This document shows positions 1-64,000 of a stretch of 64,000 nt of DNA, piece after piece. A program made the position numbers and the translations under genes. The notes under the pieces were generated by a model. That model was not told the origin of the DNA and did no database searches. It saw only the letters and a list, made by a program, of their open reading frames with translations. Source of the DNA: Ilex aquifolium. Taxonomy: Eukaryota > Streptophyta > Magnoliopsida > Aquifoliales > Aquifoliaceae. The number at the start of each line of letters is the position of its first letter. Position 1 is the first letter of the stretch. The stretch spans positions 31,541,635 through 31,605,634 of the forward strand of contig OX637405.1 in assembly GCA_951799425.1 (NCBI GenBank), read 5' to 3'.

Positions 1-411
1 GCCTATCCGCCACCCACCCTATGAGATCCGGGGTGGGGGTGTGACAGTTTGTTCATGTTTTCAATATCACAGAGTTGTTCATAAGAAGCTAATTCACGTT
101 AGCGGTGACATTTCTGCCGCTCATTAAATAGTAGAAAACATTGCTGCCTTCAATCTTTCCATATCAATGAAACTGTTGAATGCAAAAAAAAAAAATTCTA
201 CTCTAGAGTTGGATTCTAACTTGAGTTCACTACAACTTGATTTGTGCTGAACTTTCTCTTACTTTGCTAAACCACTGTTGTTGAAATGAACAAACAAATT
301 CATAAAACTCATTCATAAAGCTTGGATAATATGCACACACGGACACAAAAGCACAAGAGGGTTGGGGTAGAGAAAGAAAGAGATTAGATACTCAAACTAC
401 TCTTTCTACAA
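1..411. other. Left flank, no gene seen
   Basis: AT-rich sequence with no convincing reading frame. The first 47 bases end in GGGTGTGACA, which resembles the 3' end of a plant Gypsy LTR, but the rest lies outside the window, so this is only a hint. The remainder appears to be the old host sequence into which the palindrome at 421-7488 inserted. Confidence 0.4.
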
Positions 412-1778
412 AGGTCTTTTGCGGGTGATTTCTTGCACAATAGTGAAATAGCGGCACTCTAACTGAAAATTGAGGGTTGCTTTCAAGCTTGAGGGTGATG
501 AAAACCTAAGAATCACAAAGAAAGGTTTGAAGGGAGGCCGGAGGTGTCATTAGTGATTCCCCTCCAATGCTTAGTTTTCTGAGGAGGGAAGAAGACACAG
601 TGCTAAGTACTAGGTTATGAAATCGTACCCTCTGTTTTTGTTTAGGAGTGCTATTTATACTTTCATGGTAGACGAGTGTGTCTATCAAGAACATCTATAT
701 GATCCTCTTTGGTGGGAAGACCCTTGATTGGCCCACCCCTAAAATAATGTTGATGTTTTTTTGACCTCGTTAGGCAGCTGGGCATCGAGTAAGGCGCCCT
801 TTTGACCTCAATAGTTGATCCTTTGCATGCATGTCAATATGGCGTGCATTAATGAAATTAACCCCTCGGCATCCTGATCCTTGTCGATCATTAACACTAG
901 TGCCGAGCATTCATTGCTAGATTTGACGTTTAAGCAAATTTTCTGCACGAGTAAATTTTCGGTATCACGTCATGCGCTGAGGGATCAATATCTGTCCTTT
1001 CCCCCCGAGCATTAAAAGCCTCAGAATTGTTTGTCGTATGCTCATGAGGAACATTAATTGAATTCTTAAGGAGTTCTCCCATGTTTGGTTGTTGTGTATT
1101 ATCCTGCTAGATCTGACAACATGGGATGAAGGACCCATGCAATCTGACAATCAATCACAGTTCCTTGTAATACATTCTTTCATTTATTCGCAGGTGGGCA
1201 TTCCCAATGCAAAGCTAGCTATCTTCCTATGCGTCGACTGACGTGGTTGGCATGTAAAGTCAATTACTTCTTAGGCCCCTCGACCTATTTTCTATCGGTA
1301 TTCGGACCCCTGTTGGTCTCATTGGTCTAAACCAAGAAAATCCCTCATCGACGATCATGGTAGCACCAGGTAGATCCTAGTGCACTTCCTGTAAAATTCA
1401 AAAAAAATTGAATTTTTTTGAAAAAGGGCAAAACGGTAATTAACCGCTACGGTGCGAGTTGAAAATTCAAATTTTTCTAGAACTCGAATGATGAAACAAA
1501 CCTCACCGTTGGATTCATCTTGCGAAATCTAGTTACTTAGACAATTTTTGTTGAATTTTGAGACAGTCAAATTTTTTACGTTTTACGAGGCGATCGGGTG
1601 TCGCGTGACCAAAATAAACGCGATTGAGAATTAATTGTGAAACGTGAAAAATAATTTAAAGTTAGTTCAAATAAAATATGTTGAATTTAAAACAGAACGA
1701 GATTTAATTGATTCGAGACGAAATCAGATCAGCAAAAGGAGGGACGTGTGGCGCGTTGTGGGCCAAGCATCCAAGGGG

Positions 1779-1785
1779 TATAAAA
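1779..1785 (+). promoter_or_regulatory. TATA box of the solo LTR
   Basis: TATAAAA lies in a GC-richer context (GGGGTATAAAAAGGGG), about 390 bp into the LTR. This is the expected place for the U3 promoter. It supports plus-strand orientation of the LTR. Confidence 0.55.
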
Positions 1786-3429
1786 AGGGGAAAAATCAGA
1801 TTTTTCCCCTAATTTGGCTGCTGAATGTCGTTAGAAAGAGAGAGGGAAGAAGAGAGAGAAAATCAAGGGTTTCTTTTTCTTCTTGCGATCTAGGGCCAAC
1901 CTTTGGTCGGAATCCTTCGAGCCAAGAACTAAAGTTCATCTACTCGACGAGAGTTACGTCTACGTACCAAAAATCTGGAATTTTGACGAAGTATCAAAGA
2001 CAAATTTTTTGGAAATCAAGGCTTGAATCTTGATTTGGGTCTTCTTGGAGTTTCTATTACTTGTATCACGTTTCAAGAGGTAGGGTTCTTCTCCTAGCTA
2101 AGTTTATTTTCAACCTAGGGTTTTGTATGAAATGAGTAGTATGACTTGAGATGAAATCTCTTATCTAAATGTATTTCTAGTGTAACTAGAGTATGAAAAA
2201 TGGTATAGAAATGTGTCAAAACCAATTTTTGCATGAATTGAGTTTTGGGGTGAAATTGCTTGTTTTTTGTAATTTCATGATAAATGTGTTGATTGGGCAT
2301 GATTATGTGTTACGTGATTATGTTATTTAAAGGTGATTGATAAAATGCCTAAGTTGATTTAGCGTGATTGATTCATTGAATATGTTATAATATGCTTGGT
2401 GGAAATTATGGAATGTAATTATTAGCACAAGATATAATTGACATTGTGAAAATGGTGTATGTCATGCTATTCTCATGGTATGATGAACATGACATTGAAA
2501 TTATAATTGTACACCACATTGCATAAGCACGGGAAGCATCACATTCGTGAGCATGTGACATGCGTGTGGTTGTGTGCATGGTTTGATCAAACACCATTCT
2601 TGGTGGATGATGCGTGGGCTCAAAAAATTTGGACCAAGGTTCGACTGAGTCACACGGGTTTGCATTGAAAATATGGTCGGGGTTAGCAAGAAGGGCTAGA
2701 TTGTCCCTTGGGTGCAAGACCCGGTGATTTGGATACGCACTTTGTTGCTATCGAGTCCATAAAGTGTGTCGGCGTATGCGGAGCCGTTGGTGGAAATCCA
2801 TAAATGTCGTGTTGGTTGGGTGCCCATTGGTGGAAGTCCATAAATGCCCACCCCAAGAAAGAACCGGGATTTATAAATGGTCATTGGATGTGTAACATCA
2901 ATGGCGGGGGCTTGAAATGTCCGGATTCATACGCATGACATTGCATGTGTTATGAGAGCCGGTGAAGGCTTCGGTTACATTGCATGTGTGAGTGTCATCT
3001 CATAACATGGCTTGGCATAGAGAATTTCATTATTAATTGCATATTCTTAAATGAATTGTTTGTTGATTGTTGAATTGCATGTGAGCATTTCATATGCATC
3101 TAGGTTGGAGAGTAGCCTCTTTAGGAGATATCCTATTGAGCGTGACTCACCCTTATATTTTAGGTACGGGACAAGTGCCGGTGGATGGCTCTCACTTGGG
3201 CCCTCATTGATGAAGAAAGCCGAATTATGGCTTTAAATTACATTTTTGAAAAACAAGTGTGTAATTAGTTTTTGAACATATAATATTGTACAAAGGATTG
3301 TAAACGAACTCATATGAACTGTATTTTGTGTAAATTTTGATGTTATATGAGTTTGGGTGGATGTTGCATGAGATTGGATGAATTAGAATTGAAAAAGGAT
3401 TGAATTGGGGACAAATTGGGCTCTTACAC

Positions 3430-3612
3430 CGGGAGAACATTAATTTCCTACCGGTAGAAAAATTCAAGAGAGCTCTTCTACCGGTAGAATGTCGATTATC
3501 TACCGGTAGAAACATTCCAGAGAGCTCTTCTACCGGTATAACATTGATTATTTACCGGTAGAAGAATTCCAGAAAGCTCTTCTACCAGTAGAACGTTGAT
3601 TATCTATAGGTA
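3430..3612. repeat. Array of ACCGGT palindromes inside the solo LTR
   Basis: At least six copies of TTCTACCGGTAGAA or close variants recur within about 180 bp. They are separated by a roughly alternating spacer (AATTCCAGAGAGCTC and TGTTGATTAT types). Each copy is a near-perfect palindrome. Its function is unknown; it could be a protein-binding array or a slippage product. Confidence 0.8.
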
Positions 3613-4318
3613 GGTCCTTTAAAATTTTTAGAAATTTAAAATAATTTTGTAAAGCCTTCGGACCTTGAGTCTTTTTGTTCAAAGGATATAAATTGAGTAA
3701 TATTAAGGACAAATTGAGGTATATTGAACCTTGGAATGGTCAAGTGATTGAAATGTACACATGTTATATGCTTGGGAGTGCCCGGTACAAGGAAGACTCT
3801 GCCCGAACTCTGTGTTGTTTATAATCTCGGTGAAGGGGATGTTGTGATGTGGTGTCGGGTTATGCAGAATTCACGAGTACTTCCACGGGTTGACAAATGA
3901 CTCCTAGTTTTAGGGGCGTCACACTTCCTGTGACAATGCCGAGGTCAGCAACACTCGGCATAAAATTCCCAACAACCCTTCGTCAGTGTTAATGGTTATG
4001 CCGTGGAAAGTCTAATGGTCATCTCTCGTGACAATGCTCTAGTGTCGAGCATGTCATATCACGAGAATCATTACTTCTGCAATTATTATCAAAATGTGCC
4101 ACATGTCAGCTTTTGGTTGGTCTGACAGACCACGTCCCGTCAATTGCCCCCTAGTCCTTCGTTTTTTTACGGTGGGGACACATGTCATGCAAATGCAAAA
4201 GGCTTCCTTTCGACGGCTTTCTGTGAATCGTCGTGTCATATTCTCGCCTTTGATTTTGAATGCAACATTTAATGGCGCCTCTTCATGTTCTATGCGCAAT
4301 CATTCCTTTTCTTCTATA

Positions 4319-4946
4319 CTAGCAATGCACGACGTGCGTTGCACATGAAATGTTTTGTTGAAACATTTGATAAAGTACATAAAAAAAAATCTAATTATGT
4401 AGCTACATTAGATATTATCTCATATTTATCATACTTAGATTATTTATATTCTTTTCATAACTATAAACATCCAATTGACTCATTTTCTATGATTATTTCA
4501 TTTGAGCTACTAAGTAGTAAGGTTTACATATTTTTCTTTTTCTCGATTTTTTTCTTTTTGTCTTTCTTGTTTTACTTTGTGCATCAGTAATTTTTTACCA
4601 AATTATTTTGATTGTGAATGAAGAGATAACCGTTTTTTAGCATTAGAGATGATATTGTATCAATGGAATTGTCATCGCGTATTAATATTGGGTTTTTTAA
4701 AAAAAAAAGAATAATATTATTTTTATATATCATATTAAGCATAACATGACCATTCAAAAGTTTTGCAAACATAGATAGATTTGTATGATATGTTAGAGAT
4801 TAATTTGTTATTTAAATATAAAGAGATATAATGATAATTTGTGTATTTAAATACAAAATGACATATTAGCCTTTATAGTTTTTTATAAGGGCAAAATAGT
4901 GAATCAAAATTTTTTTGTGTTAAGGTACTTTTATTAGTAGTATAGA
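4319..4946 (-). mobile_element. Non-autonomous Helitron (628 bp) in the left arm
   Basis: Read on the minus strand it starts TCTATACTACTAATAAAAG and ends with CTAG after a short hairpin (GCACG-T-CGTGC). These are the TC start, subterminal hairpin and CTRR end of Helitrons. The flanking bases are A (5') and T (3'), the usual target dinucleotide, and there is no target-site duplication. The right arm (reverse complement of about 6151-6175) is uninterrupted at this point and reads CTATATAAGGAG. No Rep/helicase is present. The insertion point falls inside what is a TATA box in the intact arm. Confidence 0.75.
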
Positions 4947-5217
4947 TAAAGAGTCATTCTCTCACCGTTTTCTCTTTGCTTAAACCTCTAAAACCTGCAA
5001 CCTTAAGCTTCCTTGCATATAGCCATTCCATCATTGTTGTTGCAAGCGTTCTTGTCGCTCGATTTTTCGGTGTCCCATGGTCTTCGCTAGGCTCTGAACC
5101 ATCGACGGTGAACCTATAAGTCTCTTTCTTTGCCTTTCAATTTGAGGTTTTGTTTCTCCCTTTGGGTTCTCCCTTCTTCTTCTTCTTCCTTTTGTTACTT
5201 TCTCCATTAGAGCCCCT

Positions 5218-5729
5218 ATGGCTAGGATTCGTAGAACAACTGCCCGCGACATTAACAAACCTTGAGAATCAAAGCCGAGGAAATATCAGGTGAAGGAGAT
5301 TCAACAGGTACCAACTTCAAAGCCTGTTACTCAGTTCCTTTCGGCATTACTGTGGCTGAATTCAACCCCTTTTTGCAAAGTGATACGATGGGCTCGGTCG
5401 AATTGACGCCCTTCTATACCAAGGCAATCATTGAGGGGGGAATCAGATTCCCTCTTCATCCTCTTCCTCTCCATTTCTTAATGCATTTCTAGTTATTCGC
5501 TGGCCAATGCTATTTCAATATTTTTAGAATCATCATGGGAGTCGTGGCACTAAACGCTCAGCTCCAAGTTAACCTCAGCCTGATCAATATTCTTTTTTGT
5601 TACACCCTTGTCAAAGACCCTTCCAAAAAGTACTACCTTAAGGCTCGGGACCCTTCCACGTACCTTGTCACTCGCTTGCTCAATTCCGACAAAGGGAAAT
5701 GCATTAAGAAATGGAGAAGAAAAGGGTGA
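5218..5729 (+). pseudogene. Captured gene fragment with plant-transposon-protein-like domain (left copy)
   Basis: ATG at 5218 follows a pyrimidine-rich leader; that frame stops at once (TGA, 5263-5265). The main frame, 5262-5729, contains one in-frame TAG at 5490-5492. It carries a block with IRFPLHPLPLHFLMHF, then FRIIMGVVALNAQ and, in the spacer, YYLKARDPSTYLVTRL. These match, in order, segments of the antisense gene in the Gypsy element at 44998-47844 (GLRFPISHSICDILNYF, NGWKVLLAFLELW, GWYYFFPRGGKLITGL). Only this orientation continues through the spacer; the opposite copy breaks off at LHFLMHF. No function is assigned; the domain resembles the 'putative plant transposon protein' family known from Tat-type elements. 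Confidence 0.6.
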
Positions 5730-5975
5730 AGAGGGAATCTGATTCCCCCGTTTGCGATTGCCTTAGTAAAGAAGGGCATCAATTCGACCGAGCCTATGGT
5801 ATCACTATGAAGAAAAAGGTTGAATTCAGCCACAGTAATGCCGAAGGGAACCGAGTAACATGCTTTGAAGTTGGTTATATGTTGAATTCCCTTCACCTGA
5901 TATTTCCTCATCCTAGATTCTTGAGGTCTATCAACGCTGGGGGTAGCAGTTCTACGAATCCTTCTAATGGGGAAA
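5697..5975 (-). pseudogene. Captured gene fragment (right, inverted copy)
   Basis: The reverse complement of the right arm repeats the same coding start as 5218-5490. Here it stays open from the IRRT motif to LLHFLMHF, without the early stop seen in the left copy. Homology ends at 5697, after which the frame runs antisense into the spacer. The copy is therefore a truncated N-terminal part of the gene. Two convergent copies facing one spacer could form a long hairpin if transcribed. Confidence 0.6.
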
Positions 5976-6150
5976 GTGACAGAAGGAAGCAGAAGAGGGG
6001 AGAACCCAAAAGGAGAAACAAAATCTCAAATTAAAAGACAAAGAAAAGGACTTACTGGTTCACCGATGAAGGAATGGCTACGCACAAGGAAGCTTAAGGT
6101 CGCAGGTTTCAGAGGTTTAAGCAAAAGAGAAAACGGAAAGGGGAGGACTC

Positions 6151-6158
6151 CTTATATA
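6151..6158 (-). promoter_or_regulatory. TATA box of the captured gene (right arm)
   Basis: On the minus strand the arm reads CTATATAAGGAG, about 200 bp upstream of the gene fragment and followed by a pyrimidine-rich leader. The matching box in the left arm is split by the Helitron at 4319-4946. Confidence 0.5.
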
Positions 6159-7689
6159 GAGGAGGAGAAATGAATGCGCACAAAAAACGAAAAGGTGGCA
6201 TTAAATGCAGCATTCAAAATCGAAGGTGGGAATAAAGCGCGATGGTTCACAAGGAACTATCACAAAGAAGCCTTTCGCATTTGCATGACACGTGTCCCCT
6301 ACGTACGAAAATCAAGGGCTGGGGGCAGTTAATGGGACGTAGTCTGTCAGACCAACCAAAAGCAGACACGTGGTGCATTTTGATAATAATTGCAGAAGTA
6401 ATGATTCTCGTGATATGACATGCTCGGCCTTGGAGCCTCGTCACAGGAGATGATCATTAGGCTTTCCTCGATGTAATCATTAACGCTAACGAAAGGATGT
6501 TAGGAATTTCATGCCGAGCGATGCTGACCTCAGCATCATTATAGGAAGTGCACTAGGATCTCTGACATTACCATGAACGCCGATGAGGGCTCTTCTCGGT
6601 TCAGACCAAAGATTGTTGAGATCTACAAGGTCGGAATAACGATAGAGAATAGGCTGAGGGGCCTAAGAAGTAATTGACTTTACACGCCGACCACATTAGC
6701 CGGCACATTGGAAGACAGCTGGCTTTGCATTGAGAACGCCCACCTGAGAATAAACGAAGGAATGTCTAACGAGGAACTGTGTTTGATTGTTAGATGACGT
6801 GGGTCCTTCATCTCATGTTGTCAAATCTAGCAGAATAAGTACACTACGACCAATCATTGGAGAGGTCCTTAAGGATGCAATTAATGCTCCTCATGAGCAT
6901 ATGACAAACAACTCAAAGGCTTTTAATGCTCGAGGGCCAAGGATAAGGAGGGTATTGATCCCTCAGTGCATGACGTGATGCCGAACGTTTACTCCAGCAG
7001 AACATGTTGCTTAAATGTCAAATCTCGTAGTGAATGCTCGGCATAAGTGTTAATGATTGACAAGGATCCGGATGTCGAGGGATTAATGTCATTAATGCAC
7101 GTCGGATTGACATGCATGAAAATGATCAAATATCGAGGTCAAAGAAACATCCACACTGTCTCAGGGATAGTACAATCTGATGTCCTCCTACCAAAGAGGA
7201 TCGTACGGATGTCCTCGATAGGCGCACTCGTCTACCCGAAAAGAATAAATATCACTTTTAAGCAAAAATATGGGGTACACTTTCATAACCCAACACTTAG
7301 CATTGTGCTTTCTTCCCTCCTCAGAAAACTGGCTTAAAGCATCGAAAGGGAATCGTCAGAGACACCTCTGGCCTCATTTCTAACCTTTCTTTGTGATTCA
7401 AGTTTTCGTCACCCTCAAACTTGAAAGCAACCCTCGAGTGTCAGCTAAAGTACTGCTATCTCACTATTGTGCAAGAAATTATCCGCACAAGTCTTTTATT
7501 TTTTTTCACGCTAAATGATAGGGTTTGGGAAAAAAATGAAGAATACAATGAGAGGAAGAAGTCTATGGAAGAAGATGAAATAAGGAATCTAAGCTGCCAA
7601 TGAGTTATATATGGCCTAGAGGCAAAATATCAAGCAACTGAGCAGAGGGCATTTTGGTCTTTTCAAATGCTTGCATTACTCAAATGTTA

Positions 7690-7785
7690 CTAACAAGGGG
7701 TGTCAATGTAATTTTACGAACTTGAGGAGGTCTGTCTGATTAAGTGACAAAGCTCATGGGATTTGGGTGTAATTTACCAATATAT
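7690..7785 (-). repeat. Fragment of a MULE-type terminal repeat
   Basis: In reverse complement this stretch reads AAATTACACCCAAATCCC, then TTTGTCACTTAATCAGACAGACC. It matches the terminal repeat of the element at 29224-30437 (ATTACACCCACACCCC, then TTTGTCACTTAATCATTCAGACC). Only one end is seen, so it is a remnant or solo terminal repeat. The rest of 7498-7829 shows no gene, only a short (TA)n run at 7780-7797. Confidence 0.55.
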
Positions 7786-8067
7786 ATATATATATACACT
7801 ATGAACGGGCTTGTCACTTAAAGACTTAAGGAGTTGTTTGGTAACGTTTTTTGTTTTTACGTTTTCAAAACAATTAAAAACAAAGACAATTTTTGTTTTG
7901 TTTTGTGGTAAACATTGAAAATAGAAAACATGTTTGGGAGTCATTTGTGTTTACCGAATTATAAAAATAAAAATAAAAAACATGTGTGGTAACTACTTCA
8001 AGTTATATTCTAATTATTAGCTTTATAATATTTTATACTACAAAATACAAATTAAAATTCATTATCC

Positions 8068-8352
8068 CAACAACACTACACATTTACACTCGCACACAGA
8101 CACACTCAGACCCATATACTCACAATCACAATACACACAAACACAACTCAGACCCACATACACAACACACACAAACACACTCACATACACAACACAAATA
8201 GACACACTCACATACACAACACACACAGACACATAACACACTCACACTCACACTCACACACAAAACACACAAAACACGTACTCATACACTCACACAGACC
8301 CACACACTCTCACTCACACAGAACATACATACACAGACATATACACACACAA
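8068..8352. repeat. Degenerate (CA)n tract
   Basis: About 285 bp is dominated by CACA, ACACACA and ACTCACA words. A second tract lies at 8511-8625, and a (GT)n run at 8680-8698. It is an old, expanded microsatellite inside the Harbinger-like element. Confidence 0.85.
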
Positions 8353-8353
8353 C

Positions 8354-8508
8354 ACAATTAATCAAACATACTATGCTCAATTTTTCATATGGGTACAATT
8401 TGTTCACTTACACAATTAATCAAACATATTATGCTGAATTTGTCATATGGGTACAATTTATTCACGTACACAATTAATCAAACATATTATGCTCAACATT
8501 TTAAATAA
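8354..8508. repeat. 58-bp tandem repeat, about 2.6 copies
   Basis: The motif ACAATTAATCAAACATA recurs at 8354, 8412 and 8470, each followed by TATGCT and then TCATATGGGTACAATTT in the first two copies. The copies differ by a few substitutions. Confidence 0.8.
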
Positions 8509-8922
8509 CATACATACACACACACAACACACTACACACAACCATACACACACCCATCGACAAACACACACACAGAGACCTATACACACACATCAAAACC
8601 GGGGCAAACACACACACACACATATATGTATAGATCAAAAAATCTAATTTTTTCTGTATTGATCTGTACATGTGTGCATATGTGTGTGTGTGTGTGTACA
8701 ATCGTGAGGAAAATCGGAGAAAAAATGACCGTGAAGAGACTTCGTTGGATGATCGCCGAGAAGAAACGACAAGAGAAGAGATGATCGTCGACGAAAACCT
8801 TCGGTCTTCGTTGGATGGAGAGAGGCGATGGAGAGGAGAGAGAGAATGAAATGGGTTTAAATATTTCCACAAAAAAATTCCGTCTTTGTTGCTAACAAAA
8901 CTCGAAGCCTAGATCTCATTAC

Positions 8923-8939
8923 CCCCCCCCCCCCCCCCC
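8923..8939. repeat. Poly-C run
   Basis: About 17 consecutive C residues follow CATTA, inside the Harbinger-like element. The exact length is prone to assembly error. Confidence 0.8.
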
Positions 8940-9135
8940 AAAACTACGCGCTTTTGTTTATGTTTCTCTTGTTTCTTTTTTTTGTCTCTTGTTTTTGGGT
9001 CTTGTCTTCAAAACAATTTACCTTATATGAAACAGAAACACAAACTCAAACGCGTTTTTATTTTTATTTTTTCACAAAAAAATGAAAACAAAAACAAAAA
9101 ACACGAAATAAAAACAGCAACCAAACACACCCTAA

Positions 9136-9689
9136 GTTTTAATTATGTTCTGAATTCTAAACTTGTATGTTAGGCTTTATATTGTTGGAGCTCTCGCCTC
9201 CCAACAAATACTTTCGTCAATCAAAAAAAACTTGGTACTTTAAATTAATTTTTGCCAGGCAGCCATACAAGGTGAGATTTAGTAAGGCATGATGTAACTT
9301 GGTCGGTGGCTGATAGCCTGCTGGATTGTAGTCCTTCCAGATGTACATATTTTTTGTAAGGAGGAGTAAAGGAAAAGCAAGTAACAGCCGCGGAGTTTGG
9401 CAGGACCATTCACATACTAATTTTTGTTGAAGATGTGAAGTAGAAGGAGTTTATAATATTACAGGAAAAGTCGTTGGTTTATTATGCATGTGTTGAGTGA
9501 TGTGAATCCTATATGGAAAAGCTATTGAACTTTCAATTCTTTATATACAATTGGACTTTTAACAGGCTTGAATTAATTTTAGGGTAAGATTAGGCTAAGC
9601 CACTGTAGGGTTATTGAAAATACTGATTTTTTAAAAGGTGCATCCCTTTTAATACAAATTTAAAATCCAAGGGTTGTGATTGTTCAATG
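9136..9689. other. Intergenic, no gene
   Basis: No coding frame is convincing. The segment at 9195-9232 ends in an A-run after CGTCAATC, which could be an old retroposon tail, but no second end or target duplication was found. Confidence 0.4.
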
Positions 9690-10201
9690 CACGGGCGGAG
9701 CCACTTGAGGACTAGAGGAGCACGGGCCCACCAGGAAATTTTTTTAGAAAAATATTACTTATGTAGTTTTTAAATAATTGTAAGTATATTTAAGTGTGTT
9801 TACTCTACTATTTTTTATTTTATCAATTAGTATAGTCTCGTCCCTAAATAATTATTAATTTTTGGACGCATTTTGGACAATTTATTGATACATTTAGATA
9901 AGTTTTTGACATGTCGAATTTATTTTTTAAGCTATAGAAATTATGCAAATTAGGTTGGATAACTGAATGAGTGATCAATGACTAATAGTTTGATTGGTTA
10001 TAAAGATATAGAATATATGTAGTTAGCCTTATTTGTTATAAAGGGTTGTAATTAGCTCTTTTTTTATAATTTGTATATAATATATTTACGGATGTTTAAC
10101 CTTTTTGTATTTTATGAATCTTTAAGTATAAAATATAAATACAATATTTATATTTCTAAGTAAAATGTCCATCCCTGACGAAATTTTTAGCTCCACGCCT
10201 C
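9690..10201. mobile_element. Decayed hAT (Tip100-like) non-autonomous element
   Basis: The left end reads GGGCGGAGCCAC and the right end, in reverse complement, GAGGCGTGGAGC, an imperfect terminal repeat. Flanks GTTCAATG and GTTCATTC agree at 6 of 8 positions, the right size for a hAT duplication. The GGGCGGAGC start also matches the hAT element at 58119-61740. There is no coding content and the interior is AT-rich. Confidence 0.5.
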
Positions 10202-10209
10202 GTTCATTC

Positions 10210-11974
10210 TAACCGGTAACGGTTAGGGTGTGTGTGGGTTATATGGACGCTATGCCACTTCTGCTTTTAAGTAGAAGTGTTGCAATTATCCTCTGATCAA
10301 AAAAAAAAACCTTGTAACGGCGCCCATTCATGCTTATATAAGAAAGATCAATGCAACAAATTGATTCCAATTTATTGTTTTATTTTCTAACCATTTTCAA
10401 GAGAGAGATTAAGAAATTATTTTGTTATCTGCTGAATGTATTAAAGGTTTTGTTCTAATCTATAAGTGATTTGCCGATAACTCTTTAGCAAACTGTTTGA
10501 ATGGGAACAAATATCATTTTAAAGAAAATAATTTTATGCGTCTAAAAACCCAAAATTATTCTATTTTCATTTCTCAAAACTCAATTTCCTAATAATTTTT
10601 TTGGCCAGGAAAGAACATCCTTAAGCTTCACTAAGGTTTTGCCTGTCAATAGTAAGCTTAGCTAATGGCAGCTGTTGGAAAAGGCCTAGCTTTTGCATCA
10701 GCCCTGCACTGCACACACATGTCGGCGAAAACTATTTATTTATTTCTTTATTGATGACAGCTTAGAAAACTGGACATAGGTGCCCATTCCATGACCAATT
10801 CCTCTTTAATTTTAATTAGAAAATGGCATGAGTTGAGGCAGTCTTTGTTTAGGCAAGGATGTTAAACTGGTTTGTGGCCGTACTCGCTGATCACCTTGAG
10901 AAATATCATAAGAAATTAGTTTATTCCGTACTTGTGTTGATTTTCAACTATCAATTTTTTTTTTATCTTTTTTGTTTTTAATTCTACTCTTCGGAGGCAG
11001 CCCGAGACATTTTGGGACCTAAAAAAAGCGATAAATGTGGCATTTTATTTTTAATATCAATAATAAATTTTTTAATTTTTTAAATACAAAAAATATTAAT
11101 TAAAATTTTATATTCAAGCTTTTGCTATCATATTTGAACTTGATGGTAAGAGAGAGAATGAATGATTGAAAAATTATGATGGTAAATTTAAATTTGACTT
11201 TTTTGGGGGATTAAAACTAAATTTTTTAGTAGCTTCAATTTTTTTCCCATTTTTTTTAAAATAAATAAATTTTAAAGCCTTTTAATTTCACAGCTAAATT
11301 AATAGGCTCAATTTACTTAAGTTGAAATCTTTTGTTTAAGCATGAATTTAAATTTTTTGTTTGAACTATTACTGCACACCTATAAATTATGGGATCTTCC
11401 TTGAAGTGAGGCCTTAAATTTTTTTTGATTGTAATTGTGTTTTTATAAGGTTTTTTTGTAGGGATTAAAGTATTTATGAATTTAATTTTTTTAGATGAAT
11501 TATTTATTATATCTAAAAATTTAAGGTCTTCTTTAAAAATAGAGCTTTAAGCCCAAATTTTTTTAGAGAAATATTATGTATCCAAAATTTGCAACCCAAA
11601 TTTGCATCCCAAATTAAGGGGGACCATTAGATGAGTGGGTCCCATCAATTTTTTTAAATAGGACCTACTGATCCAATAGTTCCCCTTCATTTGGAATTCA
11701 AATTTGAGATACATAGAATTGTTGATTTTTTTAACAACACTGTTGTGTCGCCCTGCTACTCTTGCACATGGTATAGAAAATTGTAATGGCTACCAACTAC
11801 CATCTCTACATAAGTCTTCAACATGAAATCAAGGGCTTGGTCGCCACCCCCAACAGTCCTCCATGCATGATTTCTTTTGCTGAACAACAATCATTTGATT
11901 AATACTGCAACTTCCATGATAAAGGCACACATGTTTTCGAATTGACTGGAAAGCTAAAACAATCGGTGCCTAGG
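10210..11974. other. Intergenic AT-rich DNA with a small inverted repeat
   Basis: No gene is recognised. An A-rich tail after CCTCTGATC at about 10291 could be a retroposon end. An inverted repeat of about 140 bp lies at 11575-11715. The rest is AT-rich sequence without support for any feature. Confidence 0.4.
11575..11715. repeat. Short inverted-repeat (MITE-like) unit
   Basis: TATGTATC at the left is mirrored by GATACATA at the right. The similarity continues inward (CAAATTTG and AAGGGG blocks on both sides). There is no clear target duplication, so the family is unknown. Confidence 0.4.
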
Positions 11975-12269
11975 TAGGGGTGTTAATTGAGCATAATTTT
12001 GTGAGCTTGAATTCGTGTTTATCGAGTTCGTTTTTTTAAGCGAGCTTAAAAAATTGTTCAATCTCAATTTGGTTAGAAAATTAGCCGAGCCAAACCTGAA
12101 TAGTTGGACTATTTTATATATAAAATAACTGAGATTTGCGAGCTCGAGTCAAGCATTTTTAACTCGTTTAGAAACGAGTCTAAAAAATTGTTCAAGTTCA
12201 ACTCGTTTAAAATACGAATCGAATTCGAACAGAGTCTTATCCGAGCCGAGCCCTCCATTAAAACCCCTA
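11975..12269. mobile_element. hAT-like MITE (295 bp)
   Basis: The ends TAGGGGTGTTAATTGAGC and, in reverse complement, TAGGGGTTTTAATGGAGG form a terminal repeat. The flanks TGCCTAGG (11967-11974) and TGCCTGAA (12270-12277) look like a worn 8-bp duplication. The interior is rich in GAGCTCGA/CGAGCTTG words, typical of this MITE type. The weak reading frame inside is not a gene. Confidence 0.6.
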
Positions 12270-12414
12270 TGCCTGAAAAAAAAACAGCAATTGGCCATTA
12301 GTCTACTCTATTTTTTAAGAAACTATAAGACATTTGGCAATAGTTTGAATAGTTGATTACTGTATACTGATACTTTAAGCTGTATAATATTATTGTGTAA
12401 ATTGATTCCGACCA

Positions 12415-12461
<47 letters not shown>

Positions 12462-13190
12462 AGGATGTCTATCTTTCCTTAATAAAAAATCGAAATATAA
12501 GGGTTAGTTGTTACCTAACACAAAATCTACACACAAAACTGTTGCTTGCACAAGTATCCCATTGACCTTATCTTTGTCAATAACGCGTAAGTTAAAATTA
12601 TTTTCACAGAATTGTCTCTGGTTATGATCTAGCTTCATGATCTTTGTATTTCGGACAAGAGAGCCATTGCTCTCTTCTCCTTTGTTTTTTTTTTTTTTAA
12701 CTGGGCATTGTTTTCTCTTTGGTTTTTTGCTAATTGTGCTAACAATAATACTTCTTTTTTATCAAATTTAATGAACAAATTAGCTTATCAATCCCATTAT
12801 TATTGTTGGATTAATGGTAGACCAGCATCAATCTCATCGTTGTTTTGGAAAAGTAGTATTAATCTTTCAGCAAATCAGCATCACAAAATCAAGTTGGAGC
12901 ATAGTTAGGCCACATTTTCTAACCAACTCTTGTTGAAATAGGGTTTGATCGGGTTCCTACTGTCATTGTGCTATTATAGTTTAAAATGTCTGCCATCTCG
13001 AATGACTAGTTCAAACGAAAAAAAAATTAATAATTGTGAAACCCCTTTCTTACATGGATTGTCTTGACTCTTGGGCCTTGGCCCTTGTGATGATGAAAGT
13101 AAACTTCGTAGAAATAGTCACATTTGGCTAAGTCCACGAGTTACAATCCCTGTACACGGTCTCGTGTTGCCTTTGTCCATCATTTCTATC
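12270..13190. other. Upstream region of the peroxidase gene
   Basis: It contains a (TA)n run at 12418-12457 and AT-rich sequence. No gene or clear regulatory motif apart from the TATA box just downstream was recognised. Confidence 0.4.
12418..12457. repeat. (TA)n microsatellite
   Basis: About 20 TA units run without interruption. Confidence 0.9.
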
Positions 13191-13193
13191 ACT

Positions 13194-13201
13194 TATATAT
13201 A
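13194..13201 (+). promoter_or_regulatory. TATA box of the peroxidase gene
   Basis: TATATATA lies 90 bp upstream of the ATG at 13291, a normal distance for a plant promoter with a leader of about 60 bp. Confidence 0.6.
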
Positions 13202-13290
13202 CAGGAACCATCTAAGCCTAATGAGCAGGAAAAGCATAAGCCAAACCATAATAATCACCTCCATACGTAGAAGTCCTAGATTCATAAGAC

Positions 13291-14593
<1,303 letters not shown>

Positions 14594-14666
14594 TTGTTGT
14601 TTGGTCAATGGATTTTTTCTCAACTGCGAATTCCATTGTGGGTTTTTTTTTTATTGTCAAAAAACA

Positions 14667-14672
14667 AATAAA
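14667..14672 (+). terminator. Polyadenylation signal of the peroxidase gene
   Basis: AATAAA lies 74 nt after the stop codon, in an AT-rich 3' region. AATTAAATG near 14828 is a possible second site. Confidence 0.45.
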
Positions 14673-14679
14673 TGTTTTT

Positions 14680-16325
14680 ATAAACAATATGATGTGAACT
14701 AATCATAAGATTCTTTTAATCCCTTCCACTTGGATTGGATGGGATGGCCAACAGATCCCTCCCATTAGGAAGAATGTGGAGGTAATTCATGTTGTACTAA
14801 GCTTGTTGTGAGGATATGTTCTTTGAGAATTAAATGAATGTACGTGATCATTGCGTGTGAAATGAAAGTATGTTGTCTATCTAATACTGTATCTCTTTAT
14901 GGATTCTGTGGTGCTTTTTGTATGCTCCCAAAAATCAAACAAAGTCAAAAGAATCATAAAGGAAGAGTTGGAAAATAAAGGGAACCTTCAATAAGAATTG
15001 ATGCGGGAAAGTGGGTAAAAATATTGATATAATGAATGAGAAGGAATTATAAAAATAAATTGTTGATTTGTACACAAGTATTGGTTTAGATTCCTATTCT
15101 AGGCCGGTTGATTCACGAAAAGTATTAGTCCTAAAGGTTTCAATAACACTGTCGATTCCTAACTATGCCAGAAGAATTGGGAATAAAAGAGACACTCTCT
15201 CAATTGTATTGAATAATCCAAAGTTGTTGATCCCTAAAACTTACATAAGTTTATATAATGGCAGAAACTCTAAATAAAGTAGGAAATTGGAATCCTAAAT
15301 AATTAGAAAACTAAATAAAATAAAATTCTAATTAAATCAAAATAAAATAAAACAACTTCCTAATCAAATTAAGAAATAAAATAAAATCTTCTAGAATTTT
15401 CTAATTGATCAGGAGGATCACTTAGATTATTCATCTGACAGTTTTATACCATGCAACAGTTAAACATCCTTGGTGCACCAGAATGTCAAGTCATTCAAAT
15501 GGAACACTGTAGATATTCCACCGACATGACATAATTTCGGCATTAACTACGTTTAAATAAAATACCAAAAGTCTTGTCATATGTACTACATCAAGCATGC
15601 TCACTATTCTATACATGTCAAATATATTTCCAACGGAAAAATAAACTCCAAAATCTGATGCTAAGATTAAGAATTAAAGATTTGATCTAAAGCTTCCATG
15701 CTACTACTGGTTGGCTGGACTTCAGCCAGTCATCCCTAACCCCATTTTCACCAGCAGGCACATCACTGGCTACATCATAGTTTTGAAATTTTGATAAGTT
15801 CAATGGCGGTCTATAGAAGGAGTTTGTATTAGGTTAGGTTTTGATTCAATACAAAACTTATCCATCATTTCCTTCTTCTGCTCCAAGTTAATCCAATTAT
15901 ATATGAATGCATTTGACTTTTTCTATGGGATAATTAATACAATTCTAATGGGAAAAATATAAAATTTTATCTCAAATACAAGAAAACTCTCCAACCGACA
16001 AGTTCCAGAAGACTCAATTCCTTGAGTAATGAGATTCTTTTCGGTACACTTTTTCTTCAATTTCTTTCTCTATAATAGGTCCCTCACTCATTAATAGTGA
16101 ATGATGTGTTAAGAAAGGAATTGATGAAAAAATGTACCAAAAATAATCAGAACATATGAATTGGAACAACTTGATAGAAGTCAAGGAGAATAATTAATGA
16201 GAATAATTTGTACAAAAAAATGAGAATAATACTCATGGGCTTATTAATAGTCATGGGCCTAAACAAACAAAACCGGCTCAAATATTCTTCAGGGCCATTT
16301 TAGGAGACAATAAATAGAGAGGTTT
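14680..16325. other. Intergenic; contains a dispersed repeat
   Basis: No gene is seen. The segment 15060-15420 recurs at 55190-55560 (separate entry). The rest is AT-rich. Confidence 0.4.
15060..15420 (+). repeat. Dispersed repeat, copy 1 (partner at 55190-55560)
   Basis: Blocks such as GATTCCTATTCTAGG, CAGAAGAATT, CTCTCAATTGTATT and GAAACTCTAAA recur in the same order and spacing at 55190-55560. Both copies end in AATAAAATAAA-rich sequence. No termini were identified; it may be the tail of an old LTR retrotransposon. Confidence 0.65.
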
Positions 16326-16499
16326 GCTGTTCGCCCGAGTAGCTACTGTGCTTTATTTAGTGTGACATGCATCACATCAACAGCTTGGGCTTTTAGAGCT
16401 GATTATCCAAATTTGAAGGTGTTAAAAAGATAGTGAAAATTGAGACTGGTTATCCTAGACTTATAATAACTTAAATTCGTTGAAAAGATAAATAACACG

Positions 16500-16880
16500 T
16501 GCTCGGAATCTTGGGCTAGCCAGCTCGGCATAGCACCGGCCCGTCGTAGCTCTAGCCCGGCTTTTAACCACTTCAGTTCAGCAGGACTCCACGTCACTTT
16601 CACTTAGCCAGCAAAGACTGGGTCAATTAGGTTAAGGGAAATGGCCCAACCACACGTCCTATAAAAGGAGCTACGCAGGAGTTCGAGGTAGGTGACAACA
16701 GCTGAATCGAAAGCTTCTTTTAAATCTTCAGAACCTTTTCGACTGATTTTATGACTGGAGGGTTGATCCCCGGAACCCTCTAGTATCTGACTTGTCTTTG
16801 CAGGGTACTGGAGGATTTTTCTAGCTCGTCGTTGGATCTGAAGCTCGGTGGATATTCTGAACTATCATCAGAAGAAGGCT
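16500..16880 (+). repeat. LTR-like fragment
   Basis: A GC-richer island in AT-rich DNA carries CCTATAAAAGG (TATA box at 16660-16666) and ends ...GAACTATCATCA. This is like the TATA-plus-CATCA layout of the Tat-type LTR at 19151-19955. The start and a target duplication were not found, so it may be a truncated solo LTR. Confidence 0.4.
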
Positions 16881-16884
16881 ATAT

Positions 16885-17880
16885 GAAACTTAGTTGAGAT
16901 CCAATGAATTACTTGCAACAAACTACTATCACAGATTCAAAGAAATTATGGATACATGATTCGAAGCAATCTTCGCATATATATAATTTTTTTTATACAT
17001 TGTTGGGATAGTTTCGAGTCATTTCTTTCTCAAACAAATATTTTCCACCTGATCTCATGGGGCACACAAAAACCCTTATCCGCTGAATGATTGTGCAGAC
17101 TATGATTATTTAACTTGAATGGAAAAGAACTATAAACATGATGGTCCGCTCGCATTAGAAGCTCCTGGGACATGGTCTAGCCCCTAGTACCAGGACTGCC
17201 GACAAATTAGATGTCTACAGATGCAAGTTTTGGATTGATGTATGGTTGTTGTATATCCTTATCATCCCACCATGTCAATCTTCCCTTTCCGATAAGGTTC
17301 TTTGTCTTCATTTATGAGAAAATAAAAAATAATATCTTTTTGCATATTTCAACTTTGAAAGTAGGGAACTGGCACAAATATCGCCAAATGACCAGTGCAA
17401 AAGTGTTCTATATTGTACCTGCCGTCTAGTCATATCATTCTGCAGAAAAAAAAAAACATAGAACTGATCAGTTGTTTATGTGTATGCAATAGGAAAGGGA
17501 TATTTGTTCTAAATTACTTGTTCCAGTCCAAAGACTAGGGCAACCACACAAGGGACGGACAAGTGACAATGATGTGTAATGACATTAACCACAGAAGCGA
17601 GTAATCATCATGTTTATGTGTTAAAATATTTGCTACAGTTTACTATTAGTTAGACTGGCAACATCACTTTGATGAAATGGCACAAAGACTTTTGCTTCCA
17701 ATTTAAAAGGGAATTGCTCTCTAAATCTTACTAATCTGCGGAAACTAAGCTTGATTTCGTGTCAAGATTCAGCTCCGAAGTGTATTGAGTAGTTTCTAAA
17801 CTTCTACTTTATATCCTTGCAAATTTGGCTTATAAAATTGCTTCTACTTTAGATGGTATGTAAGCATGTCTTTTGTGCAT
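16885..17880. other. Intergenic, nothing recognised
   Basis: AT-rich sequence with no convincing gene, repeat boundary or RNA. Confidence 0.4.
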
Positions 17881-17899
17881 TTGAAGAGGCAGTAGAAGA

Positions 17900-18388
17900 G
17901 TCCAAAAGTCTGTTCATGCCTTTGGGAGATGAGTTCATGCACTGCTACATGGAAAGCTGAACAGACAAAAAGTTGGTTTCATGCATAGAAGTGGCTAGCC
18001 ATGGAGTGGCCAGATTCAAGGACTTTCGGCCGAAAAACAGAGGCATATAAAGGGCAATGAGTTGCTGCTGCCAAAACAGTGGGTTTTTATGCAGAAAACA
18101 GAGGGAAAATCAGAGAGAAAAAACTGTATTTTGTTGGGAAGAAAAACTAGCAGGTGTGCAACATGAGTAGAAGCTCTATTCTCATTCCTTTGTATTTCTT
18201 GGGTGTTTTGCTGGAAAATTTTCAAATAAGTTATCTCCTTTGTATTGCTTGATATTGTGATCATTCTTAATCAAATATAGAGGTGTTCCTTGAGTGAAAT
18301 TTGTGTGATAGTATAGCAAATTTTTTGTCTCTGTTTTTAATTGATTTTGTGTATCTTTGGTGATCTATTTTGCTGTCAATTCCCAACA
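17900..18388 (+). repeat. Copia-like LTR remnant
   Basis: A CATATAAAGGGC promoter-like box (about 18043) is followed by about 340 bp of transcribed-leader-like sequence that ends in AATTCCCAACA, a typical Copia LTR end. The left end is not defined and no internal region follows. Confidence 0.35.
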
Positions 18389-18619
18389 ATGGCAACATGA
18401 CTAGAAAGAAAGAAAAACAAAAGAACTGATGCAATCCCAGAAATTAATTTAATTCAGTTTAACATTTTGCATAATTTTGACTGTGCTGATTTCAATAGAA
18501 GCATTTTACTAACCATAACTTCCCTCAGTATTGCAGCAAGTGGACTGCGATTATCAGAGACTTCAGATGCAATTACTTGTTGGTTGTTGCGTAAATTGAC
18601 AGCCAATATTTTAGTAAAG

Positions 18620-18622
<3 letters not shown>

Positions 18623-18679
<57 letters not shown>

Positions 18680-18691
18680 GTATACATATAT
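18623..18691. repeat. (TA)n microsatellite
   Basis: About 69 bp of TA units has two TG interruptions. Frames across it on both strands are artefacts. Confidence 0.9.
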
Positions 18692-19145
18692 TGAGGACGA
18701 CAAGACACAGCCAAAAAAAGATCCCCTTCAAGATTTGTGCGCAAATTAAATAACGGGATAGGAACCAGTAACCATCTTTCCTCTTTGCATTAAATAGTCA
18801 CACAGCGTGATGAATCTTCCAAGGCTTAGTCTTGTAGCAATCAACTACTAAATGCAACCACTGGAATTGGTACTTTTTCCGAAAAAATCCCATTAATCAA
18901 GTTCATTCCACAAATTGCAACCCGTATTTAATTGTAATGTCTGTAAGTTGGAGAAGGAGATCGATACCTTGGATTTTTTGTCAATGTTTGTTTCCATTTT
19001 TAATGACTGAGATTATTAAAGGCTAGATACGTTGTTGCACAGAAAAAAAGTCCATAATAATATATACCAACTTTATGTAGCTTCTTTACTTAAATTGATA
19101 TGACTTCAATGGAGCCTAAATCTATTTTGCTGATTGGAACATATA
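18692..19145. other. Intergenic, nothing recognised
   Basis: AT-rich DNA up to the AGTGG duplication that marks the Gypsy insertion. Confidence 0.4.
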
Positions 19146-19150
19146 AGTGG

Positions 19151-19955
19151 TGACAATGATGGGATTTTAGGTATGGACCGTCATAATCAAGAACCCAATA
19201 AGTCCAAGAGGCCTCTACGTGCACCATGGCCCAAATGGACCGCCAACAACTTGTCCACAACGAGTGTAGAATGGACCGCGCCCAAAGGGAAGAGCCCAAC
19301 AGTACCGGAAGGCTTAAAGTCCAGCCCAACCCCAATCCAGCTCAGCCAGAGGTCAGCTCGGGATAAATAAGCTCGGCCCAATGCCAATCCTGAAGCACCC
19401 CGTCGAGCCACATGTCCTGAGGGCAGAGGGACCAATTCTGACACTCATAACAAACACGTACTCTCTACCACATAGAATATATGTGCGTGTAATCGCTCAA
19501 GGATTGTGGATGCAGTAGGCGTCATATGATAGAGGTCACTGCAGGACAAAAGTAGAAGGGCCCACAAAATCAACAGACATGAAGGAAACCCTAGAAGAAT
19601 CACTTGTATAAATATGACACTATTACACTACAGAAGAGCATCATCGTCTTCTTCATAGCATTCTAAGCCATCTACACAGACGAGTTTAAGTTATCAAAGT
19701 ATTTTCCTTGTAAAGGCCTTGAGCTAGCAATACCATTGTAATCACCTATTTCGAGTAATATACAACCCTCAGGAGCAAGAGATTCCCTTACAGTGGACGT
19801 AACCTTAGTCATTCGGCTAAAGTGAACCACTTATACTATTTTTCGATTTTCTTCTCACTGCCTTATTCATTTCTAGTTCATATATTTACTTTGCGTCTTC
19901 TCTGAGCCTACTGGCCTCGGTTTTGGACTTGGGTTAATATTTCTGAGCACCATCA
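19151..19955 (+). repeat. 5' LTR of Gypsy element 1
   Basis: It begins TGACAATGATGGG and ends GAGCACCATCA. An ATAAATA-type TATA region lies near 19605 (GTATAAATATGACAC). Confidence 0.9.
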
Positions 19956-19956
19956 G

Positions 19957-19975
19957 TTTAACGCCGTCTGTGTGA
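19957..19975 (+). other. Primer-binding site (mutated), Gypsy element 1
   Basis: TTTAACGCCGTCTGTG directly follows the 5' LTR. The younger element has TTTGGCGCCGTCTGTG, so two G-to-A changes appear to have damaged the site. Confidence 0.6.
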
Positions 19976-20026
19976 ACGGTTTTCATCGTTTCTTTGAAGT
20001 TTTCTTCATACATCTCTCTTAATTGG

Positions 20027-23000
20027 ATGGTTTCTACCCGGAATATGAGTAAATCTCATGCCAACCCCCAAGTTCATCAGAACCAGCCAGAGAACTTCCC
20101 CGCCCCCGCGGCGGACATTGAAATTCATCTTCCGGCGGTAGATCCACCTCCACTTAATGAGTTGGAAACCCATCGATGGACCACCATGCAGCTTATAAAG
20201 CAGAATCAGGATTTGTTAACATGGATCCAATCTCACCACCTCCCGCAAATCCCACTGATGCATCACGAACCTTCTCCAACTCCTCTGCCAGTACAGCATA
20301 ACGCTCCTCCTCAAGACTATCAGGCGCTACCCAACAGAGTCACAGAACTCCATGAGCACAGCCATTCCGGAGAAAATTACCAGAGGAGACATCTGGATGA
20401 ACGTGCAGACGACGAAGCCCACAGCCGGGCCAATCCCGTTCATCGAGATGACAGACCTTTTCCCCCGCCAAACCTCATGGATCACTTTCTGGAGCAAAGA
20501 ATTCGTGAGATCCAGCAAGAGCTGGAGAACGTGAAAGAGGTGGTTAAGGGGAAAGCTCCCGACACCATAGACGCTCTAGTCCAACAGACTAAGTCGCCTC
20601 TCACCCTTGAGGTCCATTTTCCTCTCCCACAGAAATTCTGAATGCCATTAATTGAGGCATTTGATGGAACCAAAGACCCAGTAGACCACTTGAAATCATA
20701 TAAGAACCAAATGGAATTACATAGGTATCCAGATCACATTCGATGCCGAGCTTTTGCCATAACCCTCAAAGGATCGGCAATCGCTTGGTTCAACAGATTG
20801 CAGCCAACATCAATCTCTTCCTTTAGAGAACTGTTTATATAGTTCGTATCACATTTTATTGGGGCCAGAACGTATAGGAAGCCCTCCTACCATCTTTTGA
20901 GTATTAAACAGGGACCCAACAAGTCCCTCCGGAGCGACGTACATCGTTTCAACTAGGAATGCTTGAAAGTGGAAAGTGTGGACGACAAGTTCGCACTGAC
21001 TACCTTCATGTCCGATGTCGGCGTCCAATCAAAGGACATTCTCTTCTTAATCGCCAAGAACCCTCAAGCCACTATGGCTGAGGTACTTGCGAAGGCCGAA
21101 AAATACATCAATGGTGAGGAGACCCTTCGCCTAAAATGAGGGTCGACATAAATAGAAGAAGAAAAGAAGAAGAAGAACTGCAGTTCTAGAAAAGAGAAAA
21201 AAATATGACCGGTCCCCGCGGAGGGATCGTTCTCCAAGAAGATGGAGAGAACCTTCTCCAAAAACAAGAGGCAACGTCAAAGACCGCCTAGGACCCCCTC
21301 CACAAGAATTAAAGCCCCGATATGCCCTACCACGACTCCCGCCCCTGGTCACCTCTATTGCACAGGTCCTCCATGAGGTCTAGAATGAAAGGTTCATCTG
21401 ATGGCCACCTTGGATGAATCTGATCCTAGGAGGCGGGACCCCACAAAATATTGTGAGTTCCACAAAGATACCAGCCATGAGACGAACGACTGCATCCAGC
21501 TCAAGAAAGAAATAGAGTACTTGATCTAAAGAGGTCACATGCGCCACTATATGGCAGAGGAAGGAAGGGAACAAAATAACCAGGGGTGAGACGCCCGAGC
21601 TATCGCCCCACCCCCACAACAACATCAGCAGGTACTTGGAGAAATCCAGGTCATCTCGGGTGGTTTCGTTGGAGGGGGCGAGTCCAGCTCGGCACCGAAG
21701 GCGTACGCCAGAAGGGCAAGGTCAGATAATTGTTTCGAAGTTCACGCTATCCGGAAAGCGCCACATCGAGATCTAGAAATTACTTTCTCCGACGCTGACC
21801 TCAAAGGATGTCAACACCCTCACGACGACCCCCTAGTCGTCAAAGCTATCATCGCAAACAAGACTATGCATCGGGTGCTCATCGACAATGGAAGTTTGAC
21901 ATACATTATCTTCTTGTTAGCTTTTGATCAGCTTGACATAGATAGGTCAAGGCTTGAACCCGTGAAAACCCATCTCCTGGGGGAGAGAGTTTTGCCCGTT
22001 GAGTCTATTCAGCTCGTCCTCACCATGGGAGACCAGCCATGTCAGGTTACCACCACTATCCGTTTCTTAGTGGTGGACACCCCCTCTACCTACAACGTCC
22101 TTCTGGGAAAACCATCCCTCAACTCTATCAGAGCAATACCTTCGGTGCACCACCTGGTGATAAAGTTCCCAATCGAGAATGGAGTCGACGTGGTAAGGGG
22201 AGATCAACACCTTGCGAGTGAATGTTATGTGGTGTTAATGAGACATAAGGAGGTAGAATCTGTTCAACTAGAGGACCTGGACATGCGAGACGAACTGGAA
22301 ACATGGCCCACCCCCACAGAGCACTAGAGCCTATACAGGTCAACGAAGACCTAGAACATATGGTCTTCGTTGGCTCTATACTGCTTCAAGACGTTAAAAA
22401 AAAAGCTTGTCTCGTTCCTAAAAGAAAATGCTAATGTGTTCGCCTGGAAGCAGGAGGACATGGAAGGGACTAATTCAGCCGTGATCGTACATCAGCTCAA
22501 TGTTGATCCAAACTAAAAACCAATCAGGCAAAAGAGGAGAAGTTTCGCACCGGAGAGACAGAAAACAATCAACGAGGAGGTGGCCGAGCTACTGCACGCA
22601 AAGGCCATCAGGGAGATCGACTACCCGACCTAGTTGGCTAATGTCGTGCTCGTCAAGAAAGTAAATGGGAAATGGTGCTTGTGCATTGATTTTACCGATC
22701 TGAATGGCGCATGTCCCAAAGAAAGCTTCCCTCTGCCTCGGATCGACTTGATAGTCGATGCCACAGCGGGCCATGAACTCCTTAGCTTTATGGATGCCTT
22801 TTCAGGCTACAAACCAGATCAGGATGGATGCGAGTGACCAAGAAAAAACTCCATTCACCACCGAACAAGGGATCTTCTGCTACCAAGTTATGTCATTCGG
22901 GTTGAAGAATGTCGGGGCCATCTATCAGAGGCTAGTCAACAGAATGTTTCGCGAGAAGCTGGGCTCAACGATGGAGGTATACATTGACGATATGCTCGTA

Positions 23001-25400
23001 AAGTCTCTCAAATTCGAACTCCACCTCCAGCACCTTAGAGAAGCATTCGAGATTATGCGACAATACAGAATTAAGCTAAACCCAGCCAAGTGCGCTTTTG
23101 GGATCTTAGTAGGGAAATTTTTGGGCTTCATCGTCAATAGCAGGGGTATTGAGACAAACCCCGAGAAGGTGAAAGCCATTCTAGAAATGAAGTCCCCCAC
23201 CAACACTCGAGAGGTACAGTGCCTAACTGGGAGGATAGCGGCACTCGATCGGTTTGTTTCGCGCTCCAGTGATAAGTGTCAGTCATTCTTCAAGGTTTTG
23301 AAGGCAATTTTTCGGTGTTATAAGAAGTGCGAAGAGGCTTTCCAGACCCTCAAGTCCTACTTGGCGTCGCCACCGGTATTAGTGAGCCCCTAGAAATGAG
23401 AAATTTTAACCCTTTACCTTGTCGTGTCTGACTTTTTAGTTAGTGCCACCTTAGTAAAAGATAAAGAGAAAGTTCAACAGTCAATTTATTTTTGCAGTAA
23501 GGCCCTTAGGGGGGCCGAGGAACGTTATCCAAAAATGGAGAAACTCGTCCTAGCCCTCCTCGTGGCAGCTCGGAGACTGAGGCCATACTTACAGGCTCAT
23601 ACCATTGAAGTTCCTACAGACCAGCCGATGATGTAGGTCCTACACAAGCTGGAGGCCTCTAGAAGATTGGTGAAGTGGGCAATAGAACTTAGTGAATTTG
23701 ACATCAGATTCAAGGCAAGAACAGCCATCAAGGGGCAAGTCTTAGCCGATTTCCTCGTCGAGTTCACCTCGCCACCGGAAGATAATACAGAGAGCCTAAA
23801 CTGCATCTCAGACGTCCCGACCTGGAAGCTTTATATAGATGGTGCCTCAAATGCTTAGGGAAGTGGGGCTGGCCTGATCCTGATCCTGACCTCGCCCGAG
23901 GGGTACGACCTGGAGTACGCTTTGAAGTTTGATTTTCAAACGTCCAATAATGAGGCGGAGTATGAGGCCCTTATCGCAGGTTTAAACTTAGCATTGTCAA
24001 TAAATGCACAACAGATCGTGATTCACAACGACTCCCAATTAGTAATCAGGCAGGTCGAGGAGGAGTATGCCGCTAGAAACGACAAAATGACCCTTTACAT
24101 GATGAAGGTACGCAGCTTGTTGAGAAAGTTTATCGTGGCCGAGCTAATCCAGGTGTCTAAAGAGGCAAACGTCTGAGCTGATGCACTGGCCAAACTTGCC
24201 ACTACCGAGCACCAGGACTTACCAGGGAGGATCCCCGTCGAAATCTTATCCGAACCCAGCGTTCAGCCCGATGAGGATCAAGTTATGTCAGTCCATGAGA
24301 CTACCTCGTGGATGGACCCTATCATATCCTTCTTACAAGATGGAGTCCTCCCCGGCGACCCGAAGGAAGCGTTAAAGTTGAAATCCAAAGCAGCAAGATT
24401 CACACTCATTTAAGGTAATCTATACAAAAGAGGTTTCTCATTTTCACTAATAAAATGTGTGTCTGAGATGAAAGTAGATTACATTCTGAGAGAAATTCAC
24501 GAGGGCATAAGCAGAAAGCACATTGGCGCAAGAACTTTAACAAGCAAGACACTACGACAGGGATACTTTTGGCCCACTATGGCCAAAGACGCAAAGGAGA
24601 TGGTGAGGAGATGTCAAGCCTGTCAGATCCATGGCAATCTGCCACACTACCCACCAGAACAGCTCACACCCGTCGTCAGTCCCTGGCCTTTTCAACAATG
24701 GGGATTAGACATCCTCTGGCCCTTACCGAGTGGCGTTGGGCAGTGAAAGTTCGTCATAATTGCAATGGACTATTTCACAAAGTGGGCGAAAGCCGACCTA
24801 CTGGCTAAAATTACTGAGCAGAAGGTTAGAAACTTCGTCTGAAAATCGATAATTTGTCGTTTTGGCATCCCCAAGGCGCTGGTCTCGGACAATGAAAAAC
24901 AATTCGACAATCCAGCATTCACGGGCTTTTGTGCAGAATTGGGAATCAAAAACTATTTCTCAGCACCCGCACACCCACAATCCAATGGAAAAGTTGAAGT
25001 CATAATCAGAACAATCAAACTCGCGCTGAAGATAAGGCTGGAGGCGTCCAAGTCGCAAGGTCGGCTTGCCTTTAGCCAGGGCCGAACTCTTTGACCCCGA
25101 GCAAAACGAGATATCCTTGCTGGTCAATCTCGACCTCTTGGACGAAAGGAGAGATGAAGCGTTGCAACGAATATTTTCATATCAGAGAAGCACAGCCAGA
25201 TACTACAACAAACGGGTGAAAAGAAGATGTTTCCAGCCAGGCGACCTGGTACTGAAAAAGCTACTGCCAGCCAGAACTGGGAAAGGTCGTATATTGTGAA
25301 AAGGGTGGTCCGACCCGAAAATTATGAGCTACAGATGGAAGAAGGAAAAAACTTGCAACATTCTTGGAATACAGATCATCTGAAGCGGTATTACCAGTAG
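20027..25400 (+). pseudogene. gag-pol of Gypsy element 1 (multiply broken)
   Basis: Gag starts at ATG 20027 and shows the conserved EAFDGTKDP, HLKSYKNQM and LLSIKQ blocks. Stops break it at 20639-20641, 20840-20842 and after. A protease-like stretch (VLIDNGS, about 21870) precedes reverse transcriptase (about 22630-23390, YIDDMLVKS active site). Next come the Ty3-type RNase H (about 23400-23640), the archaeal-type RNase H (LYIDGAS and NNEAEYEAL, 23830-24190), and integrase with HHCC finger and core (24470-25100, VSDNEKQF and HPQSNGK). The frame ends LKRYYQ-stop at 25398-25400. At least ten stops or frameshifts make the polyprotein inactive. Many stops look like TGG-to-TGA or CAG-to-TAG transitions, as expected from cytosine methylation decay. 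Confidence 0.9.
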
Positions 25401-25499
25401 AGCTCAAATCCTTGTGATAAAGGGATGAAAATCCATTGTAAACTCTCATTTTTCAGAATCAATGAAATTTCTGTGAACCAAAAAGTTAGCACAGTCAAT

Positions 25500-26513
25500 T
25501 CCAGAAACGAGCTTTTCTGCTCGGACAAAGTCGGGAGCTCTTCAACCGTGCAGAACAACTAGGCTTTTCAGCCTAAGAGATTTTCAGCTCGGGAACGACT
25601 AGGCCTTTCAACTCGGGAGAAAGCTTTTCAGCTCAAGAATTCAGTTAAGCAGTTACAAAGTCATCATCACAAGCACAGATAAACGAAATTCGATTCATAT
25701 TCATAAAACTTTGAGATTAAAAACAAAAAGAAAAACCTCGATTTCCACCATTTGTTGGGAAATGGAAGCCCAGAAATCAAGTTCTTTACCTTCACCCTCT
25801 TGGCAAAATATAGAAAGCCCAAGAAAGGGGAAGATTTGAGCTGGAAAAGGGAGGCAAATTCTCGGATGGCTGGTTGAGAGTCATTTCCGCTCTTGAGCCA
25901 GTGGATGAGAAAGCTGACCAAAAGGCCCCAGCCACTCGGGGAAAACCGAGCCGGGCAAACATTGTAAAAAGTAAGGATGTCCCGAATAAAGGGATGAACG
26001 GGAAAACGAAATCCGAAACCCCAGCAGGGAGGGTTGAAGGGATCCAGATCAAACGAAAAGGAAGTAAGGAAAGAGAACGTACCTAGTCAAACGCTAAAAG
26101 CATAAGGGAACTGGGAGCAAGGAAACCCTAGATCGCCGAAGAGCTTGGAATAGGCGTCTCAGAAACCGAAGGATGAAAAAGAGCGCAAGGAGATAAGGAT
26201 TCAAAAGCACAAAATGGGAAAGGCGAAAGGACTTTCCCTCTTTCTATACATAGCATATAATTCGTGACAGACGTGGGACAGAACACGCAAAGAAAACCAT
26301 ACCAACAGACTCTCCTACAGGTGACACGTATGTCTCTCTTTGAGCATAACCGTCTCATCACAACCGACAAATTTTAACCCAGCACGACCTAAGGCAGCAC
26401 TGGCAATCAAGCACAACCGCCACTCAGGAAAACCATGCCAAATTCAGGAAAAGACGCTTTTAACCCCAGGTCAGAGCTGATGTCATTCTCGTGACCTAAG
26501 GTTGGGAGGCAAC
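25500..26513 (+). other. 3' untranslated region and polypurine tract of Gypsy element 1
   Basis: Imperfect repeats of TTTTCAGCTCGGGA type lie at 25510-25640. The purine-rich AAGGTTGGGAGG just before the 3' LTR (26500-26511) is the likely polypurine tract. No antisense gene is visible here. Confidence 0.5.
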
Positions 26514-27315
26514 TGATAATGATGGGATTTTGGGTATGGGCCGCCATCATCAAGAGCTCAATAAGTCCAAGAGGCCTCTCCGTGCACCATGGCTCAAATG
26601 GACTGCCAGCTTGTCCACGACGAGTGTAGAATGGACCGCGCCCAAAGAGAAGAGCCCAACAGTACCGGAAGGCTTAAAGTCCAGCTCAGTCCCAATCCAG
26701 CTCAGTTAGAGGTAATCTCGGGATAAATAAGCTCGGCCCAATGCCAATTCTGAAGCACCCCATCGAGCCACGTGTCCTGAGGACAGAGGGACCACTTCTA
26801 ACACCCATAACAAACACGTACTCTCTGCCACAGAGAATATCGGTGTGTATAACCGCTCAAGGACTGTGGATGCAGTAGGCGTCATATGATAGAGGTCACT
26901 ACAGGACAAAAGTAAAAAGGCCCACAAAATCAGCAGACATGCAGGAAACCCTAGAAGAATCACTTGTATAAATATGACACTATTACACTATAGAAGAGCA
27001 TCACTGTCTTCTTCATAGCATTCTAAGCCATCTACACAGACGAGTTTAAGTTATCAAAGCATTTTCCTTGTAAAGGCCCTGAGCCAGCAATACCATTGTA
27101 ATCACCTATTTCGAGTAATATACAACCCGCAGGTGCAAGAAACTCCCTTGCAGTGGACGTAACCTTAGTCATTCAGCTAAAGTGAACCACTTATACTATT
27201 TTCCGATTTTCTTCTCACTGCCTTATCCATTTCTAGTTCATATATTTACTCTGCGTCTTCTCTGAGCCTACTGGGCTCGGTTTTGGACTTGAGTTAATAT
27301 TTCTGAGCACCATCA
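26514..27315 (+). repeat. 3' LTR of Gypsy element 1
   Basis: It begins TGATAATGATGGG and ends GAGCACCATCA, and aligns along its full length with 19151-19955. Confidence 0.9.
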
Positions 27316-27320
27316 AGTGG

Positions 27321-27870
27321 AATCCATCAACTTGTTTACATAGTGAATGTCTTCTACTTATTGCAATATCACGTATGAAAATTCATCATCGGTAGGAAAA
27401 ATATGTGAAAAGTGTCTCAATATATACCGAGCTTACTAATTTAAGCTTCTAAATAGGTTTGAATTCTAAATATGTAAATTGAGTCTGCCTGTGTTTGATT
27501 TTCCGTTATCTCCGCACAAATGGCATGAATCGCTGCAAGAAACTCAACATATACACATGGAGATTCAAGAAGAAGAGAAGAAGATCAAGAGTAAAACGAG
27601 AATGTGAATGGAGATTCAAGATGAAGAGAAGAAGATCAAGAATAAAAGGATGATGTAAAATGGACATTAAGACGATTTACATTCATACTGAAATTGAACT
27701 TGCTTATTACTCTTTTTGGGACCAACACCAACCATTACCATACATTTCAATTGCTAGTTGTGGTAGTTGAAGTTACTACCATACAAGATAACTAGGAAAA
27801 CCCTCCATCATAGAGCAACAAGCTCCAACATCAAGCTAAAGAAAAGATAAACAAGATTATATGGAGAATT
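27321..27870. other. Intergenic downstream of the DUF688 gene
   Basis: It contains a direct repeat: GGAGATTCAAGA(A/T)GAAGAG units at 27559 and 27609, about 50 bp apart, each followed by AAGATCAAGA. No gene is present; it probably holds the 3' UTR of the minus-strand gene. Confidence 0.5.
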
Positions 27871-27871
27871 G

Positions 27872-28537
27872 CTAAGCTGTAGCGTATCCAGATCCACGGC
27901 CGACCATCGACAGCAAGGCTTTCTTCATGATCACAACCGAATAGCGTCCTCGAAGCCCACCATTCCTGTCCTTCCCAATGCCAAAACACGACCTTGAACT
28001 ATCCGATCCCGCCAACGCTTCATCACATATCATACCATCAAATGATGATGAGCTGGGAGTCGAATTTCGCCTCCGTCTAATGAAGCTGGAACGTGTGATT
28101 GGAACAGACATCGCTGAATGTGATGATGACCACGATGAAGATGATAAAAATGATGATGAAGATGGTGATTGTGGCACATGGGCTTTCTTCAGATTGATCC
28201 TTCGGAATAAAGTGTGGAAAATTTTAGATCTCGAGTCCTTGTCTACTGTTTTCTTGTTTCCATTGTTGAAATAGTAGGATGGAGGTGGCGTGAGGGGAGG
28301 GAGAGAGGTGTCACAAAATGTATGTTTTGGGGTACCAGGCTGAGACTCCCACATGAATGGGACTGCACCGGAGACACCTCCATAGTAGACTCTGAAAGAA
28401 GGGTTGGCCATGGAACTGTCCTTAGACACAAGCTTAGAGAAGAACTTGCCATCTTGCTTGATTTGCAGGGACTTCCGGTTCCGGTGAAGATCAGGGCTAC
28501 TACTACTGAGCATATTAGGTTGATGGGGACTGACCAA
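27872..28537 (-). CDS. DUF688-family protein, function unknown
   Basis: This is an uninterrupted 221-aa frame. It carries the hallmark of the plant DUF688 family, AVPFMWESQPGTPKH (about residues 58-72), then the proline-rich LPPLTPPPSYYF. Earlier it has RKSLQIKQDGKFFSKL and SSMANPSFRVYYGG. The middle is serine-rich (about residues 120-165) and the protein ends with basic RRRR and MKKALLSM stretches. There is no signal peptide or membrane segment. Family members are small plant-specific proteins, often predicted nuclear or cytosolic, with no established biochemical role. The ATG at 28537 is the first in frame after a TATA box about 100 bp upstream. Overlapping plus-strand frames are shadows. 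Confidence 0.85.
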   Translation of the reverse strand: MVSPHQPNMLSSSSPDLHRNRKSLQIKQDGKFFSKLVSKDSSMANPSFRVYYGGVSGAVPFMWESQPGTPKHTFCDTSLPPLTPPPSYYFNNGNKKTVDKDSRSKIFHTLFRRINLKKAHVPQSPSSSSFLSSSSWSSSHSAMSVPITRSSFIRRRRNSTPSSSSFDGMICDEALAGSDSSRSCFGIGKDRNGGLRGRYSVVIMKKALLSMVGRGSGYATA

Positions 28538-28635
28538 CCAAGAAGGAAATGAAGAAGGAGAAGAAGAGAGGAGAGAGATAGCTAAGCTGGTATGTTTTCG
28601 ATTAAAAATGGCAAACTGAAGTCATATGAATAAAA

Positions 28636-28645
28636 TATATATATA
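28636..28645 (-). promoter_or_regulatory. TATA box of the DUF688 gene
   Basis: TATATATATA on the minus strand lies about 100 bp upstream of the start codon. Confidence 0.5.
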
Positions 28646-28649
28646 GCAC

Positions 28650-29214
28650 ATGCAGTTTGTCTAATGACATTAAGATTTGTGTCAATATGGTATCCCACAC
28701 TAGAGCTTTAATGACAATAACTAGCTTGATTAATATGTAAGTCATTTTGACCATTTATTGTGCTCAGTGACGGTTTGGAAAAATCTAGAATCTGTTTACT
28801 CATACTGTAGTCTGCCTATAAATCCTCCACCAGATCTTGAAGCAAAAGATCACTCTGGGCGATCCCACTAAAAAGGCCAAGTTTAACCCTTTGGTTAAAA
28901 AGGGTACTATTGTAACTTCATCAAACTTGATTGTAACTCTAACACTATATAGCAATTTTCTAGGACGGTCTCTCTCTCTCTCTCTATACTTTACTTCGTT
29001 TCATAGTAGATTTTGTGCGGTTCTATACATAAATGTGTGTTTAATTTTGTTATGCGATTGTTGTTACTTTTTCTCACTTTATCATTTTACCATGGTAACT
29101 CGTGTCTGAAGGCACGATGCAATGTGAATGGTTTTAAGAAAAATGTTAGTAGCCATTAGATTAATCTATTTGAGATCATCGAATAAACTTATTGAAGTCT
29201 GGCATGTTTTATAT
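28650..29214. other. Intergenic, nothing recognised
   Basis: A (CT)n run at 28971-28985 is the only distinct feature. The long plus-strand frame across it has no recognisable domain. Confidence 0.4.
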
Positions 29215-29223
29215 TATAAATTA

Positions 29224-30437
29224 GGGAGAATTACACCCACACCCCTTGAGGTTTGTCACTTAATCATTCAGACCCCTTGATATTTAAAATATTACACACA
29301 GACCCCTTGAAGTTTGTACGCGCGTAACACTTAGACTCCTGCTATAAATATATCCGTTAATAAATTACACCCAAACCCCCTAAAGTTTGTAAATATATAT
29401 TACTTAGACCTCTTAAGTTTAAAATGTTATACTTAGACCAAAAATATTTTTTTTTTGGTCCAGCCTACCGGTATCCGAACCCACTGGGCCGACTAATCCG
29501 GTATCGGAGCGGGTCCTGGGGTTAAGGTTTTAAACTCCTCCCAACGGGCTTGCGGGGGATCGAACCGTAGTCCTCCCTACCAAAGTCTAGCCACTGGCAC
29601 CACTAGACCAAGACACCGTTGGTAGACCAAAAATATTTCAATCAAAGATAAAATATCAAATATTTTAAAGTTTACAATTAAAATTCATGTTTTATTGTAT
29701 CTTTTATTGAAATAAAATCAAAAATAAAAATTCAATTTTTTCTTAAAAAATCATAATTAGTATACAATTATATTGTCTATTAGAATTTAATTTGGTCGTT
29801 TAAACGACCAAATTAAAATACTAAACTACCCCAATTAAAGCTAAAAGTTATTGTGTCCATTACAGCTTGATCCCTTGTTTAATTTTTTAGTTTTATTATA
29901 ATAGATAGTATAATTATATACTAACTATGAATTTTTTTTTTTAAATTAAATTTTTATTTTTGATTTTATTTCAATAAATGACATAATATAACATGAATTT
30001 TGGATATAAAATTTATGTTCTATTATGAATGACTTAGACCCCTTGTTTGATTTTTTATTTTTATTCCAATAGATAGTATAATTGTATACTAATCACGATT
30101 TTTTAAGAAAACATTAAATTTTTATTTTTATTTTTATTTCAATAAATGATACAATAGAACATGAATTTTGATTGTAAAATTAAAAATATTTGATATTCTA
30201 TCTTTGATTAGAGTATTTTTGGTCTAAGTATAATATTTTAAATTTAAGGGATCTAAGTATTATATACCTACAAACTTCAAGGGAGTCTAAGTGTAATTTA
30301 TTAACGGATATATTTACAGCAGGGGTCTAAGTGTTACGCGCGAACAAACTTCAAGGGGTCTGTGTGTAATATTTCAAATATCAGCGGGTCTAAATGATTA
30401 AGTGACAAACCTTAGGGGGTCTGAATGTAATTCTCTC
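29224..30437. mobile_element. Non-autonomous Mutator-like element with long terminal inverted repeats
   Basis: GGGAGAATTACA at the left and GAGAGAATTACA (reverse complement of the right end) start inverted repeats of over 200 bp. These contain CTTAATCATTCAGACC-type blocks with internal near-repeats. The 9-bp duplication TATAAATTA is perfect on both sides (29215-29223, 30438-30446), the Mutator signature. The interior is AT-rich, itself partly palindromic, and has no transposase. A SINE interrupts the left arm. Net of the SINE, the element is about 1.02 kb. Confidence 0.85.
29450..29622 (-). mobile_element. tRNA-derived SINE inside the MULE arm
   Basis: On the minus strand it has box A-like TGGTCTAGTGGTGCCAG and box B GGTTCGATCCC about 45 bp apart, then a short body and a T-run (A-tail on the sense strand) at 29450-29456. 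The perfect direct repeat TAGACCAAAAATATTT (29434-29449 and 29623-29638) is its target duplication. The opposite MULE arm has the uninterrupted site. Family unknown. Confidence 0.85.
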
Positions 30438-30446
30438 TATAAATTA

Positions 30447-31369
30447 TCATGACATAGTAGATCGTTAATTATGAAAGTTACCCATAACACGTTATACACA
30501 TATTTTGCATCCGAATCTTTATATGTGAAGCATTGGTGTTGGTATATGATATAATATAGCGCTGTGGTTAAGGGCTACCTCGCAATGGCATGCAGGTTCC
30601 AAGAATTTACATCACATGTGATGTACGAAGGTCCGGAATAGCATGGATGGCGCTCTGAACAACCAGATCTGGTGTCCATGGGAGTCACTATTATTTATGG
30701 AGGTCCTTATGGTTGGATCTGAACCAATTAATGAGTGACAAGGGTCACCCAGTGGTCCTCAACACCATGTGGTTGGCTGTGGTAAGGTAATACTTAAATG
30801 TATGTATCTGTGCTGGTGAGTGGGAGAGAGAAGTTGAATTGAGTCGTAAGCTGTAATAGGAGTTAACTCAATGCACCTGAAAAACGAGTTGATATAACTT
30901 CATTGTCCAAATTTGATCATAAAATGGAGATTTTTCAAAAGCAAAGTGTGTGATTGTTATATAGTGTTCAGACTTGTACCGACTATTCTTTCGATTTTAG
31001 TGGCTAGTCACCGTAGCATGAGTTAGATTAAGACATGAGTTAGATTATAGGTGAGTACCAAAAGTTAAACTCAACCACTAAACTACCCGTAAATATTTCA
31101 AAAGTGTGTGATTCATGTCTCAAATATTTATATATAATGATGAAACTTGAAAATATCAGCGGTAGAAGCTCCATGGGCCATGGGTCGTGAGCTCAATAAG
31201 AACTGGAGTGGTCCATAGATCACCTCTCTTTCGGGTATTAATTAAGTTAGCTAAATTATCTTCTAGCAAATTGGAGGTATTCGGGTGCAATATTTGGGTT
31301 TCAGTCATAAGAACAATCATATATATATTCTGACACCACATGGCCATGATGGTCAGTGGTAGAAGTCGT
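30447..31369. other. Intergenic with a possible second SINE
   Basis: 30555-30790 may be a SINE (separate entry). A block at 30965-31040 (CTTGTACCGA, TAGTCACCG, GATTAAGACATGAG) recurs inverted at 57175-57262. No gene was found. Confidence 0.4.
30555..30790 (+). repeat. Possible tRNA-derived SINE
   Basis: TAGCGCTGTGGTTAAGGGC resembles a polymerase III box A, and GGTTCCAAGAA, about 35 bp later, a worn box B. A GC-rich body follows. No A-tail or target duplication was identified, so this is tentative. Confidence 0.35.
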
Positions 31370-34222
31370 CGAAATGAACAGCTGTAGAATATCCACATAT
31401 ATTTGTTTGGCAAATATCCATTTATAAGTTGGTACTTTTTCATGCTTAGACATGAATTTGCAATGTTATTCTTCACGAAATAGATCCTATGGGTTTGTTT
31501 GCTTAATAAGAAAATGGTGGAAAATGGGAGAAAGAAAAAAAAAGAAAAAAAATTGGCATTTGCTAAGGAGGAATCAACGGCTTCTCAGGGAAAAAAAGAA
31601 TTTCCCACATGATTAGATTTTTTTTTTGCAATTAAGGCTTTCTATTTTCGTACAAAATCTGCACAAAATTTTTTTTTTTTTCCATGAAACTTGCTATATG
31701 TTTTGTTGTTTACCACTCTGCCCCTATTTTAGTACACCACAATTCCTTCCGGTACTTATCTTCTTAGCCGACTAATCAAAGAAGTTTACCTCTTTCATTT
31801 TTGCACATCTTCTCAACCGATTGATCAAGTAAATTTTTCTTTCATCTCTCACTTTCTATCATTTTAATTATCTATCATTATTTTTTTTTAATCAAGTGGA
31901 CCCTATGGAAAAAGTTGGTGATTCATCTTTACACAATATGTTAAACTACTTGATATAAAATTAATGGGTATAATTTTGTTTTGGTGGGATTTGTTTCATA
32001 AATAAATCGACATAAAATTAATTAAATATAATGCAGAATGCGCAAAACATGACTCTAATTTATACTTAGTCATTACTAATCCTAACAATAGGCATGACTA
32101 ATGAATGTTCGAGTAAGAGGCCATGAATGATGCATACTTCTTATATATTCGCCTATACTTTAGTCTTGAATAATCTATCTCCCAACAAGTATCATGTCAC
32201 ATTTATATATACTCCTCAATATCTTCAAAGTCTTGAGTTCTTTGTAAAATGTGATAATTATCTAATTATAATCTTTCACATGCAGGCGTCAGCAACAAAT
32301 CCTAACAAAAAGCCTTCGACTTCCTATTTAACTTGTGAGGTATTCAGTACTCCAGTGGGCAGACACCATCATGAAATTCACCATCAATGGGTCCTTCTGC
32401 TTGTAGCAGTGAGACCCTTCAATTCTTGTATGGCAAAGAAGGTTGAAGACAATGGCCACACTCATTGAGTGGCATCACCCATCAATTTCTTTTATTTTTC
32501 TAGAGTGTTCTTAATAGATACAGATCTTTTGAATTTAATTTATTTCTCCCAATACAATTAATTCGTATAAGTCTTACGATCATTCAATAGAATCCAATGA
32601 GTTTGCAATTAATTATTGAACTTAATTAAAGTTCAGAGGATCTAAATACGTCATGGATTCAATCACAATTTAATTAATTGTGATTGGGTGATTATACAAG
32701 GTGAATTGAAATCCAACATGAGCTTGTTTGGTTCCTCATTCTATTTTTTTGTCATTTTATTGTTACCCTATTTAATTCCACGAAATAAAAATGCAAAGTT
32801 AACTAAATAGAAAAGGGAGTGTATGTGCAACCCTTACTCACATAATTCTTTATAATAGTCAACGCTTCGCACGTAAATTCATGCTTTAAGAGTAAATTTT
32901 CTGTAAATTCGCTCTCTTATTATTTAAATTTTTATTTGAAAAGTATTGACTCATACATAAATATACATATCAAATTAGAATAATATTTGTAACCCATAAT
33001 TGCTATTTCATGACCTTATAATCAATACATATTTAAAAATATTAAATAGCTTCTCATGTAGTTGTGCATGAAATTTAATTTTTATTAACTTTTATGGGTT
33101 AATATTTATCTTGATGCATATAATATGACTCTTTCAAGTTATTCCCGCTCTTAAATATTTTTAAGGGATTTTTGTAGGTCGATACACAATATATGACTTA
33201 ATTGTTTTAAAAAAATTCGAGTAAAACTATTTGTAGAGAGGTCTTTTTTATTTGTGAATGTCAAACATATCAACGCGTAAATTCTAAGCGGCACGATCTT
33301 GTGGGTTTGGAAACAACCGAAATTCAACCAGCATTTCCATAAAATCCAGCCACTAAGATATCGCGTAAAACATGGTGTTTGAAATTCAAACAAAAATTGT
33401 CATAAAATCCATGAGATTTCAACCAAATCAAAAACACAAACAATTGCAAATTGTGAGAACAGTGTAATAACACAATTAACACTTTTAAATGTGTAATTAC
33501 ATTTCTTGATTCCTACACAAACTAAATATTATGCTTGACACGGTGTGACAACCATAATGTGACATCACATAATGCTTTTTAAGAACATGACAGTGTTACA
33601 CAATGTAACAAGAGACATTGAAGCAGCAAAAGAACACCAGACATAAAGTAGAAGAAGAAAATATACGTTTAAAATTTCAATATTCTGATATATTAAAATA
33701 GGAAACCGTTGATATAATAAAATAAATCCCATGAGAAATAGAACTATCAAACTAAACAGTCCATAAATTATATAAAAAAAAAGATATTTCTATTAAAATA
33801 AGAAACCATTGATATAATAAAACAAATCCCATGAAAAAAGGAACTGCAAAATTAAATCGTTCATAAATTATAGGTATTTCAATAAATAAATAAAATTTAA
33901 AAGTTGTCATTGTGTATTTAGACACAATACATTTTCAACTAATAGTACTTATCTACAAAACATTTTCAACAAGGTATTTTTCCACAAATATACACATTTA
34001 TGTGGTACCTAGCGACAATTTTTTGTATTTTTAAATTTTATCACTTTTGTACTCCCGCTGGGCTAGCCTTTGCAATTTACAGTAAGCAAGCTAGAAATGT
34101 TTTTCAATTAATCCAATGAAAGAAAGTGATGCAGTGAAGCGAGTACAAAGAAAGTTATAAGGAACGAAAAAGGATGATGAAAATAAATCGTCGATTTATG
34201 CACAAATACCAATTTAAAATCC
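31370..34222 (+). repeat. Tandem duplication, copy A (2.85 kb)
   Basis: From AACAGCTGTAGAATATCC onward this segment matches 34232-36683 and then 54646-55237 in the same order. Small differences include a 24-bp stretch present only here (near 31950) and about 90 bp missing relative to copy B (near 33450). It contains no convincing gene. The short frame at 32127-32468 is not conserved in copy B. It also supplies the uninterrupted version of the site where the Copia and Gypsy elements entered copy B (GAAACCGTTGATATAATAAA at about 33704). Confidence 0.85.
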
Positions 34223-34231
34223 GAAAGGGTG

Positions 34232-36683
34232 GTGATGAACAACTGTAGAATATCCACATATATTTGTTTGGCAAATATCCATTTATAAGTTGGTACTTTT
34301 TCATGCATAGACATGAATTTGCAATGTTGTTCATTTGAAATAGATCCATGTGGGTTCGTTTGGTTAAAAAGAGAATAGTGGAAAATAGGAGAAGAGAAAA
34401 AAAAAAAAAAAATTTGGCATTTGGTAAGTAGGAATCAACAGTTTTTCGGAAAAAATAAATTTCCCGCATGATCAAATTTTTCTGCAATTGAGACTTTCTA
34501 TTTTGCCATAAAATCTACACGAATTTTTTTTTTTTTTTCCGTGAAACTTGCTATCTATTTCATTGTTTACCACTGCCCCTATTTTAACACACCACAACTC
34601 CTCTCAGTACTTATCTTTTCAGTCGACTAATCAAGGAAGACTACCTTTTTCATTTCTACACATCTTCTTAGCTGACTGATCAAGTAAATTTTTCTTCCAT
34701 CTCTTACTTTCTATCATTATTTTTTTTTTAATCAAACGGACCTATGAAAAAAATTGGTGATTCATCTTTACACAATATGTTAAACTACTTAATATAAAAA
34801 GGGTGGGATTTGTTTCATAAATAAATCGACACAAAATTAATTAAATATAATACAAAATGAGCAAAGCACGACTCTAATTTATTCCTAATCATCATTACTA
34901 ATCCTAACAATAGGCATGACAAATGAATGTTCGAGTAAGAGGCCATGCATGATTCATACTTCTTATATATTCACCTCTATTCTAGTCTTGAATAATCGAC
35001 CTCCCAACAAGTATCATGCCACATTTATATATGCTCCTTAATATCTTCAAAGTCTTGAGTTCTTTGTAAAATGTCATAATTATCTAATTATAATCCTTCA
35101 CATGCAGGCATCAGCAACAAATCCTAAAAAAAAGCAAAGCCTTCGACTTTCTATTTAACTTGTGAGGTATTCAGTACTCTAGTGGGCAGACACCATCATG
35201 AAATTCACCATCAATGGGTCCTCCAGCCTATAGCAGTGACACCCTTCAATTCTTGTATGGCAAAAAATGTTGAAGACAATGGCCACACTCATTGAGTGGC
35301 ATCACCCATCAATTTCTTTTAATTTTCTGGCGTGTTCTCAATGGATACAGATCCTTCGAATTTAATTTATTTCTCCCAAACAATTAATTCATATAAGTTT
35401 TACGATCATTCGATAGAATTCAATGAATTTGCATTAATTATTGAACTGAATTAAAGTTTAGAGGATCTAAATATGGGATCCAATCACAATTTAATTAATT
35501 GTGATTGGGTGGTTATACAAGACGAATTGAAATCCAACACGAGCTTGTTTGGTTCCTCATTCTATTTTTTTTGTCTTTTTTTTGTTACCCTATTTAATTC
35601 CACGAAATAAAAATGCAAAGTTAACTAAATAGAAAAAGGAGTGTATGTGCAGCCCTTACTCACATAATTCTTTATAATAGTCGGCGCTTCGCACGTAAAT
35701 TCATGCTTTGAGAGTAAATTTTCTGTGAATTCACTATCTTATTTTACAAAATTTGCGAATTCGTAATATTACTTACTTATATGCTTATTTATTATTATTT
35801 AAATTTTTATTTGAAAAGTATTGACCAATACATAAAGATACATATCAAATTAGAATAATATTTGTAACCTATAATTGCTATTTTAGGACCTTATAATTAA
35901 TATATATTTAAAAATTAAATAGTTTCTCATATAGTTGTACATGAAAATTTTTATATTTTATTTTTATTAACTTTTATGGGTTACTATTTATCGTGATGCA
36001 TATAATATGATGTTTTCAAGATACTCTCGCTCTCAAATATTTTTAAAGGATTTTTGTAGGTCAGTACACAATGTAGGATTTAATTTGGGTAAAAATCATT
36101 TGGGTAAAACTATTTATAAAGATGTCCTTTTTATTTGTGAATGCTAAATATACCCACGCGTAAATACTAAATGATGCAATCTCATGGGTTTGGAAATAAC
36201 CGGAATTCAAGAATCATTTTCATAAAATCCGGCCACTAAGATATCGCGCAAAACAGGGTGTTTGAAATTCAAACAAAAATTGCCATAAAATCCATGAGAT
36301 TTCAACCAAATTAAAAAACACAAATAATCGAAAATTGTGAGAACCTTTCGCCTGTGTATTGACTGTACATATGTTGGAGTACCATTGAAATCCGATTGTC
36401 GACTTTTTCAATTGTAATCGCCGACAATAAACAATGTGACATCACAGTGCAACAACACAATTAACACTTTTAAATGTGTAATTACATTTCTTGATTCCTA
36501 CAAAAACTAAATGCTATGTTTGACACAGTGTGACAACCATAGTGCGACATCACATAGTGTTTTTTAAGAACATGACAGTGTAACACCAGACGTTAAAATA
36601 GTAAAAGAACACCAGACGTTGAAGTAGAAGAAGAAGATATACGTTTAAAATTCTAATATCCTGATCTATTAAAATAGGAAACC
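34232..36683 (+). repeat. Tandem duplication, copy B, first part
   Basis: It starts GATGAACAACTGTAGAATAT, directly after the end of copy A. Order and spacing are kept up to the GTTGA target duplication at 36684-36688, where the Copia element interrupts it. It resumes at 54646. Confidence 0.85.
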
Positions 36684-36688
36684 GTTGA

Positions 36689-37183
36689 TGTTGGGAATCG
36701 TATACATATTGCAAAAGTATAGGATTAAAGACATACCTTGTTCACTTTAATCCTAAAAACCGTTTGAGGATATTCCACGTACTTTAGAATCTGAAAATCG
36801 TCTTTTCTTCGATTGCTCAAGCAGTATGGTGTTGTTACACAATAGGAATTAACACCGAGTTTCCACAGCACAAAAGTCTTTCAACGTTATGTAGGGAGAG
36901 AGAGAGAGAAATAAAGTATGAGATTTTAACGTTTGATTATTTATCAGAGATATCTCATCTATTGGATTGCCTTGGGTTTATATAGGCAACCAATAGGTGT
37001 CATTACGAGACACATCCTATAGGGACATGTCTGTTAATATTTAACAGACGTGTATTTTGGGTGGTAAATGATAGCTCTTGGTAAAGGATACCTACAAAAG
37101 GCATACCATTTAGGCATTCTTTAATTTGGGTCGACCCACCATGGGCGCCTAGTTCGGGTCTATGACCCAACCAATATCTAACA
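36689..37183 (-). repeat. 3' LTR of the Copia element
   Basis: 495 bp, with TG...CA ends. It is the left LTR on the plus strand and, because the coding region is on the minus strand, the 3' LTR. Confidence 0.9.
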
Positions 37184-38312
37184 TCTCTCACTCGCACGTG
37201 GTGGGTACGACAGTGTCATCTCTCTCAATCCATTATATACATCAACATCAATTCATACAAGCTAATGGGTCGTGCGACTGCTGAGCACACCTGCAATTTG
37301 GGAGCTCTACACTAGAAACTCTATAGAGCCAGCATAGAGACATCAACCCTAAAAAAAAATTTGAAAATTGTGTCTCAAGTACTCTAGACCCATTCGGATA
37401 CACCGGTTCAAGCATCTTCAATCCCTCACAATATAAGAGCATGCATAACCCCTCGAAGCTTTCGCTTATACATTCACACTTTGTCACTATCTAAACTAGC
37501 GCCCAAAGTTGTCGACAGTGAATATATCGCGGGATGTTCCAAATGGTCTTCCTTTTACCCTTATGTCACTTAGTTCAAAATTAACCGTTTTCCAAACAAT
37601 GTCTTGGAAAGCCGAATCATTCATGGCCATAAGTAACATGTCAAAGTAGCTGAGCATTAATTCTTTCACTTTGTGACATAGTCAAAAGTCAGAGAGTACA
37701 TAGAATGTTTGGTTAAACAAAATAACCTGGTCATGTAAAAATGACTCGGAGGGCTCACACAGTGAGGAAGCAGGGATCCATTCCTTCACCTCCTTAATTG
37801 TCGCCAAACACATGTAGTATGAAATACATGCTACGGTGGAGTGTCTCGATCCTAATGAGAGCGTATATCATACTTAGACAACGTAGAGATCTTAGTCTAG
37901 TCGCTCTACAAGCGTCTAACCCAAGTTCTCTATTTGCTCGCCCTCCAAAGACGTCAAACTAAGATCTCGCATCTGGTTAATCAACAAACACAGGCATAAT
38001 GGACATGGAGTTGTGTCCATTATCGATCCTCAAATGTTAGATCTCATTCTGTATACAAAACAGAGCGATACTATATGCTAGAGTATATCATATTTGCTCG
38101 CCATATCAAGCGCCAAAGGCGATTGCTCGTGTGAGTGAGCCAATCACGCCCACTGACATACTTAATGTGTGTGCTTTCTCAAATATCAAGGTAATCAAGA
38201 AATATAACATTTAATTACAATTAAAATCATGTATTAATATCCCAAAAAATATCAATACAAATGACTGTGTGATCCATACAATCTCTAGCACATAATCAAT
38301 ACCTACGAAGTC
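37184..38312 (-). other. Copia 3' untranslated region
   Basis: About 1.1 kb lies between the end of pol and the 3' LTR. The moderately purine-rich GCGAGTGAGA next to the LTR is the likely polypurine tract. No gene is seen. Confidence 0.5.
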
Positions 38313-41300
38313 CTAAGTTCTAACATGAGTCATATATACATCTCTAGCTATAGGCTTAGTTAAGGGGTCTGCAACCATCTGAGTTGTAGGTATGTGTTTC
38401 AAGATTACTTCTTTTTGTGCAATCATGTCTCCAATATAATCATATCTTATATCTATGTGTTTGGTTCTTCCATGATACTTAGGATCCTTAGCATAAGCTA
38501 ATGCAGCCATGCTATCACAATGAATTGTCACTAGGCCCAAGGAATGTGTGACAACTCCGAGATGTTGAAAGAACCTTCTTAACTAAACAGTTTCTTGTAC
38601 AACAGCAGAACAAGCCACGTATTATGCTTCCATGGTGGATAAGGATATGCATGATTGCTTTTTGCTACTCCATGTAATGGGCCCACCATTAAGTAAGAAA
38701 GCATATACTGATGTGAACTTGCGTTCATCTATATCACCACCCCAAACAACATCACTATAACCAACTATCTCGATACTGGTAGCATAACATATAATTTGAA
38801 GTCCTCTTGAGATATTTCGTAGTATTCTTTTGATTGCCTTCAAATGAGTTATTCTAGATTTGACGGAAAACGACTAACTAGGCCTATAGCATAGCAAATA
38901 TCGGGACGAGTACACATCATAGCGTACATTAAGCTACCTACAGCACTGGCATAGGGAACACAAGTCATCTGTTTCTTTTCCTCAAGAGACTTACGGTACA
39001 TCTTTAGGTTTAGGCTCTCGTCTTTCGCTACAGGAGTGTCTATGGGTTTGTAGTTATGCATTTGGAATCATTCAAGAACCTTATTAATATAAGTCTCTTA
39101 AGACAAACCAAGAAGCTTCTTAGAACGATCCCTTAGGATCTTAACTTCGAGCACATAACTTGCTTCGCCCAAGTCCTTCATCTCAAATGTTGAGGGAAAA
39201 CCACTTTTCAGTAGTAATAATCATCTCTTTATTATTTACAACCAATAAAATATCGTCAACATACAAAAATAGAATCAAGAAGCTATCTTTAGACCGTTTA
39301 ACATGCACACAATGGTCTTCATCGATCATCGTAAACTCATTAGAAGTGATAGCTCGATGAAACCTTAGATACCACTGTCTGGATGACTGCTTCAGGCCAT
39401 AAATGGATCGTTGGAATTTACACACTTTGTTCTCCTGACCCACCACCACGAAGCTTTTAGATTGATCCATGTAGATCTCCTCATCCAATTCTCCATTAAG
39501 AAATGCAGTTTTAACGTCCATTTGATATAGTTCTAAATCCAAATGTGCGACAATAGCTAGAATCATGCGAACGAGGCAAACCTTACAACTGGAGAAAATG
39601 TTTTCTCGTAGTCCACACCCTCTCGTCATTCATTGCAGCTATCCACTCATTATTAACAGGTGATGATAGAGCCTCTTTAATATTTTTAGGTTCAGCATCA
39701 TCATGTGGAGCAACCATGAAAGCTTCCCCTTCAATCTCAAAATGACGTCGAGGGATGGTTCCACGCTTGCTTCTACGTAACTCTGTGTTGTATGGATCTA
39801 TATCCATTAGAACTGATCCACCATTGAGTATATCGCTCCCACTATCCCTAGGAGATGACGAAACTATTTTCTCGATCTCAACGCGGTTAGTGGGTATATC
39901 TCTTTGGGGATCATCTAACTCATAGATTTCTATTCCTTTAGACACATCTCCTTTGCTAGGGAAATCCTCTTCAAGGAAAATTCCATCCCGTGACTCAATT
40001 TCAGTTACCCTTCCATCAAGTTGTTCACCTATAAACACAGCCCTTAGAGTGTTCAGAATAGCGGATGCAGATACACTTATTCCCTCTAGGACCTAACTTC
40101 TCATATTTATGAGAAGTATTGTGTAAATAAGTCGTTGAACCACATGGCCGTAAATTATTTAAGTCAGGTTTTGTGCGTGTCCATAAGTCATATGAGGTAG
40201 AAGGAACTGATTTAGAAGGCACTCGGTTAAAGATATAAGCAGCAGTCAATAAAGCATCTCCCCAATATGAAATCGGAAGATAAGCATGTGCCATCATAGA
40301 CCTAACCATATTAGTCAAGGTGCGATTTCATCTTTCCACTACACAATTTTATTGCGGAGTGTCAGGTATTGTCAATTGCCTGATTATTCCTTTTTTTTTC
40401 ACACAACTCTTTAAACTGTTCAAATAGATACTCGCGAACTTGATTGATTCTAAGAACTTTAATGTTATTATCTCGTTGATTCTCAACCTCTTTAATGTAA
40501 CGTTTAAAGCAATCCAATGCTTTGGACTTGTGAGAAATCAAATAGACATGACCGAAGCGCGTAAAGTCATCTATAAAAGTGATGAAATAGGATTCACCAT
40601 GTCTTGCCTTCACATTCATTGGGCCACATATATCTGAGTGTATTAATTATAATGGAATAGATGCTCTTTTGGCCTTACCAAATAATTTTCTAGTTGTCTT
40701 ACCTGCGAAACAATTTTCACATGTGGACAAGTTGATTTTTGCGAGTGGGCCCAAAAATCCCTCTCTAGCTAATCTATTCATTATGTCTTGCCCAATATGA
40801 CCTAATCAAGCATGACATCTAATAGAATCAACACTATCCATAGATGTAACATAAGAATAAGTTTCATTACTAGAATGATCAATATCTAATACAATAAAAC
40901 CATTTGTGGTATAACCTGATCCATAGAATGTCGTTCCCTTATAAATGCCAACATGCTGACCTTCAAAACGAAAAATAAAACCTAGTCTCATTAAGCTAGT
41001 AACTGACAACAAATTTAGTCGGATTCCTAGAGCATATAATACATCATGAAGGTATAGAGTGCGCCCGTGTCACAATTCCAGTTTGTATGTGTCAATCCCA
41101 AGCACATCTATACTAGTCTCGTTCCCCATGTAAATTCATTTGCTTCTAGCTGAAACTCGACGGTACTCCACAAATCCAAATCTGTGTCTAATGTGGTCTG
41201 TTGCTCCTGAGTCTACAATCCACGAATTAGAAGAGTGAGCAACAAAAAATTGACTAGTAACTAACAGTCAATGCGAGAGATAGAACTAGAGAGTACCTTC

Positions 41301-42123
41301 TTCGGCTCAGTGCATTCACGAGCGAAGTGACCCTTCTTGTTGCAGTTATAGTAAATCATGTTGGCTTTATTCTTCTTACTAGCTGTTTTACCATATTTGT
41401 GCTTGTTATAACTAGAGTGACCAGCCCTAGTTTGAGCATCAGACTTATTTCCATTGCTCTTGCGCTTGGACCCGAAGGTCTTGCGCGAGCCAACTTTAGC
41501 CACATAAGAGCTACTCTCACCTTTGATAGCCTCCAAACGCTCAGCCTCAAGCTCAAGGTGAAGCGTACATTCTCGAATGTTTTCACACTCTCATTATGCG
41601 TCATGTTTTGTTTCATATGCTCCCATGATGGTGGAAGAGAGCGAAGTACATCTTGAACTTGTTGTTCATTGGTCAACACATGACCAGCAACACCTAAATC
41701 ACGTATCATAGAGGTCATAGCCCTCAGATGTTGTTTCATTTTATGCTCTAACTTTTTTTGATACGAGTCAAACCTCATGGTCAAACCACAAAGTCTAACA
41801 AGAGAAGAAATACCAAACTTCTCTTTGAGGGCCTTCCATATGGCGTGAGTTGTGGAGTAATTCTCAAATTCAGGAATAAGGTCATCTTGCATGCTTGCTT
41901 GCATGGTATAGCGCGCAAGTCGATCCTTATTCTGCCAAGACTGGTAATCCTCTTGTTCATGGCGGGTTTGAAGTCGCTCAGGCTCTAGCAGCACAGAGTC
42001 AAGGGTATCCAAGACTTGTTGCTCATACATGACAAATTAAATCTTACGACGTCATATGTCATAGTTATTGCCGTTCAATTTGTCGCCTTTAGTTAATTCA
42101 GACACTATACTTTTAGTAGTCAT
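38313..42123 (-). pseudogene. Copia gag-pol polyprotein (broken)
   Basis: It starts at ATG 42121-42123 and ends at 38313. Gag (41356-42123) is cut by two early stops, where NNYDI is followed by a stop, and by a frameshift before the nucleocapsid part (41261-41536). The zinc knuckle there reads YNCNKKGHFAREC; its first cysteine is replaced by tyrosine. Integrase (40025-40620) keeps FIDDFTRFGHVYL, but the second catalytic Asp region reads LRINQVREYL, so that Asp is lost. Reverse transcriptase (38849-39629) keeps YVDDILLV. RNase H (38313-38843) shows HCDSMAALA and KHIDIRYDYI. At least eight stops or frameshifts preclude function. Confidence 0.9.
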
Positions 42124-43157
42124 TATGATTTAATCTAATGCAAAGATAATGCGTATGAGATATTAGCACAACACATTCTATAATTTTGCCGCAAAAATCT
42201 AAATTCAATTATTAACAACTTTCATAAGTCGCAAGATCGAAAGTTCACTAAGTTCTCAATCATCTCCCGCGCTACAGGTGATTATTATTAACACTTAATT
42301 TAATTAATGCGTAAAATTTTGGTTTCCTAAAACCGAACAAAATAAAGCTCTCACTTGATCTAGTATCTCTAGGTAATACTGATCACAATTAATTTCATAT
42401 CATGCATATTCTTATTATAAATAAAATAGACATGCAAATTAGAACAAACATAAAATTCTAATTTAATTCATGCTAAATAACGAAATAAATGATATAAGCA
42501 TATCAAACATGGTAACATTGCTCTATGCAGGAAATCAATATATCTTATAAACAAATATTTATTTCATTTTTAGAATTTTAAGCAAATAAAATTTAATCCC
42601 ATAAACTATCAGTAAAGAATCAAAATTTGATTACCATATGTTGTTATTGTTCAGTAACCCAATATGTATAATTCTAATCCAAGAACTATATGCACTAAAA
42701 AACAAACAACCAAAAAACACTAAGCAGTAGACATTCTTTCTGAGGCAATTCATTTTTAATTTTAGCGTCATTGGTTAATCCATTTTCTACGTCAACGTTT
42801 GTATAGTCAAACTAAAATTGGTCTTTCTGATGGACCCAAAAAAACAAAAACAAAGGCAATGATAATGATGACCCAAAAAAAAGTCTTATATCTACTTGTG
42901 TTGGATACGTCATGGTTGAACTTGAATTCCAATAAGACATATGAACAAGGAAAATAGTCTTTCTAGCAGAATGGGTGACGGGCCAAAGTTACGATCTATG
43001 CAGTAAGACGAAAAAAGACTTTGCCTTTCTCTAAGTCATTAATTCCATCGCGCAGTGGCGAAAACGTGTTGACGATTTACGGGCTAATTAATTTTTTTCA
43101 CAAAAATAATTCTAAACTATTAATAATTGATCCCAAAGTTGCGAGAACACCCTAAAT

Positions 43158-43170
43158 GGCTCTAATACCA
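43158..43170 (-). other. Copia primer-binding site (initiator Met-tRNA type)
   Basis: On the minus strand TGGTATTAGAGCC follows the 5' LTR. The canonical Copia PBS is TGGTATCAGAGCC, so there is a single mismatch. Confidence 0.8.
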
Positions 43171-43171
43171 A

Positions 43172-43376
43172 TGTTGGGAATCGTATACATATTACGGAAG
43201 TATATGATTAAAGACATACCTTGTTCGCTTTAATCCTAAAAATCGTTTCAGGATGTTCCACGTACTTTAGAATCTGAAAATCGTCTTTTCTTCGATTGCT
43301 CGAGTAGTATGGTATTGTTACACAATAGGAATCCAACACCGAGTTTTCACAACACAAAAGTCTTTCAACGTTATGT

Positions 43377-43417
<41 letters not shown>

Positions 43418-43671
43418 GAGTAGGAGACTTTAACGTTTGATTATTTATCAGAGATATCTCATCTATTGGATTGTCTTGGGTTTATATAGGCAACCAATAG
43501 GTGTCATTAAGAGACACATCTTATAGGGACATGTCTGTTAATATTTAACAGACATGTATTTTGGGTGGTAAATGGTACTTCCAAAAGACATGCCCATTTG
43601 GACATTCTTTAATTTGGGTCAACCTACCATGGACACCTGGTTCGAGTCTATGACCCAACCAATATCTAACA
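43172..43671 (-). repeat. 5' LTR of the Copia element
   Basis: 500 bp. It contains an (AG)n tract at about 43380-43411 that is roughly three times longer than in the other LTR. Confidence 0.9.
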
Positions 43672-43679
43672 GTTGATAT

Positions 43680-44253
43680 TGATGATGCACAAATTGGTTT
43701 TTGTGCACCACAGTCAAGTAAATAATATAAAATGCAATGAACAAACAATTAATGACAAATATGGCAAATAAAGGAGTAAAACAGAGAGATTTATAGTGGT
43801 TCGGCCGTGGCCTACGTCCACTTGGACTGGCAACGGTGGCCTTTGGTGTTATTTATTGATTAATAATCGTCACCGGAGCTACAGAGCTTTGAGGGAAAGA
43901 GGAGCAACGACAGTGTTGTGCAAGGGTAGGAGATGAGGTATTTTTGGGAGGCGTGCCCTAGATGGTGAGAGGGTTTTACATTTTATAGAGCTAGGATTTT
44001 TGAGGTGAGGCGGTGAGGCGGTGACGTGAGGGAGGGGTTTCCTAATTAGGTAGGGTTTCTCCGTGCGCCGCATCTCTTTCCTTCATACTCCAATTCCTTT
44101 GGAGGAGGGCCCCAGATGGGCTGGACTTGGATTTAGCCTTGGTGGGTCTTTGCACTTTGGGCTTCATTGGGCCTGTTGGGTCTTCATGAGTTTGGGTCTC
44201 TGATTACAATTGGGCTTCAACATGGAATTGGGCCTTTTGGGCCTGACCCATCA
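43680..44253 (-). repeat. 3' LTR of Gypsy element 2
   Basis: 574 bp. It begins TGATGATGCACAAATTGG and ends GGCCTGACCCATCA on the plus strand. It has one extra 8-bp GCGGTGAG unit relative to the other LTR. Confidence 0.93.
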
Positions 44254-44272
44254 TTTGCCCCCCAATGCCCCG
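44254..44272 (-). other. Polypurine tract of Gypsy element 2
   Basis: On the minus strand GGGGCATTGGGGGGCAAA abuts the 3' LTR, as required for plus-strand priming. Confidence 0.65.
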
Positions 44273-44325
44273 TGTTCGAGGAAACTTGAAAAAGGGGGCA
44301 TTTAGTAGAATTTGAACTCTGGCTT

Positions 44326-44870
44326 ATGAAGGCTCCTCTTTCCCGCCATGCCCATGTTACGCTTCAACTTGGGGATTGACCTGGTGAACACCTCAAGTCT
44401 TTTCCATTTTTGCTTGAGTTTTAAAGGAGCCCTTGATTTTCAATTTGGGCTTTTTCTCGGTAAATCTTCGAACGGCCATAACTTTGTGCACGAGAGTCCG
44501 TTTGAGGCGAATTTTTTTTTGAATCTGGGTATTTTTTCGAGATCTACGACATACAAACGGCCAAATGCGGTTTGGTCAACAATTTTTTCCAAAAAATGCT
44601 TCTATCTCTCTGAATTTGAGTTTTAACCGCACCTCAGTGAAACCGACGGTGGTGATAAGTTCTCGACCTTGTCTCTAATTTCTGGAGCTCCTAGGAGATG
44701 GTGGAGACTTCTTTTACTTTAGGTGTGGTGCCTCATGAAGACTCCTCTTTCCCGCCATGCCCATGTTACGTTTCAACTCGGGGATTGACCTGCTGAACAC
44801 CTCAACCCTCTTCTATCTTTACTTGGATTTTTAAGAGAACCCTTGGTTTTCAATTTGGGGTTTTTTCCTC
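44326..44870 (+). repeat. Duplicated block upstream of the antisense gene
   Basis: 44326-44458 and 44735-44870 are direct copies of about 130 bp (TCCTCTTTCCCGCCATGCCC and GGGGATTGACCTG blocks shared). They are about 410 bp apart, between the 3' LTR and the TATA box. They may be duplicated promoter elements of the antisense gene. Confidence 0.8.
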
Positions 44871-44887
44871 TTTAAGAAACCCTAGGC

Positions 44888-44895
44888 TATAAATA
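44888..44895 (+). promoter_or_regulatory. TATA box of the antisense gene
   Basis: TATAAATA, in the context AGGCTATAAATAGAAGCC, lies 103 bp upstream of the ATG at 44998. It is a near-ideal plant TATA box on the strand opposite gag-pol. Confidence 0.7.
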
Positions 44896-44997
44896 GAAGC
44901 CTCCTTCCCCATTCTTGTCCATTTCATACATTAAGATTGACTCCCTTCTTGAAGCTCTTGGAGACCCAAGGTTATTTATTTGAGATTTGAGCATTGA

Positions 44998-47844
44998 ATG
45001 CTGGGATCAATGGAGAATGGAGAGAAAGAAGTACAAGCTCCCTTTGCCGCTGAGGAAGAACCGAGCATTGAAGGCGGTGGGTATTTTGCCGCCGAACACA
45101 ATGGAAGCATCAGCTTGAATGGGCGAATGTTCAGGGGTACTCCTGAGGCCGAGAGCCTCTCTCCTTCGAATCTGGCTTGTGGACCGTGCCCAGGACGTAT
45201 AGGAGATCAGGCTCATGTTTCGGCCATGGGCGAGCAGCGTGGAGTAAGGGGGCTGGACGCCACTTGCGCAGGGAAAAGGGGGCTGTCCAGCGCGCCAGGC
45301 GTGGGGCGGTCAGACCCGGCTGGTGAGGCTGTACCGCCTGGGCGAGCTGCTCCTGCGGCCAGTGCTGGGTACTTGGGGGGTGCGCCAGGCGCTGCTGTGC
45401 GCGTGGGAGCTGTCCTGGACCACTCGGGCGAGCTGGGGCATCCAGGCGTGCAGATGGGTTTCAGCAGTGCAGCAGGTTTCAGCAGTGCAGCAGGTTTCAA
45501 CAGTGCAGCAAGTTTCAGCAGTGCAGCAGGTTTCAGCAGTGCAGCAGGTTTCAGCAGTGCAGCAAGTTTCAGCAGTGCAGCAAGTTTCAGGCGTGCAGGG
45601 GGGTCAGGCGTGCAAGGTTCAGGAGTGCAAGGTTCAGCCGTGCAAGGTTCAGGAGTGCAAGGTTCAGCCGTGCAAGGTTCAGGCGAGCCAGTACCGGGCT
45701 CTACTGCCGCCTATTCCCCGGGTGTTCAGACTGTTCTTGCTGCCGATAATGCTTATGGGTTTGCCCCATTTAGCGACCAAAAGGGGTCAGGTAACTCCCC
45801 ACCTGCTGGGTTTTCTTCGTTAGGCGATCAGAGGGGATCCGGCACCTCCTCGCGCCTTCGCTCCCGAAAGCATAAAAGTAAATTTGCTCTTGATGAGGAT
45901 GCTTCCAAGGTAGGTGGTCTTTCTAGCTCCCTTGTTACTGATGATGATATCTCTAGGATTATTTCTGTTTATCATATTCCTCCGACCGTGTTGTGTCGCC
46001 GGGCTGAGAGAGGTGAGCATGCGAGTGACGACTCCTCTGGTGACATTGTTGTTTATGAGGAGATGCTCGAGGCCGGGCTTAGGTTCCCAATATCTCATTC
46101 TATTTGTGATATCTTAAATTATTTTTCTCTGACACCTGGCCGGCTGGCTCCAAATGGTTGGAAAGTCTTACTAGCCTTTTTGGAACTATGGAAGAGAGTG
46201 CACTACGAAGATGCTTCTGCTACTGAGTTTAGTGCTGCTTATCACCTGAATGAGACTCCTGCTCCCAACCGGGGCTGGTACTATTTCTTTCCGAGGGGAG
46301 GCAAGTTGATCACCGGGTTGTCCTCCAGTTGTCACAGTTGGAGGTCTCATTTTATATTTGTTGGCGGGGAGTGGGCTTCGGTCATGGATAGAGCCCTGGT
46401 TCCATCCCAGTGGATTGCCCCAAAGAAAATTGGTATGTGCCATATATTCAATCTTCCCTTGGCTCATTCTTTGTAGATTGTGTACCCACCAAGTTCCTTG
46501 CAGGTTGTCCCGTGCTTACTAAGGATCAAGAGCGGAAGCTGGAAACCGTGAGAACTCATCCTACGAGAGACTTAGGGGATCTATTGCTCAATGGTGGGGT
46601 CAAAGGCCCTCCTCCGACTCGTGCAATGGCCACTACTCCCTCCTTACAGTCTGGCGGCTCCTCTTCAAAGAGGAAGGGTGAGTTGATTCTTGAATGCCCT
46701 TTTATTTTACTTGGTGTCCCGTGAGTCTAACACTGCATTTTCTTTTCAGCTATATATAAAGGAGTGATTGGGTCTCGTCTCTCCAGCAGGAGTCCTCCTC
46801 CTTCCAAGGTGGCAAGGGTAAATGATGCCCCCCAAGTGATTTCGGCGATGGGCGAGGCTGACACGTCTCAAGCATCTCCTTCGTCAGATCCTCAGACGTG
46901 CCTTCATCCGGTGACCCCTCCGGTTGCTGCTACTCCAGAGACTTCCTCACCGGGCACTTCTCCTCTGTCTTCTCCTCCCGTGGGAACTTCTGCAGAGGTA
47001 CCTTCTTGGTCTCGCCCCATGCTGGGCAACCCGGCAGTTATTAGAGAAAGGCTTGGGAGGTTTGTATATATCCCTGAGGTTAACCAGATGAACACTTTGA
47101 GCACCGAGAGGGTCGTCAACATGTACTTGGAGGGTCTGGCTCAGGTAAGGGTTTGTTATTCCCTATTCTTTCGTCCTTTCTCATTTTTATCATACCTTTG
47201 TCTTTTATTTAATTCAGGTCTCGACTATGTCTCTCTGCCTGTCTTCGAGAGCCTATGCCCATGGTACCCTGAGGCAGGAACATGTCGCCGTCCAAGAGGA
47301 ACTTCTTGCCGCTCAAGGGAAGATTGCTGAGCTTGAAGCTGCTGACGGGGTTTCTAAGAGCGAGCTTGCGCTGGCCTATGAGAAGGTATCCAGATTTGAG
47401 TCCGAGCTTTTGGCATCCCGCGAGAGGGATGCGCTCAGAGAAGACGAGCTAGCCGTGGCGCGCGAGGGGGCAACTAAGCTCGAGGTTGAGCTTTTGGCGA
47501 CCTGTAGGAGGAACGCGCTCAGGGAGGCTGAGCTTACAGTGACCCGCGAGAGGGTCGTGCTCAGAGAGGCAGCTTTGGAGGTAGAGTTGAAGGCGACTCA
47601 CGAGAGAGCTTCGCAGGCTGAAGAGAAGGCTGCAACAGCTGAGAGGGACTTGGCGAACGGCCTTGCGGATGCCTTCATCGATGGTTATGATGAGCTTCGA
47701 GGGAGGATTTCCGCCGCTCATCCTGATATTGATGTTTCAGGTTTCTTGCCTGGGGAGTTTGATGAAGATGAGGGAGGATCTGGCGAAGACGAGGATGATG
47801 CGGAAGGTGGCCAGGAGGAGGTGGATGATCGTGAGAGTAGCTAG
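44998..47844 (+). CDS. Four-exon antisense accessory gene of a Tat-type retrotransposon
   Basis: Proposed exons 44998-46432, 46477-46677, 46750-47144 and 47218-47844 keep one frame (phases 1, 1, 0) and give 885 aa. The introns are 44, 72 and 73 nt with GTATGT, GTGAGT and GTAAGG donors and TTTGTAG, TTTTCAG and AATTCAG acceptors. Exon 1 has a Gly/Ala/Ser-rich half with two minisatellites, a basic SRLRSRKHKSK stretch, then the conserved domain (EEMLEAGLRFPISHSICDIL ... NGWKVLLAFLELW ... FIFVGGEW). Exons 2-3 are Pro/Ser-rich; exon 4 is a coiled coil of Glu/Ala/Leu heptads ending in an acidic tail. The domain resembles the plant-transposon-protein family of Tat antisense ORFs. Its function is unknown. 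It converges with pol, leaving 250 bp between stops. The 44-nt first intron is short for a plant. Confidence 0.75.
45457..45690 (+). repeat. Two in-frame minisatellites in exon 1 of the antisense gene
   Basis: Seven full 18-bp units (GGTTTCAGCAGTGCAGCA type, coding GFSSAA or SFSSAA) and one partial unit at 45457-45600 are followed by six 15-bp units (coding GSGVQ or GSAVQ) to about 45690. Both unit lengths are multiples of three and keep the frame. Confidence 0.9.
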
Positions 47845-47926
47845 AGTATTGGGGACTTTTGATTTTCTCTCTTCTTTTTTTTTATTTAGGAAAGACGGTT
47901 CATAACCTTGTTTTTGTACTCCTTTA

Positions 47927-47938
47927 AAATTAAATGAA
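47927..47938 (+). terminator. Polyadenylation-type signal of the antisense gene
   Basis: AATTAAATGAAAG lies about 85 nt after the stop at 47844, following a T-rich stretch, before the convergent pol end at 48095. Confidence 0.35.
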
Positions 47939-48094
47939 AGAATGCATTTGGAGTAAAATGTAGAGTTTTATTCATTCATTGCAATACGGGGTGGTAACCC
48001 CAAAAGTACACTGAATGTTGGGCAATAACCCCCAAAAAAGGTAGAAAATAAAACCAAGTCCCCACTGTCTATCACTTTTAACTCTCTCAGGGTG

Positions 48095-51000
48095 TCATTG
48101 GTAGTACCTCTTCAAATATTCAGCATTCCACGGATGGAGTAAGATTTTTCCTTCAAAGTTCTGGATCTTGTAGGTGCCTGGCCTCACTACCTCTGTTATG
48201 AGGTAAGGTCCTTCCCAATTTGGTCACAGTTTCCCTTCGCGTGCATCCTTTGTGGCGAGGATCACTTTTTTGAGGACCAGGTCCCCTAGTTGGAAGGAGC
48301 GAGGCTTCACCCTCGAATTGTAATACTTCGCCATGCGTCTTTTATACTCTGCGTTGCGAACTGTAGCCATCTCCCTTGCCTCCTCCACTAAGTCGAGGTT
48401 GATGCGGAGTCCTTCTTCGTTAGTGATGGGGTTGTGGTGTTGGACCCTTAGAGAGTGTACTCCTATCTCGACTGGGATGACTGCCTCAGTTCCAAAGGCG
48501 AGGGAAAAAGGGGTCTCCCCAGTAGGAGTTCTTGGCGTGGTTCGATAAGCCCACAATACGCTTGGTAGCTCGTCCACCCAAAGACCCTTCGCTCTTTCGA
48601 GTCTTGTCTTTAAGTTACGGAGCACGGTTCTCACCATGACCTCTGCTTGTCCATTTGTCTGTGGGTGTGCTGGACTGGAGTGAGGTTGTTTTATCTGAAG
48701 GTCGGAGCAGAAAGAGTTGAGTAGTTTATTGTCGAATTGCTTCGCGTTGTCGCTGACGATGGCGTGGGGCATCCCGAAGCGGCAGACCAGGTTCTTCCAG
48801 ATGAAGTCTTTCACCTTTGCATCTGTTATTCTTGCTAAAGGTTCAGCTTCTGCCCATTTGGTGAAGTAGTCGACTGCCACCACCACGAATTTGCACTGTC
48901 CCTTGCTTAGAGGTAAGGGGCCTAGTATATCAATGCCCCATCTGGAGAAGGGCCATGGACTTATGATAATTGTTAGCTCCTCCGGTGGTTGTCTAGACAC
49001 AGTTGCAAAGCGTTGGCACTTGTCGCACTTTTTGGAGAATTCTTGGGCGTCCTTTGCCATGGAAGGCCAGAAGTAGCCTTGTCTGAGTGCCTTGTAGGCA
49101 AGGGAACGCCCTCCAGAGTGGTTCCCGCAGATCCCTTCGTGAATCTCTCGCAGGGCATATTGAGCTTCTTCTGGTGCAAGGCACCGTAGCAAAGGCAAGG
49201 AATAGCCTTTCTTATATAAGGTATCCTGCATGACGGTGAACTTGGAGGCCCTCATCCTTAGCTTCCTGGCCTCTAACGGATCATCTGGTAGTACACCTTC
49301 TTGGAGGTATGCCCTTATTGGGGTCATCCAACTCGACTCGATTGATGTACAGTTGACATTTGTGGTCACTATGTCCAACTTGCTTGGTTCAAACTGATGA
49401 CCGATGAATGATGGTCCTGGAGGGGCTTCGGAAGAGGAGGCGAGCCTGGCGAGAGAGTCTGCCGCCATGTTGTCTTCCCTTGGGATGTGGTAGATTTGGA
49501 AGTACTGGAACTTAGCGGTCAAAGCTTTTACTATGGCGAGGTACTCTTGCATCTTGGCACCCTTTGCCTCAAATTCTCTCTTCACTTGATTGACTATCAG
49601 CTGAGAGTCACTATAAGAAAGAAGGTGTTGGGCTTCCATTTCTATTGCCAACCTTAGGCCAGAGAGAAGGGCTTCGTATTCTGCCTCATTGTTGGAGGCA
49701 AAGAAGTGAAGCTTTACTGCATACTTTAAGAGGGTTCCGTCCGGACTAATCAGAATAAGGCTTGCTCCTCCTCCTCCACTGGTCGAGGAGCCATCGACGT
49801 AGAGTCTCCATAGTGGTGGAGAGGAGGGCATGGAAACTCTAACTTCAGAGGGGATGCCAACTCCTGAGGGGGTCTGGGCACCATCCCTCGCTCCTGAGGG
49901 GGTCTGGGCGCCTTCCCTCGCTCCTGAGGGGGTCTGGGCGCCTTCCCTCGCTCCTGAGGGGGTCTGGGCGCATTCCCTCGCTCCTGAGGGGGTCTGGGCG
50001 TCATCCCTCGCTCCTGAGGGGGTCTGGGCGCCTTCGCTCGCTCCTGAAGGGGTCTGGGCGTCATCCCTCGCTCCTGAGGGGGTCTGGGCGCATTCCCTCG
50101 CTCCTGAGGGGGTTTGGGCGTCATCCCTCGCTCCTGAGGGGGTCTGGGCGCCTTCCCTCGTTCCTGAGGGGTCTGGGCGCCTTCCCTCGCTCCTGAGGGG
50201 GTCTGGGCGCCTTCCCTCGCTCCTGAGGGGGTCTGGGCGTCATCCCTCGCTCCTGAGGGGGTCTGGGCACCTAAAGGTGGCTGGGCAGGCGAGGTGAAAA
50301 GCCCGTTGCTCTCCTTTTCTGCTGGAGTGAAGTCAGCAATGAAATCCGCTACTGCTTGTGCTTTGATGGCCGTCTTTGGCTGGTATTGAATGTCAAATTC
50401 GCCAAGTTCCACTGCCCATTTAAGGAGCCTTCCGGATACGTCCGGTTTTCCCAAGACCTTTTTAGAGGTTGGTCTGTGACGACAACAATGATGTGGCTTT
50501 GAAAGTAGTGTCGTAGGCGCCTTGCCGCTGAGATCAAGGCGAGCGCTAGTTTCTCAAGTACAGAATATCTGACTTCTGCCCCCCTGTATGCTCTGCTCAC
50601 ACAGTAGATAGGTTTTTGCACTCCATCACTGTTTCTGACAAGAACTGAGCTCACTGCCGATGAGGAGGCAGACAAGTATAAATGCAAGGTTTCTCCTGGA
50701 GCGGCATGCGAAAGGAGAGGTGGTGTAGCTAAGTAGGCCTTGAGCCTTTGGAAAGCTTCCTCTGCCTCCTGTCCCCACTCGAAGGCTTTTCGGAGAATCT
50801 TGAAGAATGGGAGACATTTGTCTGCAGATTTGGAGACGAACCTATTGAGTGCTGCGATTCTCCCATTGAGGCGTTGAAGCTCCTTAGTTGAGGAGGGGGA
50901 CTTCATGTCGAGGATAGCCTTGATCTTATCGGGGTTTGCCTCGATTCCCCTTTGATTGACCATGAAGCCTAAAAATTTTCCTGACCCCACGCCAAAGGCG

Positions 51001-52377
51001 CACTTCTCAGGATTGAGCTTCATGTGGTAGGACTTCAGGACATTGAAGGTTTTCTGGAGGTGATCGATGTGGTCAATTGCTACGAGACTTTTCACCAACA
51101 TATCATCCACGTATACTTCCATCGTTCGCCCAATTTGAGACTCGAACATCTTGTTCACCAACCGTTGGTAGGTTGCTCCTGCGTTTTTTAGTCCAAAGGG
51201 CATGACCCTGTAGCAGTAGGTCCCCTTTGGAGTAATGAATGATGTCTTCTCCTGGTCCGGAGGGTACATGCTAATCTGGTTATACCCAGAATATGCATCC
51301 AGGAAAGTGAGCAACTCATGCCCCGCGGTTGCGTCAATGAGGATATCGATCCGTGGTAACGGGTAGCTGTCTTTTGGGCATGCCTTGTTAAGTTATGAGA
51401 AATCAACGCAAAGGCGCCACTTCCCATTAGTCTTAGTGACCATCACCACGTTGGAGAGCCATTCAGGATATACTACTTCTCTGACGGCCCTGTTGTCTAC
51501 TAGCTTCCCCACCTCTTTGTCCATAGCTTTGGCCCTTTCAGTGGAGGTGCCCCTTAGCTTTTGGCGAATAGGCTTGTGGCGTGGGTCAACATTGAGTCGG
51601 TGTGTGACCACTTCTGGGTCGATGCCCTCAAGGTCTGCATGTGACCATGCAAAGACGTCCATGTTACTTTTCAAAAAGTCTATCAGCGGGCCAACCAGAT
51701 CTTCAGAGAGGGAAGAGCCAACGTATACTCTTCTGTCTGGGTGATCTTCATCCAGAACCACGGGGGCGAGCTCCTCCACCGGTTCTCCTCTTTCTATAGT
51801 AGAGTCATCCCTCGGGTCCAGGATTTCAACTTGCAAAGCTTCCTGCGGCTTCCTGGTCTTCATAGAGGAGACATAGCATTCCCTAGCTACTACCTGGTCT
51901 CCTCTGACCTCTCCAACTCCGTTAGGGGTTGGAAATCGGAGGATGAGGTGATAGGTGGAGGGCACGGCTCTTAATGTGTTGAGAGCGGGTCGCCCTAATA
52001 TGATATTATAAGCTGATGGACAGTCTATCACCAGAAAGTTGACCATGACTGAGGAGCTTCGGGGCGCTGCTCCGACTGTGACAGGTAGGGTGATGGACCC
52101 TAGGGGGTACACCTTCTCCCCCGAGAACCCAATGAGGGGAGATCTGATGGATTGCAGCCTCTCCCTGCCCAAGTTGAGCTTGTCAAAAGCTTCTGCAAAT
52201 AGGATATCCGCAGAGCTGCCGCTGTCCACTAGGATTCTGCGCACTTGGAAATTGGCAACCGTCATGGTGAGCACCAGGGGGTCGTCATGGGGGTGCTGAA
52301 TTCCTTCTAGGTCCTTATCTGAGAAAGATATAACCTCATTGGTGCCTTGCCTGGGCGCCTTGGACGGGCGCCCTTCG
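48095..52377 (-). pseudogene. pol of Gypsy element 2 (recently broken)
   Basis: Domains in order on the minus strand: protease (ILVDSGSSADILF, about 52245), reverse transcriptase (51450-50560, YVDDMLVKS), Ty3-type RNase H (about 50750-50460, active site worn: LYLSAS), a repeat linker (50280-49855), archaeal-type RNase H (49810-49430, YVDGSS, NNEAEYEAL, SDSQL, AADSLAR intact), and integrase (HHCC finger about 49140-49020; core with GIDILGP, VSDNAKQF, NGQAEV). The lesions are few: a frame change at the gag-pol junction, a stop at 51390-51392, one-base losses near 50464 and in the 29-bp repeat copy at 50161, and TGG-to-TGA at 48224-48226. After that the frame runs to 48095, ending LKRYYQ-stop. 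With nearly identical LTRs these breaks must be recent. Confidence 0.88.
49861..50277 (-). repeat. 30-bp minisatellite in the pol linker, 14 copies
   Basis: Units of CTCCTGAGGGGGTCTGGG plus 12 bp start at 49861 and recur every 30 bp. The copy at 50161 is 29 bp (one G missing). On the pol strand they encode a ten-residue Gly-Ala-Gln-Thr-Pro-type repeat, and after the short copy an Arg-Pro-Pro-Gln-type repeat in another frame. The array lies between the two RNase H domains. The open frame on the plus strand through it is a by-product. Confidence 0.92.
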
Positions 52378-54012
52378 TCAAGGCATGGCGTGGGCCTTCA
52401 TGGCAGAGAGGGACTCTCCACCTCCTGCTAGTCCTCCTGAGATGGTGTGAATTTCCCCAACGGGATGTTTCTCTTCCTGGTTATGGGGTGGCGGCGGCGC
52501 CTGTCCTCTACCAGCAACATAATGGCGTAGGTGGCCACGTTGAATGAGATCTTCAATTTGTCTTTTGAGTTCATAGCAGTCGTCGGTGTCGTGCCCATGG
52601 TCGCGGTGGAAGCGGCAATGCTTGTTAGGATTTCTGCGATTGGGAGGAGACTTCATCTTCCCTGGCCACTTCACTGCGGGGTCATCCTGGATTTGGAATA
52701 GGATGTGCCCGAGATCGGCATTGAGGGGTGTGAAGGCTTGTCGATCCCTCTGATGGGCTGGACCTAACCGGTCTCTGACGGGAACCTTCTCTGTTCTGCT
52801 ATGTTTGTTGCTGGCCTCCTTCTTGTCGTCTCTCTCTCGCTCTTTCCTCTTGTCCCCAGATCTGGAGGACTCACCTCGCCTGGCCCTTGTGATGTCCTCA
52901 GCGTTTATATATTTCTGGGCCTTTGCTAGCAACTCGGGCATGCTCTTTGGTGGGCGCTTCATTACTGAGAAGAGGAAGCTTGACGAGCGGAGACCTCCCA
53001 GGAAGGCGGTCATCGTCACTTTGTCGTCGGGTTCATCAACCTCAAGTACCTCCTCGTTAAAACGAGTGAGGTAGCTCCTCAGGCTCTCCTCACGGTCCTG
53101 CTTTATACTAAGCAGGTGGGTGACTGGCTTCTGGTGGCGACGCCCCCCAATGAAATGTGACACGAATGACCTGCTTAGCTCAGCAAATGAGGCAATGGAT
53201 GACGGGGAGAACTTAGCAAACCATTGTCGGGCGGATCCTTTTAATGTGGTTGGGAACGCTCTGCACATGATTTCGTCTGGGACGTTGTGCAACTGCATCA
53301 GAGTTTTGTAGGTGTCGAGATGGTCTAGTGGGTCCTTTGCTTTTGTTCCATCAAAGACCTCAACAGAAGGCATTTTGAACTTTTGGGGAAGAGGGTAGTT
53401 TGCTACGTCAGGCTTGAAAGGAGTGTCTGTTCGCCGTACAAGATAGTCCACTGTTTCTGGTCCTTGCGCCTTCATGGCATTGAAGACGTCACCTAGCTGG
53501 TTTTGCACTTCCTTGATTTTCTCATCCCAAAGGTTGGGGGCTCCTCTGTGATGATCATGAAAGTGACTCCCATGCTCCACGCTTTGGTTCTCGCCCTCGT
53601 CCTCTTGGAGAGGAGTGTCCTCACCATGGGAAGCAGGGGGAGGGGGTGGAGGTCCTTCATGATGAGCCTCCCTGTGTAGAGCCTCCCTGTGTAGGGCGCC
53701 CAGGGGGACTCCAAAAGGGGCGCCCAGCCCTACGAGGGCGCCTAGATATGGAGCAGCAGGGCGTGGAGCTCCTTGACCCCAAGGACGTGGGGCTCCTCCA
53801 AGCTGTGCTCCGCCGAGTTGTGCCCCTCCTCGTCCGACGAGCATAAGTTGTAGCATCTGTTGATTTTGGGCCACCAGCTGCTGCATGGTCTCCAACATTT
53901 GTTGAGGATTTGGAGCCGGAGCATTCGGCACATGGTTGGCAGGCGGAGGAACCTCCTCCTCTCGTGGAGGATTGTTCTCATGCTGGTTCATGGATCTGGT
54001 AGTGATCGCCAT
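52378..54012 (-). CDS. Gag polyprotein of Gypsy element 2
   Basis: An intact 544-aa frame from ATG 54012. The N-terminal quarter is Gln/Pro/Gly-rich with short repeats (GGAQLGGAQL; HREALHREA). The capsid-like core includes VEVFDGTKAKDPLDHLDTYK (about residues 216-235), CRAFPTTLKGSARQWF and FVSHFIGGRR, then LLSIKQDREESLRSYLTRF, all typical of plant Gypsy gag. A Lys/Glu/Arg-rich stretch and a variant zinc finger (CRFHRDHGHDTDDC, about 485) sit near the C-terminus, where RNA binding is expected. It forms the particle that packages the element RNA. It starts 67 bp after the 5' LTR. Its stop precedes pol, which is in a different frame; whether that is natural or damage is unclear. Confidence 0.88.
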   Translation of the reverse strand: MAITTRSMNQHENNPPREEEVPPPANHVPNAPAPNPQQMLETMQQLVAQNQQMLQLMLVGRGGAQLGGAQLGGAPRPWGQGAPRPAAPYLGALVGLGAPFGVPLGALHREALHREAHHEGPPPPPPASHGEDTPLQEDEGENQSVEHGSHFHDHHRGAPNLWDEKIKEVQNQLGDVFNAMKAQGPETVDYLVRRTDTPFKPDVANYPLPQKFKMPSVEVFDGTKAKDPLDHLDTYKTLMQLHNVPDEIMCRAFPTTLKGSARQWFAKFSPSSIASFAELSRSFVSHFIGGRRHQKPVTHLLSIKQDREESLRSYLTRFNEEVLEVDEPDDKVTMTAFLGGLRSSSFLFSVMKRPPKSMPELLAKAQKYINAEDITRARRGESSRSGDKRKERERDDKKEASNKHSRTEKVPVRDRLGPAHQRDRQAFTPLNADLGHILFQIQDDPAVKWPGKMKSPPNRRNPNKHCRFHRDHGHDTDDCYELKRQIEDLIQRGHLRHYVAGRGQAPPPPHNQEEKHPVGEIHTISGGLAGGGESLSAMKAHAMP

Positions 54013-54061
54013 TGTTTCAGTAAAAATGGATTCTGTTTAGGAATGAGAATTCTGTCGGTTC

Positions 54062-54079
54062 CCACAGACGGCGCCAAAC
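54062..54079 (-). other. Primer-binding site of Gypsy element 2
   Basis: On the minus strand GTTTGGCGCCGTCTGTGG directly follows the 5' LTR. This is the PBS type seen in Tat elements. Confidence 0.75.
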
Positions 54080-54645
54080 TGATGATGCACAAATTGGTTT
54101 TTGTGCACCACAGTCAAGTAAATAATATAAAATGCAATGAACAAACAATTAATGACAAATATGGCAAATAAAGGAGTAAAACAGAGAGATTTATAGTGGT
54201 TCGGCCGTGGCCTACGTCCACTTGGAATGGCAACGGTGGCCTTTGGTGTTATTTATTGATTAATAATCGTCACCGGAGCTACAGAGCTTTGAGGGAAAGA
54301 GGAGCAACGACAGTGTTGTGCAAGGGTAGGAGATGAGGTATTTTTGGGAGGCGTGCCCTAGATGGTGAGAGGATTTTACATTTTATAGAGCTAGGGTTTT
54401 TGAGGTGAGGCGGTGACGTGAGGGAGGGGTTTCCTAATTAGGTAGGGTTTCTCCGTGCGCCGCATCTCTTTCCTTCATACTCCAATTCCTTTGGAGGAGG
54501 GCCCCAGATGGGCTGGACTTGGATTTAGCCTTGGTGGGTCTTTGCACTTTGGGCTTCATTGGGCCTGTTGAGTCTTCATGAGTTTGGGTCTCTGATTACA
54601 ATTGGGCTTCAACATGGAATTGGGCCTTTTGGGCCTGACCCATCA
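54080..54645 (-). repeat. 5' LTR of Gypsy element 2
   Basis: 566 bp, over 99% identical to 43680-44253. Confidence 0.93.
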
Positions 54646-55237
54646 GATATAATAAAACAAATTCCATGAAAAATAGAATTGTCAAACTCAACAATCCATG
54701 AATTATAAAAAATGGTATTTCTATTAAAATAAAAACATGTTGATAAAATAAAACAAATCCCATGAAAAAAGAAACTATCAAATTAAACAGTCCATAAATT
54801 ATAAAAAAAGTATTTCAGTAAAAAAATAATTTAAAAATTATCATTGTGTATTTAGACACAATACATTTTCAACTAATAATATTTATCTACGATACATTTT
54901 CAACAAGGTATTTTTTCGCAAATATGTAATTTATGTGGTACCTATCCACAATTTTCTATATTTTTAAATTTTGTCACTTTTACACTCCCATTCTCGCTCC
55001 CGCCTCCACTTCCGCTCTATTTAATTTACTTGCAGCCTTCTTCAATGTACCTTCTCTTAGGTGCTCTAGTGGACTAGCCCTTGTAAAGCAAGCTAGAAAT
55101 GCTATTTAATTAATCCAATGAAAGAAAGTGACGTAGGGAAGTGAGTAGAAAGAAAGGTACAAGGAACGAAAATGGAAAATGAAAACAAATAGTTGATTTG
55201 CGCATAAATACCAATTTAAATTCCTATTCTAGGTATG
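54646..55237 (+). repeat. Tandem duplication, copy B, second part
   Basis: GATATAATAAAACAAATTCC resumes the sequence left at 36683 and matches copy A from about 33711 to 34222. It then runs past the copy A boundary into the dispersed repeat below, which shows that copy A's right edge is the duplication junction. Confidence 0.8.
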
Positions 55238-55560
55238 TTGAGTCATGAACAATACCAGTCTTAAAATTTTTAATAACTCTATTGATTTTTAAAAATATCA
55301 GAAGAATTAGGAATAACGGAAATAACTTTCTCAATTGTATTCAATAATCAAAAACTATTTTGTCTTAAGATTTACAAAACTTTAAATAGTAGTAGAAACC
55401 CTAAAACAACTGGGAAACTAAATTTTTAAATAAATTAAGAAATAAAATAAAATAAAATCTTAATTAAACTAAACAATAAAAATAAAATAATTTTTTTAAT
55501 CAAATTAAGAAATTAAATAAAATAAATCTTATAAAAATTCCTAGTTGAACAGGATTGACT
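55190..55560 (+). repeat. Dispersed repeat, copy 2 (partner at 15060-15420)
   Basis: See 15060-15420. Colinear, diverged, and with no coding content. Confidence 0.65.
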
Positions 55561-55639
55561 ACGTTCAAATAAAAACACCAAAATTTTCGTCATTTATTCT
55601 TCATCATAAAGTTATTCAACTTACTTTGGTGAAATTAAT

Positions 55640-56330
55640 GATGCACAAAAAATGTTTATGCACTACTTATCAAGTATTAAATGTAGTAATAAATGTTAAG
55701 AGTTGGAAAACTCAATTTAAGTGATTTGGTCAGAGTGAACTACTCCACTGTGAAGGATTAAGATGACCTGAGTTTTTTATTGCTTAAGTGGTATAGAGTG
55801 CTTAGATCTGAGTGATGTATGAGAGTTGCCCTCTTGTGTAGGTAAGACTTACAATTTATAGGCGTTTCCTAACAGATTGAGACATCATTCTCGTAACAGG
55901 TGAGGTAATTCGGTGGAGATAGAGTCATTCTTGTAACAAACGAGGTAATTACGTGGAGGTGACGTCATTCTCATAATAGGCGAGGCAGTTCCGTAGAGAT
56001 GTCGTCATGCACCTAATAATTGCATCCCACAGAGATCTCCTCGTGTGATAGTTCTGGACTGAATTTCTCAAGATGGCGCGGTTGACCTGTTTCTCTTAAG
56101 ATGGCGTAGCTAATCTGGCTCTCTCAAGATGGCGCGACTGACCTGACCTAGTTTCCTCCATCTTGTGGTGGGCTTGATCTGTATATTTTAGTTAGGCCTG
56201 GTCTACGATTCTGAACTTGGTATGTACTTTTAAATTAGGCCTTTGAGTTAAATCTGATTTATAATTTTTGACTAGCCCTCTAAACTAAGTCTGGTCTAGA
56301 TCGGATCTGTCAGAAGTCATTATTTTAAGT
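55640..56330 (-). repeat. LTR-like sequence with internal short repeats
   Basis: It starts TGATGCACAAAAAATG, close to the LTR start of Gypsy element 2 (TGATGCACAAATTGG). Inside are about three imperfect 45-bp repeats (GTCATTCTCGTAAC ... GAGGTAATT, 55884-56005) and three copies of CTCAAGATGGCG(C/T)-type units at 56068-56135. No clean right end or target duplication was found. It is probably a solo or truncated LTR of a related family. Confidence 0.45.
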
Positions 56331-57607
56331 AAGTTCAAGTCATTCATTTGATGATGAACGCAGTTGTTGTATTATACTTAAACTCAAGAGATCCTCATGT
56401 CATTTCTCAACATTTAGAAGTTTTTGTATTTTTTCATCGAATTAAACTTAAAATAGATTAGTACAGGTTACCATAACAGTTAAGATAATCCATTGCTGAA
56501 AATGAACTCTTAACGAATTTCAACACATGAACCTCATTGTCATGCAGTAGGGGGATTTTCTTGTGTGGGAGATCGAAATTGGGAAAGTTAGATACTCAGC
56601 AAATTTAAATGCATGGTATATCATGAACTGATTTGAATTGAAATTCAAGTGGCTCGTAGCAACGGTACCAAGGGAGCTTTTTTCCCTACTTTTGGGCAAC
56701 AATCAACTCTAAAATGCTTTGGGAGGGAAAGCAAAATGGAACCATGATGATTCGGCTTTCCTTATTGGTGATCTTTTATGATTATTCAATTGCAATTTTT
56801 TTAGGTGAAATTTTTCCTAATCAGCAAGTCTCACTTAAATTGGATCAAATAGAAAAAAGTATACCTATGCCAAGACTGCAACATTTGAATTCAAGGTGCT
56901 TAATTAGGGGACCTCCTCTTCTTAAGCCCTTGTTCTTTGATAACTATGTTTTGATGTATCAAATTTGGAACTCCGGACATCCTATTCTATTTTACGTGGG
57001 GATTGAATAGCAATTATGTTAATTCAATGGTTAGAATAAAATAAAAAATTAACCATCAAGTGAAATAATTAACATTTTTCATACCAAAATACTCCCTCAA
57101 CCCTTACAGGTAGTTCATTTTAATAGTTGAGTCGATCATTACTAACTTAGATATTTCAAATTCAATTCTTTTTCACGTCTCTAAGGGTTAGTCACCCTCA
57201 TGTTCTAATCCAGCTTAAGTCTCGGTCACTAACAACTAATTTTAAAAATGAATAATCGGTACAAGCCCAACTACAGTTACAGTATAAGAAAAAAAAAATT
57301 CACCAACCAAACTAATTTGCACACTCGATAAGCTTGGAAATCTCGAGCATGATGATATTAGTTGGTGTCGACAAGAAGGTACATTCCACAAAAGGGTAAT
57401 TTTTTCTCTCCCATGCTCCCTAAGCCCTCTCTAAAATTCTGTCTCACTTTCTGGGTTTTCTGGAAAATCGAACGTTAGCACTTTTCAGGCGACATGACAT
57501 AACGTTACTCTGTTCGGTAGTTCAATCTTCTTTTCATTGCTCTCTCTGTCTCTCTCTCCACTCTATCACCTCTTGTCCACTCTTCACTCAAAAGTAGGCT
57601 TCACTGA
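56331..57607. other. Intergenic and promoter region of the WEB gene
   Basis: No gene was recognised. 57175-57262 holds an inverted copy of the small repeat at 30965-31040. A pyrimidine-rich (CT)n stretch at 57538-57560 lies just upstream of the WEB gene start and probably belongs to its promoter or leader. Confidence 0.4.
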
Positions 57608-57637
57608 ATGCGTCTAGGGTTTAACTCTGTCTTTTAA
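57608..57637 (+). CDS. Upstream ORF overlapping the WEB start codon
   Basis: ATG at 57608 opens a nine-codon frame that stops with TAA at 57635-57637. That TAA shares its last base with the main ATG (TAATG). Such an overlap can couple translation of the main frame to termination of the small one. Whether the transcript includes 57608 is not known. Confidence 0.4.
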   Translation: MRLGFNSVF

Positions 57638-57910
57638 TGGCTGCCCAAATCTCAGATTGCAGTAACCAAGTAATTTCTGAAACCGTAGAAGCGGGTAAAT
57701 TAGCTAATGGATCAGTTGATTTGGGGTGGAAAATGGGACCCAAATCTAGTGAATGTGACCCGGGTTCAGAGGAGGAGAAGAGGAATAGTTTCAGGGCGGA
57801 GATTGACACGTCAGCGCCGTTCGAGTCGGTGAAGGAAGCAGTGAGTCGATTCGGCGGAATTGGGTTTTGGAGACCCAACTCTCACAAGCTCTCTTCTAAA
57901 GTTTCTGAGG

Positions 57911-57946
<36 letters not shown>

Positions 57947-60900
57947 TCCACACTCTTTTATGTGTTTGTCTTGTTAATAGAGTTCTGAATATTTTGTAGT
58001 GAGTTTTATATTACCAATAGAGTATTTTATACTTACAATTTTCCTTCACAATTGTTGCTTTCATTTGGCGCCCCATCTTTTGTTTTGTGGTTATTATCAT
58101 AATATCTGTGGTAATATGCAAGGGCGGAGCAGGATTTTTGTTTATCCCGGCTAAGCTAAGCATTCATACGACTAACAAAATACAAATGTAAACTCATAAA
58201 CATATATTCAATAATACAAATGTAAACTCATAAACACTTACTAAAGAAATTGGATTATTCGATCCTTCCTAGAACAAAAGACATCTATTATTGAATCTGT
58301 ATCGATTGCTTCCGTTATTTCTCTTTCAATGTAGACAACTAACGAAGAGTACTCATATTCCATCTTGTTACGAAGAGTACTTTTGACATGTTTCATGGCT
58401 GAAAATGCTCTTTCTGAAGTTGCCGTAGAAATGGGAAGAGTTAAAATAAGACGAATCAACCTATCAATCAAATTGTAGGACTCTGCCTTATTTGTTTTTA
58501 CTAAACCACGACATAATTCTGAAATTGTAGACATACTTTGAAACCTCTCATGACGAACCACATCAAATTGATAATGATCCAGTTGACATTTCAAATGATG
58601 CATGACTTGTCTATTAAAATCAGCTGCATAAAACTTCTCAGCAAGTAAACAAATGCGATCAGGATTGAAAGATTTAAAGTTGTCCCGAGGATCTAAAGCA
58701 GAGCTGAGCATAAGCAATTTTATTGTCTCTTCATTGAATCTACTATGTAACTCTTCTAACTGATGATCAATCGTAGCATTAAATATGTCCATGTGATAGT
58801 GATGATCAACTGTAATGTTATCATTTTGTTGATGAGACTAAATTCATTGCATTCAAAATATCTAATGATTTATGCTGCAATGTCCGACAAAATATATCCG
58901 TAATCCCCATAATCTTGTGCATAAGATGCAATATGAATATGAAATCGAAGGACTTCATTGCCATTAAAGAACCATCAGCTTCCCCACGAATTGTATTTGA
59001 AGATCCTTTGTTAACTATACATTCAAACACACTAATGATAGCATCATACATATCTATCAGACCGCAAATGGATTCAAAATGTGAGCTCCAACGAGTAGTA
59101 CCAGCTCGATGCAAAGTACCCATCTGATTAGCCTCTTTACCAGTCTCTCGTTCACCACTAGCTATCCCCCTTTCAATCTCAGTAGCTTGGGTAGATCGCA
59201 GTTCTGTATGACGCTTAGGAGAAGTACTAATAAGATTGACAATGCATGTCAATTTGGAAAAGAATTGCTATATTGAAATCTCATCTTCAACAGTTGCAAC
59301 TAATGCAAGTTGTAAACGATGAGCAAAACAATGAACATAGTATGCATACTCACAATCATTGCAGAACAAAGCTTGCAATCCATTAAATGCATCACGCATG
59401 TTGCTAGCACCATCATATTCCTGACCTCGTAAATCTCGAATGTGCAAATTGTGTCGAGTAAGAACTTTTGATATTTTCTTCTTAAGAGTTAAAGAAGTGA
59501 TATCTTTAACATGCACAATCTCAAAAAATCTCTCCTTCAAAAAACCTTGAACATCAACAAATCTCAAAACAATTGTCATCTGTTCTTTATTTGATGCATC
59601 ATTTGCTTCATCAACCAAAATACAAAACTTGGCATTTCCAACTTCTTCACGGATTTTTTCTCTTACTTTAGTAACTAGAATATGCAAAATATCTTTTTGG
59701 ATCATAGGAGACGTATACTTTGCATTTCCTAGAGCTTTCTCTAAGACAACATCATTTTTCTCAACATTCAACTTTGTCATCAAACTAATTATCTCAATTA
59801 GATTACCACGGTTCTTTGACATTACAGATTCATCATGACCTCTCAAGGCACATCCCTGTAAAGTAAGTCATTGAACACTATCAATGGTAGCCTTAAGACG
59901 CAATCGATTTCTCTTTATTTCTTCTGAACTTTGAACATTCATAATTTTATCAATGTGCACTGATATATTCTTCAACGCCTCAACATTTCTCACAACATTA
60001 TTGTGTGTGGAAGCAAGACCTCCCATATGTGACAAGAAAACACATTTGGCCCCATTATTCACTCTCTTCCAGCTACTAAAACCATCAACGGTAAATGCAG
60101 GATGTAGAGGTTCACGACCTTAAAAAACAAAGCATGGAAAGCAAAATGCCGCATCTTTTGAAATAAAATACTCTAGCCATGGAAATTTTTTGTACCAACT
60201 TTCCTGAAATCTTCGATTTTGAACTCCAGTTTTAGTCCTCGGATACTCAGCCAAGATAGGTTGATTTGGTCCCCACTTTATATAAACACCTCTAACTTCA
60301 TCTTGATTATAAGCAGGATGTTTTCATATCGGAATACGCAATGCGGGATCTCGTTCAAGTTCATTCTCATCAAAAAGAATCCTTAGAACTTTTGTTTGAG
60401 GTTAAGGACCTTGAGGTTCAACAACCGTAAGAATCATAGGAACATCAACACTTGTTGATGTTTCTACTAGACTCAAAGGTTCAAGAGTAGAATTTGATGT
60501 TTCTTCTCCACTTTTCTTTTTGAAGAATGAAAAAATTGTTTTTGCTCTTTTTCGTTCTTGATTTTCCATCCTAATAAAGTAGAGAAGGGCTGAAAATTAG
60601 AGAAACAAACCAGCATAGGTCTCCAATATCCAAAGTAAATATGCAGAAAGACAAATAAGGGTAGTAAAAATGTGGGAACAAAGTTTTTTTTTTCGTACAT
60701 TCCAAATGTTTTGATCATCAGTTCACTAAGCCATAAAAGTCTATGGTAATCCAGAAAATGTAGAGACTAAAACAAAGCCATAAAAGTCTATGGTTGTCCA
60801 GAAAATGTAGAGACTAAAACAAAGCCATAAAAGTACACGCACTGATTTTCAATTACTCAAAGCTTGTGCTTCTTTTGGTTGATCAGGGAAAAAAAATTGT

Positions 60901-63900
60901 AGCAAAACATAATTAATGGAATTTGGAATCTTAAACATATCATCACTTGAAAACTAAAAAACGTAAAGCTCCACTTCACTGATCCCAAACACAAAAAAAT
61001 AAATAAAGATAAATCCTGATTGAATTTTTCCAGTGCTTTATGAGCAACGAACCGCATAATTAAACAAAATCCATGTCCAGACAATTGACCACTAGAAAAT
61101 GGAAAGGTGAATTAGAGAAGATTTAACTGATTAACAGCCCTAATTAGGAGCTCCAAACAATAGTTAACAACCAATCATGTAAAGCAATAGAGTATAACGT
61201 AAACATAAATTAATGCCTAATAAATAAAATAAACTCGATAAATCCTCACATTAAATGTGAAAAACTTACCTTGCACCGAGGAAACAGCCGCTGGAGGAAA
61301 TAAATCTGCTGGAGGAAACAGCCGCTGGAGGGAAGAGGGATCTGATGCGTTGAGCAAAAGAGGGATCTGATGCGTTGAGCAAAAGAGAAAGGAGGTGTTT
61401 GCGCAGAAGAGGGATGGTTGTGCCTGTCCGGGGATTTGGGGAAGTGACTCGCCACCTGTGTGTTGCCATGGCCCATGGAGCCGTTACTTGTCCGGGAATT
61501 TGGGGAAGTGACCGCCTGAGAGAGAAGAGAGAGGACTGCCTGTGTGTTACAGGGAGCCGCTGGGGAACCACTGTGTGTTGCAGGGAGCTGCTGGGTTAGG
61601 TTGGATGGGTTGGGTTGGGTTAATTTGGGGGTAAAATATAGTGGTAATTTTTGGGGGGTGGGCTGGTACTTAGTGGTAATTTTTTTTTTTTTTTACTCTG
61701 GGCTTCAGCCCACCTTAGCCCACTAGTAGATCTGCCCTTGGTAATATGTGTATTATTTTTTGTTTAGATATAGTAAAAGATTAAATTTTGATTCTTCTTG
61801 ACAATTTCTGCTTAACATTTTTATATATTGCGACCATTGCCTTTTATCCCTGACCTTCTTTTGGTTATTGAAGTATAATGTTGTTGTGATCCGAAAATAA
61901 TAAATTGTTGTTCAAAATTGGTTCATATTGCTGCACATTGCTTCTTATTATAGCAATTCTTCTCAGGATTTTGTGTCGTGGTTAGTAGTTGAATGGAAAT
62001 GCTGTTTTCGCGTCCCCTTTTAGTTTGTGGGAGCAATTTTTCATTTTGAACAATATTGGGTACAGGTTATTGGGGTTTTATACCTGTGGATTACAGTTAA
62101 GAATGGTGATAGATGTATTTTAGTGGAGCAATGAAGGTCCCACATGGCTTCCATTCAATGGCTGTGTTGTGATATGTGAAATGGATTGCTTGTGGCAGCC
62201 AAATGCAATCCCTAGGATCACCTTCTAAGCTTGACTTTCCAAGTTTGGTTGCTTGAACTCTGACTCTGATTTTAATGTGATGGATGCATTCAAAATGCTC
62301 AGATTGAGGAACTGTAAATTAGTCTTCCCTTGCCATTTAAATGAACTATCTGGCTCGTGGGTGTAAATTTCTATCTGGAACCATCGCACTTACATTCTGC
62401 AAGCTCTATGGTTTTTGGACTGCATTCCCAGAGTTTTTAGAGTAGAGGATTCCTTTCGTCAGTATTCATTTGCCATACATTTTGAGTGTGAACAGTAAAT
62501 TAAGTTTCTTGATGTGCCAGGCTCTAGTAGAAACTCTCTACAAAGATGACTCAATGTGAGCGCGGCAAAGTGGCTCTTTAAGCATTGTTTGATGTTTGGC
62601 ATGATTGGATTTTGAAACATTGAATCTGTTTCTTCTTCATTGATAATGTTATAACTTATGACACTCCTTCAAGGTGATTGAAAAGATTCCTATTCTATTT
62701 AATCCCACTTTTCAGAAAATAAGCCTGAGTCACTGGTTTCATTCAGTCTAGATATAAGTAGAACTCAGTAATACAGTTTTGCAATTGATGCGAACCTCAA
62801 TCGACTTGATTTGAGACCCAACAACAATATTGGAAAAACAACCCAAGAAAACCAAACTCTGGTCTATGGATGGAGAATCTAGACTCGTTGAGAACTCGTG
62901 TCAAGAACCTAGATTATATTAAAATCTAGACCCGTTGAAGAACCCGTCTCAAGAACCCAAATTACAAGGAGGAACGCCACAAAGTTTGTGATTTACCTTT
63001 GATAAGTTCAGAAGTTCAATCAAGAACAAGAGGAGTAGCTATTCTGACAGAATACGTCTTTATCCAACAGCGCTGTCAACTTTTTCTTTTATTTCTTTTT
63101 TTAACATTTGCTTTTGTTTGAAACAGAAGGATTTTAGATGAAGTAGCTGTGAAATGAAGCATCACCCTCATTTATAATGAAGCACTAGCTTGCATGCATT
63201 CAATATATATAGTTGCTATCAAGAAGAATGTTTAATACACGTTAGTTTATAGATTTTGAGATCCCTCAACTCAGCTGCATAGTTTCCTTAATTGTCTGTG
63301 TTGTATCATGTTCCTGATTCCCCGAATTGAACCACCTGATTTTTTATTCTTGCTCTTAGTTTACTCATAGTAGGAAATTTTGTAAGTTTTGTCTTGATAT
63401 GGGAACAGAAGGAGCCTTAGAAGGAAATCTGTCTTTCCTAACTGCTGGATTCTCTTTTCTTGGTACTTCCTTTTTTCCCTTATTTTCATTTTTGTAGATG
63501 ACTCTTTGGGGTTTTTATGTTTATGGCAGCATGAAATTGAAGTGGTTGATATCACAAAATTGGAGGAACAGGCTGCACAGTTGGAGAAAGATTTGGTTGT
63601 GAAAGAAAGGGAAACACTTGATGTATTAAAAGAACTGGAAACAACTAAACTGATTGTAGAAGAACTAAAATCAAAGCTACAGAAAGAAACATTTGAAGTC
63701 AATGCAGTCCTCAACGCTAATTCCAATGAACAGAATTTGAAGCCTGCTGCAGAAGTAGCTGAAAAGGAAAGTCAGGAAAACACTGCAATTTCCCATCAGG
63801 ATATGGTGGGTGGTTTGGACCTCTGTCCCTCCTCGGGTCCAGGTTTCATCTTAATGGGTTTGAAACAGGCCAAGTTCAACCTAACCAGGACTACAAATGA

Positions 63901-64000
63901 CCTTGCTGATATCCGAGCTACTGTTGCATCATATAGCAAGAAAATAGAGAAGGAAAGGATATTGCTTGAAAAGACTCGTCAAAGGTTGTCTTCGAATTCT
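57637..64000 (+). CDS. WEB-family (DUF827) coiled-coil protein, 5' part
   Basis: Exon 1 is 57637-57909 (91 codons) and ends at GAG/GTCTCT. Exon 2 starts at 63530 after TATGGCAG, also in phase 0, and is open to the window edge, giving 248 residues so far. The N-terminal box RAEIDTSAPFESVKEAVSRF followed by GGIGFWRP is the signature of WEB-family proteins. Exon 2 gives long heptads (VVDITKLEEQAAQLEKDL) and then GLKQAKFNLTRTTNDLADIRATVASY. Relatives such as WEB1 and PMI2 act in the cytoplasm on blue-light chloroplast movement and actin; the role of this member is unknown. The 5,620-nt intron holds a hAT element of 3.6 kb and begins with a (CT)n(CA)n microsatellite right after the donor. The gene looks intact; the 3' part is outside the window. 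Confidence 0.88.
57910..57945. repeat. (CT)n(CA)n microsatellite at the intron donor
   Basis: GTCTCTCT... followed by CACACA... begins exactly at the first base of the intron. The donor is therefore embedded in a length-variable repeat. Confidence 0.85.
58241..60568 (-). pseudogene. hAT transposase, TTF zinc finger / DUF4371 type (broken)
   Basis: The likely start is ATG 60566-60568 (MENQERKRAKTIFSFFKKK). The TTF-type finger region (60290-60060) shows KWGPNQPILAEYP and AFCFPCFVF. The DUF4371/transposase core (59268-59846) has CILVDEANDASNKEQM and GQEYDGASNM and ends CFAHRLQLALV. The C-terminal hAT dimerisation region (58241-58792) has LPISTATSERAFSAMKHVK. Defects are stops after QGP (about 60402), in PI-KHP (about 60325), after CFVF (about 60120), at 59865 and at 59265, and a deletion of probably 80-100 residues near 58800-58820, judged from the missing segment between core and dimerisation domain. 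The family's intact proteins are about 750-800 aa. Confidence 0.85.
60732..60835. repeat. Tandem repeat upstream of the hAT transposase
   Basis: CCATAAAAGTCTATGG plus 37 bp (CCAGAAAATGTAGAGACTAA) is repeated twice at a 53-bp spacing, with a third partial copy. It lies in the transposase leader. Confidence 0.8.
61278..61390. repeat. Subterminal short repeats of the hAT element
   Basis: GGAGGAAACAGCCGCTGGAGG-type units (20-bp core, three partial copies) and two copies of GAGGGATCTGATGCGTTGAG adjoin each other. Subterminal repeats near the transposase 5' end are common binding sites in hAT elements. Confidence 0.65.
61749..63529 (+). other. Rest of WEB intron 1
   Basis: About 1.8 kb of AT-rich intron sequence holds no recognised insertion or gene. 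The acceptor is at 63527-63529 after TTTATGG. Confidence 0.5.

Follow-up and report, generated by a model that had tools for sequence, protein, structure and literature searches.

Between the pol region and the 3' LTR of a Ty3/gypsy retrotransposon of Ilex aquifolium, the sequence predicts a four-exon gene on the strand opposite to gag and pol, with an open frame under selection; it is almost certainly a genuine gene. Antisense reading frames encoding the TRP28 domain (Transposase_28, PF04195) are already known, and what seems to be new is the conserved three-intron structure. The element lies on the minus strand of contig OX637405.1, with both LTRs inside the 64,000-nucleotide stretch that was analysed (hereafter the window). 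Its parts are:

54080..54645, minus strand: 5' LTR, 566 bp, with GATAT at 54646-54650
52378..54012, minus strand: gag ORF, matching PF03732 at E=2.6e-16
48095..52397, minus strand: pol region, broken by stops and frame changes in the window copy
43680..44253, minus strand: 3' LTR, 574 bp, with GATAT at 43675-43679

The LTRs end in TGATG...CATCA, and the 5-bp target duplication GATAT stands on either side. Alignment of 54080-54645 with 43680-44253 gave 4 substitutions over 566 sites plus one 8-bp gap, in agreement with the near-identity of the LTRs in the original prediction. A profile scan of 48225-49831 matched RVT_3, RNase_H, Integrase_H2C2 and rve in pol and found no chromodomain in that stretch. 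A stop in the integrase tail of the window copy is absent from 34 of the 37 other copies read there. The LTRs, the internal region (9.83 kb) and the 3.84-kb spacer that separates the 3' LTR from the end of pol at about 48095 all have sizes inside the ranges given for Retand elements (315-1194 bp, 7.4-12.9 kb and 2.9-6.6 kb, respectively; PMC11963269), and a TRP28 ORF in antisense orientation lies in that spacer, which is another Retand feature. By its sizes, its spacer and its antisense TRP28 gene, the element fits the Retand lineage of Ty3/gypsy.

We compared the gene across 40 genomic copies (39 besides the window), scored among 111 first-look candidates and aligned over the core 45940-47950. 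The gene model in the window is as follows:

44877..44886, plus strand: AAACCCTAGG motif, just upstream of the TATA-like box
44888..44895, plus strand: TATA-like box, with TATAWADA in the leader stretch of 39 of the 40 copies
44998..45000, plus strand: ATG originally proposed as the start, ATA in six of the eight copies with an alignable leader
45010..45012, plus strand: in-frame ATG, common to all eight of these copies
44998..46432, plus strand: exon 1, with low-complexity repeats at 45457-45685, then the TRP28 domain
46048..46194, plus strand: PF04195 Transposase_28 match within exon 1, from a profile scan
46433..46503, plus strand: intron 1 as revised, 71 nt (the originally predicted 44-nt form stops at 46476)
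46504..46677, plus strand: exon 2, with revised start
46678..46749, plus strand: intron 2, 72 nt in the window, 66-74 nt in 39 of the 40 copies and 25 nt in the decayed copy L047
46750..47144, plus strand: exon 3, Ser/Pro-rich by eye, with a KRK motif at the exon 2-3 junction
47145..47217, plus strand: intron 3, 73 nt in the window and 72-77 nt across copies
47218..47844, plus strand: exon 4, with two long predicted helices (about 47221-47340 and 47356-47718) and an acidic tail

The gene had been described as antisense to gag-pol. Its orientation is indeed opposite, but the two do not overlap, since the gene ends at 47844 and pol at about 48095. The stretch 44254-48223 contains no closed minus-strand ORF of at least 120 aa, so the antisense frame does not merely shadow a sense gene. 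The three GT-AG introns predicted originally join the exons into a single open frame of 885 codons; this layout stands except for the acceptor of intron 1, which moves (see below) and leaves 876 codons, with intron phases 1,1,0.

The TATA-like box, TATAAATA at 44888, is located 635 bp inside the element's internal region and by eye occupies one alignment column across copies, while AAACCYTAGG is present in the leader stretch of 36 of the 40 copies. The TATA box of the original prediction can therefore be found in nearly all copies, but its conservation (mean identity to the window of 0.89 over 44885-44894) barely exceeds that of the upstream flank (0.87); with the downstream leader at 0.66, it is the whole block that is conserved and not the box alone. 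A sigma-70 promoter and terminator scan was set aside as inapplicable to a plant gene. For the start codon we used the eight copies with a leader aligning base for base (the remaining 32 have different leaders). ATA replaces the ATG at 44998 in L010, L012, L014, L021, L030 and L042, and these six share the ATG at 45010 with L009 and the window. Judged by these leaders, ATG 45010 is the probable ancestral start.

The splice dinucleotides are conserved beyond chance. Among the 39 copies besides the window, the originally predicted donor sites read GT in 116 of 116 comparable cells, and the acceptor sites read AG in 112 of 117 (75 of 78 for introns 2 and 3). For comparison, retention of GT elsewhere is 0.79 over 90 exonic and 0.89 over 11 intronic sites, and that of AG elsewhere is 0.88 over 145 exonic sites and 0.99 over only three intronic ones. 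The five most divergent copies keep 14 of 14 donors and 13 of 15 acceptors. In these copies, GT elsewhere is retained at 0.53 in exons and 0.64 in introns, and AG elsewhere at 0.57 in exons, with two intronic AG at 1.0. Length changes also differ between exons and introns. The exon 1 core measures 493 nt in 36 of the 40 copies, whereas the lengths of introns 2 and 3 differ among copies. Relative to the window, net exon length changes (n=156) comprise 77 with none, 62 that are multiples of three and 17 that are not, against 66, 19 and 32 for introns (n=117). Counted as distinct indel types, with decayed copies included, exons have 22 multiples of three and 17 others, and introns 2 and 7.

An intron of 44 nt is unusually short for plants. 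Two more distant loci, L051 and L052, have their intron 1 acceptor 17 bases ahead of AAGGATCAAGA, which in the window is equivalent to 46502-46503 and not to the originally predicted 46475-46476. AG is found at 46502-46503 in 40 of 40 copies and at 46475-46476 in 38 of 40, and the revised intron is 71 nt long in all 40. The 27 bases between the two acceptors have no third-position excess (0.02, 0.14 and 0.09 at positions 1-3; 0.11, 0.07 and 0.14 for the rest of exon 2 in the same comparison). From the aligned sequences, intron 1 most likely ends at 46503 rather than 46476. Since both acceptors keep the frame, alternative acceptor use is possible.

The same layout extends to distant relatives. 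There are 5,837 loose PF04195 candidates in the genome, and all 150 that were scored exceeded the cut-off. From these 150 listed hits we picked six loci (L048-L053) for their differing open-frame lengths, which is not a random sample. Their TRP28 regions are 27-29% (L048, L049, L050 and L053) or 67-68% (L051 and L052) identical to the window, and two relatives have TRP28 scores of 50.5 and 46.6 bits (cut-off 26.2). In L048, L049, L050 and L053, three GT-AG introns of 70-93 nt are possible at matching places with phases 1,1,0, leaving a spliced frame open over 774-794 codons; these sites were set by eye from open frames and conserved splice signals. L052 has the same phases, making five of the six loci by predicted introns, but its frame has stops, while L051 retains all three splice sites and has a frameshift in exon 3 that changes the phases to 1,1,2. 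The conceptual protein of L048 is 22% identical to that of the window over 599 columns (E=4.5e-17), with similarity across all exons, and that of L050 is 23% identical over 585 columns. By eye, all six loci have a KRK-like basic motif, an exon 3 rich in Ser and Pro, and a charged exon 4 that is poor in proline and ends in an acidic stretch. A PD-L/I-D motif precedes the acidic end in five compared proteins, and reads SDID and PNID in L051 and L052.

Host genes typically have introns and a promoter of their own, which might suggest a recently captured host gene or nested insertion that plays no part in the element. However, in sibling copies the gene keeps its position between pol and the edge of the LTR, distant loci have matching introns, and the PF04195 candidates are as numerous as stated above. 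Of 63 recent Retand clusters, all but two are also reported to have antisense TRP28 ORFs (Vicient 2025, PMC11963269), and we regard recent capture as extremely improbable. As antisense TRP28 is thus a published hallmark of Retand, the presence of the gene is to be expected and is less exceptional than originally implied.

We measured selection by codon maximum likelihood on the 18 intact copies of the 40, excluding the 22 with a stop in the core; fits at omega=1 held kappa at its estimate. The dN/dS was 0.23 for exon 1, the TRP28 exon (2dL 99.7), 0.60 for the revised exon 2 (2dL 4.0), 0.43 for exon 3 (2dL 20.4), 0.77 for exon 4 (2dL 3.3) and 0.50 for exons 2-4 jointly (2dL 44.9), compared with 1.10-1.75 in the two wrong frames. 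With 36 of the 40 copies, decayed ones included, omega was 0.25, 0.69, 0.57 and 0.85 for exons 1-4. A pooled model of exon 1 with exons 2-4 (0.41) is not relied on, because the two parts have different histories. We also compared NG86 values in 36 of the 40 copies, with four decayed copies dropped; between subfamilies (eight pairs), exon 1 ranged over 0.07-0.22, exons 2-4 over 0.25-0.57 and RNase H/integrase over 0.11-0.25. Inside groups W, M and N, exon 1 gave 0.54, 0.22 and 0.34 and RNase H/integrase 0.18, 0.54 and 0.48. NG86 ignores transition bias and so is biased low, which is why the likelihood values are quoted first, and its wrong frames (0.71-1.18) are a less clean control. Together, these figures indicate that the TRP28 exon is constrained about as strongly as RNase H/integrase, exon 3 clearly, and exons 2 and 4 weakly.

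Selection on the protein, as originally proposed, is upheld by these values and by the three-intron layout common to distant loci. The original prediction had named neutral dN/dS and frame loss in most siblings as evidence against it; dN/dS is not neutral, but one or more in-frame stops interrupt the spliced core of 22 of the 40 copies, as expected for decaying insertions. Non-coding antisense RNAs are known in other retroelements (PMC7264820), and the antisense RNA alone could matter here, with the reading frame incidental. We consider this very improbable, as dN/dS is well below 1 in the coding frame only, distant loci have the same intron phases and protein similarity persists at 22% identity. 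The conservation of the gene implies that its protein matters to the element.

The conserved domain noted originally is PF04195, encoded in exon 1 (E=7.6e-10, 39.3 bits against a Pfam gathering threshold of 26.2), with conserved columns reaching past the match to the end of the exon. The fold predicted for the TRP28 region from the single window sequence had a pLDDT of 38 and was not taken to fold searches, and a seven-sequence TRP28 profile compared with solved structures returned one chain at E=1.7 and no credible relative. DNA binding by TRP28 thus rests on a published prediction. Two scans of viral contigs found no TRP28 relative, and a search for bZIP at E up to 1 in three stretches of the gene, all outside exon 2, was negative.

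Exon 4, modelled alone, has predicted helices at residues 2-41 and 47-167 followed by a loose acidic tail, with a mean pLDDT of 85.7 and 116 of 208 residues at 90 or above. The acidic tail of the original prediction is borne out by 18 D/E among the last 45 residues. The in-frame coiled coil is not: exon 4 does have its two long predicted helices, but neither of two periodicity tests gave a heptad signal in the window copy. Heptad windows covered 0 residues there (shuffle mean 19), and 296 of 300 shuffles reached its hydrophobic periodogram peak. Among relatives, heptad windows covered 48 residues in L050 (reached by 3 of 100 shuffles) and 0 in L048, while the periodogram peak was reached by 22 of 300 shuffles in L048 (period 3.48), 67 in L050, 89 in L051 and 229 in L052. 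L050 and L048 thus have a weak heptad signal, each in one test.

How might such a gene work? We lean slightly towards a mechanism in which a spliced antisense mRNA encodes a nuclear accessory protein for its own element. An internal promoter with the TATA-like box at 44888 would drive antisense transcription, the three introns would be removed, and the mRNA would be translated into a protein of about 870-885 residues. This would consist of a low-complexity N-terminus, TRP28, the basic KRK motif, a Ser/Pro-rich linker, a long helical rod and the acidic tail. Retrotransposition would spare the introns, as the genomic RNA corresponds to the opposite strand, on which they have no splice signals; it would carry them as their reverse complement, and reverse transcription should leave them intact. 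Had the antisense mRNA itself been reverse-transcribed, copies without introns would reveal it. Looking for such copies, we found 0 matches to the junctions 46432/46477, 46432/46504 and 47144/47218 (allowing up to three mismatches), and 24 in the unspliced control.

The protein would then enter the nucleus and act on the chromatin or DNA of the element in the element's favour. Splicing and promoter use in cells, contact with DNA and the direction of the effect are all steps that we infer. A nuclear function serving the element is probable; that the protein promotes transcription of the element or counters its silencing is a more tentative suggestion, plausible but short of likely. We favour an element-helping nuclear role because of the constraint on TRP28, the nuclear relative in Grande and the retention of TRP28 in defective clusters. 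By our own count, TRP28 is present in all 15 of the 63 table rows of PMC11963269 that lack GAG, AP, RH or INT (its text counts ten defective clusters). Two Retand clusters have a full gag-pol and no TRP28 (PMC11963269), so TRP28 is dispensable there.

Alternatively, a nuclear factor from the antisense gene, or antisense RNA together with such a factor, may restrain its own family; the original prediction had given a repressor as one example. Antisense transcripts may feed dsRNA silencing (PMC7264820), and HBZ is an example of an antisense retroviral gene. However, a constraint similar to that on RNase H/integrase, and the retention of TRP28 in gag- or pol-defective clusters, are both easier to explain if the gene helps its carrier, and selection on a single copy for a repressor common to all should be weak. 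Self-repression is therefore less favoured than a helper role, and we consider it distinctly unlikely. The protein might also carry the pre-integration complex into the nucleus or steer it to target chromatin. The nuclear location of the Grande protein, a proposal to this effect (PMC7264820), the basic motif and the predicted long helix are in line with such an aid to integration, but a separate nuclear promoter would offer the protein no obvious path into the particle, and this too seems unlikely, if a little less so than self-repression.

Known systems share parts of this arrangement. The Retand TRP28 ORFs of PMC11963269 have the same domain and strand and likewise sit between pol and the 3' LTR, and their elements have a similar size range and tandem arrays in the spacer. 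They differ in being described as separate ORF Finder ORFs (104 antisense), some with Smc-like or Mis12 hits, whereas the antisense pieces here resolve into the exons of one predicted spliced gene; a term search of the main text of that paper did not return the word "intron". Grande gene23 is likewise an antisense accessory gene between pol and the 3' LTR, with its own antisense promoter and a nuclear protein (PMC7264820). Here, the counterparts are the TATA-like box of 39 of 40 copies and the KRK motif alone. HBZ of HTLV-1 is also an antisense-strand retroelement gene with a spliced transcript (PMC1459196), splicing being predicted in our case. However, transcription of HBZ begins in the 3' LTR and its product is a bZIP factor, while the gene described here has an internal TATA-like box and no bZIP in the three stretches scanned. 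Ogre is another plant Ty3/gypsy element with introns, but its intron belongs to the sense gag-pol transcript, only a part of which is spliced (PMC6317226, PMC12786077); the introns here are antisense and, unlike Ogre's, cannot be lost via genomic RNA.

A December 2025 review describes plant LTR retrotransposons as generally without introns, with exceptions that include Ogre and EVADE, and a 2020 review urged a search for antisense and spliced transcripts (PMC7264820). In our search of titles and abstract openings, no spliced antisense gene was described in a plant LTR retrotransposon. The present case shows how a retroelement can keep introns and provides a precise gene model for TRP28, a very abundant and unexplained plant protein family. 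It also means that single-ORF annotation would split the antisense gene and misname its parts.

The gene may also be general. Taken jointly, we find it somewhat more credible than the contrary that Retand elements generally carry one spliced four-exon antisense gene, in the order TRP28 head, basic motif, Ser/Pro linker, long helix and acidic tail, that the reported SMC-like or helical ORFs are its exons, and that subfamilies exchange the TRP28 exon by recombination at intron 1, similar to exon shuffling in host genes. If so, the antisense strand is the site at which a retroelement can maintain a fully intron-bearing gene with no control of splicing. The exchange is visible among the copies. 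Twelve of them, the L024-like group (including the decayed L029), share only 70-78% identity with the window in exon 1 and 88-100% in exons 2-4, save for the lost end of L029, with the switch point in or near intron 1 at about 46430-46460. L043-L046 have the opposite pattern (82-94% in exon 1 and 63-81% in exons 2-3). These contrasting identities indicate that the TRP28 exon has been exchanged between subfamilies, and the joined frame is open in 8 of the 12 L024-like copies.

The subfamilies that the antisense gene defines among the other 39 genomic copies of the element (L009-L047; groups W, M and N) disagree with the subfamilies defined by pol. Within group W, the fraction of synonymous sites that differ was 0.34 in the RNase H/integrase region vs 0.02 in exon 1 of the antisense gene, and hence mosaicism in these elements extends past intron 1.

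Exon 1 and the pol region of the window copy contain the following repeats and interruptions:

45457-45685, plus strand: 18-bp and 15-bp tandem arrays within exon 1 of the antisense gene
48224-48226, minus strand: stop interrupting pol in the window copy
49861-50272: tandem array in the pol region with 13.8 copies of a 30-bp unit, situated between the reverse transcriptase and RNase H parts
51393-51395, minus strand: stop interrupting pol in the window copy

The exon 1 arrays code for the antisense protein's low-complexity stretch, and this N-terminal part aligned poorly to many copies. Despite the two stops in pol, the antisense gene of the window copy is fully open. The stop nearer the end of pol (48224-48226) is absent from 34 of the 37 other copies read at that site. 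Within pol, the 30-bp array has open frames on either strand.

On the sense (minus) strand, some 120 nt past the pol stop, lies GAATGAATAAAA, with an AATAAA near 47970. This hexamer falls within one further feature:

48096-47840, minus strand: 257-nt stretch bearing the AATAAA near 47970

AATAAA occurs somewhere within this stretch in 22/38 copies, and close variants (e.g. AATGAAA) are common in the copies without it. It is possible that the AATAAA near 47970 marks an early end of the gag-pol mRNA, ahead of its meeting with the antisense gene.

To the left of the element, direct repeats at 31718-36586 (spacing ~2.8-3.0 kb, identity 85-94%) are suggestive of a tandem duplication or of nested elements. 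Also on this side, minus-strand ORFs at 39183-42030 resemble pieces of a Ty1/copia polyprotein, while those to the right of the element (58241-59846, also minus strand) resemble pieces of a hAT transposase, both as judged by eye.
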